From: a virus
Reading direction: 5' to 3' (one strand)
IMG/VR virus record: IMGVR_UViG_3300042341_000346
Span: 1-42,665 of that record
DNA: 42,665 bases
The notes below the pieces were generated by a model. It worked only from the letters and a program-made list of their open reading frames with translations. It did no database searches and was not told the origin of the DNA. Positions 1 through 42,665 of this stretch are shown one piece after another; position 1 is the first letter of the stretch, and the number at the start of each line of letters is the position of its first letter. The position numbers and the translations under genes were made by a program.

Positions 1-127
1 TAGTAGCGACGACGACCGAGGTTCCATTTAGAATTTGAGTAGGTTGCTGCTACGATCTTGCGTCGTTTGTCAGCATATTCACGGGACCTGCGACCGCTAT
101 CTTTCATGGGGTCAATGGCAGGAAACA
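1..127. repeat. terminal overlap, left copy
   Basis: These 127 bases are identical to 42539-42665. The portal reading frame continues without interruption from the right end into this copy and on to about 353, so the repeat marks circular closure of the sequence. The length equals a common maximum assembler k-mer (127), so it is more likely an assembly overlap than a biological terminal repeat. The unit genome is 42,538 bp. Confidence 0.95.
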
Positions 128-353
128 CGTTATTCGGGCGTACCGAAGCGGCTCGCATAGCCATATTGTCTACGGCTTCAGCAATAAGTGCTGGTGTTAG
201 GGGTGGAAGATTTGGTTCTTTGTCAATATCGGGCATAGGAAGAATCCAGTCGCCGTCATAACGATCAAGAATATCCTTCATACGGTTAAGTACAGGACCT
301 TGCATTGTTTGCAAGTCCTTTACTATGCGTGTTATTTCATCGAATGATCTCAA
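1..353 (-). CDS. portal protein, N-terminal part (continues at 42538)
   Basis: This is the 5' end of the portal gene whose bulk lies at 41044-42538. Reading the minus strand leftward from 353 and across the circle junction gives one open frame of 615 residues, 82 more than the part visible at the right end alone. The start is a TTG at 351-353 that overlaps the terminase stop codon (TTGA). An AGGAG ribosome binding site sits about 8 nt upstream, inside the terminase 3' end. The added N-terminus begins LRSFDEITRIVKDLQTMQ and includes DILDRYDGDWILP. The portal is the dodecameric ring through which DNA is packaged and ejected. The family call rests on position directly after terminase, length, and recognisable portal-like sequence. 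Confidence 0.8.
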   Translation of the reverse strand, partial: MRSFDEITRIVKDLQTMQGPVLNRMKDILDRYDGDWILPMPDIDKEPNLPPLTPALIAEAVDNMAMRAASVRPNNVFPAIDPMKDSGRRSREYADKRRKIVAATYSNSKWNLGRRRY

Positions 354-2107
354 ACTTTTGCTCCTAGTGGAATTACTAACCCTGTTCTGGTACCTGACCA
401 GGGTATTCCTTTGACTCTCCACGTTTCACTCGTATTAGTTTCTATGGGTTGTTTCCATCTTTGTCGCCAAAGAATCCATACAAACCATAGTGCCATTACT
501 CTGTCTTGCCTAAGTTTACTACCTCTAGCACCTGGCCTCCATGCCTTTAGTTGCCTACATAGTTCCCCTATTTCAGTTCTAGTATAGTCATCTCCCGCCC
601 ATGGTAACACAATTTCTTGTCGCATGAATGACTCGCACATAGATGCTACACCTACTGACTCATCATATTTGTTCCAGCCAGTAATATGTTCGCGCATTGC
701 GAACCCGTAGTGTTGCTGCATTTCTAGCAATCTTTCATCTCTTGCTAGGCCGGCTTGGAAGTTTTTAGTTTCGATTACTACGTCTGTTACTCGTCCTGTT
801 AGGTTACAGGACTGAATGACGCTATCTAATGCTTGCATAATCTGTTCGTTGCGTCGGAATCCTACATCTTCACGGATGCGTCGGACAATAAGTTTTCCTT
901 CAGGGCTCACTTCGCAGGCAATCACACAGTTTTGTGACCCTAATGCAGGGTCTAAACCTACATAAACAATGTTGTCGGTAGGTATTTCATGCTTTAACGA
1001 GATTAGAGGGTTTAAACATTCGTCAACCATCTCATCTGTAAAGGTTCGGTTGCTGTTTGATGACCCTGGGGATTGCATATAGTTGCGATCCCAAGCTTCT
1101 TGACCTACTTTGCGTCGCTGACGGTCCAACATGTCTAGTGTGTAGCGTTCAGGCCATAGTGGTTTCTGTTCACCACTCTCAAAATCGGTGATGATTGCCT
1201 TAAACTTGATGACTTTGAGGATGCCCTGTAAGTCTGTGTCGTCGGCTAGGCGACTGTAGATGTCATCTTCACCCACACGAGTGCCAGCAATAGTAGTAAT
1301 ACCGTGTTCGCCTGGGCGTGTGAGTGCGTCCTGACGAAACCAGTCCTCAATCTTGTTGGTTTGCGTATATGTTTTGACAGATTGAATGTCGTCAACATGA
1401 AGATGGTCGGTACGAGTTGAAACGATTGATGATCCAACACCAAGAGCCATCATCGTATAGTCACGCTCATCATGATGTGACTTCTTGTAGACGTTAAAGT
1501 GGTCTGCACCCCACGGTTGAGCCACTTTGCCTTGCCCTAAACCTACTGGTGGACGGAAAGGACCCCATCGTTCCACATATTTAGGGAACGGACCGCCTGG
1601 TTCCATACGGTTCTTGATACGACCGATGATCTTTCGGGCGATTGATTGGTTTTCTGAAGCTACTGTCTGCCTACGGTTGGGATGTAACGCAACCATTTCG
1701 GACACATAGTTTTCATATGTGGTCGTTTTACCATGTTCCGGTGGCCAGAGTGCCATAAGAATATTACCTGGTGGTAGATTCTCTAGTTCTTGTAGGAATA
1801 TGAGTTGGAACCACGCATATTCCATATCAAAGTATTCTTTGGCAAAAGAAGCGTGAGTACCGTTGTACTCACCTTCTTCTTGTGCCTCGTTTGCACGGAT
1901 ACGGTCTACTTCGGCAGCAAACTTCTTATCTCGCTTACGCCACTGGCGGTATGCCTCGTATCCGACACCAACTATTTTTAAAGCTTCTTGTAGCGGAACT
2001 TGTGCTTGCGTTAATTGCAAAAACTGTTGCTGTCGCTGTACTGCACGCGAGTGATGTGCGTTAGCGGCTAAAGCTTTTTTGATGGTTGGTTCATTCAGGT
2101 GTTTCAA
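350..2107 (-). CDS. terL: terminase large subunit with N-terminal HTH
   Basis: This is the ATPase/nuclease motor that packages DNA through the portal. The protein has 585 residues. The ATPase domain has a Walker A-like WPPEHGKT at about residues 121-128, a Walker B LHVDD at 236-240 and a coupling motif TTIAGTR at 271-277. The nuclease domain begins with VGLDPA (Asp386), followed by a DVVIETK strand and a late Asp in RQDRVMAL. Residues 38-70 (LQEALKIVGVGYEAYRQW and following) look like the helix-turn-helix of small terminase subunits fused to the large one, and no separate small subunit was found. The start appears to be TTG (AAACACCTG follows), overlapping the end of the 54-aa gene upstream by 17 nt. 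The gene is followed directly by portal. Confidence 0.93.
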   Translation of the reverse strand: MKHLNEPTIKKALAANAHHSRAVQRQQQFLQLTQAQVPLQEALKIVGVGYEAYRQWRKRDKKFAAEVDRIRANEAQEEGEYNGTHASFAKEYFDMEYAWFQLIFLQELENLPPGNILMALWPPEHGKTTTYENYVSEMVALHPNRRQTVASENQSIARKIIGRIKNRMEPGGPFPKYVERWGPFRPPVGLGQGKVAQPWGADHFNVYKKSHHDERDYTMMALGVGSSIVSTRTDHLHVDDIQSVKTYTQTNKIEDWFRQDALTRPGEHGITTIAGTRVGEDDIYSRLADDTDLQGILKVIKFKAIITDFESGEQKPLWPERYTLDMLDRQRRKVGQEAWDRNYMQSPGSSNSNRTFTDEMVDECLNPLISLKHEIPTDNIVYVGLDPALGSQNCVIACEVSPEGKLIVRRIREDVGFRRNEQIMQALDSVIQSCNLTGRVTDVVIETKNFQAGLARDERLLEMQQHYGFAMREHITGWNKYDESVGVASMCESFMRQEIVLPWAGDDYTRTEIGELCRQLKAWRPGARGSKLRQDRVMALWFVWILWRQRWKQPIETNTSETWRVKGIPWSGTRTGLVIPLGAKV

Positions 2108-2255
2108 TATTTTCCACTACGTCAGTATTGGCGGTTTCTTCCGCTGGTACTAACTGTTGTAGAACTGTCTGCAAGATTGCGATCTGCTGTGCTTGCATAG
2201 CAATTTGTGTTGATAGGTTTTCGATGACTTTGTTGAAGTCGATCTGGTTATTCAT
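2091..2255 (-). CDS. 54-aa coiled-coil mini-protein
   Basis: This short gene starts at ATG 2253-2255 behind a strong AGGAGG ribosome binding site, which overlaps the stop codon of the gene upstream. The product begins MNNQIDFNKVIENLSTQI, is Gln-rich and helical in its middle (AMQAQQIAILQTVLQQL), and ends in an acidic tail. Its heptad-like pattern of I/L residues suggests a coiled coil. It overlaps the terminase start by 17 nt, consistent with translational coupling. No family is recognised. Its place between a tail-assembly-like protein and terminase suggests a morphogenesis or packaging accessory, but that is inference. Confidence 0.75.
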   Translation of the reverse strand: MNNQIDFNKVIENLSTQIAMQAQQIAILQTVLQQLVPAEETANTDVVENIETPE

Positions 2256-2264
2256 TTTGCCCTC

Positions 2265-2507
2265 CTAGGGTATTTGTGGAAATACTGGTGTTAAATCAGA
2301 TGGTTCGTATGTAGCCATAAAGTCTCTTAACTCTTGACGATATGCAGACCATGCTTCTTTATCAACTATAACATCAGACAGTTGACTAAAGTCGGATTGC
2401 ACCAAAAGCGCATTACGATATTGTCGTACCAAATCAATTTTTTGTTCGTCTGAATATGTTGTGCAAAAATCGTTATACATTGGCAATTGGTTAAAATCTA
2501 TTAACAT
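2265..2507 (-). CDS. tail assembly chaperone-like protein
   Basis: The 80-residue product has the pattern WSAYRQELRDFMATYE followed by PVFPQIP. This resembles the C-terminal motif of XkdW/phage tail assembly chaperone-like proteins that lie next to fibre genes, typically W..YRQ.LRD then a proline-rich WP..P end. The start ATG has a GAGGG ribosome binding site 6-7 nt upstream. It lies directly downstream of the collar-domain fibre gene, the usual place for such a chaperone. The likely role is to help fold or attach the fibre. The family call comes from motif recall, not a search. Confidence 0.6.
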   Translation of the reverse strand: MLIDFNQLPMYNDFCTTYSDEQKIDLVRQYRNALLVQSDFSQLSDVIVDKEAWSAYRQELRDFMATYEPSDLTPVFPQIP

Positions 2508-2515
2508 GTTCCCTC

Positions 2516-4228
2516 TTATGTTTTGATGATGTAATTAAGAACTATATATGGTTGAAGGTTGTTATGTGCGCTACCGCTACCAGCATTTTGGTTGGTTGCT
2601 GTCGTAGCAATGTTGGTCGGAGTTTGGTTGTTGACCGTAATACCAGTCGTATTGCTGTTGACGTTTGGTGTGCTAGGAAAACTGCCAGTATTGGTTGACG
2701 TGTTAGCAGCAGAAACAAACGCAGTTGAGTAAAATAATGTCCATTGATTAAAGCTGTGTATGTGACCAGGGTCAGTAATTGTGTGAGTGTGAGCATTTTG
2801 AGTATGGTTGTGACTATCTTGCGTGTGAGTGTGAACAGGCATTTCTGCGCTAGTCAAAGTATGAGTCTTAGCACCACCCGTTTCACCCATACTGTCAAAC
2901 GAAACATCGGCAGAATCACGGCCAACAGGAACTTTACCTTTTAAGTTAGGAACATTGAACGTTGTAGAACCATCACCAACACCATAAGTAGTGCTAATTA
3001 CAGCAAACAAGGCCGCATAAGTAGTACGACTGACAGCAGTACCATCGCACAACAACCAAGATGTAGGAGCAGTAGTAGTCGCCCACATATTAATAACACC
3101 CGCAGGCACAAAACCTGCGTAAGAAGTATCAACAGCAATAGTTGCAGAAGATCCTTCAGATGGTGTATGTGTTACTGCAATACCTGTACTAGCAGTAACA
3201 CCTGACATATAGTTGCCTGTAGTATCAGTTCCAAGTGCAATTGATCCACTAAGCGCAATAGTACCATCTGCATTAGGTAATAATATAGTTCTATCAGCAG
3301 TAGGGTCTACACAATAAAGATACGTTTGGTTAGTATCAGTTGTTGCGCCTTCAAAATAAATACCGTGGGTATTAGGTAAAAGAATACCATGAATAACAGG
3401 TGTTTGACCAGTTGCTGTAATAGTTGGACCGTTAATGATTGGTGTAGTTAAAGTTTTGTTAGTTAAAGTATCTGTCGTATTTCTACCAACTAGTGTGTCA
3501 GAAACATTAGGGATTAATGTTGTTGAATCAATCCAGTTAGTACCATCAAAATAAAGAGTTGATCCTGTAGCTGGTGTTGTAATAACAACATCCGTAAGGT
3601 CATCCAACACAATAGAACCAACAGAACCTGTAGCACCAGTTGCTCCCGTAGCACCTGTGGCTCCTGTGGCTCCTGTAGCGCCAGTTGGACCAGCAGGTCC
3701 TGTTGGTCCAACATCTCCTTGGATACCTTGGATACCTTGGATCCCCTGAATACCTTGTGCACCTGTAGCACCCGTAGCACCGGTCAAACCAATTGGTCCT
3801 TGAGGACCAGTCGGACCAGTAGCACCAGTAAGACCAGTAGCACCTGTTAAGCCAATTGGTCCAGTAGCACCCGTAGCGCCTGTTTGTCCCGTAGGACCCG
3901 TTGGGCCAGTGGCACCAACAACACCTTCGGGGACAGTAAAGTTAAAAATTGCGGCAGAGGACGAACCCGAATTCGTCACTACTGCCGCTGTACCAGGAGC
4001 GCCAGTCGTCGTCGCCCCGACAGCGACCGTGGCAGCAGTCCCAGTAACACCCTGAATACCTTGAATTCCCTGAATACCTTGAATGCCCGTTAATCCACGG
4101 GAACCATGCTCAATAACAATGGTGGTATCGGAACCAATAACAGTAGACGAGTTACCATTAACATCACTAGTTGTATAAACAATAGTGGTGTCATCGGAAA
4201 CAGGTTTAACTACTGTCGAATCATGCAC
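2516..4228 (-). CDS. tail fibre with collagen-like repeats and collar domain
   Basis: The 570-residue fibre has three parts. Residues about 48-60 and 106-205 are Gly-X-Y collagen-like repeats ([19 protein letters not shown]), which form trimeric shafts. A beta-rich middle contains the [17 protein letters not shown]-type fibre motif. The C-terminus is a phage tail collar domain ([21 protein letters not shown], then [17 protein letters not shown]). It is followed by a histidine cluster, including [15 protein letters not shown], of the type that binds metal inside trimeric fibre tips. The start is GTG, overlapping the stop of the upstream BppU-like gene (GTGCATGA), with a GAGGCGG binding site. 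It probably recognises the host surface. Confidence 0.88.
3613..3915. repeat. collagen-like Gly-X-Y coding repeats
   Basis: This is low-complexity DNA inside the fibre gene, with runs of 9-bp units such as those encoding GlyAlaThr and GlyIleGln. A second short GIQGIQ block lies at about 4050-4087. These tracts are prone to slippage and can vary in copy number between relatives. Confidence 0.85.
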
Positions 4229-4565
4229 GACTAATATCCGCCTCTACTTCGGCTTCACCCTCAAACCGAGTATGGACACTACCGTCAGAATATGTTCGTT
4301 GCACATCATAAAAATAGACACCTACAGCAAGAGCAGCAGTCTGGGTAGCGGTCAAACTAAACTCCCAGGAACCCTGAGCAGCATTAATAATAGTTGTTGT
4401 AAAAGTAGCTACAACTGTGGCCGACTCAGAATCGGAACGGATCTGAATTAGAAACGTATTGCCTGTAAGATTAGAAAGAGTACCGTCATCATCATATTCG
4501 GTAACGGTATGCGTATAGGTATCACCACGACGGATACGAATCTTTCTTTTCGGGACACGAGCCAT
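4221..4565 (-). CDS. BppU-like baseplate/fibre-associated protein
   Basis: The 114-residue protein opens with a basic stretch ([17 protein letters not shown]). It then follows a familiar phage pattern: IRRGDTY, a [11 protein letters not shown] turn, FLIQIRS, then [18 protein letters not shown] and [13 protein letters not shown]. This resembles the N-terminal domain of baseplate upper (BppU-like) proteins, which hold fibres on the virion. It precedes and overlaps the collar-domain fibre, fitting a connector role. The start is ATG, and the ribosome binding site is moderate (AGGT). Confidence 0.6.
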
Positions 4566-4571
4566 AGCTAC

Positions 4572-4775
4572 CTAACTTTCAAATCGATCCCCACACCACG
4601 GACAATATATCACACCAAGAACACAATCCATCAACCTAGCATGAACCTCAGCGGAGTCAGCGTCATGTTCCCGTTTACTCCGTTTAAATGTAAAGGGCGA
4701 AGCCCATCTCCCTTCAAGATACGCAACCAAACATATATCTTCAAAAATGATGGCAGAAGAAGTGGAAGATGACAT
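4572..4775 (-). CDS. 67-aa Cys-motif protein, first gene of the leftward late block
   Basis: The frame is open from 4853, but ATG 4773-4775 is chosen because it has an AGGGG site just upstream and the coding pattern starts there (MSSSTSSAIIFEDICLVAYL). The end carries VIYCPWCGDRFES, a CxxC knuckle that could bind zinc, preceded by KREHDADSAEVHARL. No family is recognised with confidence. It is the outermost gene of the leftward block, facing the large non-coding region. Confidence 0.55.
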   Translation of the reverse strand: MSSSTSSAIIFEDICLVAYLEGRWASPFTFKRSKREHDADSAEVHARLMDCVLGVIYCPWCGDRFES

Positions 4776-4889
4776 ACCCCTATGATACCATCTCCCACAG
4801 GAAGCGTCTCTAAAGAAATTTTTTTGTAGATGCACCATACAGCTTACGCTCACAACTGATCACCGACAAGAAGCAGAAGAGGCTTCTAA

Positions 4890-5045
4890 CAGACCCGCCC
4901 CCTTGCACGGGGACAGAGGATGACACACCGAAAGGTGGGTAGACCTTCGCACTTGATGCGAGGGAGCAGCGTCCAAACGTCACAAATGAATCTGGTTCTC
5001 CGTCCTGCAACACCGGCCACCACAACAGATATGTTGAAACGGTGG
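4890..5045 (+). ncRNA. candidate structured RNA
   Basis: Several helices follow each other. CCCC/GGGG closes at 4899-4912. CACC-GAAA-GGTG, a GNRA tetraloop on the plus strand, lies at 4926-4937. An 8-bp stem CCTTCGCA/TGCGAGGG with a 5-nt loop lies at 4944-4964. A nested pair lies at 5011-5044: outer CACCG/CGGTG and inner CAACA/TGTTG. The GAAA loop favours plus-strand transcription. No known RNA family is recognised and no promoter or terminator was identified, so the RNA is only a hypothesis. Confidence 0.3.
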
Positions 5046-5213
5046 GGGGATAAACCCACAACCCACTCCTCCAGGCTTTTAAATAAGTAAACAATGTCAC
5101 TGTCACAGAAATACCAAAATAGACAGGACGATTATATATGTGACGGGGTGCTGGCACATCGGTGAATGAGATTCCTATCTACTCTACTTAGCCTTTCCCG
5201 TCTGCTCGTCAGC

Positions 5214-5263
5214 GACCCACGTTGTGGGTCACTTCCTCACCGACCCCCCTGGGGGCATCGGTG
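5214..5263. repeat. two adjacent perfect hairpins
   Basis: GACCCAC-GTT-GTGGGTC lies at 5214-5230. It is followed by CACCGA-CCCCC/GGGGG-TCGGTG at 5238-5263. No T-tract follows either one, so they do not look like intrinsic terminators. Confidence 0.7.
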
Positions 5264-5593
5264 GTAACACCCATCGGCGACGACCACGCCTAACAACGCC
5301 GTCAAGCAAGCGCCGACCACGTTGACACCACCCCGTCGGCTTCGGCGCAAGGTCAACCACCACCGTACCAGCATCACACAGCACACGACTGTCTGTTGGT
5401 GGTGTGTGAGCAGGTGTGTTGTGTTTGCTTTACTTGTTGTCTGTACGCTTGTCTGTGTGGTGGTTGTACCCTGTTTGGGGGCGGTCTGAGCCGAGGTCTC
5501 AGACACTGCGGTCGGAGCCCCAAAGGGCGGGTCTCCGCCACGAGGGCAAGGTCAAGGGACAGGTCAAGTGCGCGGGACACCCGCACCCGTCAC

Positions 5594-5609
5594 GCTCGCT
5601 GAGGCGAGC
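5594..5609. repeat. hairpin GCTCGC/GCGAGC
   Basis: A perfect 6-bp stem with loop TGAG lies in the hairpin-rich non-coding region. A weaker CGGAG...CTCCG stem containing CCC-AAA-GGG lies just upstream at about 5514-5538. Confidence 0.6.
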
Positions 5610-5654
5610 CTTTCCTTCAAACCCTAGATCTTCGTTCGTACCTCACTCAATACA

Positions 5655-5676
5655 AGATCAAAACCAGATCAAAACC
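5655..5676. repeat. tandem 11-bp direct repeat
   Basis: AGATCAAAACC occurs twice in perfect tandem (5655-5665 and 5666-5676), about 80 bp before the 8-bp iteron array. This fits a protein-binding site within an origin or operator. Confidence 0.8.
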
Positions 5677-5756
5677 TTTTGCCTGTGTCTTGTGTGCGGT
5701 ATTGCCACAGTTCGCAGGCTCACTATGCCAAACCCCACACGACACCGACAAATATC

Positions 5757-5797
5757 AACCGATTAACCGATAAACCGATTAACCGATATTACCGATT
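5757..5797. repeat. iteron array, AACCGATW x4 plus one variant
   Basis: Four consecutive 8-bp units read AACCGATT, AACCGATA, AACCGATT and AACCGATA (5757-5788). A fifth, TACCGATT, follows at 5790-5797 after a 1-bp slip. The alternating final base gives a 16-bp higher-order period. Tandem short iterons of this kind bind initiator or partition proteins. The ParB-like protein and several small early proteins are candidate ligands. Confidence 0.85.
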
Positions 5798-5832
5798 CGC
5801 CCGTGACCAGCGCAATATACAAGGACACCATC

Positions 5833-5875
5833 GACCCCCAAGTGCGGGGTCAATGTTGTCCTGAGGCTACGCCTC
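5833..5875. repeat. two hairpins after the iterons
   Basis: GACCCC/GGGGTC (5833-5851) is enclosed in an imperfect outer pair GGACA...TTGTCC. It is followed by GAGGC-TAC-GCCTC at 5863-5875. Confidence 0.65.
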
Positions 5876-5976
5876 GCGCTTCTGATGCTGTGGTACGGTG
5901 CCCAAGAGTGTAGCGACGGCTGTCTCCTCGTGTCAAATCGTGTAAAGGTCGGGAGGGCACCGACCGCCACGATTAT

Positions 5977-6037
5977 ACATTTTTTGTAAAAACTTTTTGA
6001 CGGTAGGGCGTTTGTCAAAAACTTTTGAAAAAAATGT
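5977..6037. repeat. AT-rich long inverted repeat
   Basis: The left arm 5977-6001 (ACATTTTTTGTAAAA...TTTTTGAC) and the right arm 6014-6037 (GTCAAAAAC...AAATGT) are reverse complements with only a few mismatches, around a 12-nt centre. The element is almost pure A/T apart from its GTCA ends. It could act as a DNA-unwinding element next to the iterons, or as a transcription stop in either direction. Confidence 0.7.
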
Positions 6038-6045
6038 GACACTCG

Positions 6046-6087
6046 TTTTTTTCACGGCGGAGCTTCGCTCTCCCGCCGCAAAAAAAA
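6046..6087. repeat. GC stem extended by T7/A8 tracts
   Basis: The order is T7 (6046-6052), CGGCGG (6055-6060), an inner AGC-TTC-GCT, CCGCCG (6073-6078) and A8 (6080-6087). The A and T tracts can pair and lengthen the stem. Their order, T before and A after on both strands, is the reverse of what a single intrinsic terminator needs downstream, so cruciform or RNA-stability roles are as likely. Confidence 0.65.
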
Positions 6088-6148
6088 TGCTGGAACTGGT
6101 TCTCGCTATTTACACAGGGAGTTTCTTGAGTCTTTTAGGGATGGGCAA

Positions 6149-6169
6149 CCCGTACCACCGAGGTGCGGG
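6149..6169 (+). promoter_or_regulatory. leader stem-loop before the first early ORF
   Basis: CCCGTACC and GGTGCGGG form an 8-bp stem with one G-T wobble and the 5-nt loop ACCGA. It ends 7 nt before the AAAGGAG ribosome binding site of the mini-ORF at 6188. An 11-codon frame (ATG 6141 to TGA 6173) spans it. The position suits translational or transcriptional control of the early block. Confidence 0.45.
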
Positions 6170-6187
6170 ATGACTAAAGGAGTTCAA

Positions 6188-6280
6188 ATGATATTACTTT
6201 TCTTTTTCTTTTCTTTTTTTTCTTTTTTTCTAATTTATGTAATGTTCAATCAACTATCAACACTAAGGAGTTCACGATGA
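6188..6280 (+). CDS. 30-aa Phe-rich hydrophobic mini-protein
   Basis: ATG 6188 has an excellent AAAGGAG site at 6176-6182. The product starts MILLFFFFSFFSFF, continues with LIYVMF and ends in a polar basic tail (NQLSTLRSSR). This is the layout of a single membrane helix with a cytoplasmic basic end. Its TGA overlaps the ATG of the next gene (ATGA), so the two are probably translationally coupled. The alternative is a non-coding pyrimidine tract or a leader peptide that only controls translation of the next gene. Nine phenylalanines in 30 residues is extreme. No family is known. Confidence 0.5.
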   Translation: MILLFFFFSFFSFFLIYVMFNQLSTLRSSR

Positions 6281-6555
6281 ATACGGAATTGGCAGTAAAC
6301 GACTTCGCGTTACTTGACTATCTCTTGAGTAGTCAAGGCGTTGTAAGTCAGTCAGCAGAAGATGAGTTCTTTGACTCAATCGCAGATGAACCCGAGGTAA
6401 TGACTAGCGTTGCTGGTTACTGCCTGTATACAACTGTTTACATCTATCCTAACGGTTTCACGACAACCAAGGTTCAGAGAATGTTCACGACTCACGGTTT
6501 AGACCGAACAGTCACCATCTACATCAACAACAACGGAAAGCGAGTTCAATCATGA
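6277..6555 (+). CDS. 92-aa hypothetical early protein
   Basis: This is the first sizeable early gene, with an AAGGAG site about 6 nt before ATG. The product is acidic at its N-terminus (LLDYLLSSQG, EDEFFDSIADEPE) and has beta-like strands later (YCLYTTVYIYPNGFTTTKVQ, RTVTIYINNNG). Its stop overlaps the next start (ATGA), so it forms a coupled pair with the 267-aa gene. Codon choice favours C-ending codons, unlike genes after 7.5 kb. No family is recognised. Early proteins here may be replication or host-takeover factors. Confidence 0.75.
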   Translation: MNTELAVNDFALLDYLLSSQGVVSQSAEDEFFDSIADEPEVMTSVAGYCLYTTVYIYPNGFTTTKVQRMFTTHGLDRTVTIYINNNGKRVQS

Positions 6556-7355
6556 AAACCATCAAGCAAGTTGACAAACAAACAGGAGAGATCATGAGTC
6601 AAGTCATAACCGAAAACCCCACGGGGCTCAACGCAGATACAGGTGAGCGCACCTTTGCCTCGCTTGATAACGCAATGAGCATTGTTACTCACTACATGGG
6701 CGAACATATGGAAGTCACGACCCCACGAATGCTTGCAGAAATGATTCTGCAGTCCAGCGTCGCTCGTGGCGTACGACCCACATATTCCTCAACAGACTTG
6801 GATAACAAGACTGACTATGTAGCAGACAACATAACCAACCTAGTTCGTGGTTGGTTCAAAACAAACGAGAACCTAATCGGTGTCGGTGTGTATAACACCC
6901 AGTGGTTCGGTCTAACAACAAACGGTGACCAGTCTGACTTGACTGCTGACCGTGTGTGCATCGTTGAAGCGCCAGTAGATACGGTGATGCGTAAGAAGTT
7001 CGGTAACTTCGTTATGTTGCGGTTCAAGGCTGACGGTGGCAAACTCGTCAATCCGAGAACCAAAGCGGAGACCAACTTCACTTACCCCACTAGCACTGGT
7101 GCAGACGGGCGAGTGTGGTTCACATCGGATCTGATGCCAGCCCAGTGTCTTGACGGAATCATCACAAAATTCAACAGACTTGAAGAAGCCAAGTTCGCTT
7201 TACAGGAACTTGCTGGTGCGCTTTACACACTCAAGCGAGCGTCTGCTGAGCAAAACACTGCTGATGTTCCATCGGAATGGGAAGCAGAGTTGGTCAAAAT
7301 TGACAAGGCTGAAAAAGCGTTAGCAACAGCCAAGTTGGTAGAACCAGCGATGTGA
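6552..7355 (+). CDS. 267-aa hypothetical early protein
   Basis: The start overlaps the previous stop (ATGA). The product is soluble and mixed alpha/beta: helical at the N-terminus (FASLDNAMSIVTHYMGEHM), with a central NENLIGVGVYNTQWFGLT segment, and ending in a long charged helix (KIDKAEKALATAKLVEP). There is no nuclease, helicase or HTH motif that I can identify. It is the largest early gene beside the presumed origin and shares the C-ending codon preference of its upstream partner. A strong hairpin follows its stop, so these two genes plus the mini-ORF look like one transcription unit. An origin-binding or early regulatory role is possible but unsupported. Confidence 0.75.
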   Translation: MKTIKQVDKQTGEIMSQVITENPTGLNADTGERTFASLDNAMSIVTHYMGEHMEVTTPRMLAEMILQSSVARGVRPTYSSTDLDNKTDYVADNITNLVRGWFKTNENLIGVGVYNTQWFGLTTNGDQSDLTADRVCIVEAPVDTVMRKKFGNFVMLRFKADGGKLVNPRTKAETNFTYPTSTGADGRVWFTSDLMPAQCLDGIITKFNRLEEAKFALQELAGALYTLKRASAEQNTADVPSEWEAELVKIDKAEKALATAKLVEPAM

Positions 7356-7365
7356 CAGTCGGTGG

Positions 7366-7412
7366 GTTGGTGGTGGCGCAAGCCACCACCAACTCACAGT
7401 TACTTTTTTTTT
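7366..7412 (+). terminator. hairpin plus T-tract after the 267-aa gene
   Basis: GTTGGTGGTGGC and GCCACCACCAAC form a perfect 12-bp stem closed by the GNRA-type loop GCAA (7366-7393). A T9 tract lies at 7404-7412. The 10-nt gap between stem and T-tract is longer than in a textbook intrinsic terminator, so partial readthrough or an RNA-stability role is possible. Confidence 0.65.
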
Positions 7413-7447
7413 ACGCCCCTATCGTGCAACTCGGGGGGAACGCACCC

Positions 7448-7463
7448 CTCGTCACACGACGAG
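7448..7463. repeat. hairpin CTCGTC/GACGAG
   Basis: A perfect 6-bp stem with loop ACAC lies in the 226-bp gap 7356-7581. The rest of the gap holds the terminator-like hairpin, a pyrimidine-rich stretch and the shared motif at 7544-7565. Confidence 0.5.
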
Positions 7464-7543
7464 CCGTTCCCTCTCGTGCTCTACCTTTCATCGGCGGCAA
7501 GTCAAATCACTATCACTCATTTACCTAACCCATTCCGTTTTCG

Positions 7544-7565
7544 TTTAGCACATAAATAATTGCTG
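7544..7565. repeat. shared 22-nt motif, copy 1
   Basis: The motif starts TTTAGCACAT and ends AATAATTGCTG. It matches 17854-17875 with a single mismatch, and an 18-nt core recurs at 11218-11235 with one mismatch. Here it sits 16 nt before the start codon of the 86-aa gene, where it could be part of a promoter or operator. Confidence 0.55.
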
Positions 7566-7581
7566 TGACTTGGAGGTCATT

Positions 7582-7842
7582 ATGAATCAGAAAGAATATC
7601 TAGAGTTAATAGAACTTATTAATACTGAGATCAGGTTCTTTGAGCGTCAAATTGAAGAGAATGATGAGATTAGTTACAATCCTTTTAGTCGTAAGGCCAG
7701 GTGGACTCGTGCTTTGTGGCGTAAGATTGATGATTTGAATCGTGAGATTGGTGAGATCAATTATCAGTATCACGGTGATGAGTCGTTTCCTGATACTTCT
7801 CAGTTTGTAAAAACTTATGAGGCAAATAGGCCTTTTATGTAA
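7582..7842 (+). CDS. 86-aa helical hypothetical protein
   Basis: ATG 7582 is preferred over the in-frame TTG 7570 because TTGGAGG lies 5-10 nt upstream of it. The product is charged and strongly helical (MNQKEYLELIELINTEIRFF, EIGEINYQYHGDE), suggesting a small alpha-helical bundle or coiled coil. It stands alone between two intergenic gaps with putative control elements. Codons switch here to the T/G-ending style used by the following genes. No family is recognised. Confidence 0.7.
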   Translation: MNQKEYLELIELINTEIRFFERQIEENDEISYNPFSRKARWTRALWRKIDDLNREIGEINYQYHGDESFPDTSQFVKTYEANRPFM

Positions 7843-7863
7843 GGTTTTGGCAATAGCACGATG

Positions 7864-7883
7864 CTTGCATAATTAAATGCAAG
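7864..7883. promoter_or_regulatory. perfect dyad CTTGCAT-AATTAA-ATGCAAG
   Basis: A 7-bp perfect inverted repeat around a palindromic AATTAA gives a 20-bp fully symmetric site, typical of a dimeric regulator's operator. It lies in the 166-bp gap between the 86-aa and 72-aa genes, which otherwise holds only a doubtful 37-codon GTG frame (7906-8019). Confidence 0.45.
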
Positions 7884-8008
7884 ATGGACAAAGGGGTTTG
7901 CAACCGTGAGCCAAAGCAAGTGTGATACGAGCTTGTATGAAATTTTGTGTCTGGCATATGCACAATTAATCGTATCAATATGCCTCCCCCGACTATCTAA
8001 GGAGTGTT

Positions 8009-8227
8009 ATGAAATCTAAATATGTTGTTTCGTTTGTTTCATATACAGACGAAGATACTTTGGATAAAGAGTTTTTTGAGTATTGCCCGCCGTGTTGGAG
8101 TCTTTACAACGATAGTGCTCAGTTGCTGGGTATTTATGGTTGGGATGAAATGGATATTCCTGTTAAGCACATGATTATTTGCGATGGATGCGGCTGTGAA
8201 GTTCATCCGGAAATGGAGTTGGTATGA
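8009..8227 (+). CDS. 72-aa Cys-motif protein
   Basis: The ATG has an AAGGAG site. The protein has CPPC near its middle and CDGCGCE near its C-terminus, a spacing compatible with a small zinc ribbon. It overlaps the next gene by 4 nt (ATGA). It is the first of a tightly packed string of small early genes and may bind nucleic acid or protein through zinc. No family is recognised. Confidence 0.75.
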   Translation: MKSKYVVSFVSYTDEDTLDKEFFEYCPPCWSLYNDSAQLLGIYGWDEMDIPVKHMIICDGCGCEVHPEMELV

Positions 8228-8514
8228 CAGATTTAGTTGATCTATCTAATGGTGCTACAGACACAATTCAGTTGAGTCGTGTTTGTTATATCTGTAAAGA
8301 AAAAAGTTTTGTTCTTGTTGATGCTGTGTTGTATCGGCTTTGGGATTCTGGGTCGTTGATTCAGAATGTTTGGCCTGGTTTGACTCCGGCTCAGCGAGAG
8401 ATGATAAAGCTTGGCTATCACGATGATTGCTGGGAAGAAACGTTTAATGCTAAACAGCATGACGATGAAGAGTCCGATGAGGATGATGATTGGAGAATCA
8501 GAGATGAATATTAA
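8224..8514 (+). CDS. 96-aa actinophage-type zinc-finger-like protein
   Basis: CYIC (residues about 22-25) and GYHDDCW (about 66-72) together give a CxxC...HxxC set. This layout recurs in small actinophage proteins of unknown function, where the second half usually reads G.HP.CW. The C-terminus is very acidic (DDEESDEDDDW). It is translationally coupled to the 72-aa gene by ATGA. It is probably zinc-binding, with function unknown. Confidence 0.7.
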   Translation: MTDLVDLSNGATDTIQLSRVCYICKEKSFVLVDAVLYRLWDSGSLIQNVWPGLTPAQREMIKLGYHDDCWEETFNAKQHDDEESDEDDDWRIRDEY

Positions 8515-8893
8515 AGTTAATCGTTTGAAGTTGATTGCTGCTTTAAAAGTGGCGTTACAAGAGCGTATTGATTTGCAGATTGCTAATGACAACATTATGC
8601 AGTTAAACAAATCTTCTTTGGAAGCGTATGAACAAAAAGTTCTTGAGTTAATTTATACTGGCAAGCTTGAACTTAACTATATGAATACGCAGAATTGGCG
8701 CCAAGAACCTTCGATTGAAGTTAGTTTTAAGATGCCTAAAAATTTCCGTTTAAAGCCTGTTGTTATTGATACAGAATTTGTTCGGAATTATGAAGTTGTT
8801 GAACTTGAGAACGCTATCAAGCTTCTTGAGATGAGTGATGTTGAAACTGTTAGTGCTAGTACATATAAGAGTGTTGTTGGTTATATCAAATGA
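8504..8893 (+). CDS. 129-aa hypothetical protein
   Basis: The frame is open from 8411, but ATG 8504 is preferred: GGAG lies about 10 nt upstream and the overlap with the preceding gene is then only 11 nt. The N-terminal half is helical (LIAALKVALQERIDLQIAND, LEAYEQKVLELIYTG). The second half is likely beta (PSIEVSFKMPKNFRLKPVVI). No family is recognised. It sits inside the small-gene early string. Confidence 0.65.
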   Translation: MNIKVNRLKLIAALKVALQERIDLQIANDNIMQLNKSSLEAYEQKVLELIYTGKLELNYMNTQNWRQEPSIEVSFKMPKNFRLKPVVIDTEFVRNYEVVELENAIKLLEMSDVETVSASTYKSVVGYIK

Positions 8894-8910
8894 GTAAGCC
8901 TGGAGGGGTT

Positions 8911-9366
8911 ATGAAAACTATGGAATCAGTAAAAGATATTTTCACAGAGTTCTATCCTGTGTATGATCATGAGCACGGTTGGGATCATGATGCGTTGGCA
9001 TTCACCCGTATTAATGGCACATGGGTAGTTGCTGCAGAAGATCAGTCACCTTATGACCTTATCGTACCGTTTGTTTATCATGGTATGGATGGTGTGTCTA
9101 TGTTGACTATGCATGGTTGGGCTGCAGGATTAGATGATTCTAATGTGCCACCTAGTCAGCGTCCTGATAAGCGTCGTATGCGTTTGTATATTTTGATGCA
9201 AGAAGGTACGTGTCATACTGCAATTGCTTGGCAGGATACTGCTGAGTTTGAAATTATGAATGAGCCTGGTGCCGGCGCGTTAGCTGATGCTATTGCTCAG
9301 GTTGCGTTTGTTTATACTCAAAGTCTTTTAGAAGATAAATTAGATGGGATGAATCAAGATGTATGA
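8911..9366 (+). CDS. 151-aa hypothetical protein
   Basis: An upstream ATG at 8890 overlaps the previous stop. ATG 8911 is preferred because GGAGGGG lies directly before it at the right spacing. The upstream ATG may act in coupling. The product (MKTMESVKDIFTEFYPVYDH) is mixed alpha/beta with strands such as GTWVVAAEDQ and an alanine-rich C-terminal helix (GAGALADAIAQVAFVYTQ). No motif is recognised. Confidence 0.7.
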   Translation: MKTMESVKDIFTEFYPVYDHEHGWDHDALAFTRINGTWVVAAEDQSPYDLIVPFVYHGMDGVSMLTMHGWAAGLDDSNVPPSQRPDKRRMRLYILMQEGTCHTAIAWQDTAEFEIMNEPGAGALADAIAQVAFVYTQSLLEDKLDGMNQDV

Positions 9367-9832
9367 AGAATTAATTAGCCGCACATTGCCTGATGCATTG
9401 GATACGTGGAATGATCAGACACGCTGGTATAGCGAGTTTGTTCAGGAGTTAAAAGATGCGTTGATTGCTACTACTGTTGATCGTAATTATTGGCAGAGTA
9501 ATTGTAATAATTCACGGACTAATCATCGTAATGATATTAAAATGATTAGTGATGCACTTATAGCCGAGGCTGATAGTCGTGGTTGGTGTGATGATTACGA
9601 TAAGTTTGTTGGTGGTCTCAATAGTCGTTTAGTTGTTTCGTTAGAGGAACGTGAGCAAGAGTATGAAGTTAGTGCTACTTTCCTTTTGAAAGTTAGTACT
9701 AAGATTAGGGCTCGTAACATTGACGATGCTAATGATCAAGCTGCCGATTTAGATCTCGGCGATTATAACTGTTCAATTCGTGGTGATTACAACGATATTG
9801 AATATCAAGACCATGATATTGAAGAAGCCTAG
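9359..9832 (+). CDS. 157-aa hypothetical protein
   Basis: It overlaps the preceding stop by 8 nt. The central part (KMISDALIAEADSRGWCDDY, then DKFVGGLNSRL) matches a pattern often seen in phage early proteins: an A-E-x-x-G-W-C-x-x-Y/F-D segment followed by a short helix. The last 50 residues are acidic and beta-like (YEVSATFLLKVSTKIRARNI). Function is unknown. It belongs to the early string and probably depends on coupling, because no strong binding site is visible. Confidence 0.7.
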   Translation: MYEELISRTLPDALDTWNDQTRWYSEFVQELKDALIATTVDRNYWQSNCNNSRTNHRNDIKMISDALIAEADSRGWCDDYDKFVGGLNSRLVVSLEEREQEYEVSATFLLKVSTKIRARNIDDANDQAADLDLGDYNCSIRGDYNDIEYQDHDIEEA

Positions 9833-9841
9833 GAGGGCGTT

Positions 9842-10306
9842 GTGACAAAGATATATGATAAGCCAAACAATGTTGCACGAGCGATCGTATGCAATGCAGT
9901 AACAGAACAGATCCGTGATGCTGTTGAAATGTGGAAGCAAGCAACAATGATGTTTGCTGATAGTTATAACGGTGCATCAGGTCTAACTTTGCAAGTTCAG
10001 ACACCTTCGTCTTGGTCATATGCCAGTGATGAACGTAATGCTTTGCTTGCTTATTGGGATCAGATCCTTGACTATAGGATTGCTGAGTTATCTAGTGGTG
10101 ATCTTGTTATTCGTCATTCACATAGCGAATGTATTACTGCTGAGATTCGTTTCGGTATGTTCAATGATGCACCAATTGTAAATGTGCATCTTGGTTACTT
10201 AGACCTTAAAGAAACTATTGAGTGGGATGAATCGACATACGATGAGTTCCTTTATGATGAGGTCATGCGTAAAGCAAGTACCTTCTTGCCAATTAAGGAA
10301 TCATAA
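9842..10306 (+). CDS. 154-aa hypothetical protein
   Basis: A GTG start lies behind TAGGAGGGCG. The N-terminus is helical (NNVARAIVCNAVTEQIRDAV) and the second half has strands (DLVIRHSHSECITAEIRFGM, APIVNVHLGYLDL). No catalytic motif is recognised. It is directly followed by a small TTG-start gene and SSB, so it may be in the replication group. Confidence 0.7.
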   Translation: MTKIYDKPNNVARAIVCNAVTEQIRDAVEMWKQATMMFADSYNGASGLTLQVQTPSSWSYASDERNALLAYWDQILDYRIAELSSGDLVIRHSHSECITAEIRFGMFNDAPIVNVHLGYLDLKETIEWDESTYDEFLYDEVMRKASTFLPIKES

Positions 10307-10308
10307 GT

Positions 10309-10515
10309 TTGATTTATTCAGACGTTGCTCGTACATTGCGTGACGCTAGGGGTTATGCCTCTAGTGTCACGCAGTTACGGATGATTGATCGGCTTGTATA
10401 TATGTTGGCCGATACCTTTAGTGAATACAAAATGTTTAACGCTGATGCGTTTTATACACAAACACAAGTGGGATATGGAATCCCTTTAGATGATACGGAG
10501 ATAGCACATGAGTAA
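10309..10515 (+). CDS. 68-aa hypothetical protein
   Basis: A TTG start is proposed 2 nt after the previous stop, with AAGGAAT upstream. The protein (MIYSDVARTLRDARGYASSV, TQLRMIDRLVYMLADTFSEY) is helical and acidic at its C-terminus. Its end overlaps the ssb start by 8 nt and contains the ssb ribosome binding site. No family is recognised. Confidence 0.6.
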   Translation: MIYSDVARTLRDARGYASSVTQLRMIDRLVYMLADTFSEYKMFNADAFYTQTQVGYGIPLDDTEIAHE

Positions 10516-10942
10516 TAGCATCAATGTTGTAGGCAATCTTACGGGTGAACCCGAATTGCGTTACACACAGAGTGGTACTGCGATGGTTAGTGGCAGTATT
10601 GCTTCTAATCGTAGATACCAGGTTAATGGTGAATGGCAGGAGCAGACAAGTTACTTTAACTTTACTGCTTGGCGTGAACTTGCAGAGAATATTGCGTCCA
10701 CTATGACCAAGGGTATGCGTGTTGTTGCTACTGGTCGTATGGAACAGAAGGATTGGGTTGACAAAGATGGCAACAAGCGTACGTCATACGATCTCGTGCT
10801 TGATGAGATTGGACCGTCGTTGCGTTGGGCTACCGCTGTTGTGACTAAAACCGATAAGAACGGTTCAGGTTCTAGTTCGCCTAGTGTTGTTGCGGCTTCG
10901 GCTGCGTTTAATGCCACGGTGGTTGAAGAAGATCCGTTCTGA
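10508..10942 (+). CDS. ssb: single-stranded DNA-binding protein
   Basis: The 144-residue protein has the SSB OB-fold from residue 1 to about 105: INVVGNLTGEPELRYTQSG, SYFNFTAWRELAENI and KGMRVVATGRMEQ are the diagnostic strands. A short Ser/Ala-rich linker follows, then the acidic tip EEDPF, which recruits partner proteins. It coats single-stranded DNA during phage replication and recombination. GGAG lies about 6 nt before the ATG. It is the clearest replication gene in the early block. Confidence 0.96.
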   Translation: MSNSINVVGNLTGEPELRYTQSGTAMVSGSIASNRRYQVNGEWQEQTSYFNFTAWRELAENIASTMTKGMRVVATGRMEQKDWVDKDGNKRTSYDLVLDEIGPSLRWATAVVTKTDKNGSGSSSPSVVAASAAFNATVVEEDPF

Positions 10943-10953
10943 TTGGAGTTGTT

Positions 10954-11205
10954 TTGAAATTAACGAACGATGATATCCGTTCATTTGCTCAAGATGATTC
11001 CAATACTTTATACATTGAAGATCACAGTCTTTTCTTGATTAGTAATACAGTCCAGCCGAATTCTTATTTGGCTGGACTGCTCACTTATTTAAAACATCCG
11101 GAGTCTGGCATTGAATATAAACAGTTATTTATTATGGACATTCAACAGTTGCGTGATTTGTTTAATGCTATTACGGACCATTTAAATGTGGTCGATAAAT
11201 CCTGA
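10954..11205 (+). CDS. 83-aa hypothetical protein
   Basis: A TTG start is used with TTGGAG about 7 nt upstream. The product starts MKLTNDDIRSFAQDDSNTLY and has a probable beta-hairpin and C-terminal helix (IQQLRDLFNAITDHLNVV). It follows ssb by 11 nt and overlaps the next frame by 20 nt. No family is recognised. Confidence 0.65.
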   Translation: MKLTNDDIRSFAQDDSNTLYIEDHSLFLISNTVQPNSYLAGLLTYLKHPESGIEYKQLFIMDIQQLRDLFNAITDHLNVVDKS

Positions 11206-11560
11206 AGTGCCGTGCCAGCACATAAGTAATTGCTCCAGATGTAAAGCACATACGTATGAGCGTGGAACTATTGAAGCTTTCACGGTATACGGCCAAGGAC
11301 ATTGGAGTTTGTGTCAGAAATGTTTGGTTGATTTTAATATTTTTATTCGTAACGGAGGGTTACTGATGAATGTTCAAGAGTTAATAGATGTGTATGCAAC
11401 ACCCGATGATGTTGATATTGCTGAGCATCATGCGTTGTGTCAGTGTATTGATTGTCGTATCTTTGATGCGTCGTATGAAGTTGATGCTGATCAGATAGTT
11501 AAGGGTTGGAAAGAAGATGATTACATTTTCTCCGACGAGGTAGTGAGTAAGTCCGCGTAA
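11186..11560 (+). CDS. 124-aa Cys-rich protein with internal start
   Basis: Three Cys clusters are visible: CQHISNCSRC (residues 10-19), CQKC (about 43-46) and CQCIDC near the C-terminal third. They suggest one or two zinc knuckles. ATG 11186 has no clear binding site and depends on coupling to the preceding gene. An in-frame ATG at 11366 (residue 61) has a strong GGAGGG site at the proper distance. The locus may therefore make both the full protein and a 64-aa C-terminal product that lacks the first zinc knuckle. Confidence 0.6.
   Translation: MWSINPEVPCQHISNCSRCKAHTYERGTIEAFTVYGQGHWSLCQKCLVDFNIFIRNGGLLMNVQELIDVYATPDDVDIAEHHALCQCIDCRIFDASYEVDADQIVKGWKEDDYIFSDEVVSKSA
11218..11235. repeat. 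shared motif core, copy 3
   Basis: The 18-nt core starting AGCACATAA and ending TAATTGCT differs by one base from the copy at 7548-7565. It lies within the Cys-rich gene, where it encodes part of the first Cys cluster, so selection on protein sequence could explain it. Confidence 0.35.
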
Positions 11561-11571
11561 CTGCTATACTG

Positions 11572-11580
11572 GCAGGACAT
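11572..11580 (+). promoter_or_regulatory. possible extended -10 promoter
   Basis: TGCTATACT matches an extended -10 element (TGnTATAAT). It lies 47 nt before the Cas4-like nuclease start, in the longest gap of this gene string. No good -35 is present, which extended -10 promoters tolerate. A small GGCG/CGCC inverted repeat follows in the leader. Confidence 0.4.
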
Positions 11581-11626
11581 ATTGGCAAGGCGAATGGACA
11601 CGCCGTGAGTCAGAAAAGAGAATAAG

Positions 11627-12571
11627 ATGGTTAAGAAAGATCTATCAGGGTTGGCAGAGTCACACCGTACAGGTGGAGTACCGCCTACAGGTTACCCAAT
11701 TTTTGTAAAAGCTGTTGCCGAATCGTGGTATCAACAGTATCAAGATAAGGGTGAGCATATGCGTGCTACTGCTGTTGCAGGGTTGCCGTATCGTGCTTCG
11801 TTTACTGCGTTCCGTTGTGATCGTCAGTTGGCTTATGGTATGGCTAATACGCCTCGCCCTATCCCTAACATTGCTGATGCTTATCGTATGTCTCTTGGGA
11901 CATTGGTTCATGCAGGTTTAGAAGATGCTATGTCTAATGCGTTTCCAACAGCCAAATTTGAGGTTCAGGTTGATCTTCGTAACATTGGTGTTGAAGGTTC
12001 TGCTCATGCTGACATTGTGACTTATCATCCTGATGGTTCTGTTGATGCAGTAGTTGAGTTCAAAACTGTTAATGGTTTTGGTTTCAAGTCTATGGCTACA
12101 GACTTTAAGGGTCCGGCTCAAGGTCCACGTTCAGGTCACGTATTGCAGGCTGCTTTGTCTGCTCTATCTCTTGATGCTGATCGTGTTGTTGTTGCTTATT
12201 TAGCAATGGAAAATCTTTCACCTAGCATGAAAGCTTATGTGCCTGGTGACCTTGGTAGATTTGCTGCTGAGTGGCATTACACGCGTGATGAGTACGAGGC
12301 GCTTGCGTATCGTGAGATCGATCGGATTACGCATGTAACCAAGTTGATGAGCATTGAGGACTTTGTTGTGCCTACTGCTATTCATGATGATTCAATCCCT
12401 TATGGTGCGTTCATTAGTGATCCAAGTCGTGGCCAGTGGATTCGTTTGAATGCGCTTGAGCCTACGATCATTGAAGATACTGGCAAGGTTTGGTTCTGTG
12501 ACTATTGCGATTGGCAAGAGCAGTGCGTTCAAGATAATGCAGTTTCAGTAACTATTAGAGATCCATTTTAG
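11627..12571 (+). CDS. Cas4/RecB-like PD-(D/E)XK exonuclease with Fe-S cysteines
   Basis: The 314-residue nuclease has the PD-(D/E)XK signature in order: His95 (LGTLVHAGLE), Asp129 (GSAHADIV), Glu144-x-Lys146 (AVVEFKTV) and Gln174 (HVLQAALSAL). Four cysteines flank the domain in the Cas4/AddB arrangement: Cys64 (FRCDRQLAYG) and Cys291, Cys294 and Cys300 (CDYCDWQEQC). They probably hold a 4Fe-4S cluster. Such proteins degrade or resect DNA ends during phage recombination and replication. No cas1, cas2 or CRISPR repeat is present, so it is a replication/recombination nuclease here. It has its own leader and possible promoter. A recombinase partner (RecT, Erf) was not found. Confidence 0.88.
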   Translation: MVKKDLSGLAESHRTGGVPPTGYPIFVKAVAESWYQQYQDKGEHMRATAVAGLPYRASFTAFRCDRQLAYGMANTPRPIPNIADAYRMSLGTLVHAGLEDAMSNAFPTAKFEVQVDLRNIGVEGSAHADIVTYHPDGSVDAVVEFKTVNGFGFKSMATDFKGPAQGPRSGHVLQAALSALSLDADRVVVAYLAMENLSPSMKAYVPGDLGRFAAEWHYTRDEYEALAYREIDRITHVTKLMSIEDFVVPTAIHDDSIPYGAFISDPSRGQWIRLNALEPTIIEDTGKVWFCDYCDWQEQCVQDNAVSVTIRDPF

Positions 12572-12579
12572 GAGGGGTC

Positions 12580-12837
12580 ATGACAGATAAAACATATAAC
12601 GGTTGGAAGAATTTTCAGACTTGGAATATTATCTTATGGTTAGATAATGATGAAGGTTTGAATTCGTTAGTACAAGATTATGGTCACAAGAAATCGTATG
12701 AAGATTTTGCATACGACTTTCTGTTAGAGCACAGTACCACTACACCTGATGGTGTTAGATGGTTGGATCGTGATCTTGATTGGGATGCGTTAGATAAATA
12801 TATGGAGGAGAATTGTGATGTCGGTAGTGTCGAATGA
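12580..12837 (+). CDS. NGWKNFQTWN-motif phage protein
   Basis: The 85-residue product opens with NGWKNFQTWNIILWLDND. This is a highly conserved motif of small proteins in phages and plasmids, function unknown (a DUF7249-like family by recall). AGGAGGGG lies before the ATG. The end overlaps the ParB-like gene by about 20 nt. The family is often found in early regions, and no enzymatic motif is visible. Confidence 0.75.
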   Translation: MTDKTYNGWKNFQTWNIILWLDNDEGLNSLVQDYGHKKSYEDFAYDFLLEHSTTTPDGVRWLDRDLDWDALDKYMEENCDVGSVE

Positions 12838-14095
12838 GATTATTCATGTTGCGTTGAAGGATTTGTATCCTTCTAATAATAATGTGCGTGGATTTATGAA
12901 TGAAGGCAACATTGTTGACTTGATGAATTCAATTGCCCAGGTGGGTTTGTTGACGCCTTTGATTGTTCAAGAACTTGGTGATGTTGAGGGTGGCTTCGTG
13001 GTTGTTGCTGGCCATCGCCGGCTTGAGGCTTTGACTCGTTTGCATTCTGATGATTGGCTTGTGCCTGTGTTGGTGCGTAACGATTTTGATGATCGTGCTG
13101 TTACTCAGGTGATGTTGATTGAGAATTTGCAGCGTGAGGATTTGTCTCCGCTTGATGAGGCTAAAGCGTTTAAGTCTTTGTTGGATTCTGGGTTTAATCA
13201 GACTGAGATTGCTGACAAGATTGGTCGTTCTCAAAGTTTTGTTTCTCAGCGTTTGAATTTGTTGACGTTGCCTGATGATGTGCGTTCGTTGCTTGCTGAT
13301 AAGAAGCTTAAGTTGTCTGATGCTGTTCAGATGATTGGTATTAGCGAAGAGTCGTTGAAGCCTTTGGTTAAGAAGGCTTTGAAAAATGAGTCTACTGATC
13401 CTGTTTCATTTAGTTCTTGGGATATTGATGGTGCTCGTCGTGCTGATGCTCGTGCTCTTGACAAGAAGATTGTTGATGAGTTTAAGTCTCGGTATACAGT
13501 GCTTGATAGTCGGCCTGATGATCTTGATGTAACTGTGATTGCTGTGATGGCGACTGATCAACTTGCTTCATACATGCCATCCGATGATGATGTGTTGTAT
13601 CAAAGTTATAATGGCATTGTTGTTGCTGAGGTTTCATTGAAGTCTGGTGACGATGTTGATCCTTGGGATGCTTATCATGATGAGCGTGATCGTGTTCGTA
13701 AGATTAATCATGATGCGATGGTCAACTATAGGTTAGCTTCTAAGATGATTGTCAAGAGTTTGATTACTGATAAGACTCATGCTGCTCGTCAGGTTATGTT
13801 GCGTAGTTCTATTCGTACGCTTGTTAATGAAATGTATGACGCTCAAAGTTCAGTTGAGTCATTGCTTGGTTTAGACTTTGATGATTGTGAAGATGTTTGG
13901 GATGCATGGCTTAATGCTAGTTCTGAGAATGTTATTCAAGCATTGTTGTGTTGTATGTATGACAACGGTGAGTTAGATGGTGACATTGAACCTGTGCTTG
14001 CATTGGAAGGTCTTGAAACACCTGCGATGTTAGAAATGCCTGAACCTCCTGAAGAGGATGAGGATGATGAAGATCTCGAAGATGAGAATGAATAA
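12818..14095 (+). CDS. ParB-like partition/regulatory protein
   Basis: The 425-residue protein has the ParB/Srx N-terminal domain with AGHRRLEAL (about 64-72) and IENLQREDLSPLDEA (about 101-115). The ParB HTH follows (NQTEIADKIGRSQSFVSQRL, about 127-146). GHRR and the ENLQRE box are the CTP-binding motifs. The C-terminus is long and ends in a very acidic tail (EEDEDDEDLEDE). GTG 12815 precedes ATG 12818, which has the better-spaced GGAGG. No ParA ATPase was found, so it may act as a sliding clamp for transcription or replication control rather than a classical partition system. The iteron array at 5757 is a candidate binding site. Confidence 0.88.
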   Translation: MSVVSNEIIHVALKDLYPSNNNVRGFMNEGNIVDLMNSIAQVGLLTPLIVQELGDVEGGFVVVAGHRRLEALTRLHSDDWLVPVLVRNDFDDRAVTQVMLIENLQREDLSPLDEAKAFKSLLDSGFNQTEIADKIGRSQSFVSQRLNLLTLPDDVRSLLADKKLKLSDAVQMIGISEESLKPLVKKALKNESTDPVSFSSWDIDGARRADARALDKKIVDEFKSRYTVLDSRPDDLDVTVIAVMATDQLASYMPSDDDVLYQSYNGIVVAEVSLKSGDDVDPWDAYHDERDRVRKINHDAMVNYRLASKMIVKSLITDKTHAARQVMLRSSIRTLVNEMYDAQSSVESLLGLDFDDCEDVWDAWLNASSENVIQALLCCMYDNGELDGDIEPVLALEGLETPAMLEMPEPPEEDEDDEDLEDENE

Positions 14096-14104
14096 GGAGA
14101 AATA

Positions 14105-14362
14105 ATGGAAATCAATTGGAGTAATCCACCAGCAAAAAAACATTCGTTGCATAGCGAATTTGTTGATGCATTGAAGGCAAACCCTGGTTCGTGGGCGTTG
14201 TGGCGTACAGATACGTATGCATCTAATGCGTTTGTTCTTCGTAAGACTTATGAAGGTCTTGAAGTTCGTACCGTATCTAAGGGTAAGAACGAGAAGGGTA
14301 CTTCTTTGTTTGATATCTATGTGCGTTACGCCCCTATTGTAGTTGAGGCCGAAAGCTTCTGA
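14105..14362 (+). CDS. 85-aa conserved-type actinophage protein
   Basis: AAGGAG precedes the ATG. The segment FVDALKANPGSWALW resembles the L..NPG.WA pattern of small actinophage proteins. The second half alternates strands (EGLEVRTVSKGKNEKG, FDIYVRYAPIVV). Its stop overlaps the next start (TGATG). Function is unknown. Confidence 0.7.
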   Translation: MEINWSNPPAKKHSLHSEFVDALKANPGSWALWRTDTYASNAFVLRKTYEGLEVRTVSKGKNEKGTSLFDIYVRYAPIVVEAESF

Positions 14363-14685
14363 TGCAACTTGAATTGTCATTAGAGCCGCATGGTCCTGAT
14401 GCTCGTACGTTTGACCCGCCGTCCAGTCATAAGGCTGTTCGGCGGGTCCGTACTGACAAAGGTTTAGCCAAGTTGGCATTGCAAGCTATTGAAGATGCGT
14501 ACATTGTTAATGGCAATCAGCCTGTGTCTGATGATGATTTGTTAGAGCGTGCCGAACGTATTAGTGGTGTCCGTCAACAACGTAATGTACTTGCAAAAGT
14601 ACGAGGAGTGTTAGAAGAAAATGGTTATGTTCAGCGTGTTCCTAGCAACGATCGTGTTCGTTATATACCTATCCAAAAAGATTAG
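14362..14685 (+). CDS. 107-aa winged-helix-like protein
   Basis: The DPPSSHKAV motif near residue 18 resembles the DP.TSH.AA pattern of actinophage winged-helix proteins. The C-terminal part (SDDDLLERAERISGV, NVLAKVRGVLEENGYVQRV) fits the recognition helix and wing of such a domain. It is coupled to the preceding gene by TGATG. A role as a small DNA-binding regulator or excision-type accessory factor is plausible. Confidence 0.6.
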   Translation: MQLELSLEPHGPDARTFDPPSSHKAVRRVRTDKGLAKLALQAIEDAYIVNGNQPVSDDDLLERAERISGVRQQRNVLAKVRGVLEENGYVQRVPSNDRVRYIPIQKD

Positions 14686-14706
14686 TGACTACTAAAGGAA
14701 AATATT

Positions 14707-14979
14707 ATGGCTACAGATTATGATGCGTGGCTTGAGAAGCCTTATCAAGATGCTTGTAAAGCTCAGGATGAGTTTGATTCTGCTAGTGAGCAGTACAGAG
14801 AATCTGATTCTTATTATGAATCGCTTGAAGATTATTTAAAAGAACATCCTGGTTCTACTGAAGATGATTACCAGGAGAGTGATGCCTATGACAGTCATGT
14901 AGAAAGTTATTTGGACAGGCTTAATGAGCCGCCTGATCCGCCGGAAGATAGAGAATACCGTACGAGAGGATGGGCTTGA
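14707..14979 (+). CDS. 90-aa acidic hypothetical protein
   Basis: AAAGGA precedes the ATG. The sequence is rich in Asp, Glu and Tyr (SEQYRESDSYYESLEDYL, STEDDYQESDAYDSHVESYL) and very acidic, possibly a DNA-mimic or a disordered binding protein. The stop overlaps the next start (TGATG). No family is recognised. Confidence 0.65.
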   Translation: MATDYDAWLEKPYQDACKAQDEFDSASEQYRESDSYYESLEDYLKEHPGSTEDDYQESDAYDSHVESYLDRLNEPPDPPEDREYRTRGWA

Positions 14980-15518
14980 TGCCTAATCATTGTGAAAACA
15001 CATTAGTAATTACTGGACCAGATGTAGATATCCGTCGCTTTATTCACATTACTAAATGCGACGAAAAAGAACCTTATGTGATCTCGCAGCATATGCCTAT
15101 CCCTGTTGCACATAAAGAAGCCGATCATTGGTATGAATGGTGCGTAAGTAATTGGGGTACTAAATGGGGCGACTATGGCACGCAGTTGTTTAAAGACGTA
15201 CCCGATGAAGCAATCTTTCATTATCAAACAGCATGGGGTCCGTACTCTGATGACTTCCTAAAAAAGATCTCTGTTCCATTTCCTACACTTACATTCTTAA
15301 TGCAATATGAAGAACGTGGCATGGGATTTCTTGGAGTAACTGTTGTATCTGGCGGTGAACTTTTGTACGCCGATAGTAGTGAGCCTGACCTGCCAGAGTA
15401 TAATGAAGATGACGAAGATGCGTACTACGACGCATGTAACGATATCTATCTAGAAGAGATGGATCGTCTGACCTTGGAGGCAGAACAAACTTATGAGACC
15501 GATACAACCGTTAGCTGA
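14979..15518 (+). CDS. Api92-like ferredoxin-fold protein
   Basis: The product begins MPNHCENTLVITGP and contains WYEWCVSNWGTKWG, both characteristic of the Api92/YubB-like (DUF1281) family with a ferredoxin-like fold. That family is found on phages and plasmids and has unknown function. ATG 14979 is preferred over ATG 14970 because AGAGGA is then correctly spaced and it overlaps the preceding stop (TGATG). The C-terminal 40 residues are acidic. It overlaps the Gp3-like gene by 26 nt. Confidence 0.8.
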   Translation: MPNHCENTLVITGPDVDIRRFIHITKCDEKEPYVISQHMPIPVAHKEADHWYEWCVSNWGTKWGDYGTQLFKDVPDEAIFHYQTAWGPYSDDFLKKISVPFPTLTFLMQYEERGMGFLGVTVVSGGELLYADSSEPDLPEYNEDDEDAYYDACNDIYLEEMDRLTLEAEQTYETDTTVS

Positions 15519-16506
15519 TATTGAGACCCGTGCACCTGAGGCTGGTCGTATCCGCCTAGGTATACGCACAGGTAAGGCTATGAAGTCGCTTGATACTTTC
15601 AGGTTTACTTCACCCTTTAAAGATTGCATTGAAGCTTTAGCCCAACAGTATGGTGGCACAGTGCAACCTTGGAATGATCCTAAGGCTTCACCTAATAATC
15701 AGTGGGAAGTTGTTACTCAGAGTAATAGCATTGAAGTGTTTTTGCCGCCGAACCCTGTGTCTACTTGGTATGAAATGTATGCGGGTAGTGGTTTGTTGCG
15801 TCGTTGCGATGGTGAGAAATGTCAGGTTCCTCAGCAGACCGGTCCTGGTCAATGGGAGCCTGTTGATACGCCTTGTATTTGTGTGGGTAAAAACAATATG
15901 GAATGTTCACCGCATACACGACTCAAAGTGTTGTTACCTAATGTTCCGTTTCGAGGCGTGTGGCGTTTAGAAACTAAAGGTTGGAATGCTTTGAAAGAGT
16001 TGCCTGGTATGGCTGATCTGATTGGTCAGTTGAATGAGTCGGGTAGTATGGTGCGTGTTGCTCTTGGTATTGAGAAGCGTTCGCAGATGCGTCCTTCTGG
16101 TAAGCGTAACTTTGTTTGTCCTACTTTGACTATGTTGGATTCGCCTAATCAGATTCTTGCTGGCCATGCACAGATTGCTGGTATTGGTATGACAACAACA
16201 CAGGTTGCTTTACCTCGTAGCACATCGGTACTTGCGTCAGATAACGATGTGATTGAAGCGGAGCTAGTTGACGAAGATCCTCGTGAGGTTGCGATCCGTG
16301 CTTTGATTATTAAAGACGCAGAGTTCTTTGAGTTGAATGGGTTACAGTTGTGGTCGGCTATTGTTCGCCAGATCAAAGGTAAAGAGTTTGCTTTGACTGA
16401 CGATAACTATGCTCGGTTGCAGTCAGCGCATGATCGTATGGTTGCTGGCACTATTATTCCTGTAGGTATTAGCCCTGATGGTATCCCGATTTGGAAAACT
16501 GTATGA
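15493..16506 (+). CDS. Gp3-like (recombination directionality factor-like) protein
   Basis: The 337-residue protein carries the Gp3-like signature: IQPLADIETRAPEAGRIRLG, SLDTFRFTSP, then AQQYGGTVQPW, VSTWYEMYAGSGLLRRCDGE, a CICVGKNNMECSPHTRL cysteine segment and VPFRGVWRLETKGWNA. Gp3 of phiC31 and gp47 of Bxb1 control serine integrase direction. Many relatives occur in phages without such an integrase and are thought to act in replication or repair. No serine or tyrosine integrase is visible here, so the second role is favoured. Cysteines in the middle may bind zinc. The gene is coupled to whiB by ATGA. Confidence 0.85.
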   Translation: MRPIQPLADIETRAPEAGRIRLGIRTGKAMKSLDTFRFTSPFKDCIEALAQQYGGTVQPWNDPKASPNNQWEVVTQSNSIEVFLPPNPVSTWYEMYAGSGLLRRCDGEKCQVPQQTGPGQWEPVDTPCICVGKNNMECSPHTRLKVLLPNVPFRGVWRLETKGWNALKELPGMADLIGQLNESGSMVRVALGIEKRSQMRPSGKRNFVCPTLTMLDSPNQILAGHAQIAGIGMTTTQVALPRSTSVLASDNDVIEAELVDEDPREVAIRALIIKDAEFFELNGLQLWSAIVRQIKGKEFALTDDNYARLQSAHDRMVAGTIIPVGISPDGIPIWKTV

Positions 16507-16850
16507 GGTTATTTGATCGCAAGAATGAAGAATGGCGTTTAGATGCTATGTGCCGAGGGATGGATGTTAATCTATTTTTCCCTGAGCAAGGTGTTGATGT
16601 TAGACAAATCCATGCAATCAAAGAGATCTGTGAATCATGTTCAGTCAAAGTAGAGTGTCTAGAGTCAGCACTCAACACAGAAATGGACTTATATGGATTC
16701 TACGGTGGAAAATCTGCTCGTCAACGCAGGACAATTAGGTCTCAAAGAGAATGGGATAGTAATCCCATTAGAGCAACCAGCACCATATATGACGATGAAT
16801 CAGAGGAAACATTGGACATGGAATGCCAAGACGAAGAGAGCTTGGCGTGA
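16503..16850 (+). CDS. whiB: WhiB-family Fe-S transcription factor
   Basis: The 115-residue protein has the four WhiB cysteines: Cys17 (DAMCRGMD) and Cys43, Cys46 and Cys52 (ICESCSVKVECLESA), in the C-x2-C-x5-C spacing. These are followed by the turn YGFYGGKSARQRR, a variant of the G(V/I)WGG motif plus basic DNA-binding tail. WhiB proteins bind a 4Fe-4S cluster and the host sigma factor and are restricted to actinobacteria and their phages. It probably redirects host RNA polymerase, for example to late promoters. ATG 16503 overlaps the preceding stop. The last 53 codons overlap the RusA frame. Confidence 0.93.
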   Translation: MRLFDRKNEEWRLDAMCRGMDVNLFFPEQGVDVRQIHAIKEICESCSVKVECLESALNTEMDLYGFYGGKSARQRRTIRSQREWDSNPIRATSTIYDDESEETLDMECQDEESLA

Positions 16851-17112
16851 TGCGGCGTTTTATGCAGCGTGTGCGTGGCGTGTGGACTTTGATGCGCGGA
16901 GGCTCAACCAAAAAGCAGTTATCCGTTTCATCTTTCCAGTTACATCTAACCGACGACGAGACCCACACAATTACTATCCGACCATTAAACCAATCATCGA
17001 CGGGCTCACAGATGCGAACCTCTGGCCGGATGACACACCCCAGTATGTGGAAACGAGAGAGCCAGTGTTCGGAAAATGTGACTTAGTTTACATTATTATA
17101 GAGGAACAATGA
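16693..17112 (+). CDS. rusA: RusA-like Holliday junction resolvase
   Basis: RusA motifs are clear: MNQRKHWTWNAKTKRAWR at residues 35-52, RRRDPHN with Asp90, IIDGL with Asp103 and WPDDTP with Asp113/Asp114. The acidic residues are the catalytic set that cuts four-way junctions during replication and packaging. ATG 16693 gives 139 residues and overlaps whiB by 158 nt in another frame. A start at GTG 16702 or the ATGs at 16786 or 16792 would shorten the overlap, but the conserved-looking VIPLEQPAPY strand before the motif favours an upstream start. It is coupled to the 53-aa gene by ATGA. Confidence 0.88.
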   Translation: MDSTVENLLVNAGQLGLKENGIVIPLEQPAPYMTMNQRKHWTWNAKTKRAWRDAAFYAACAWRVDFDARRLNQKAVIRFIFPVTSNRRRDPHNYYPTIKPIIDGLTDANLWPDDTPQYVETREPVFGKCDLVYIIIEEQ

Positions 17113-17270
17113 GTAAACAAAGGGAATATCCCAAAGGATCACAAGTTTGGAAGTGTCCTGCTTGTGACAATGGTATAATTACCAATGTGGTTCTTAATGA
17201 ACCCCCGCGTTGCATAAAGCATGTGCGTGGAGGACGAGAAATGAATCTTGTCCGTACCATACCTAACTGA
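17109..17270 (+). CDS. 53-aa zinc-knuckle mini-protein
   Basis: ATG 17109 overlaps the resolvase stop (ATGA) and has GAGG upstream. The product (MSKQREYPKGSQVWKCPACD) has CPAC followed about 16 residues later by CIKH, a CxxC...CxxH zinc knuckle, then a basic segment (VRGGRE). It is likely a small nucleic-acid-binding protein. The family is unknown, and the gene is short enough to be missed by length cut-offs. Confidence 0.7.
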   Translation: MSKQREYPKGSQVWKCPACDNGIITNVVLNEPPRCIKHVRGGREMNLVRTIPN

Positions 17271-17281
17271 AAGGCAATACG

Positions 17282-17791
17282 ATGAAAAGAATTATTTTAG
17301 CTCTATTTGTGTTATCTGCTTGCGGATCTAGTGTTACCGAACCAACGCCAACACCATTGTCAACCACAATAGAATTGGCACCACCAACCACTTTACCCAC
17401 GACAACAACGGTTGCGCCGCCGACGACGCTTCCACCCGTGCAATTAACTTACGAGCAAACCGTTGAACTGGCTCGGGCAACCTGGGGACAATGCGGAGAA
17501 TGGCACGACCTCGCTCTAGAAGTTGGTTGGCCTGCTTCCGAATGGCCTCGTCTTGGACATGTTCTTTATCGTGAGTCACGATGTACTCCTTCTGCGTGGA
17601 ATGGACATGACGCGGGATTGGCACAAATCAATCAGGTCCATACTGATTGGGCATTACAAATGGGAATGACATTCCCTACTGATTTATTTATTCCAGCCAA
17701 CAATCTTTACTTCGCATACCGTCTATGGTCAGCACGTGAAGAAAAAGGTTTGTGTGGCTGGAAACCTTGGTCATTTAAATGCGCGGACTAG
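17282..17791 (+). CDS. lipoprotein with lytic transglycosylase-like domain
   Basis: The N-terminus is a lipoprotein signal (MKRIILALFVLSACGSS) with lipobox LSAC and Cys14. A Pro/Thr linker of about 35 residues follows, as in secreted actinobacterial proteins. The rest is a lysozyme/SLT-like domain: catalytic Glu98 in LYRESRC and the GLAQIN motif at 112-117, ending with WKPWSFKCAD. It would cut peptidoglycan from the outer face of the membrane. Encoded at the end of the early strand, away from the endolysin-holin set, it may aid lysis, modify the wall or exclude superinfecting phage. It ends 17 nt inside the convergent minus-strand gene. Confidence 0.85.
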   Translation: MKRIILALFVLSACGSSVTEPTPTPLSTTIELAPPTTLPTTTTVAPPTTLPPVQLTYEQTVELARATWGQCGEWHDLALEVGWPASEWPRLGHVLYRESRCTPSAWNGHDAGLAQINQVHTDWALQMGMTFPTDLFIPANNLYFAYRLWSAREEKGLCGWKPWSFKCAD

Positions 17792-17963
17792 GATACGCCA
17801 AATTTTGGTGTCCCGTAGATACATCGCTAAAAACGTCATGACGAAATCCTTTCTTTAGCACATCAATAATTGCTGCAAGTAACTCTTGATCTTTCATACT
17901 TCGGGGCGCGACCCGCTCCAAGAAGTAGATGGCGAGATCTGCCTGACTGGGATTGAGATGCAT
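17775..17963 (-). CDS. 62-aa hypothetical protein, last gene of the leftward block
   Basis: ATG 17961-17963 has AAAGAGG upstream. The product (MHLNPSQADLAIYFLERVAP, then SMKDQELLAAIIDVLKKG) is helical and looks like an authentic protein. It overlaps the upstream gene by about 70 nt and the end of the lipoprotein gene by 17 nt in convergent orientation. The shared motif copy 2 (17854-17875) and a short hairpin (17795-17811) lie inside it. No family is recognised. Confidence 0.55.
   Translation of the reverse strand: MHLNPSQADLAIYFLERVAPRSMKDQELLAAIIDVLKKGFRHDVFSDVSTGHQNLAYPSPRI
17854..17875. repeat. shared 22-nt motif, copy 2
   Basis: It matches 7544-7565 at 21 of 22 positions. Here it falls within the 62-aa minus-strand gene, where on the coding strand it reads through codons for LAAIIDVLK. 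A match this long in a genome of this size is unlikely by chance. Confidence 0.55.
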
Positions 17964-18229
17964 TGTTCCTCTTTAATAGTTTCTTCAACAAGGTTGATAA
18001 CCTGTTGCACCATAGCAACAGGAATATGGAGAACCGAGTCTACACAATCAGCTTCACTCAGCGACTGTGCAATCGAAATATGTTTCTTTTTCCCATGCTT
18101 TTTAACGTCAATTAGATAGCCAATAGACCGGACCACATAATTGCCGTCATCTTCAAGGTCACGGAGATGCTCCCATGTGCCAGAGCCAGCGTGGGCATCA
18201 TGCCAAATAACAAGAACAGGGTTCACCAT
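17894..18229 (-). CDS. 111-aa conserved-type hypothetical protein
   Basis: The frame opens at 18253, but ATG 18227-18229 or the adjacent GTG is preferred because AAAGGAG lies just upstream and the overlap with the phosphoesterase then becomes ATGGTGA. The pattern VIWHDAHAGSGTWEHL, then YVVRSIGYLIDVKK, ending IPVAMVQQVINL, resembles a widespread small family (V.W.DA...W, S.GyL, IP..mI..i..L) of unknown function in phages and bacteria. It is coupled to the phosphoesterase. Confidence 0.65.
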   Translation of the reverse strand: MVNPVLVIWHDAHAGSGTWEHLRDLEDDGNYVVRSIGYLIDVKKHGKKKHISIAQSLSEADCVDSVLHIPVAMVQQVINLVEETIKEEQCISIPVRQISPSTSWSGSRPEV

Positions 18230-19278
18230 TTCTCCTTTTTTCGGTCCATACAAAAGACTGGCGCTTGAATAGTCACACCATGTTCGGGAGTAATAATTGC
18301 AAGCGCCTGCTGAGGTACTTCATGCCCAAAGTTATTAATCCATGCGTACTCATCAAGACCTTTAAGACTGCCGTTCACAATAAGCCCAGGGGTCTGAATC
18401 AACTGGTGCCAATGGCCCATCCAAATCGTTTGGAACGGCTGACCTACATCCAAAGCCCTCTGAGCCTTACGTGCCCTCAGACGACTCACAGCAGGGAATA
18501 TGCCACCAGCACCGCTACCACCATTCACTTGGTCACCGTGAGTCAACAGATGACCCTTGCCGTACACGTTGATTAAAGCGTCAGCATTCTCGCCCACCTG
18601 AAAAGTCACACGCTTATCCCCTACAAACGTGCGCTCAACCATCTTCGCAAGCAACCAGTCCATGTTCGTTTTAGCCCGCAACTTCATACGAGGCTTACGA
18701 GACAACCGCCCGTGATTACCAGGCACAGCCACAACATGCACCTTCCCGAACTCGTTAGCAAGCACATTCACACTTGCGCTCAACTGCTCCGTCCAATGCA
18801 ACACAGAACCCAAGATCGTATCCGCATTCGTCTGAGCCAATTCCTCATGTATGTCGCCACTAAAAGTGTCCCCGCCCAACATAAGTATTACGCCATCATA
18901 AGTCACCCCTGATAGATAGTTGCGTGCAAGTTTAATAGCGTTCTCACACCACGCCTGCAAGCGCATCTCCGCTATACGGCGATCATACTTATTCAGACCA
19001 CCCACTTCTTCGGGCTGAACCACCTCATCAAAATGCATATCCGACAGAAGCAACGCCAAAGTAGCGTGCTTCTTACGCCCACTAGGAACAGAAGTAATCC
19101 ACTTAGGAATAACACATTCACTATCACGAACTAATTCCAAGAGGTCTATAGTTCGTTGGAGTTGATCTACTGTTTCTAGTAGGTGTGCGTTTTGGTTGTT
19201 GGATGAGTCACGCTGGCGGCGTAGTTTGATTAGTTCTGCTTGTAGACGTGTCTCGTCTGACCCCTCATTGGTGTTCAT
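18223..19278 (-). CDS. calcineurin-like metallophosphoesterase
   Basis: The 351-residue protein has the metallophosphoesterase motifs in order: SDMHFDE (Asp80, His82), GGDTF (Asp137), GNHGR (Asn188, His189), THGDQ (about 246-250) and GHWHQ (288-292). The first 55 residues form a coiled coil (ELIKLRRQRDSSNNQ, LLETVDQLQRTIDLLE). In phages such enzymes may process nucleotides, nucleic acids or phospholipids, and the substrate here is unknown. AGAGGG precedes the ATG. Codon third positions change abruptly at about 19135, inside the gene, from A/C-ending codons in the 5' part to T/G-ending codons after it. It lies just after the lysis genes. Confidence 0.9.
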   Translation of the reverse strand: MNTNEGSDETRLQAELIKLRRQRDSSNNQNAHLLETVDQLQRTIDLLELVRDSECVIPKWITSVPSGRKKHATLALLLSDMHFDEVVQPEEVGGLNKYDRRIAEMRLQAWCENAIKLARNYLSGVTYDGVILMLGGDTFSGDIHEELAQTNADTILGSVLHWTEQLSASVNVLANEFGKVHVVAVPGNHGRLSRKPRMKLRAKTNMDWLLAKMVERTFVGDKRVTFQVGENADALINVYGKGHLLTHGDQVNGGSGAGGIFPAVSRLRARKAQRALDVGQPFQTIWMGHWHQLIQTPGLIVNGSLKGLDEYAWINNFGHEVPQQALAIITPEHGVTIQAPVFCMDRKKEKW

Positions 19279-19286
19279 GTTTCCCT

Positions 19287-19478
19287 CTATTTGGTCGGAT
19301 GGTCTTTTACGTGTTCGTATAACCTATTGTCTACTGTATCTACTTTTTGTTCGATGCGTTGTAATACTTGCATATTTGCGCCGTGTTGTTCTGTGTTTCG
19401 TTTGTCAAATCTTGATAGTAGCCACATGAGTGGCCCGCCTATGAGGGCGACTAGTACGGGAACCCAAATGACTTCCAC
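19287..19478 (-). CDS. 63-aa membrane protein, possible holin or spanin-like partner
   Basis: A GTG start follows the previous stop by 3 nt. The N-terminus is one membrane helix (VIWVPVLVALIGGPLMWLL) followed by a charged coiled coil (MQVLQRIEQKVDTVDNRL). This N-in/C-out or C-in type I layout is common for second holins or lysis regulators in actinophages. It forms a lysis group with the two-helix protein and the M15 endolysin upstream. Confidence 0.65.
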   Translation of the reverse strand: MEVIWVPVLVALIGGPLMWLLSRFDKRNTEQHGANMQVLQRIEQKVDTVDNRLYEHVKDHPTK

Positions 19479-19481
19479 GGT

Positions 19482-19709
19482 TTACTCTTCGTCTGCTGAA
19501 AGGTTGAAGGCAGCGTTTAGTTCTTCTTTACTAACTTTTCCGTCGTCAGCATATGCACGTGCCAATTTCTCTACTACCTGCGCAGAGGCTGCAATACCTG
19601 CTAGGAAAGCTGCTTTCCATACTGGGATTCCGCCCAGGATAGATGCGCCTCCGATTATGGACATGGATGAGTATGCAAAAACGGCGCCAATTCTTGTGAA
19701 TATTTTCAT
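19482..19709 (-). CDS. 75-aa holin-like membrane protein
   Basis: Two hydrophobic segments (IGAVFAYSSMSIIGGASIL and IPVWKAAFLAGIAASAQ) are followed by ARAYADDGKVSKEELNAAF, a C-terminal pattern typical of actinophage holins. Holins open the membrane at a set time and release the endolysin. It has an AAGGAC site and sits downstream of the endolysin. Confidence 0.75.
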   Translation of the reverse strand: MKIFTRIGAVFAYSSMSIIGGASILGGIPVWKAAFLAGIAASAQVVEKLARAYADDGKVSKEELNAAFNLSADEE

Positions 19710-19724
19710 CTAGTTTGTCCTTAA

Positions 19725-19916
19725 TTAGTTATCGTATTGGGGTTTAGTGGGATATTTTTTTGTTAGGTCGTATTCCCCGTCATAATAAGAACCAAATAGT
19801 TTGTCGTAATGTTTGTATTCATCTTCGTCTGGTAGTGTGTCTGGGAAGGCACGTTTGTAGTTGTCGTAGGCATCTCTGCTTGGATCGTCATCAAATATGC
19901 TGTTTGTTGGTGCCAT
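19725..19916 (-). CDS. 63-aa acidic hypothetical protein
   Basis: It lies between endolysin and holin. It is rich in Asp, Tyr and Lys (FDDDPSRDAYDNYKRAF, DEDEYKHYDKLFGSYYDG). No membrane segment or motif is visible. The ribosome binding site is weak and the start is 4 nt after the endolysin stop, so translation probably relies on coupling. Function is unknown. Confidence 0.6.
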   Translation of the reverse strand: MAPTNSIFDDDPSRDAYDNYKRAFPDTLPDEDEYKHYDKLFGSYYDGEYDLTKKYPTKPQYDN

Positions 19917-19920
19917 GTTA

Positions 19921-20496
19921 CTATCGTACGTCTAGTGTTGGGAAGGCCGCAATGGCATCTAGAACGGCTTGTGGCAGGCTATCTCCAGAAACATAGCGGA
20001 TATGCCATGCTTCGGCATTTGCTCCGTCCTTGACCTCCCAGGAGAACCCGTACTTGAGGGCGTTGGAGGTCATGAATCCGTCGCCTAGTAGCCATTCAAG
20101 ACGCTTACCTGATGCTGAGGCAATATCAATAGCGAGTCCGATGCCATGATTACTGGTCCCTGGGGTGCCAGCTGGAGCCATACCTTTCTTGAGATACCAT
20201 GTTTTGCCTTGATACTTGCGGGTTACTTCAGGCTTACGAGGGGTTTTTTCTGCCGAATAACGCTCGTTAAACATTGCTACTTGACGTGCTAGTGGACGGT
20301 ATGCACCTACATGCTTGAGTTCAATGCCATCAAAGTATGCTTGTAGTTGCATGGCGTTCCATGCGGTTGCTGCTAGACGATGCAGTTTGCCACCTGGAGC
20401 TTTAATATCTCGTAGTAAAGCAGGGTTTAAATCGCCATTCTTTTGACCTGCTAGGTCGGTTGGCATGATGATAGGTAGTACGGTGTAAGTAGTCAT
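19921..20496 (-). CDS. M15 (VanY-like) peptidase endolysin
   Basis: The 191-residue enzyme has the peptidase M15 zinc site: SNHGIGLAIDI (His117, Asp124) and EAWHIRYV (His165), with an upstream VGAYRPLARQ strand. M15 peptidases cut D-Ala-D-Ala or cross-bridge bonds in peptidoglycan. With no signal peptide and two membrane proteins downstream, it is the likely canonical endolysin released by a holin. No separate wall-binding domain is seen. Confidence 0.9.
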   Translation of the reverse strand: MTTYTVLPIIMPTDLAGQKNGDLNPALLRDIKAPGGKLHRLAATAWNAMQLQAYFDGIELKHVGAYRPLARQVAMFNERYSAEKTPRKPEVTRKYQGKTWYLKKGMAPAGTPGTSNHGIGLAIDIASASGKRLEWLLGDGFMTSNALKYGFSWEVKDGANAEAWHIRYVSGDSLPQAVLDAIAAFPTLDVR

Positions 20497-20507
20497 ATTT
20501 TTTCTTT

Positions 20508-21545
20508 CTAGTTGTAAACCAAAGTTAATCGACCTGAGTTAGCATCAGAAAATGGTGAGTCAAACACACGGTATGTACTCCCTGATGCACAGGATGCGGT
20601 TGCCGTTCCATCAATAGCACCGTTAGAAAAACCTGGGTACATAAAAATTCCAAAGTTTGCGTCAACCCCAATTCGACCTAATGTTGCCGAGGTTAAAGTA
20701 AACTCTCGTGCGTTACCTACTGTTTGTGACGTGCCTGTTGTCCAATAAGTTGAATCATTTGCAGGATTTCCTCCTGGTTGCGAAGCATAGTTATGTGTAC
20801 CAAAAGCAACAACAGCACCACTACAACCATCAGTGCTACTTCTATAAGTCCGAATTGATCCGCTATCTGGTACAAAACCTCTAGAGGCAGCAGAAACATT
20901 TGAACCGTAGAACCAATGCCCGTACTGATAAGAATATGTTGCTCCAAAGTAACCGGAGAAGATTGATCCTAATGCACCTAAGTCGCTTCGCCATCCACCA
21001 TTCTGACCCCATGTACCATGCCCAGTAGTGGTTACATAGAATGTACCGAGAGGTTTCGTATAGTTAAAGTCGCCTGTCGTAGCAGGGGTGTCATCTCCGT
21101 CTGTTGTGAGACCAGCATTGTCCGTTGCACTGATCCAATAATAAACCTGGAAAACATCGCCTGTAGGCGTATTACGAATACCGCTAGGAATACTAAAGGT
21201 ATGCGAACTTGCACCACCCGTTCCGATAGAAACACTTTGATAGTTGTTCGTGTAAGTGTTCAGGGTGACATTGTGTAATCCTTGATACAAAGTTGCAGAA
21301 GCCACACCAGACTCTGCATCAGTAACAGCAGTCCACGACACAGTATCGCTCGTAGCGCCTCTCACCACTGAGGGCTTGGGTACGACAGGGCCAGTGCTGT
21401 CATATTGATAGACTTGCTGCCAAGTGCCAGACACTTTCGCATACATGTTCGTAGCACCCTGCCAAGTACCAGACACATTGGCAAACGGTCTATCCGTACC
21501 AGTGAGTTCTTGCCATGTTCCAGAAACATTTACATAAGTAGGCAT
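20508..21545 (-). CDS. fibre/tail protein with triple SGTWQ repeat
   Basis: The frame opens at 21680, but ATG 21543-21545 is chosen. It follows the preceding stop after one base, and the earlier residues are low-complexity readthrough of another frame. The 345-residue protein begins MPTYVNVSGTWQEL. It repeats V/A-SGTWQ three times within 50 residues, a pattern seen at the start of actinophage minor tail proteins. An Ig-like segment (VVRGATSDTVSWTAVTD) and a Gly/Ser/Tyr-rich beta C-terminus follow. It probably binds host surface glycans. Confidence 0.75.
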   Translation of the reverse strand: MPTYVNVSGTWQELTGTDRPFANVSGTWQGATNMYAKVSGTWQQVYQYDSTGPVVPKPSVVRGATSDTVSWTAVTDAESGVASATLYQGLHNVTLNTYTNNYQSVSIGTGGASSHTFSIPSGIRNTPTGDVFQVYYWISATDNAGLTTDGDDTPATTGDFNYTKPLGTFYVTTTGHGTWGQNGGWRSDLGALGSIFSGYFGATYSYQYGHWFYGSNVSAASRGFVPDSGSIRTYRSSTDGCSGAVVAFGTHNYASQPGGNPANDSTYWTTGTSQTVGNAREFTLTSATLGRIGVDANFGIFMYPGFSNGAIDGTATASCASGSTYRVFDSPFSDANSGRLTLVYN

Positions 21546-21546
21546 A

Positions 21547-22407
21547 TCAGTATTTGAACCAAATATCGCCATCTGCGCCACCAGTAGGACTAGCAGTAGA
21601 AATTGTGATTGTCTTATTAGCGCCTGATGCTGTAGTGAACACGCCAGCAAGTTTTCCTGCCGTAATACCAGCAGAGCCACTTACGTCTGCGTTAACAATT
21701 GTGGCATCAACAATGTTTGCCGAGGCAACAGTGATTGCTGTAGGTAAAGCACCCGTAGCCAACTTAGATAAGGCAACAGCGGCTGTGCCACTAATATCAG
21801 CATCAACAATAGTTCCATCAACAAGGTTGGCTGAAGCAATAGTAATAGATGTTGGTAGTGCTCCAGCAGCAAGTTTAGATAGTGCTACACCAGTAGCAAT
21901 CTTTACGTCAGTCACAGCGTTGCTTGCAATAGAAGCTTCAACAACTTGGCCCCATTTAATGCCGTTAGCCGTTGTGCTGTCAGTTAACAATGTCAAGTTA
22001 TTAGTTGCTGATGCTGTCAACGAAGTCGTTGTAGTGCCAGTATGAGTAATTAATGAACCTTTAGTGGTTTGCAAGTTCACATAACGATTAGCTTGCTCAA
22101 CTGTGTAGGCATCCAAGCAATGATCAACAGTGGCACCAATACTATGGTTAACAGCACTAGTGCCGTCATATCCAGCCTGTTGAATAGTAAAAGTAACATT
22201 ACTTGTTCCTGATGTTGTGTCAATCAAAAACTTTTCTTCATTTGCTAATCCACGATCTACTACAACAACAAATGGACCTGATGATCCATCAGGGAATGAG
22301 GTGCCGTTAGCGACAGATAGTGTTGCTGCGCCAGCAGTAAATCCTGATGTTAGTGCGGTTGTTTGCGCACCACCATCAAAGCTTTTAAGAATGTATTCGT
22401 CTGCCAT
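21547..22407 (-). CDS. tail fibre-like protein with internal repeats
   Basis: AGGAG precedes the ATG. The 286-residue protein has an N-terminal beta module (residues 24-97) also found in the capsid and adaptor proteins. Its C-terminal half repeats LSKLA.GALPT.IT.ASAN.VD at least twice (SKLAAGALPTSITIASAN and SKLATGALPTAITVASAN). Repeats of this type form trimeric shafts. It is probably a fibre or tail-hub attachment protein between the nozzle and the SGTWQ protein. Confidence 0.75.
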   Translation of the reverse strand: MADEYILKSFDGGAQTTALTSGFTAGAATLSVANGTSFPDGSSGPFVVVVDRGLANEEKFLIDTTSGTSNVTFTIQQAGYDGTSAVNHSIGATVDHCLDAYTVEQANRYVNLQTTKGSLITHTGTTTTSLTASATNNLTLLTDSTTANGIKWGQVVEASIASNAVTDVKIATGVALSKLAAGALPTSITIASANLVDGTIVDADISGTAAVALSKLATGALPTAITVASANIVDATIVNADVSGSAGITAGKLAGVFTTASGANKTITISTASPTGGADGDIWFKY

Positions 22408-22416
22408 TTTAGTCTC

Positions 22417-24216
22417 CTATAGTGTCACTAATCTTACAACCATTGTGCCTTCAAAGCCCGTCTGATTGTCCGACCAGTCGTCTGGTGAGTATTCGTATGC
22501 TTCTAAGCGTACACGGCGAGAAGTTTTACCTTCAAGATAACTAACCGGACGTTTAGTTTCCCATATTTCTTTTAAGAACAGTAATTCACTGTCTGTGTCT
22601 AATGACATTAATTGACCTGTTGAATCGTTAACAATAGTTTTACTGTATAAAAGTATTGGGATTATGTATTGTTCTACTGGTGGAGCAATAGGAAATGACC
22701 GCAATCTCCATCGTTCAAATGTTGGGGTGGATGTGCCTGGGCCAGCAAGTTCTACACGGACTTGGAACCAGTCGCCTTGTTCGCCATCTAATTGGACAGT
22801 AATACGAGTGTTGTTGGGTACGCTATTTCCTGCACTGTTTAGAAGTAAAGCCTGGTCATCATATATTTTTACTGTTACAGATTGACTGGCAGCTAATGGT
22901 TGGAACGTCGCATTTAGGTCTGTTACTGATTTGCGTTCTACGGTACCGTAATAAATATGCCCTGAAAGAATATGACCGCTAGTTACATACCCTGTAGTTG
23001 ATTCAACATATACGCCAATAGTAGGGATACCCAATACTGTGCGGCCATTAAAACGAGCAACAGTAGTACACAAGCCTGCGGTATCGGCATACACATCCGT
23101 CGCAAAGGCAGGCTGCATAGGACGAGGAGTGTTAGAAAGATCAAGACGACCAGCTCCTGATTTGTTTGTATCGATTACTTGCCAGTTGAACCATACGTAT
23201 TGTCCTTCGGCTTGTGCTGAGGTGACTGAGCCTGGTGTGTCAATAAGTGGACCGTAAGTAAGGCTTCCGTCTGCACCTACTGTAGCCATTCGGATACCTT
23301 TGTTAGTACAAAATATGACTACGCCAGCGTGGCTGGTAACGTGTTGTATCAGTTCATTGATTGATAAAGATACAACTTCTGCACCTTTAACTAGTGTGCC
23401 TGTTGAACTAACACTAAAACCAAAGATTTCTGAGCGTGAGCCTGCATATCCGCCTGCATAAATCTTGCTACCTACAGCGAATACTGTGCTGTAAACAAAT
23501 GATGTTTGGAAGTGTGTGTCTACTGTGGTCGCCGTATATGCAGAATCATATGTTTTAAGAACATTTGCAATAGACGCAAAAAGCCGGCCACTAGCAAACC
23601 ACACACGACTATGAGCAGATGCAACAACACTTGTAGCCGCAGTACCTGAGGCAACCGTATATAAAGCAACAGAAGTAGCCACATAAACAGTTACACCATC
23701 CGTAGCAATATCACGAATAGTACCACTAATGCCAGTAATCGTGGTCCATGAACTAAAAGTAGAAGTACGTTTAAGTGACGCACCATCTGATGCATAAAGA
23801 AAACTATCGGTAGGGCACAACAAACTTACAGAACCAGTAAAAGACCCATCAGAAAAAGAAGTAGATGGGAGAAGCGATAACTCGCCTTCATCCCACACAT
23901 TAATGCCAACACTTGAGTCAAACCGACTCACGTTCCTATCATTTCCAAGATCCATAATATATTGGCCAGCACCACTAAACCAGTTATAACGATAACGCCA
24001 CCAAGCACCATCAGTGTTAAACAACGAATCGTCAACCTGACCCGTAGAAACAACCGAATCACGCAACGAAGTAAGCGACGACCGCTTATAGTTCTTTACA
24101 TCAATCGGATATGTACGTCCATCAATCTTAATAGTAAACGGGATAGCCGTATCATTAGTAGATGTACCAATATAAAAAGGATAAGAACCTAAACCAAGAA
24201 GAGGCGCAAAACTCAT
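22417..24216 (-). CDS. tail nozzle (gp12/tubular B-like) protein
   Basis: ATG 24214-24216 has GAGG upstream and overlaps the adaptor stop (ATGA). The upstream TTG at 24240 is less likely. The 599-residue protein is beta-rich with propeller-like repeats (ATDGVTVYVATSVALYTV, VGSKIYAGGYAGSRSEIFGF, GRTVLGIPTIGVYVES) and ends with strands typical of tail tube end proteins. Position directly after the adaptor, size and fold pattern match the podovirus nozzle. The call is by context and general pattern. Confidence 0.65.
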   Translation of the reverse strand: MSFAPLLGLGSYPFYIGTSTNDTAIPFTIKIDGRTYPIDVKNYKRSSLTSLRDSVVSTGQVDDSLFNTDGAWWRYRYNWFSGAGQYIMDLGNDRNVSRFDSSVGINVWDEGELSLLPSTSFSDGSFTGSVSLLCPTDSFLYASDGASLKRTSTFSSWTTITGISGTIRDIATDGVTVYVATSVALYTVASGTAATSVVASAHSRVWFASGRLFASIANVLKTYDSAYTATTVDTHFQTSFVYSTVFAVGSKIYAGGYAGSRSEIFGFSVSSTGTLVKGAEVVSLSINELIQHVTSHAGVVIFCTNKGIRMATVGADGSLTYGPLIDTPGSVTSAQAEGQYVWFNWQVIDTNKSGAGRLDLSNTPRPMQPAFATDVYADTAGLCTTVARFNGRTVLGIPTIGVYVESTTGYVTSGHILSGHIYYGTVERKSVTDLNATFQPLAASQSVTVKIYDDQALLLNSAGNSVPNNTRITVQLDGEQGDWFQVRVELAGPGTSTPTFERWRLRSFPIAPPVEQYIIPILLYSKTIVNDSTGQLMSLDTDSELLFLKEIWETKRPVSYLEGKTSRRVRLEAYEYSPDDWSDNQTGFEGTMVVRLVTL

Positions 24217-25115
24217 GTAAACCTCAACGGGTACTGCCAACGCAGACGATCTATTTCCTCAGCCTTTCGACGCACATACAACGGATACAAACGGTTAGCT
24301 TCATCAGATGCAGTACGAGGAGGAACTTCCTCAGCACGACGAGGAGAATCTTGAGCCACACGAGCAGACCTACCAGCCTCAGAGTCACCCAACAAACGCC
24401 ACTTAATACCAAGATCAAGCACATCAAGCATAGAAGGCTTCATACCAATATCGTCAACAAGATCAGATGACCAAGAAATAGCTTCCACATCAAGAGGAGC
24501 AGCAGCAACAAAATACAACGAACCCATATAAACCGGTGGGAACATACGGAACAGCACGCCACTAGCGGGACCGTTAGTCCAAGTGCCAGGCACACCACGT
24601 TGCAAACGGCCTGCTACTCGTGCCCAAGAAGTTGTGTCGTCATCAGTCCAGTTGCGACGAACATCAACTAAACCAAAAATGTTACGCCATGCAACAGGCA
24701 GATGGACTGTTTGTGAACCGTCACTGACAGCCTCAATACGAGCCATAGTGCGATATAGATCAGGACCCCAAGATGTAAGTTCATCAATCAGGGTTTCGTA
24801 AATGTGTAAACCACTAAAACGAGGGTTAATGTAAGCCTCATCGTTAGCGGTGTGTGTCAAAGCTTCGGAGCCGTTCCAGCCACGAAGAACTGTTGCTGTT
24901 TTGGCTACACGGTCAACTGACATGACACGCATCTCTTCATTAGCAATAGATAAAACTGCACCAGAGACTAGTGATGCAGGGAGTTCATAGGTCAATGTTA
25001 CTGACGTATCCGTCAAGTCAACATCGGAGGCAAGCGTGTTTACCTCATAACGGAACGACGAAGCAAGCTGACGCTTGACTCGCTGGACCGCTGCGCTTAC
25101 AAGTGTGCGCGACAA
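24213..25115 (-). CDS. head-tail adaptor (gp11/tubular A-like) protein
   Basis: A TTG start is used with AAAGGAAC upstream. The 300-residue product has an N-terminal beta module (29-97) containing TATVLRGWNGSEALTHT, also present in the capsid protein. The rest is helical and adaptor-like (SGLHIYETLIDELTSWGPDL, SMLDVLDLGIKWRLLGDSEA). It ends in a basic helix (LYVRRKAEEIDRLRWQYPLR). Placed between capsid and nozzle genes, it likely joins portal and tail. Confidence 0.65.
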   Translation of the reverse strand: MSRTLVSAAVQRVKRQLASSFRYEVNTLASDVDLTDTSVTLTYELPASLVSGAVLSIANEEMRVMSVDRVAKTATVLRGWNGSEALTHTANDEAYINPRFSGLHIYETLIDELTSWGPDLYRTMARIEAVSDGSQTVHLPVAWRNIFGLVDVRRNWTDDDTTSWARVAGRLQRGVPGTWTNGPASGVLFRMFPPVYMGSLYFVAAAPLDVEAISWSSDLVDDIGMKPSMLDVLDLGIKWRLLGDSEAGRSARVAQDSPRRAEEVPPRTASDEANRLYPLYVRRKAEEIDRLRWQYPLRFT

Positions 25116-25189
25116 CAGCGTTCCTTTCGTTAAGCAATGAGCGGGGACTGCTGGAGGGGATACAGCCCCCGCTCACTACATCGTTATGG
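25116..25189 (-). other. short gap between capsid and adaptor genes
   Basis: This 74-nt gap contains the imperfect inverted sequence AGCGGGGACT...CCCCGCT (about 25140-25174), GC-rich, directly after the capsid stop. It could be a partial terminator or mRNA-stabilising stem that raises capsid expression over the tail genes. There is no clean T-tract. Confidence 0.4.
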
Positions 25190-26356
25190 TCAGACCAAGG
25201 TTCCTGCGGTGGGGAACGTTGCGGCGGTATTCAGAGCACTGAACTTGGCCATATGGTCTTGTCCCTTGACCTGGAATCCACATTCTCCAACCATCATGTA
25301 TGAATCCGTGTCGTTGGTCTTAGCCAACTTCTGAGCCACGAGAGGCTGGAATACACGCTGGATGAAGTTGTCACGGCTGTAACAGAATGCGTCGGTCTTA
25401 CGGACGTAACGGTTACGGACCAAGGTGACTTCACCAAATTCGGTCATGACGGTCTGTGCACGACGACGACCACGGCGAGCATCTTCAACCGTTACGGTCT
25501 GGACACGCTCGTTACCAACGGTGTTGTTCAATGCGCGGAATGCAGCAGGACGGGCGGTAATGAAGTCAAACATACCACCGTTGTCGTATGCAGTCTGCTG
25601 AAGGGCTTCGATTGCACCAACGGTAATCCAAGACGATGACGAGTCAACGTTGCTGGTAATGAACGAGTTCAAACCACCAGTTGAGCGGACACGAGTTGCC
25701 GTATCTTCGTACTTAATACCGTACAAAGCAGCCTGTTCAATGCCGACATTGCAGTGAAGCATTGCGTTACGCATCTGCTTGTTCAATTCGTTCGGCACAC
25801 CATACTTCGGGATGCTCTGCTCGGTACGTGACACGGTGAGCTTCTTGGAGAAGATCTGCGTGTAGTTGGAGTACTTGTCACGGCCCTGGAAGTTAGCCGA
25901 TCCAATGTCACCTTCTGGCAGTACGGTTCCAAGACCGATAATTTCTGCACCTGAAGTGTGGCTGGCTGCGGTTGAACCAAGAGCACCACGAGTAACAGTC
26001 AAGACTTCAGTTGAAGTATCAAGTGCAGTTACCTTAAAGATTTCGTCGTCAATGCGGATGGCGTCGCCAACAGCAAACTTGACTGCATCGCCTGCAACAA
26101 CAGTAACGTCAGTTTCGCTGCTATCAAGTGCTTCGTTAAGGACGCCACGGGGCAACGGTACATCTTCTTCCATCCAGTAGAAAACAGTGTTGTCAACTGG
26201 AGCCTTGCCGATTACACCAAGACCATCTGAACCGATGCCTGAAAGCAACGGAAGATCTTCTGGGGTAAGAATGTAGATCAATTCATCAATATTGATCTTA
26301 GTTTCGACCTGGAGGTCATATGAATAAAAGTTTGGGCCAACAAGTTCTTGTGCCAT
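25190..26356 (-). CDS. major capsid protein
   Basis: The 388-residue protein resembles the SU10-like/DUF5309 HK97-fold capsid family: KINIDELIYILTPEDLPLLS, VFYWMEEDVPLP, QIFSKKLTVSRTEQ, MRNAMLHCNVGIEQAALYG, DFITARPAAFRALNN and VTLVRNRYVRKTDAF. Residues 76-144 are an inserted beta module with VLTVTRGALGSTAASHTSG. It follows the scaffold gene and has AAAGGA before the ATG. The base composition of this gene is the most balanced in the window, as expected for a highly expressed gene. Confidence 0.9.
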   Translation of the reverse strand: MAQELVGPNFYSYDLQVETKINIDELIYILTPEDLPLLSGIGSDGLGVIGKAPVDNTVFYWMEEDVPLPRGVLNEALDSSETDVTVVAGDAVKFAVGDAIRIDDEIFKVTALDTSTEVLTVTRGALGSTAASHTSGAEIIGLGTVLPEGDIGSANFQGRDKYSNYTQIFSKKLTVSRTEQSIPKYGVPNELNKQMRNAMLHCNVGIEQAALYGIKYEDTATRVRSTGGLNSFITSNVDSSSSWITVGAIEALQQTAYDNGGMFDFITARPAAFRALNNTVGNERVQTVTVEDARRGRRRAQTVMTEFGEVTLVRNRYVRKTDAFCYSRDNFIQRVFQPLVAQKLAKTNDTDSYMMVGECGFQVKGQDHMAKFSALNTAATFPTAGTLV

Positions 26357-26361
26357 GATAA

Positions 26362-26652
26362 TTAATCCTTTGTGGTTGTGATGCGAGAAGCTCGCAAGTG
26401 GTCGTTGATTTTGTGGCGTTGCTCACTAGCCTGCTTCATGCGTACAGGGGTCATGTCTGGATTCATAACAGGCATTTTGGTACCGTTAGGTCTCTCGTCA
26501 TAAAGAATCCCTTTATTCCATGAAGGCGGTTCTACTTGCTTGCGACGCCCATTATGCCGACTTGGAGTAGCCGATGGCGACACTTGTAATCCCTTACTTT
26601 TGAGGCGACACCCGTAGTGTTCCTCGCAGTTCGGTATTTCACAAAGAGCCAT
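26362..26652 (-). CDS. 96-aa Cys-motif structural-operon protein
   Basis: It starts 2 nt after the scaffold stop. The N-terminus has CEIPNCEEHYGCR, three cysteines plus His that may bind zinc. The rest is basic and Pro/Met-rich (PVMNPDMTPVRMKQASEQRH). It lies between scaffold and capsid genes, so it may be a minor capsid or assembly protein. Family unknown. Confidence 0.65.
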   Translation of the reverse strand: MALCEIPNCEEHYGCRLKSKGLQVSPSATPSRHNGRRKQVEPPSWNKGILYDERPNGTKMPVMNPDMTPVRMKQASEQRHKINDHLRASRITTTKD

Positions 26653-26654
26653 AA

Positions 26655-27188
26655 CTACCGATCAAAGCGGTGTCCGATTGAACGAGCCTGGTTAGCCCAC
26701 TCATTCGGGTCAAAGATTGCACGCTTGTCACCAGATGCTGCTGCCACTAGAACACGGTCAATTGCTGCAAGTCCGGCATCATCCAAGGTTGTTCCCTTTT
26801 GGCGGGCATCATGAAAAAGATCATAAGCTTCGTCGTATGGGTCACGCTCTGGCATTTCCGAAGGTGTACCAATATTGCCCTTAGCAAAGGTTTGGCGAAA
26901 GTCCTGTTGTCCTCGTTCCTCGGATTGGATCTCGTTACCTCGTGGTGCTTCTGCGCCACCAATTCCAAGATCTGCGGCTTCAGTCTTGAGCGAATCAAGA
27001 TCTTCACCATCCCAAGTTTTAAACAACAACTTACCAATTTTGCTACCAGTATCAATACCAGCCTTTGCAAACAACAGTTCCCGCTTCATTTCAGCCAACT
27101 CGTTCTGAGCTTGCTTTCCTGCTTCGGCTGCCTTACGCAACGACTTAATATCCTGCTGTTCTTGCAACATTTCATTATCTTCTGACAT
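26655..27188 (-). CDS. scaffolding protein (probable)
   Basis: The 177-residue protein is highly charged, with a coiled-coil N-terminal half (MLQEQQDIKSLRKAAEAGK, ELAEMKRELLFAKAGI), a Gly/Glu-rich middle and a helical C-terminus with basic ends (DPNEWANQARSIGHRFDR). Size, charge and place directly upstream of the capsid gene are typical of scaffolds. GAAGGG precedes the ATG. It is the first gene after the promoter and tandem repeat at 27274-27359. Confidence 0.8.
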   Translation of the reverse strand: MSEDNEMLQEQQDIKSLRKAAEAGKQAQNELAEMKRELLFAKAGIDTGSKIGKLLFKTWDGEDLDSLKTEAADLGIGGAEAPRGNEIQSEERGQQDFRQTFAKGNIGTPSEMPERDPYDEAYDLFHDARQKGTTLDDAGLAAIDRVLVAAASGDKRAIFDPNEWANQARSIGHRFDR

Positions 27189-27273
27189 TTGTGTTTCCCT
27201 TCAATGGTTTTTTGTCAACAGCCGACTCGACTTACACCCACATTGCGGCGACTTTGTGAGGATTAATTTTGAC

Positions 27274-27327
27274 GGCCACGTGAGTAGCACACATCTATAG
27301 GGCCACTTGCGTAGCTCACCTATATAA
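27274..27327 (-). repeat. 27-bp tandem repeat in the capsid-operon leader
   Basis: Two consecutive imperfect copies (27274-27300 and 27301-27327) each begin GGCCAC, contain TG.GTAGC and CAC, and end in a TATA-like tail. About 20 positions agree. They sit just downstream of the likely transcription start, inside the leader of the scaffold-capsid operon, where a repressor or activator could bind DNA or RNA. Confidence 0.7.
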
Positions 27328-27332
27328 CTAAA

Positions 27333-27359
27333 AGTATATCATATAGTCGGTACTGTCAA
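27333..27359 (-). promoter_or_regulatory. sigma-70-type promoter for the capsid-tail-lysis operon
   Basis: On the minus strand a perfect TTGACA (27354-27359) is followed 15 nt later by TATACT (27333-27338). An alternative TACTTT gives a 17-nt spacer. It is the best promoter match in the window and points into the scaffold gene. Confidence 0.7.
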
Positions 27360-27364
27360 GTACC

Positions 27365-27652
27365 CTACCATTTAACTTTGTCAGCCCAATATGCGGCTGA
27401 CATTTTACCTTTAGAAATGTTAGATGCATGTCGTGCTTTAAATGATTTGCGACGTGCAGCATATGAGGCAGATTCACCAGCTTTTTTAGGTGAACCGCTT
27501 ACACCTTGTTGTCCAAAACGAATAGTTTTAACTTGTTCGCCCTGTTTGGCTACAACAATATGTGACTTTTTAGGATGGTCGGGTGTACGTTTGGGCTGGT
27601 TAAAGCCTGAAACACCTGCACGAGCTAGTCTAGAATCTTTTTTTGCAGCCAT
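27365..27652 (-). CDS. 95-aa basic virion-type protein
   Basis: The sequence contains GVSGFNQPKRTPDHPKKSH, VKTIRFGQQGVSG and RRKSFKARHASNISKGKM, then AAYWADKVKW. This arrangement recurs in small basic proteins of many environmental phages and is probably a conserved virion or DNA-binding protein. It is coupled to the previous gene by TAATG. It is the last gene of the upstream block, and the capsid promoter overlaps its 3' flank. Confidence 0.75.
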   Translation of the reverse strand: MAAKKDSRLARAGVSGFNQPKRTPDHPKKSHIVVAKQGEQVKTIRFGQQGVSGSPKKAGESASYAARRKSFKARHASNISKGKMSAAYWADKVKW

Positions 27653-27909
27653 TACTTTTGCTTATAAGGTTTAGCACCAAAAATATAATCACTAACTTGA
27701 TTTTCTTTTTGGAAAACACCAGCACCAGGATTACCTACAGGCTTCAAAGCACCATAACGTGAAGTAACCCGAGCACCTGTAGTAGCAACTGCTGGCTTCT
27801 TCTTGCCACCGTCAGGCTTAGGTTTCATCGTAGGCTTGGGTTTTGCTACAGACTTTTTCTTAGCAGTAGGCTTAGCGCCACCGCCACCAGTCATCGGTTT
27901 TGCTTTCAT
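27652..27909 (-). CDS. 85-aa Lys/Pro-rich protein
   Basis: The N-terminal half is a low-complexity, histone-tail-like run of Lys, Pro and Ala (KPTAKKKSVAKPKPTMKPK). The second half is ordinary (SRYGALKPVGNPGAGVFQ). Both neighbours are coupled by TAATG overlaps. A DNA-condensing or packaged role is inferred from charge and position. Family unknown. Confidence 0.65.
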   Translation of the reverse strand: MKAKPMTGGGGAKPTAKKKSVAKPKPTMKPKPDGGKKKPAVATTGARVTSRYGALKPVGNPGAGVFQKENQVSDYIFGAKPYKQK

Positions 27910-28058
27910 TAGTACATGCCACCCATCTTTTTCTTAGCCTTAGCCTTTACAGCAGACTTTTTACCTACCATCTTTTTACCAGAAGATTTAGCAGCTTTTT
28001 TAGCCGCAGCCATACCTTCTTTAGTATACGGAAACTTCTTACCATCAACATTAGGCAT
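27909..28058 (-). CDS. 49-aa Lys/Ala-rich mini-protein
   Basis: ATG 28056-28058 has AAAGAAG upstream and the TAA overlaps the next ATG. The product begins MPNVDGKKFPYTKEGMAAAK and continues as Lys-Ala repeats, ending KKMGGMY. Very similar mini-proteins (MPNV.GKKFPYT..G..AA) occur in marine and freshwater phages near structural genes. It is too short for usual length cut-offs. It probably binds DNA in the virion. Confidence 0.8.
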   Translation of the reverse strand: MPNVDGKKFPYTKEGMAAAKKAAKSSGKKMVGKKSAVKAKAKKKMGGMY

Positions 28059-28060
28059 AA

Positions 28061-28324
28061 TTACTTCTTTCCACGGTTACGTGCCCGATTGCTCGATGCA
28101 CTTTCTTTGACTAACTTACCATTTTTAGTATGTGACAAATCAGCACCCCCCTTGCCCATCATACCCTTAGCACGACGAGCTTTAGCAAGTTCCCTACGCT
28201 TAGCCATCTGCTCCGCTTTAGCATTAAAAGTAGTATCAGTTTTAGCTTTAACTTTACGAGCATCAGGGTTTGCCTGATAAAACCTGGCAGTTTTACGAGG
28301 ATTAGCAACAGGTTTAGGAGCCAT
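28061..28324 (-). CDS. 87-aa basic virion-type protein
   Basis: It is rich in Lys, Arg and Ala (NPRKTARFYQANPDARKVKA, AEQMAKRRELAKARRAKG). It ends with DLSHTKNGKLVKESASSNRA, a pattern common in short basic proteins of environmental phages. It is coupled to the 289-aa gene by TGATG. It is one of four consecutive basic genes. Confidence 0.75.
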   Translation of the reverse strand: MAPKPVANPRKTARFYQANPDARKVKAKTDTTFNAKAEQMAKRRELAKARRAKGMMGKGGADLSHTKNGKLVKESASSNRARNRGKK

Positions 28325-29193
28325 CAGCGTTGTGCCCCTAACCCTGAAGTACCAGAAGTAGACACAAAAGCCCCACCAGTAGTGTCACGTTGCCTTAACT
28401 GACGACCCATTAAACGATCCTCAAGTTGCTGAGCAGCATCCGCATCACCCAACGCGCCGGCTTTAAAAGCAGCATCAGAAGTCATACCACTAGCAGACTC
28501 ACCAAGCGTACTGGCTTCCAAAGACTGCAAACTAGCAACCTTAGCCGCATCACTAGCCGCATAAGAAACATCTTTATTCAAAGACGCATACTCTTCGGCC
28601 TGCTGGCGACTAACCGTCAAATTCTGTCTCCTACCAAACCCACCAAAAGCAGCCGATTTAGCAGACTTTTCAAGAACCGCATTAGCTTTAGTTGGGTCAA
28701 GAATAGCCATAAGCAAACCTTGCTCACCAGCCATTTCACCATAATATTCATTAAAAACATCTTTTACTTCTTGAGGCAATGTTTTAATAACATTATAAGA
28801 ATTATTAATACGTTCAGTAATCTGATCTATATTCAAATTAGTGGCAATAGCTTTATGTGCATCATCGTAACTATCATAAAACGATGCTGGCACACCATAC
28901 TGTGCCATAGTCCGAGCATAATTAACCTCATACTCTCGGACACTCTCTACTGTTGGAATATCAACTACTTCGCCAGCGTTAGCACGAGCACGCATATCAA
29001 AAATAATTTTGTATCGGTTGCGGAATGTTTCGTTACTTTCTAAAGCAATTTGCAATTCTGCCGAAGATTCAACACCATTAACCATTTGCTCATACAAAAA
29101 TCCTCCAGGATTGCCGTTTGAGTCCACAGTAAACAATTCGCTTAAACCCAACGAACTTAAATATGACGCTAAAGTTGCAAATGTTTCAGCCAT
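28324..29193 (-). CDS. 289-aa presumed internal virion protein
   Basis: The protein is largely helical (FATLASYLSSLGLSELFTVD, NYARTMAQYGVPASFYDSYD, QITERINNSYNVIKTLPQEV) with an Ala/Ser-rich C-terminal third and a disordered tail (STSGTSGLGAQR). No transmembrane helix is seen. It follows the two larger proteins of the giant-protein group in the same operon, which suggests a DNA-ejection or core protein. The family is not recognised from sequence. Confidence 0.65.
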   Translation of the reverse strand: MAETFATLASYLSSLGLSELFTVDSNGNPGGFLYEQMVNGVESSAELQIALESNETFRNRYKIIFDMRARANAGEVVDIPTVESVREYEVNYARTMAQYGVPASFYDSYDDAHKAIATNLNIDQITERINNSYNVIKTLPQEVKDVFNEYYGEMAGEQGLLMAILDPTKANAVLEKSAKSAAFGGFGRRQNLTVSRQQAEEYASLNKDVSYAASDAAKVASLQSLEASTLGESASGMTSDAAFKAGALGDADAAQQLEDRLMGRQLRQRDTTGGAFVSTSGTSGLGAQR

Positions 29194-30275
29194 TAGAATG
29201 AACTCTTTCCAAATATTTGAGCAATAGTTGTTGCCATTGATGAACCCAATTGTTTAGCCTGTTTAGTTTGACCCCACCGAGAATCTTTTCGAACATTCTT
29301 TTGAACCTCGGATTGCGTAGCCAAACGAGTCCCAAGTTTTTCATCTTGCACAGTCATCATTTTAAGATACTGGTCATTAGTAATATCAATATCGCCAGCG
29401 TTCAATTCTAAACCTTGAGCAATAGCGTCACGCGAAGGCGTAAGAACATCCTCAGGCGTAAGCCCTTGATCTAAATATTGTGCAATCCACGGCATAGAAC
29501 TACGAGCCTGGGCAGCCAAAATGCTACCAATACTACTAGTATCTAATTCACCAGATGCTATACGTTTAGCATAATCTTGCGCAGTAGTATCACTCAAATT
29601 CATCAAATACTTTTTGCCCATAGATTTAATCTCATCACGACTAGCAGTTAATGTTCCTTGTTCTACTTTAGTCCAATCAATTTGATTTACAATCATATCC
29701 GTTAATTGATCTTCAGTAAAATCAAGTTTTTCTGCAACCGTAGCCATATAAGCAATTTCGTCAGTACTTAATTTAACACCTAGTTTTGCACTCTCGTTTT
29801 GAAGTCGTGCAGCTAAAGAATTAATTGTGTTGCGTCGTTGTTCTGCCGAACCACCACCACCACCACCACCAGTAATAGACGATAAAGGAATATTATGTTT
29901 ACTTGCCAACTTTAAAAGAGTACCGTCACCTAAAGTGCCATCCATTAGTGCATTAGTATAATCAGCAAGATATCCTGGATGATTTTTCATTCTTGGATAA
30001 TCACGAACTGCTTGTTGTTCTATTGTAAAATATATTCTTGGTTTAGTTATAATATTTCCGTAAACATCTTTTTGAGTAACATCTGTCATCACAAACGCAT
30101 TTAATGCTGCATCTTCAGAAAAAGCATTAACACCAGCCGGAAGTCCTTTAGTAACTGAAGATAAAGCTTCAGCAATAGGATCTGGATTTTGTTGATTTGA
30201 TGTAGTGGAAGGCGTAGGCGTAGGCGTAGGAGTAGGCGGGCGTGGTATCGGTTCTTGAATTTTACGTGTGGCCAT
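29193..30275 (-). CDS. 360-aa presumed internal virion protein
   Basis: ATG 30273-30275 has GGAG upstream (the frame opens at 30287). The N-terminus is a Pro-Thr repeat (PTPTPTPTPS) and residues about 137-144 are a poly-Gly run, both flexible linkers. The C-terminal two thirds are helical (SLAARLQNESAKLGVKLSTD, YLDQGLTPEDVLTPSRDAIA). It overlaps the next gene by one base. The operon places it with the giant protein, so it is probably ejected or core-associated. Confidence 0.65.
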   Translation of the reverse strand: MATRKIQEPIPRPPTPTPTPTPSTTSNQQNPDPIAEALSSVTKGLPAGVNAFSEDAALNAFVMTDVTQKDVYGNIITKPRIYFTIEQQAVRDYPRMKNHPGYLADYTNALMDGTLGDGTLLKLASKHNIPLSSITGGGGGGGSAEQRRNTINSLAARLQNESAKLGVKLSTDEIAYMATVAEKLDFTEDQLTDMIVNQIDWTKVEQGTLTASRDEIKSMGKKYLMNLSDTTAQDYAKRIASGELDTSSIGSILAAQARSSMPWIAQYLDQGLTPEDVLTPSRDAIAQGLELNAGDIDITNDQYLKMMTVQDEKLGTRLATQSEVQKNVRKDSRWGQTKQAKQLGSSMATTIAQIFGKSSF

Positions 30276-30277
30276 GA

Positions 30278-31747
30278 TTAACTCCAATATCTTGCTGTAG
30301 CTGCACGGCTATTAGCATAGTTTGTCCAAACATATTCTTCTTGATATGTGTCCTGCAAATATTTTTCTATATTAGCGTTCATATCAAATTGCATTTGCTC
30401 ATCAGCAAAATTGCCTTGAGTAACTGTCTTTTTTTCCCATCCTCTAACAACATCTTGTAATTGTTGAATTTCTTCAGGATTTAAACCACGACCTAAAATA
30501 GATGAACCTAACTGGTTTGCTTGAGATTCAATAGTTAAGGGATCGCTACCAATAACTTGTTGATCCCATTGAAGTTGACCAACACTTTTAATTCTAGAAT
30601 TCAAAAATTGAAGAGGTTCTTGTCCTGCTAATGCCGCAGATGAAAGAAAATATTGCCAAGCGTTACGAGTCAAAGGATCAATTACACCAGCAATTGGTAA
30701 TTGTCCATCTCCATAATTAAAAAACCCTGCTTTTCGAAGATCATCTTGTAACTCTTTAATGTCACTATATTTTGTTAATGTTCTAGGGAAATTATAAAGT
30801 TTTACTGGGTCCCACTTTTCATCAACTGTTGTTGGTTTGTAACCATATTGGCTAGCAAATTGTCCTGCTCCAGCAACTGGTTGTAATTTGTATGCGGAAT
30901 CTAGCATTAAAGTATAATAATTTCTTTCAGGATTTTCAAAAAGATATTGTTGTCGAGCCAATTCAGGATCTACACCTGTTTGAGTTTGACTTACTGAACC
31001 TTCATTATTTGGAGCAAGAACAGTTACTCCATTTCCAGTCATAGGAGGAACGGCAGTTTGTCCTAAAGTGTCTACATATCCTGGTGATCCCGGTGTTGTA
31101 GTAGTAACAGGTGGTAAAGAAGATTCAGTGTCCACGGTTGGTGTTAAAGGAACTTCACCTGATTGTGCTGCGGCATATATTTTGTCAGTAACACTTTGAA
31201 AATATTGACCAACATATGTTTCAGAATTATTATCATTGCTATAATTGGTTATTCCACTAATATTTAAATTTAATGGTTCTTGTCCCCAAATTTGATTATA
31301 TAAAGTATTATTTTGTTCAATAATTAATCGATCTGCGCTTGCCGCTTTACCCAATGCTTCAACTTCAATTTCAATAAGTTTTTGTTGATATTTTTCATAT
31401 GCTGGAACAACATATTTTTTAACATTATCAGAAACTTTAATACCAGAATTTTCTGCAGTATTTAAAAATTGATTCCAGTTAACAGTTTGAGCAGTCCAAG
31501 GAGTGCGTAATTCTTTTGGAATTAATTCAATAACTTTTTCAAAATCATCAAACTCAAGTCCTGGTGCCGAAGTACTTGTACGACCACTACCTACCTTTCC
31601 GCCTTCCTGAATACCAAAAGTAGCACGAATTAAGTTAAAAAAATCTTTGTTACTTAATTGTTTTGAAGCATCCTCATTAGTAACAAATTTTGAAGTCTCG
31701 CTAATAAGACCAACAAAATCTTCTAAAGGAATAATTGGATCAGCCAT
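30278..31747 (-). CDS. 489-aa virion protein with peptidoglycan-binding-like segment
   Basis: It is coupled to the giant gene by TGATG. The first 170 residues are helical. A Pro/Thr/Gly-rich linker follows (about 200-250). A segment at about 324-368 (DIKELQDDLRKAGFFNYGDG, then IDPLTRNAWQYFL) fits the peptidoglycan-binding type 1 pattern: VK.LQ..L...G followed by T..A...F. The last part is helical. A wall-binding element in an ejected protein would help DNA cross the cell wall. The domain call needs a profile search. Confidence 0.65.
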   Translation of the reverse strand: MADPIIPLEDFVGLISETSKFVTNEDASKQLSNKDFFNLIRATFGIQEGGKVGSGRTSTSAPGLEFDDFEKVIELIPKELRTPWTAQTVNWNQFLNTAENSGIKVSDNVKKYVVPAYEKYQQKLIEIEVEALGKAASADRLIIEQNNTLYNQIWGQEPLNLNISGITNYSNDNNSETYVGQYFQSVTDKIYAAAQSGEVPLTPTVDTESSLPPVTTTTPGSPGYVDTLGQTAVPPMTGNGVTVLAPNNEGSVSQTQTGVDPELARQQYLFENPERNYYTLMLDSAYKLQPVAGAGQFASQYGYKPTTVDEKWDPVKLYNFPRTLTKYSDIKELQDDLRKAGFFNYGDGQLPIAGVIDPLTRNAWQYFLSSAALAGQEPLQFLNSRIKSVGQLQWDQQVIGSDPLTIESQANQLGSSILGRGLNPEEIQQLQDVVRGWEKKTVTQGNFADEQMQFDMNANIEKYLQDTYQEEYVWTNYANSRAATARYWS

Positions 31748-34700
31748 CAGTCAAGCCCCGATTCTGGTTTAAGAATACCCAACCAAAACGATTTTAGTTG
31801 AGGATATTTAGTAAGGAAATCTTCTTCAACCCAAGTTTGCCAATTGAAACGTTCTGCAGCAACAGCACTACGGCCAGAAGAAGTTTTATTTAAAGATAGT
31901 TCACCAACAGTATTCATATAACGATTCCAACCATCAACCAAAATTACCATAGAATCAGAATAATCTGTTCTAGGGAACTCTGGATCTTTGAGCATAATTT
32001 GAATTTCACCAATAATATTTCTACGCTCGCCAGCACGAGTATTACTAGTTAAAATTTCAGCAAACTTTGGGTGAGAAGCTTTCCATCCCTTATCAAAACG
32101 CTCCCACTTTTCACGCCAAAGATCAGCCGAAGCCTGATCACCGCTTTGTTCTGCCACAAGAGCTTTTTCTTCATAATCATTCTTTACAGAAAAATAACGA
32201 GTAGCGCCTTCTTTGAACATAAACTCATCAAGCATTTCCTGAGGCGTACTACGATAACGCAAACCTTCAACAACACTCTGATTCCAAGCCCACTGAGAAA
32301 AATCATCAGCAGTTTCCGGATCATTCGGAATCATCCAAGGACTACCAAGTTTATATTCACCAAAAATATTTTTGTTATCCAAATAATATTGGATAGCAGC
32401 CTTAGTACTTGGAATAACAGCACCAGAAGGAGTTTCATTTACACTAGTTGTATACATCATTGGGTTGAAAAGATCTTGGACACCAAATCGTTTTCCTTGA
32501 TCAATATATGTATTGATGTAACGAACAGTCCCTTCATCAATACCATAAAGACGAATACTGTCATAGTATTCTGCCTTTAATAAATCTCCTGCATTTTCAA
32601 TAGCCCCGCCAGTTAACCATTTAATTGAGTTATCCTCGCCTTGATTAATTTCAACACCAGGAGGCCCCATTGTTACCCATCCACTAAGCAGACGAGTGAC
32701 TTCCATAATGCGTGCATAGTTTGTTACGTCACGCATAACTTCTTCCATTTCTGCGGCAGTCATATCCGGCTTAGGACCTTTACCTTGAGCCATATAATGT
32801 GCCATAGCCATGTTAAAATAACTGCCTAGTTTTTCGTCTTTACGCAATTCGTCCTGGCTAGAACTCATTAACTTTACTGCTTTAACAGTATTGACCATTG
32901 AAGCAGGCAAGAAGTGATCCCACCAGTTTCGATCCAACTTATTGTCCTCACCAACAATATTTCGTTCTAAAGCTTGCAATGGTTCGAAGTCAGAAAATAT
33001 TCCAGAAAGAAAACTAACTGGCCAAATAACAAGAGGCGAATATGACGGAGCACCAAACTTGGGACCAAAACCTGGCAATATTTTATTTGTTGATTGCGTA
33101 ATCATTCCTGTCAAACCAAGATCCAAACCAGTAATACTAGATAGACCGTCAATCATAAGATCGGTTCCAGGAATTACAAAATAGTCATCGCCGTTTGGTT
33201 GTTCACGAATAACACCCATTTCACGCAAACCAGTATATTTCAACTGGAATTGACGCAATGTGGCTAAACCGTTAGCACCACTGTCTAAAGCAATAATTCG
33301 TGACCATCGTTTAATAAAGTTTTCTTCTGCATAGAAAAAAGGCATAAAGCCACGACCCCAATCAGCAAATTGTGATCGTATTTCGTTGCTGTCAATGTAT
33401 GGCATAACGTCACGAATTGTTCGTTCTTGTGCATAGTAGCGAGCATTCTCTAATGCTTTTTCACGGGTGTTCCATGCATTTTGTAGAGTAGCAAAATCTT
33501 CGTCATATAATTCATCTAACAGTTTTTGTACTTTAGCTTTACTTGTTCCTTCAACACCAATGGTTTCAATTTGTTGAAGTCGTTGACGAACCGCCCATTC
33601 AGCGCCACCAGATTTAATAACATCCTCGCCCAATTGAGCGGTCATGTAATCTAAGAAATCCCATGAACCACCAATTTCTCGGTCACCAGTAACAACATTG
33701 CCTTTATTTTTAGTAGCAAAAGTAACCAACGCATTAGTTTTGTCATCAACAGGATTATTTTTTAGAATAGTAAGTGCAGTATCAAAATCTTCATCAACAA
33801 AACTACGGATGTAAGAAATTGCTTCCCCATTAGACCAATATTCTGCTTCAGGAACACCATGCGACAGACCTACTTGACGACCAACATCTGACCATCTTTC
33901 AAGAGTCTGAGGTGATTGCGGACCAAAAATGTTTTTAGCATGAAACGCATCCGCTAAATTATTTAAAGAAAGTTCTTCTGGCGTACCATAAAGCATCCAA
34001 TCAATATTTTTGAGGTTCTGCTCCATAGCAATACTGTAAGCATGAAACGCCATAGGCTTACGAGAAATAGCATCCATAATCGGTGCAAGCACTCTATTAA
34101 AACCAAACTGAACAGCCTTATCAAATTGCGCCATAGCACCAGTTGAAACATCTTCTAATACAGAAGCTATTTCCATATTAGGCAAATTGCCAACAGAACT
34201 ATTTTGAACATCATGAAGATTAAATCGAGTCACAGGAATATGATCTAAATAAACTTCTTTGTCCATCCCACTTAATTTTGTACTTTGCGTACCTTCAAAA
34301 AGTTTACGTCCAGAAAGTTTTTCTGCCTGATCATAAAGAAGAGGCGCAATAATATTCCAGTTAATATCAGTTTCACCCTTATATTCAATTGCTGTTTCTT
34401 CCATATACCGCATGTCACCAAGATCAACAAGATCTTCTTCACCCATACGAGCATCTTTATAAATACCACGCGCAGGAATAATATCGCCCTGCTTCAAAGC
34501 CATAGGACGACCTTCATTTAAAATCCACAACGTGTCATCTTCTCGCACAACATAATCCATCCGTCGTCCGGATTTAGTGCGTTGTCTAATAGTTTCAATA
34601 GCCGCATCAATAATTTGTTTTTGCGAACCCTGCGTTGCAGCATCATACAAATATTCGGAAACAATAGGATAGTTATCTACTGGCCAACCAATAACATCAA

Positions 34701-37700
34701 AAGCTTCTTCGGGCATATTGCCAACAAACTCTGGAAATTCTTCTTGTATTCCAGCTTTTGATTTCATTGAAAACATTTTACGAGCAGCGGGTATTTGACT
34801 ATTTTCTGTAGCAAATCCAAATATTTGATTTAGTTGAACAATTTCATTAGGTTCTTTAACTGGCAAATACATTGATTTAACTTCAGGAATAAAATGTGTT
34901 TGTTCTAAATTTCGTGCAACGTTACCTCTAGGTTTATACGGAGTCATTTTTTCTAGTAAAGCATTCATTTTATTTAAATAAAATTCTGCTGATTCACGTG
35001 TTGAAAAAACCAATGGTGTGCGCGTATCAATAGCAGAAACAACTAATTCTTCCATGCTTAATGGAGATCTAGTTGTATTTACACCATCATCCCACCTATC
35101 ACCCTTTTGCCATGTGCGAGTAGATGTCCAACTATCGCCCAAAGTATATGACGGAGGAACATCTGGCAATTCACCAGAAGTTTGCCTAGCAATATACGGT
35201 GGGAGATTTGATGTATCTAAAACAAAAACTTCTTGCGTAGGACCAGTATCAACCACACGACGATTCAACCTAAGAACATCATCAAACTCGCCACTCTCAA
35301 TTATGCGAGCCATTTCCATTTCTAGTGCTGGCTGAATTTCATCAAACGAAGAATAAAAAGGGCTAGTAGAATAATCAGCAAAAATTTCACCTGGCTTAAT
35401 TCGACCAGATTGAATTAAATTATGTTGATTTAATTGTTCAAGACAAATATTTAACGAGTATTGTTGATCTTCAGTCAAAGCATTATATCTATCATGAAAA
35501 TTAATTGTTTCCGGATCTTGTCCGTTTAATATTGCGTTCTCTTCTCCAATTGCATAAATTTCATCTTTACGTGCTGTGTAATATTTAAATTCGTCATCAG
35601 TTAAAAGATGCGCAATTCTTGAACTTTCAGGTCCCAACGGATCATTTGTATTATTTAAATAACCTTTTGTTTTACGCAAAGAATCTAATTTTTTGTACTC
35701 ATCTACAAGCGGATTAAAAGTATTTTTAAAACTTTCTAGAAGCTCTGGCATTGACCATTCAAGATGAAGACTTTGACCTGCTTCATCTATTAAACCTTTT
35801 ATAAAATCTTCTGGACTAATTTCAACTTTAATAACATTTCCAGAACCAGACAAAGATGGCTGCACGGCAGGATAATTGGGATCTTCTAAATAACTTACTC
35901 TTATTTTTGATGGATCATCTATTAACTCGTGGAAAATATTAGGAAGAACAACAATTTGAGTGTCAGAATCAAAAAAATCAGCAGTAGTGCTTTCTACATT
36001 AGGAAAAACAAATTCTAATTGTAATTCGGTAAAAGGATCTTCTGTAACGTTTAAATCAATAATTTTGTTATCTACAGAATTTACTGCCCATCTCGGCCCA
36101 AAGTTTTCAAAATATGTATTTAAATCATCAATCAAATTAGGTTGAGAAAAAATTTCTTTAGTTTTTGTTTCTGTTACACCAAGTGTAGTTATGGTCAACT
36201 CGTCAAGAACGGTCTGATCAATGTCATCATAAATAGAACCGTCAGGAACATGTAACGAATAAGTACCAGCAGGATACGTAATTGAATTTGATGTTGGTGC
36301 GGCAATAACTGGATTTAATGGATCTATTCCCCAAGCCTCAAGTTGTTTATTTACATCATTAAGATTATCTATTCTTATTTCTTGCATGGAAATATTACCT
36401 TGAAGTGTTGTTTCTTGAGAAGCCGTAATTGGTCCATTTTGCTTAAGTCCATTAAAGAAATCTATATTTTGTTGATGACTTTCTATTTGACTTTTTAATA
36501 AACTTTGACTATCAACTGCTCTTTTTTGCATTAAATAATCTTCTGATTTTTCAGCATGTATAGCTAACTCACGATGGCCAATACGCCCCGCTTCTCTAAA
36601 ATTTGGGCTTTCAAGAATATAAGGTGCTTCAGGCCCTTGAGTAAAAGTTGCGCCTCTTCCTTCAACACGATAAGGCAAAGGTGCAGTTCCATTAGCAAGG
36701 TCACCAAAAGTACGGTAACCAATATTTTCTCTTGTAATACCATGAGCAGCAAAAGTATCATCAACCGTAGTTGTAAACATTACAGGACGAGTTCTAACAT
36801 TGCCAGTGTAAAATATACCTGTCGCATAGCGCAATGATTGTTCATGCGATAAACTGAATGACAAAGCATCATTAGAAGTACCCCATTGACTTTGTTCTTG
36901 AAAAAATAATGTTATAGAACCATCAGAATTAAGAACATACTGATCACCAGGACGTTGCATCATACGATACAAAGGTTGACCCTTACTACGACCAACCGAC
37001 TGGCCGTTCCATCGCATAACTTCAGGACCCCAATGTTGACCGTCAGTAGCCCAGTCTTGGAATATGTTTGCCATAACCCATGACTTTGCTGGTTCTTCAA
37101 TATCACCAACTAAACGCTGAAGATTATTTATTGCACCCGCACCAACTTTATCGGCATCACTTTGCAACAAAATTGTTGTGAACTCTTCAGGAGTAGGAAC
37201 ACGCAAACCACCATAATTGTTTTTAAGAACATCATATAAAACGCCATCTTTATGCTGGTTTAACGCAGCAACAAAACGTTGTACTCGCGCAGGATGCTCA
37301 AGCGGTTCGTTAACAACCAACCACAAGTGAAGTACTGAAGCATCAAGTGCACCTAACCCATCATCGGCAGAATCTAAATAGTTTTTCCAGGCATAAATAA
37401 TTTCTTGATACTTTTGTGGTGGAACTAATTCTTGGGTATCAGGAGTAAAAACATTAAGTTCTTTTTGAATAACAGGAGAAATTAAAGCATCATCAGTAAG
37501 TTCACTAGTTCGCTCATGAACGGACACATGAAAATCTTCTCTAAGTCTATGATTTTCTCCTTGACGGACGATACCCATTTCACCGGTACTTAAACGAACA
37601 TTAATTTTTTCGCCAAGTTCACGTTCTACGGCACTAGTCCTGGCTGTTAATTCTAAAGGAATACCTGAACCCGTACCTAGACGGTCCATCAAAGCATCAA

Positions 37701-40608
37701 AAGCATCAGTAGTAAAATATCGTGCCCTGTCAACTAAAGATTTATTAACTCCGCCAACAAGCATACGGCGAAGTGAATATTCGTTACCAAAAATCATCAT
37801 GTCAGCCATAGACTTAACATTGTTTTTAATAATAGATGGACTTAAAGATAAATTTTCTGCGAGTGTTTTAGAAGTAAGTTCGTCAGTTGCTCCACGCAAA
37901 AGCTTCATTATGTCTACAAGTTTACTCTCTTGCCTATTTGCTCCACGCAAAAATGTTGTTAACCATTTACCGTAGTTTTTACCAACAACAAAAAAAGGAT
38001 TGTGGCCTGCACCTAAACGAGTAACAACTCGTGCAAGAGGTCGAATGTGAGCAGGGATATCATAATCTTTTAGAAGAATCCATTTTTGGCGTTCAGTTAA
38101 TTTTCGAGTGCGATTTGCATTAACACCAGCAGTATTAAACTCACCAACAATTACTTTAGCTTCTTTATATGCATCATAGTTACCAATATTTCGTGCACCA
38201 AATTCTTGTAACCAAAAACCTGAACCTGCACGGGCAATTAACGCCAATAAATCTTCGCCAGAGTTACGGAATGCAAAACCAAATCTAAACAAAACTGACG
38301 GCTTCCAAATTTTTTCTTGGAATCCTTTAATGTATTGATTCTCAGGAATGCCTAACAACACTCTAAAATAACTTCCGTCGGCTGCTGCTTTACGCAACAA
38401 TTTCATATCTGGTAAAGCAATCATAATTGCTTGATTATGAAGAATCGGAAGTGCACCCACTTTATCCATTTTCATTAAACCGTTTTTGGTAGACATAGTT
38501 CCAGCCTTACCAAACGCATAATGTTGTTTAAAGTGAGTAAGGATTGAATCTAATTGTTCTGCAGCTTCCGGAAATTGTCGTAAGTTTCCTGCTGTTGCCA
38601 GCGAGTCAACCATGGATGCAATAGCGTCAATGCGACCCTGAAAGTTTGGATTATCAATAATTGTTTTAATCCAAAGATCTTGCATGTATGAAGATAAACC
38701 TATTTTTTGGAAACTTCGAACAAACTGTGTAATATCTTCAACCGCTTGTGGCTGATCCATAATAGTAACAACTTGTTTTGTTAATGCTGGTGTAACTAGA
38801 GCTTCTTTAAAAGCACCAAATGGTTGCAGTAACCTTCCTACAATTGGTGTTTGTGCAAGTTCTAAACCAGTTTTATAGAAAGAGTTTTGTGTAAGAGCAA
38901 GAAAATCTTCTCGCATGGCTTCAGGTAAAAAAGATAAAAGTTCATCCATAAAATTAGCGTTGCCACTAATTTTTTCAATAATACGATAAACACTTGCATC
39001 ACCAGCACCACGTAAGAAATCTCCAAGAGCACCAGTAGCAGTTTTTAATGCGTAAGTTGTTGGTCCTAATGTTTTTAATGTTTGACGAGTAACGCCTTGG
39101 GTAATACCAATGCCTTGCATAATGGCACCAAATCTTTGGCCATCAGAAATGTAATCAACTATGTTTCTTCCAGTAAATTCAGTAAAATCTGCTGTGCCTT
39201 TAACACCATTATAATAAGTGCGTAAATTGTCGTATAGGGGCATCCATTGTTTTGCGTATTTTTGAATAATTCGGACATCGCCATTAACAACACCTTTAGC
39301 GACTTGATCAAAAACACGTTTTACGCTGTCATGTTTTTCGTACATTTGAATAAACCTATTTGCCATAACGGCACCATCAGCAAACTCCATACCATAACGT
39401 GAAAGTTTAAAAGCTCTAGTTCCTGCAGCAATTAAGTTAAATGGATCTACGCCGACCATGTATGCGGCATCTACAAAACCTGATAAAAATTGATATTCGC
39501 CACTATTAGGATTTAACCCTAAACCGCGTGCGGCTACACGTCCAAGACTAATTTTTCCTTGTTGCATAGTAACAACAGCTTCTTGAAAAATTGGTTGTTG
39601 AATAATTGTTTCAAGAGCCGCAACAGTTTCAAAATATGCTGGAGTGTTTGGTTCAACAATTTCTCCGGCGAGTTCCTGAATAATATCAAATTGTTTTTCT
39701 GGATTTAACGCTTCACGGTTGCCAGAAATTTCTGTTACTAAAGAAACTAAATCGGTTTGATTACCAAGTTTGCTTGCTAAGGTTTGAGCCAAAGATGTTA
39801 AAGCTTCATCGCCTAATAATTCTCTAGCCCTATTTTGTGCTTCAATAGTAAAAAGTTTTTCTCCATCGCCCGCACGAAGGTAAGCATTATAAAATCTTGA
39901 TGGATTACCTTGAATGGTTTCTGTCAAAAAAGCGGCAGTGCTTGCACCAACAACTGCAGCAGTACCAGCAACAGCAAGAAGTGCTAGCGGGTTGGCTACA
40001 CCTAAAGTGGCTGCTCCAACATAACCAGCGTATCCTCCTCCTACTGCACCGAATGCTGAAGCAACTTTGCTAGCAGTACTAAGTTGAGCAATGGTTCTGA
40101 CTGGACGTTGATAAATTTGGTCTTGAGTAAAAATAAAACCTTTTAGTAATCCTGCACCTGCAGGAATAGCCACATCACTAATTGACCATCGAAAAGGTGC
40201 GGTTGCAGTACTTAAGGGACCGTCATACCAACTTTTTGTTGATCCATTAGATGATGGAACCTTATAACCCATTTTGGTTAAAGTGTCTTGTTGCTGTGGC
40301 GTTAAGGTTGAATAAATAGCACGTTGCGTAGAGGGCATTTTGTTGCGCAAATCGTCAGCAAGGGTAGAAGCACGATACATGCCATAAGCCTGACCAGTAT
40401 TATACAAAAGAGTATTTGTATCCATGTTTGATGCGGCCATAGCCATAACAGTTTCAGGTTCGCTGGCTAACCAAGGATTCATGCGATACATGGCTTGGGT
40501 ACGGAATGCTTGTACTGAACTATCTACATATACTTGAAGATTTGCTTCTGCTTCAAGAAGATTATTTTCAATATCATCAACATCTTCTTGTGTGTATGCA
40601 ACTGACAT
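31747..40608 (-). CDS. 2,953-aa giant virion protein (internal/ejection, polyvalent type)
   Basis: One uninterrupted frame occupies 8.9 kb, a fifth of the genome. Both ends are coupled by overlaps (TAATG and TGATG). The N-terminus is helical. Residues about 180-228 are a Gly/Ala-rich hydrophobic stretch (VGGGYAGYVGAATLGVANPL) able to insert in a membrane. Residues about 1205-1355 resemble an ADP-ribosyltransferase. The C-terminal 700 residues are mostly helical with further Gly-rich hydrophobic parts (LDLGLTGMITQSTNKILPGF). Its place after portal and its size recall giant ejection proteins (N4 vRNAP, P1 DarB, T7 core). No RNA polymerase or helicase motif was found. Confidence 0.75.
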   Translation of the reverse strand: MSVAYTQEDVDDIENNLLEAEANLQVYVDSSVQAFRTQAMYRMNPWLASEPETVMAMAASNMDTNTLLYNTGQAYGMYRASTLADDLRNKMPSTQRAIYSTLTPQQQDTLTKMGYKVPSSNGSTKSWYDGPLSTATAPFRWSISDVAIPAGAGLLKGFIFTQDQIYQRPVRTIAQLSTASKVASAFGAVGGGYAGYVGAATLGVANPLALLAVAGTAAVVGASTAAFLTETIQGNPSRFYNAYLRAGDGEKLFTIEAQNRARELLGDEALTSLAQTLASKLGNQTDLVSLVTEISGNREALNPEKQFDIIQELAGEIVEPNTPAYFETVAALETIIQQPIFQEAVVTMQQGKISLGRVAARGLGLNPNSGEYQFLSGFVDAAYMVGVDPFNLIAAGTRAFKLSRYGMEFADGAVMANRFIQMYEKHDSVKRVFDQVAKGVVNGDVRIIQKYAKQWMPLYDNLRTYYNGVKGTADFTEFTGRNIVDYISDGQRFGAIMQGIGITQGVTRQTLKTLGPTTYALKTATGALGDFLRGAGDASVYRIIEKISGNANFMDELLSFLPEAMREDFLALTQNSFYKTGLELAQTPIVGRLLQPFGAFKEALVTPALTKQVVTIMDQPQAVEDITQFVRSFQKIGLSSYMQDLWIKTIIDNPNFQGRIDAIASMVDSLATAGNLRQFPEAAEQLDSILTHFKQHYAFGKAGTMSTKNGLMKMDKVGALPILHNQAIMIALPDMKLLRKAAADGSYFRVLLGIPENQYIKGFQEKIWKPSVLFRFGFAFRNSGEDLLALIARAGSGFWLQEFGARNIGNYDAYKEAKVIVGEFNTAGVNANRTRKLTERQKWILLKDYDIPAHIRPLARVVTRLGAGHNPFFVVGKNYGKWLTTFLRGANRQESKLVDIMKLLRGATDELTSKTLAENLSLSPSIIKNNVKSMADMMIFGNEYSLRRMLVGGVNKSLVDRARYFTTDAFDALMDRLGTGSGIPLELTARTSAVERELGEKINVRLSTGEMGIVRQGENHRLREDFHVSVHERTSELTDDALISPVIQKELNVFTPDTQELVPPQKYQEIIYAWKNYLDSADDGLGALDASVLHLWLVVNEPLEHPARVQRFVAALNQHKDGVLYDVLKNNYGGLRVPTPEEFTTILLQSDADKVGAGAINNLQRLVGDIEEPAKSWVMANIFQDWATDGQHWGPEVMRWNGQSVGRSKGQPLYRMMQRPGDQYVLNSDGSITLFFQEQSQWGTSNDALSFSLSHEQSLRYATGIFYTGNVRTRPVMFTTTVDDTFAAHGITRENIGYRTFGDLANGTAPLPYRVEGRGATFTQGPEAPYILESPNFREAGRIGHRELAIHAEKSEDYLMQKRAVDSQSLLKSQIESHQQNIDFFNGLKQNGPITASQETTLQGNISMQEIRIDNLNDVNKQLEAWGIDPLNPVIAAPTSNSITYPAGTYSLHVPDGSIYDDIDQTVLDELTITTLGVTETKTKEIFSQPNLIDDLNTYFENFGPRWAVNSVDNKIIDLNVTEDPFTELQLEFVFPNVESTTADFFDSDTQIVVLPNIFHELIDDPSKIRVSYLEDPNYPAVQPSLSGSGNVIKVEISPEDFIKGLIDEAGQSLHLEWSMPELLESFKNTFNPLVDEYKKLDSLRKTKGYLNNTNDPLGPESSRIAHLLTDDEFKYYTARKDEIYAIGEENAILNGQDPETINFHDRYNALTEDQQYSLNICLEQLNQHNLIQSGRIKPGEIFADYSTSPFYSSFDEIQPALEMEMARIIESGEFDDVLRLNRRVVDTGPTQEVFVLDTSNLPPYIARQTSGELPDVPPSYTLGDSWTSTRTWQKGDRWDDGVNTTRSPLSMEELVVSAIDTRTPLVFSTRESAEFYLNKMNALLEKMTPYKPRGNVARNLEQTHFIPEVKSMYLPVKEPNEIVQLNQIFGFATENSQIPAARKMFSMKSKAGIQEEFPEFVGNMPEEAFDVIGWPVDNYPIVSEYLYDAATQGSQKQIIDAAIETIRQRTKSGRRMDYVVREDDTLWILNEGRPMALKQGDIIPARGIYKDARMGEEDLVDLGDMRYMEETAIEYKGETDINWNIIAPLLYDQAEKLSGRKLFEGTQSTKLSGMDKEVYLDHIPVTRFNLHDVQNSSVGNLPNMEIASVLEDVSTGAMAQFDKAVQFGFNRVLAPIMDAISRKPMAFHAYSIAMEQNLKNIDWMLYGTPEELSLNNLADAFHAKNIFGPQSPQTLERWSDVGRQVGLSHGVPEAEYWSNGEAISYIRSFVDEDFDTALTILKNNPVDDKTNALVTFATKNKGNVVTGDREIGGSWDFLDYMTAQLGEDVIKSGGAEWAVRQRLQQIETIGVEGTSKAKVQKLLDELYDEDFATLQNAWNTREKALENARYYAQERTIRDVMPYIDSNEIRSQFADWGRGFMPFFYAEENFIKRWSRIIALDSGANGLATLRQFQLKYTGLREMGVIREQPNGDDYFVIPGTDLMIDGLSSITGLDLGLTGMITQSTNKILPGFGPKFGAPSYSPLVIWPVSFLSGIFSDFEPLQALERNIVGEDNKLDRNWWDHFLPASMVNTVKAVKLMSSSQDELRKDEKLGSYFNMAMAHYMAQGKGPKPDMTAAEMEEVMRDVTNYARIMEVTRLLSGWVTMGPPGVEINQGEDNSIKWLTGGAIENAGDLLKAEYYDSIRLYGIDEGTVRYINTYIDQGKRFGVQDLFNPMMYTTSVNETPSGAVIPSTKAAIQYYLDNKNIFGEYKLGSPWMIPNDPETADDFSQWAWNQSVVEGLRYRSTPQEMLDEFMFKEGATRYFSVKNDYEEKALVAEQSGDQASADLWREKWERFDKGWKASHPKFAEILTSNTRAGERRNIIGEIQIMLKDPEFPRTDYSDSMVILVDGWNRYMNTVGELSLNKTSSGRSAVAAERFNWQTWVEEDFLTKYPQLKSFWLGILKPESGLD
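36544..36996 (-). other. ADP-ribosyltransferase-like segment of the giant protein
   Basis: In order, the segment has Arg1215 in PLYRMMQRPGDQY, Ser1250-Phe-Ser1252 in ALSFSLSHEQSLRYATG and Glu1347 in GHRELAIHAEK. This matches the R...S-x-S...E order of ART enzymes. The second Glu of a usual ExE is not at the expected place, so activity is uncertain. ART domains are common in polyvalent phage proteins. Confidence 0.35.
39925..40071 (-). other. hydrophobic Gly/Ala segment of the giant protein
   Basis: Residues about 180-228 contain roughly 45 small hydrophobic residues with few charges, enough for two membrane passes. In ejected proteins such regions form the channel in the host membrane. Confidence 0.55.
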
Positions 40609-41051
40609 TAAAGACCAGCCTTCATAGCTAACTCAGAAAAAATAGGGTTGCCTGTTTGTCGTGATAATTGACGCATAAATTCGCCTTGCTTATAAGAAGG
40701 AGATGAAGCATATGCATTCATTGAAGGCGAAGGTCCGTTGCGTAAACCCGCATTAAAAGGAACGCTTGGTTGATCGTCGGGTTGATACAACTGTCCACCA
40801 ACATTACTCAACATACCTTTCATGTCATCTAAAGACATTTTAGGTTGTTCTTGCACGGGGGCACTAGGAGCAGGAGCACCTTCCTGTTGAGGACTTGGCG
40901 CTGTTGGTTGAGATTGAGGGTTTACCAATTGAGGTGCAGGCATCGTCTGTTGCAACTGTTCCTGTTGCACACCCTCACCATATGTCTGTCCACTAATAGA
41001 TTGAACTGGCTGGCCTTGACCACCAGCCAAAGTTTTCTTTGCTCTAGGCAC
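40608..41051 (-). CDS. 147-aa Pro/Gln-rich protein between portal and giant gene
   Basis: A GTG start is used with a perfect AAGGAGG site inside the portal 3' end, overlapping the portal stop. The middle is Pro/Gln/Ala-rich and probably disordered (MPAPQLVNPQSQPTAPSPQQ). The ends are helical (LSLDDMKGMLSNVG-like and FMRQLSRQTGNPIFSELAMK). Its place suggests a portal-associated linker, protease-less scaffold or chaperone for the giant protein. The portal C-terminus is similarly Pro/Gln/Ala-rich. Confidence 0.65.
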   Translation of the reverse strand: MPRAKKTLAGGQGQPVQSISGQTYGEGVQQEQLQQTMPAPQLVNPQSQPTAPSPQQEGAPAPSAPVQEQPKMSLDDMKGMLSNVGGQLYQPDDQPSVPFNAGLRNGPSPSMNAYASSPSYKQGEFMRQLSRQTGNPIFSELAMKAGL

Positions 41052-42665
41052 CTTGTCCTCCTTGCATAGCCGCTAACAACTGTTGAACATTCGCACGAGG
41101 ATCTTGAGGGGGTCCAGCCTGTGGAGGTGGAGCCTGAGCCTGAGCCTGTTGCATAGCCATCATCTGCTCTGGAGGTCCAGCCATACCAGGCATAGCCTCA
41201 GGTGGAGCAACCATTCCTTCGGGAGCTGGCGGTGCTTCTGACGCTTGACGCTTACGCATTTCATCATCAGCCATAGCAACAGCATCAAAAATATCTTTGC
41301 CTTCCGACAAATACTTCTTAATCATCGTAGAAGCAATTAACGGCAACTCGCCAGTCAAAAGCTTTTGAAGAACACTTTGACGCAAGGCATCATCAAAGTC
41401 CTCGTCCTGCACAAGACGTTCTTCAGCCTCATGGTCATCAATGTACGGGTGCATAGCCCTGAAGGTGCGACCCGAAATGGCTTTAGCACCACGCAAAGAC
41501 CCAAGGATCTGTGTCTGTTGCATAACATCAGCACCAGGAAGGTTATACGAAACTGTGTTATCTAACAGTTCTATGTGTTCCTGCGGCGTAAATGTGACAA
41601 TACCTTTGTCTCCAGCCCATCCAGAGTACATTGAATACTTCTTGTCAGGCCAATACGCTTTATAGGTAGAAAGAATTGCTGAGTTAAGATGTGGTAGCCA
41701 CGCTTCACTGATTTCGTGAAGTTCTTGGATGCGCGGATCAACAGCCATACCGGCCATAGCGTCCATACCACGACCAGTACGCAAAGCACCGTAAGTCTCA
41801 CCACCAAATTGTGGAACCAAGCCCGTTGAGGTGCGGAAGTTGCGTTCAAGACGGTCAATGGTTTGCGTGGTCCTAATGTCTGGCGTGGATCGAATCTGAC
41901 CGATGGACTCAACGTCCTGTAGCAAGTTGATTTCACCTTCACGACCATCTTTCCATTGTCCACCAATAATACGAGGCATTCCACCCGAACGCCCAATAGC
42001 GTACATGTCAGGCCAAATAGCTTTTTCTTGGGCAAGAATGTCTAGTGCCATAAGTCTTGCTTGTAGGTCTACGTTGCCAAGCATTGATCCAATACGGCTT
42101 GCGATGCGTCCGAGGCTCACGTTGTGGGGTACTACGGCTGGCATCATGCCGATACGGTTCGGATAACTTGGTGATAACTGTTGCCATGGGGTAATCCATG
42201 GGCGTTCGCTTGACATGCGACGGTCATCAAATACTGGTCCGATGATGCCGAATACGGTTTGATCTAGGTCGTACCATTCAACACATTCCCAAAGGTCACG
42301 GTAGTCGTCTTTGTGGATTGGTCCGCCTACTTCTTGGCGTGATTGTGGATAGACACGACGTAAGAATTCGGCTGAGTGGCGGGTAACAAAGGCTACATAT
42401 TCGGGTTGCCGTAGTTCTTCGTTGGCTGTTGGCTCAATATAGGTGCCGAGTGGGTCACGGATCTCAATGCGGGGAATGCCTGCATTAAAGTCTGGGATAA
42501 CGACAAGACTGCAAGTGTGGTAGGCGGCTAGTTGGCGGTAGTAGCGACGACGACCGAGGTTCCATTTAGAATTTGAGTAGGTTGCTGCTACGATCTTGCG
42601 TCGTTTGTCAGCATATTCACGGGACCTGCGACCGCTATCTTTCATGGGGTCAATGGCAGGAAACA
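41044..42665 (-). CDS. portal protein, main part (5' end lies at 1-353)
   Basis: Together with 1-353 this encodes a 615-residue portal. The visible part reads KDSGRRSREYADKRRKIVAA at the junction, then a beta-rich clip and wing (VVIPDFNAGIPRIEIRDPLG, YVAFVTRHSAEFLRRVYP), a helical core (IRTTQTIDRLERNFRTSTGL) and a C-terminal Pro/Gln/Ala-rich tail (PPPQAGPPQDPRANVQQLLA). The ring connects capsid to adaptor and binds terminase. Codon third positions shift at about 41560, with the C-terminal third using T/G-ending codons and the rest A/C-ending ones. No fused protease or ADP-ribosylating domain is seen. Confidence 0.85.
   Translation of the reverse strand, partial: FPAIDPMKDSGRRSREYADKRRKIVAATYSNSKWNLGRRRYYRQLAAYHTCSLVVIPDFNAGIPRIEIRDPLGTYIEPTANEELRQPEYVAFVTRHSAEFLRRVYPQSRQEVGGPIHKDDYRDLWECVEWYDLDQTVFGIIGPVFDDRRMSSERPWITPWQQLSPSYPNRIGMMPAVVPHNVSLGRIASRIGSMLGNVDLQARLMALDILAQEKAIWPDMYAIGRSGGMPRIIGGQWKDGREGEINLLQDVESIGQIRSTPDIRTTQTIDRLERNFRTSTGLVPQFGGETYGALRTGRGMDAMAGMAVDPRIQELHEISEAWLPHLNSAILSTYKAYWPDKKYSMYSGWAGDKGIVTFTPQEHIELLDNTVSYNLPGADVMQQTQILGSLRGAKAISGRTFRAMHPYIDDHEAEERLVQDEDFDDALRQSVLQKLLTGELPLIASTMIKKYLSEGKDIFDAVAMADDEMRKRQASEAPPAPEGMVAPPEAMPGMAGPPEQMMAMQQAQAQAPPPQAGPPQDPRANVQQLLAAMQGGQGA
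42539..42665. repeat. terminal overlap, right copy
   Basis: Identical to 1-127; see the left copy. Count it once when deriving genome length or gene coordinates. Confidence 0.95.

Follow-up and report, generated by a model that had tools for sequence, protein, structure and literature searches.

Tandem repeat arrays in the divergent gap of an uncultured actinophage: a candidate replication origin exchanged together with two early genes

The divergent gap and its repeat arrays

The window, i.e. the whole stretch of DNA analyzed here, comprises 42,665 nucleotides of a viral genome (IMG/VR record IMGVR_UViG_3300042341_000346). Its ends overlap by 127 bases, which bears out the 42,538-bp circle assumed in the initial annotation. 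An actinobacterial host is indicated by the gene content, which includes WhiB, a Gp3-like protein, SSB, RusA, a Cas4/RecB-like nuclease, and a lone ParB-like protein, and the terminase is distantly related to Streptomyces phage terminases. The phage had been described as lacking replisome genes, and this holds for the families searched, apart from SSB: helicase, polymerase (Pol I), ParA, and integrase were not detected in the window, and the positive controls worked. With SSB as the only such gene, the host machinery must be attracted somewhere. How replication starts in small actinophages without recognizable replisome genes is poorly known.

A leftward late arm and a rightward early arm diverge from an intergenic gap that contains the features listed in Table 1. 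The leftward small ORF at 4810-5157, which delimits the gap on its left side, may not be a gene; in that case the gap would start at 4854.

Table 1. Positions of the gap features and of the relevant genes in the window
Feature	Position	Strand	Remarks
Divergent intergenic region, leftward late arm vs rightward early arm	5158..6276	.	ORF list
AGGTCAA, three copies	5349..5567	+	AAGGTCAA at 5349-5356 and 5548-5555, AGGTCAAG from 5561
Array B, 11-bp tandem repeat	5647..5676	+	Exact copies at 5655-5665 and 5666-5676 (AGATCAAAACC)
58-bp block separating both arrays	5685..5742	.	86% identity in G018; missing from G005 and G006
Array A, AACCGATW octamer in five tandem copies	5757..5797	+	Period 8, doubled to 16 by the T/A alternation
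Hairpin adjoining array A, 17-bp arms	5822..5862	.	Arms AGGACACCATCGACCCC/GGGGTCAATGTTGTCCT
Conserved block, partly AT-rich	5928..6041	.	92% identical in G018
Early protein of 92 aa; its gene is the first in the exchanged cassette	6277..6555	+	84% identical in G018, 31% in G005/G006
267-aa early protein, candidate binder/initiator	6552..7355	+	
Lone ParB-like protein (ParB_N + HTH_ParB)	12815..14095	+	Disfavored as array binder

Both repeats noticed on first inspection were confirmed. The perfect 11-bp repeat (5655-5676) is part of array B, for which Tandem Repeats Finder reported 2.7 imperfect copies from 5647. The five octamers of array A follow each other in the order AACCGATT-AACCGATA-AACCGATT-AACCGATA-tTACCGATT, the fifth copy deviating from the motif and being displaced by one base. 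The octamer itself is no more than quasi-palindromic. The observed ungapped tandem scores were 17 and 13, as against a maximum by chance of 12 among 1000 dinucleotide-shuffled versions of the gap, so that the score of either array was reached in 0 of 1000 shuffles. The arrays are thus real and non-random. Array A is also the strongest tandem repeat of the genome outside predicted coding sequence; the few tandem repeats scoring at least as high all lie within predicted genes, e.g. the collagen-like tail gene. This tail fiber gene (window 2516-4228) contains the triplet repeats behind many of the other tandem-repeat calls, and shows just 46-58% identity among otherwise near-identical phages.

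An AT-rich palindrome had been placed next to the arrays as well, but this could not be maintained: the nearest conserved AT-rich inverted repeat (TTTTTGAC at 5994-6001 and GTCAAAAA at 6014-6021) is located ~200 bp further to the right. It belongs to the conserved block at 5928-6041, which has an AT content of 58-64% in parts, lies ~130-240 bp from array A, and is a candidate unwinding element or promoter.

Conservation and exchange among relatives

Scanning IMG/VR with the terminase yielded 39 loci. Nearly the whole early arm is common to four genomes, i.e. the window, G018 (IMGVR_UViG_3300042673_000889, a partial genome), and the two circles G005 (3300032233_000914) and G006 (3300033064_000830). 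A further record, IMGVR_UViG_3300044637_001287, was not counted as independent evidence, as the 3.2 kb compared showed 100% identity.

Both arrays are kept in place in G018, which carries CTTAAAAC three times at the position of array B and three exact copies of AACCGATT at the position of array A. Their order is unchanged and they flank the 58-bp block (Table 1); most of the surrounding DNA no longer aligns. The 8-bp array forms an identity island inside diverged DNA, with an altered copy number and an unaltered motif. G005 and G006, both of which are complete circles, have neither array, and AACCGAT does not occur at all in their gaps. The left part of the gap is kept in the relatives, and the right part exists in two types: the right half in G005 and G006 is unrelated to that of the window, and the two are mutually 81% alike over 1.1 kb.

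The proteins encoded next to the gap follow the same division. Identities to the window in G018, G005, and G006, respectively, were 100, 99, and 99% for the terminase and 99, 97, and 94% for SSB, but the 92-aa protein is similar in G018 only (Table 1), and the 267-aa protein is 60% identical in G018, with no match in G005 and G006 at the threshold used; in the full alignment its identity is 62% in G018, 28% in G005, and 27% in G006. Products of the next two genes reach 96, 80, and 52% and 86, 89, and 82%, and the genes neighboring the cassette are conserved in all four genomes. The genomes hence fall into type 1 (window, G018) and type 2 (G005, G006), and the arrays switch from one to the other jointly with the 92-aa and 267-aa genes, a covariation based on two genomes of each type. 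The right half of the gap, the arrays, and the two genes thus form a single exchanged cassette (~5590-7360).

The comparison with relatives that had been proposed in the initial annotation cuts both ways: of three close relatives, two lack the repeats and one has them, but their pattern tracks the linked genes. Of the proposed reading, the conserved cis-site paired with the early 92-aa and 267-aa genes gains support from the covariation, whereas the ParB-like protein as its binder does not stand (see below). Judged from these sequence patterns, the arrays accompany the neighboring early genes rather than the ParB-like gene, and they probably serve as binding sites for a protein encoded next door, either a replication starter or a regulator.

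Several further differences and similarities between these genomes were noted. The early gene at 10954 (83 aa; 99, 41, and 37% identity in G018, G005, and G006) has a cassette-like identity pattern, yet it adjoins the SSB gene far from the gap. A small SLOG-like gene (YspA/YAcAr-like, below the Pfam cut-off), which is missing in the window, separates the gap from the 92-aa gene in G018 and G006 (L004 ~3250-3660, minus strand; right end of the G006 gap). At 6045-6086, TTTTTTTCACGGCGGAGCTTCGCTCTCCCGCCGCAAAAAAAA has the look of a bidirectional terminator, with the arrays on one side and the early genes on the other; it is not kept in G018. The most widely conserved noncoding element is found at 5078-5179 of the window (88-99% in close relatives, ~72% in G002, and also matched in G008). 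It includes GGACGATTATATATGTGAC (a leftward TATAAT) and is possibly a late promoter or packaging site.

Replication initiation and competing readings

We consider the arrays an iteron-like cis-site for a protein of the adjacent cassette. Its likeliest role would be in replication initiation, a reading to which we assign a probability of about 0.4. A cassette product would bind the repeats cooperatively; the 267-aa protein is the likeliest candidate and the 92-aa protein a possible one. Once bound, this product would open the AT-rich conserved block nearby, and the host replisome would then be recruited, so that phage DNA replication would start from the divergent gap. If confirmed, this would amount to a compact module of origin and initiator that uncultured phages can swap in; for study, the analysis offers a concrete cis-site together with a single unannotated protein.

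For the 267-aa protein, no family, PDB profile, or Foldseek fold was matched, and neither it nor the 92-aa protein has a recognized DNA-binding domain. The AlphaFold models were poor (pLDDT of 51 for the 267-aa and 44 for the 92-aa protein) and too weak for use. Since family, profile, and fold matches are lacking and the model is unreliable, the DNA-binding role of the 267-aa protein is a putative one. Beyond the four genomes, no homologs of this protein were found in IMG/VR or in sequenced phages. It is conceivable, although we regard it as rather unlikely, that the 267-aa protein represents a novel and rapidly evolving initiator family of phage replication, which binds the divergent gap at contiguous octamer and AAAACC arrays, and that in this actinophage group initiator and origin are swapped as a two-gene cassette in an otherwise retained genome.

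Known iteron origins provide likenesses as well as differences. Iterons of theta replicons are usually spaced at 18-22 bp; the spacing of the octamers in the window is shorter. DnaA boxes are common, though not universal, at iteron-type origins, and none was found in the gap of the window at up to 1 mismatch. In lambda and Stx phages, the origin consists of O-binding iterons beside an AT-rich tract inside gene O (PMC7466680). As in the lambda ori/O and P1 RepA systems, the window has tandem direct repeats with a partly AT-rich conserved block nearby, and the repeats are linked to an early gene exchanged together with them. It differs in that its units measure 8 bp and 11 bp instead of ~18-22 bp, the candidate protein has no initiator domain, and the gap has no DnaA box. 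The arrays are moreover intergenic and located upstream of the candidate initiator gene, and not inside it as in the lambda-type layout.

GC skew had been suggested as a check of the origin. The skew of the window does switch near the gap, with its minimum just right of the gap and its maximum near the point of convergence, and G005 and G006 show the same overall shape. However, skew follows gene orientation, so that origin and transcription are inseparable by this measure; with this confounding, and with no such switch in G002, it was dropped as proof of an origin.

DnaA boxes ahead of the early arm in more distant relatives also speak for replication. In G009, two perfect ones form a 15-bp inverted repeat there. 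The sequence GTGAGTTATCCACA is common to the regions upstream of the early arm in G009 (contig 43976-44040) and G002 (contig 18134), and its two copies in G009 are the sole exact DnaA boxes of that genome; the contig of G009 has no end overlap, and the junction across its ends was assumed. G002 (86% terminase identity) has one exact DnaA box in its gap (L018), with short CAACC/CCAAC tandem repeats ~30 bp before it; these make up an array of another sequence at a comparable location. A 216-aa early ORF of G002 has no Pfam match, and its start (MNINIYPAKNGIGSTTLGLA) recalls a degenerate ParA Walker A motif.

Exchange of a site and an adjacent gene as a unit is expected for initiator and iterons or for regulator and operators alike. 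The arrays might accordingly be operators, i.e. cooperative sites through which a cassette regulator (the 92-aa or the 267-aa protein) controls divergent early and late promoters, with no role in replication initiation. This possibility ranks second, directly behind replication initiation, and we hold it to be tentative. The arrays sit between the divergent arms, conserved blocks on both sides could hold promoters, and a regulator with its operators would show the identical linkage of site and early genes. However, the first early gene is ~480 bp and the leftward arm ~500 bp away from the arrays, the hairpin and a further conserved block intervene between array A and the early gene, a consensus promoter overlapping the arrays was not found, and no repressor family is matched. 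In temperate phages, repressor binding sites and the cognate gene move jointly between relatives. The sites and the linked gene exchange jointly here as well, but the window has neither a repressor family match nor an integrase. The heptad operators/centromere of Omega (pSM19035) are contiguous short repeats without spacers. Those of the window are likewise contiguous, short, and spacer-free, but they are octamers, and no delta/omega genes or ribbon-helix-helix protein were found.

Neutral repeats, i.e. slippage products that the window phage and G018 share through common descent, appear improbable. Six other viral contigs, which have no similarity to the window proteins, carry at least three AACCGATN units, in the inspected contigs mostly at short intergenic joints, and a control octamer pattern was found twice too. 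These matches were set aside as sporadic repeats for want of similarity to the window proteins. They imply that the motif alone is not diagnostic and that the weight rests on the conserved arrangement; slippage and common ancestry have to contend with two distinct arrays at matching positions, with the identity island in diverged DNA, and with a copy number that changed under a constant motif.

Even less probable is an RNA-based origin, for which replication would be primed or controlled by a noncoding RNA encoded in the structured gap, the short repeats being incidental. On either strand, the region 5360-5900 has a much stronger fold than shuffled sequence (z = -4.9 and -5.5), and repA-less actinophages are known to have prophage origins of the RNA-based type (PMC7157519). 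Against this, no Rfam match was obtained, most hairpins are not shared between the window and G018, and it is the arrays themselves that are conserved.

The ParB-like protein and the partition reading

The ParB-like protein, the obvious candidate and the binder suggested by the initial annotation, is contradicted by natural recombinants. Identity of its HTH to the window is 78, 100, and 79% in G018, G005, and G006, respectively, which results in a crossed pattern: G005, a complete genome, combines an identical HTH with the lack of an array, whereas G018 combines a divergent HTH with an array. As array and HTH type assort independently, we reject ParB as the array binder at the level of sequence comparison. 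Among the relatives, ParB is chimeric, with a nearly constant C-terminal half and two versions of the N-terminal and HTH half, one in the window and G005, the other in G018 and G006.

In the integrase-less mycobacteriophage RedRock, parS consists of eight direct copies of an 8-bp motif, and these mycobacteriophages replicate in a plasmid-like manner by RepA or an RNA-based origin (PMC7157519). The window resembles this type (cluster A) as an integrase-less actinophage with direct tandem 8-bp repeats and a ParB-like gene in the genome; it differs by the missing ParA, by arrays that are not beside parB, by octamer copies of 5 and 3 instead of 8, and by a relative with an identical ParB HTH and no array. 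The least probable reading, that the octamer array is the parS site of the ParB-like protein as in extrachromosomal RedRock, is favored by the matching period and layout, the ParB_N/HTH_ParB protein, and the lack of an integrase, and is opposed by the absence of ParA (PF01656 profile, positive controls worked), the ~7 kb between the arrays and the ParB gene, and above all the HTH identities of 100% in the array-less G005 and 78% in the array-bearing G018. For canonical parS (TGTTTCACGTGAAACA), the best match still had 4 mismatches. Orphan ParB proteins without ParA are widespread, including in mobile elements and phages (PMC12704722), so that a lone ParB is no evidence of a partition site.

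A different motif, AAGGTCAA(G), clusters strongly in the left gap half of all four close relatives, nearly always on one strand, with 12 occurrences in the gaps versus 4 elsewhere in the four genomes. Being present in all four, this AGGTCAA-type motif would be a better fit to the shared ParB than AACCGATW.

Follow-up and report, generated by a model that had tools for sequence, protein, structure and literature searches.

A giant phage protein with conserved ends and a variable middle, encoded beside the portal gene of a probable actinophage

The window studied here, that is, the whole stretch of 42,665 nucleotides of IMG/VR virus record IMGVR_UViG_3300042341_000346, encodes a protein of 2,953 amino acids. 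Sequence comparison with its relatives shows that this giant has conserved ends and a middle that differs from phage to phage. We think it reasonably probable that it is the largest of a set of ejection, or internal virion, proteins, encoded in a cassette with proteins of 147, 489, 364 and 289 aa, in what is probably a short-tailed actinophage. We favour this reading because of the fixed order of portal gene, small gene and giant gene, the conserved ends and variable middle, an ADP-ribosyltransferase-like (ART-like) domain in nine of 26 giants, the divergence of the module relative to its flanks, the island that separates the cultured phages E7 and F5, the insert site of the F5-type giants, and a hydrophobic segment held in place in 20 of the 26. 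Against it count the lack of detectable homology with N4 gp50, PDB matches that are chance-level or very short, the six giants (E7 among them) and F5 that have no hydrophobic segment at that place, the motifs on which the window's ART rests, and the lack of a direct match between F5-type and window-type giants.

The giant gene and its genomic setting

The features discussed below are the following, E-values being those of profile matches.

350..2107, minus: terminase large subunit, TerL (phrog_38, E 4.6e-47)
16533..16733, plus: WhiB domain, host marker (PF02467, E 1.2e-18)
25190..26356, minus: major capsid protein, MCP, SU10-type (PF17236, E 3.8e-51)
28061..28324, minus: 87-aa protein, where conservation resumes after the module (94% identity with locus L078)
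28324..29193, minus: 289-aa module protein (phrog_8424, E 1.1e-16)
29193..30287, minus: 364-aa module protein (phrog_6654, E 1.3e-15)
30278..31747, minus: 489-aa module protein, its C-terminal part better conserved (homolog comparison)
30659..30766, minus: PG_binding_1-like stretch, residues 328-363 of the 489-aa protein (E 0.012, sub-threshold)
31747..40608, minus: giant open reading frame, 2,953 aa (single intact translation)
31750..34608, minus: C-terminal putative chassis, residues 2001-2953 of the giant (profile of relatives)
33304..33402, minus: most conserved motif of the family, residues 2403-2435 (invariant columns)
35359..37308, minus: variable middle, or putative cargo bay, residues ~1101-1750 (block alignment of relatives)
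36223..36981, minus: ART-like domain, residues 1210-1462, YRMM / SFS / HRELAI (motifs by eye)
37459..40458, minus: N-terminal putative chassis, residues 51-1050 (aligned in all 18 relatives; invariant residues)
39925..40071, minus: Gly/Ala-rich hydrophobic stretch, ~residues 180-228, putative membrane hairpin (hydropathy)
40608..41051, minus: 147-aa Pro/Gln-rich protein, with which the divergent module begins (49% identity with L078)
41044..42645, minus: portal protein, upstream flank of the module (matches E7 and F5 proteins)

Since an exact 127-bp repeat is found at both ends of the contig, the record can be taken as a complete genome of 42,538 bp. The giant gene, 8,862 bp long, represents 20.8% of it, the "fifth of the genome" of the initial annotation, which was also right about the coordinates and the intact frame; the latter is obtained by translating the minus strand. 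The order of transcription is TerL, portal, 147 aa, giant, 489, 364, 289, 87, 85, 95, 177 and 96 aa, MCP, 300 and 607 aa: the giant follows the portal group, with the 147-aa gene in between, and the three genes announced after it are those of 489, 364 and 289 aa. Genes overlap by one base (TAATG or TGATG) at the junctions 147/giant, giant/489, 364/289 and 289/87, and by ten bases at 489/364, provided that the 364-aa gene does begin at the TTG listed for it. The order portal, small gene, giant is found in every compared locus that holds the start of the giant; locus L001 begins inside the module. The reading frame of the portal may extend beyond its listed start, over the junction of the contig ends; the E7 counterpart of the portal matches the portal family phrog_104 at 1.3e-24. 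Comparison of giant codons 1-1,242 with those of a close relative gives dN 0.0115 and dS 0.0673, i.e., a pattern indicative of purifying selection on the giant.

The host is very probably an actinobacterium, as had been proposed, because the WhiB domain is present in the window and in seven of the nine records of the group that were searched, and because a cultured relative infects 'Ca. Planktophila'.

Some other genes of the window have features of their own. With the 95-aa protein (27365-27652, minus strand; phrog_7595), tblastn finds matches in 47 phage records, many from aquatic phages, and loci L039, L040 and L041 have homologs of the 87- and 95-aa proteins before TerL, not after the module. 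Residues 69-144 of the MCP and residues 26-95 of the 300-aa protein (24213-25115, minus strand) match the same part of phrog_1101, as if the two proteins had a small domain in common. The 570-aa protein that adjoins TerL (2516-4228, minus strand) has collagen-like Gly-X-X repeats and diverges strongly among relatives. On the plus strand are a ParB-like protein at 12815-14095 (HTH_ParB, 1.1e-16), a recombination-directionality-factor-like protein at 15493-16506 (PF18897, 1.4e-32) and, at 17282-17791, outside the late cluster, a protein with a lipoprotein-like start, judged by eye, and an SLT transglycosylase match (PF01464, 5.6e-5).

A family of giants with conserved ends

We compared 26 giants, window included, with lengths of 1,764 to 3,058 aa; the relatives come from IMG/VR loci (L-numbers), one MAG contig and one cultured phage, E7. 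In reading the counts given below, it should be kept in mind that L063 equals L064 in every figure shown, that L065 is close to both, that L074, L086 and L087 are truncated at their C-terminal ends, and that L068 is without a clear start. Starts were assigned mechanically, in most cases to the earliest ATG, and M was written as the initial residue, so that N-termini are approximate. Alignments were made on subsets: 16 sequences for A1, 24 for A2 and A3, 14 for A4 and nine for A5, and, for F5-type giants, nine for A8 and three for A6.

A tblastn search with the window giant finds no match among 50,697 phage records, and the same search with two distant family members finds only E7. A second search for relatives, started from L070, returned only three near-identical or known records. 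When the C-terminal 617 residues were used as query, a match was found in 18 of the 18 records searched, these having been pre-selected for already holding pieces of the giant. A scan of genome contigs yielded one relative, L074 (JAGVUU010000111.1), whose bin is a Gammaproteobacteria MAG; the contig is perhaps a mis-binned phage. We found no open-licence paper whose title or abstract opening describes the giant family or its cargo bay, or says what the E7/F5 island is.

Every 50-residue block of window residues 51-1050 and 2001-2950 is aligned in all 18 relatives, with the exception of block 2251-2300, aligned in 14 of them. In block 2401-2450, mean identity among relatives reaches 55%. The window giant contains no Pfam family above its cut-off: the best match among 16 giants scanned, HTH_11 at 0.0018, is in the window giant and below its cut-off. 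The family phrog_10618, of unknown function, is matched by eight of the 16 whole giants (best 9e-7), the window giant not being one of them, and no Pfam or PHROG family of known function matches the conserved ends. The PDB profile search of the N- and C-terminal parts returned alpha-synuclein, at 0.048 or worse and on a Gly-rich stretch, two designed proteins at 6.4e-4 and 1.3e-3, and a 32-residue stretch of RNA polymerase III at 0.022; all are chance-level or very short, and we take them as chance matches. The middle part had no match in this search.

The hydrophobic segment

Near the N-terminus, the initial annotation had placed a Gly/Ala segment able to insert into a membrane. If a hydrophobic segment is defined as a window of 19 residues with mean hydropathy of 1.6 or more, residues 196-215 of the giant pass the threshold, and 20 of the 26 giants have such a segment at the aligned window positions 177-210. 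Five giants have none anywhere (L061, L070, L072, L073, which is E7, and L074), L071 has one elsewhere, and the F5 giant also has none at this place. The count is not remarkable: averages for shuffled copies lie between 1.25 and 3.4 segments per protein, and real counts per giant are no higher. What is remarkable is the fixed position, with the reservation that homologs are not independent. The hydrophobic C-terminal third described in the same annotation is not borne out: its GRAVY is -0.448, against -0.104 and -0.488 for the other thirds, and none of the 26 giants has a hydrophobic segment there.

The variable middle and its ART-like domain

Between the conserved ends, 2 to 17 of the 18 relatives are aligned per block of the variable middle, and only 2 to 14 in blocks 1151 to 1750; residues 1751-2000 are of intermediate conservation. 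The distance between two fixed anchors, window residues 1041 and 2061, ranges from 296 to 1,159 aa across the 26 giants.

R-S-E is the signature of ADP-ribosyltransferases. In the window's middle, three motifs can be recognised by eye in this order: Y-R, then S-x-S followed by Q-A..Y, then a segment E-(I/L/F). The domain that holds them is present in nine of the 26 giants (window, L055, L057, L060, L061, L070, L071, L072 and L092), first picked by eye. Leave-one-out models, run against a database of the 26 sequences with filters off, recover all nine domains at the right place, with E-values from 1.2e-10 (L092) to 1.6e-29 (window), the best non-member being at 0.0018. With the joint model, the other 17 giants are at 0.32 or worse, or not listed. 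A model built from the window, L055 and L057 finds L072 at 4.5e-6 and L061 at 0.067.

The ART-like middle proposed in the initial annotation is thus upheld as a set of motifs and as a domain recurring among relatives, and not at the level of fold. The window domain has no Pfam match, PF03496 included, and no PDB sequence match. The proposed recourse to AlphaFold and Foldseek gave no better result: among the AF2 models, which cover the middle of the giant, that of the window's whole middle has a pLDDT of 51, about 30 in the ART-like part, and that of the compact L070 domain a pLDDT of 49; both are poor, and Foldseek finds no match at E 0.001. As this fold evidence failed, "ART-like" should be understood as a motif-level reading of the window's middle.

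One may therefore ask whether the domain has another fold, its R, S-x-S and E motifs being due to chance, in which case the reading of the ends as a chassis would still stand. We hold this to be a serious alternative, somewhat short of an even chance. Besides the missing Pfam, PDB-sequence and Foldseek matches, it can invoke the failure of hhalign to align the window-family domain with the Pfam-level ART of the F5-type giants described below; the Met that replaces the first Arg in L060 and L071, and the S-F-T that replaces S-x-S in L057; the Glu motif, clear by eye in eight of the nine members and not put in one column by the aligner; and a two-sequence model, L070 with L072, that reaches the window at only E 0.063. 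What it has to contend with is the order of the motifs and the leave-one-out models, which show a real shared domain. We retain the ART-like reading in what follows.

A module that diverges as a block

Comparison with three loci delimits the module. Against L078, identity is 99% for TerL and 97% for the portal; it falls to 49, 33, 32, 40 and 54% for the 147-aa protein, the giant, and the 489-, 364- and 289-aa proteins, and rises again to 94, 96, 91 and 97% for the 87-, 95-, 177- and 96-aa proteins, and to 96, 97 and 96% for the MCP and the 300- and 607-aa proteins. These figures are those of best local matches, taken over 1,064 columns for the giant and 159 for the 489-aa protein, and the 85-aa gene has no match in the comparison. 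Against L077, the shape is the same: 97% for the portal, 49, 33, 35, 43 and 53% in the module, then 89-98%. Against L003 it is milder: 99% for the portal, 87, 58, 41, 71 and 73% in the module, and 86-97% beyond it up to the 607-aa gene. Since the drop is limited to the module in all three cases, the five genes diverge, or recombine, as a block, which is in line with the multi-gene unit next to the portal suggested by the initial annotation.

Two partners of the giant call for comment. The 364-aa protein has no tblastn match among the 50,697 phage records. The 489-aa protein had been credited with a wall-binding-like segment, and this is not confirmed: its PG_binding_1 match, at 0.012, is below the Pfam cut-off, and only the window's matches among the six whole homologs scanned, window included. 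With segments cut out of the homologs, three of eight match (best 0.0018), and a profile of the eight segments finds no convincing PDB relative; the pattern LQ...G..G..D..T..AW is present in all eight.

The island of two cultured phages

Phages LanE43-AprE7 (OX376640) and LanE43-AprF5 (OX376641), here E7 and F5, were isolated on the same strain, LanE-43, of 'Ca. Planktophila' (PMC10202952). An 8-kb island is called one of two extremely variable regions in that description, which presents its products as hypothetical proteins without homologs in the other phage (PMC10202952). The common flanks of the two genomes, 96.4 and 97.7% identical, end at E7 position 8372 and resume at 16922. In E7, the gap contains nearly all of a gene for a giant of 1,764 aa and genes for 442 and 530 aa; in F5, it contains a giant gene of 1,711 aa, genes for 364 and 482 aa, and the greater part of a 160-aa gene. 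The two genomes also differ in other, shorter stretches.

By sequence, the giant module of the window corresponds to this island. The gene order is the same (PMC10202952), and the E7 giant is assigned to the window family: hmmsearch finds it at 6.3e-47 with a C-terminal model built without E7, and at 7.3e-11 with an N-terminal one. Its middle is shorter than that of the window giant. Two families are common to E7, F5 and the window, phrog_6654 (2.5e-18, 2e-16 and, for the 364-aa protein, 1.3e-15) and phrog_8424 (1.1e-56, 5.6e-11 and, for the 289-aa protein, 1.1e-16); the two small genes of the island are thus divergent counterparts, not unrelated genes.

The link of the F5 giant with the window family is indirect. 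There is no direct hmmsearch match between F5-type and window-type giants at E 1, and the hhalign probability is at most 31%. A direct profile comparison reached E 5e-4, while a reversed control scored 39.4 against 45.0 and 40 column shuffles at most 31.4; in view of the reversed control, we do not claim direct homology. The two types appear to be linked only through a partial bridge, phrog_10618. Residues 964-1220 of the F5 giant match positions 949-1212 of this profile at 3.1e-13. On the window side, N-terminal slices of L056, L058 and L059 match positions 643-710 (8.2e-7 to 6.7e-5) and that of L067 matches at 0.032, which makes four of nine N-terminal slices; one of ten C-terminal slices, that of L063, matches positions 1139-1219 at 0.0013. 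The profile is matched by F5 and L117, and not by L121 or E7.

A single insert site in F5-type giants

F5-type giants are carried by 25 IMG/VR loci, whose portals are mostly 92-95% identical to that of E7, and 81-89% over three fragments. In L111 (5974-11128, plus strand), the giant is split between two frames of the contig. Fourteen F5-type giants, F5 included, are complete, and most of their 100-residue blocks are 69-97% identical to F5; the lows are 59% in one block, and 37-38% at the N-terminus of L107 and L127. Six of the 14 are longer by 161-215 residues, inserted at a single position close to F5 residue 820.

L128 stops short of this site, and the census was taken over the 25 giants that hold its left edge (24 loci and F5): the site is empty in 15, holds an ART in five and a GNHR, ParB-like insert in four, and is cut by the contig end in one. 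The ART is identified by profile in L116 (insert, PF03496, 2e-16) and L121 (giant, 1.6e-16, with an additional match to phrog_3895 ART), and by motif in L123, L124 and L125. The L116 insert has a single PDB match, the ADP-ribosyltransferase 1ojq, at 5.9e-4. In these relatives, the enzymatic cargo of the initial annotation thus finds support, as an enzyme domain in a variable middle. The other inserts, two of which are identical (L117 and L118), carry a GNHR motif, as in ParB-type domains, and we call them ParB-like on the strength of this motif and of the match of L117 to phrog_21912, "DNA binding protein", at 7.3e-5. The whole giants L117 and L119 that carry them have no Pfam match, and a PDB search with the inserts gives no ParB match.

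Comparison with known systems

The virion RNA polymerase gp50 of N4 (Schitoviridae), 3,500 aa long, belongs to an ejection cassette, gp50-gp51-gp52 (PMC12633501). As described there, gp50 is built like the window giant, with a membrane-type N-terminal part, a middle enzyme and a large C-terminal part, and is coded with two smaller ejection proteins near capsid genes (PMC12633501). By gene order and overlaps, the window giant is likewise encoded in a cassette with smaller proteins. The likeness stops here: hhalign probabilities between the N- or C-terminal parts of the two proteins are 0.5 and 0.2%, no RNA polymerase family is found in the Pfam scan of 16 giants, so that we rejected a reading as RNA polymerase, and the middle differs between relatives. 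The host of N4, moreover, has another type of envelope. The window giant is laid out like the ejected polymerase of N4, without detectable homology, and is not a member of its family.

Polyvalent proteins of phages and conjugative elements are described as large, with ART and other effector domains, and their injection along with the DNA is predicted (PMC5512222). Such a protein joins at least two disparate biochemical domains in one polypeptide. The window giant, also encoded among packaging and virion genes, may fall under this broader kind; it differs in having one recognisable effector-like domain, by motif only, and a chassis that matches no Pfam or PHROG family of known function. Phage T4 Alt is an ADP-ribosyltransferase packaged in the head and injected, which its description in the same source does not make part of a giant chassis (PMC5512222). 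Finally, ejection proteins of the T7/P22 type are internal proteins that come from a small operon and vary more than the rest of the virion (PMC8954989). The window module, too, is an operon whose clustered genes are more variable than those for the other virion proteins, as seen with L078 and with E7/F5. However, T7/P22-type proteins are much smaller, and the giant gene lies before the MCP gene, the comparison having been made through Pfam, PHROG and PDB.

A possible mechanism, and other readings of the giant

What can be read from the alignments is that the giants form a family, that the cassette diverges as a block, and that middle domains are present in some members and absent from others. 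Assuming that the giant is indeed an ejection protein, the following sequence of events can be conjectured. The giant and its partners would be packed near the portal, and would leave ahead of the DNA or with it. The Gly-rich N-terminal segment would insert into the cytoplasmic membrane, while the smaller partners would help to form a path through the wall, the 489-aa protein, with its sub-threshold match, perhaps binding the wall. The N- and C-terminal parts would serve as a conserved chassis around a cargo bay, and the variable middle domain would reach the host cytoplasm, where it would act on some target, early in infection as an enzyme or against the host's defences. The window's cargo would be the ART-like domain; F5-type giants would bring an ADP-ribosyltransferase, a ParB-like domain or nothing.

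Proteins outside the virion can have ART domains as well, and the location of the giant in the virion is itself something we infer. It could then be an intracellular effector that lies by chance within a structural cluster. We consider this unlikely, in view of the overlapping genes, the fixed place next to the portal, and the divergence of the giant in one block with four small proteins.

MuF genes often lie after the portal gene, and the giant, with its variable domains, lies between portal and MCP: it could be a minor head protein of the MuF kind that bears a polymorphic toxin-like domain. Fusions of MuF domains with various enzymatic domains are described in PMC5512222. The MuF family PF04233 is matched by one of the 16 giants scanned, at 0.19, and none has a significant MuF match; this, together with a variable part that is in the middle and followed by a conserved C-terminal chassis, and with a length of 1,700-3,060 aa, makes the hypothesis quite unlikely.

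That a very long protein of the late region should be the tape measure of a long-tailed phage is highly improbable, since the matches of the giants include no tape-measure family, as the initial annotation had it, since the gene lies before that of the MCP, and since F5-type giants, although the portals of their phages are mostly 92-95% identical to that of E7, differ by one insert of 161-215 aa, which would change the length of the tail. None of the late proteins scanned has a whole-length tape-measure match. A protein of 191 aa (19921-20496, minus strand) matches a domain inside the tape-measure family phrog_16823, positions 919-1064 of 1948; it is too short for a tape measure, and is perhaps a peptidase or lysin.

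Conclusions

We come back to the reading of the giant as an ejection protein, for which relatives supply more of the evidence than the window by itself. Its conserved ends and changing middle suggest, as far as sequences can tell, a machinery for infection that has a place for exchangeable enzymes. More tentatively, in a generalisation that we regard as possible without holding it for established, actinophages of abundant freshwater bacteria would eject a giant chassis that has a bay reserved for cargo; entire cassettes, as well as single cargo domains (ART, ParB-like or unknown), would be swapped between near-identical phages, and the 8-kb island would be an arsenal used at the time of infection. 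If this is true, it would explain the island of the first cultured phages of 'Ca. Nanopelagicales', and E7 and F5, which grow on the same strain and differ largely in the island, would constitute a natural experiment. It would also add, in phages of actinobacteria, a giant ejected protein with the N4 layout and interchangeable cargo. Lastly, the ART genes of freshwater phages, so far explained as a Trojan horse aimed at grazers (PMC6802176), could then be read in another way: among the ADP-ribosyltransferases that have been reported as anti-predator toxins, some may be enzymes carried in the virion for the takeover of the host.
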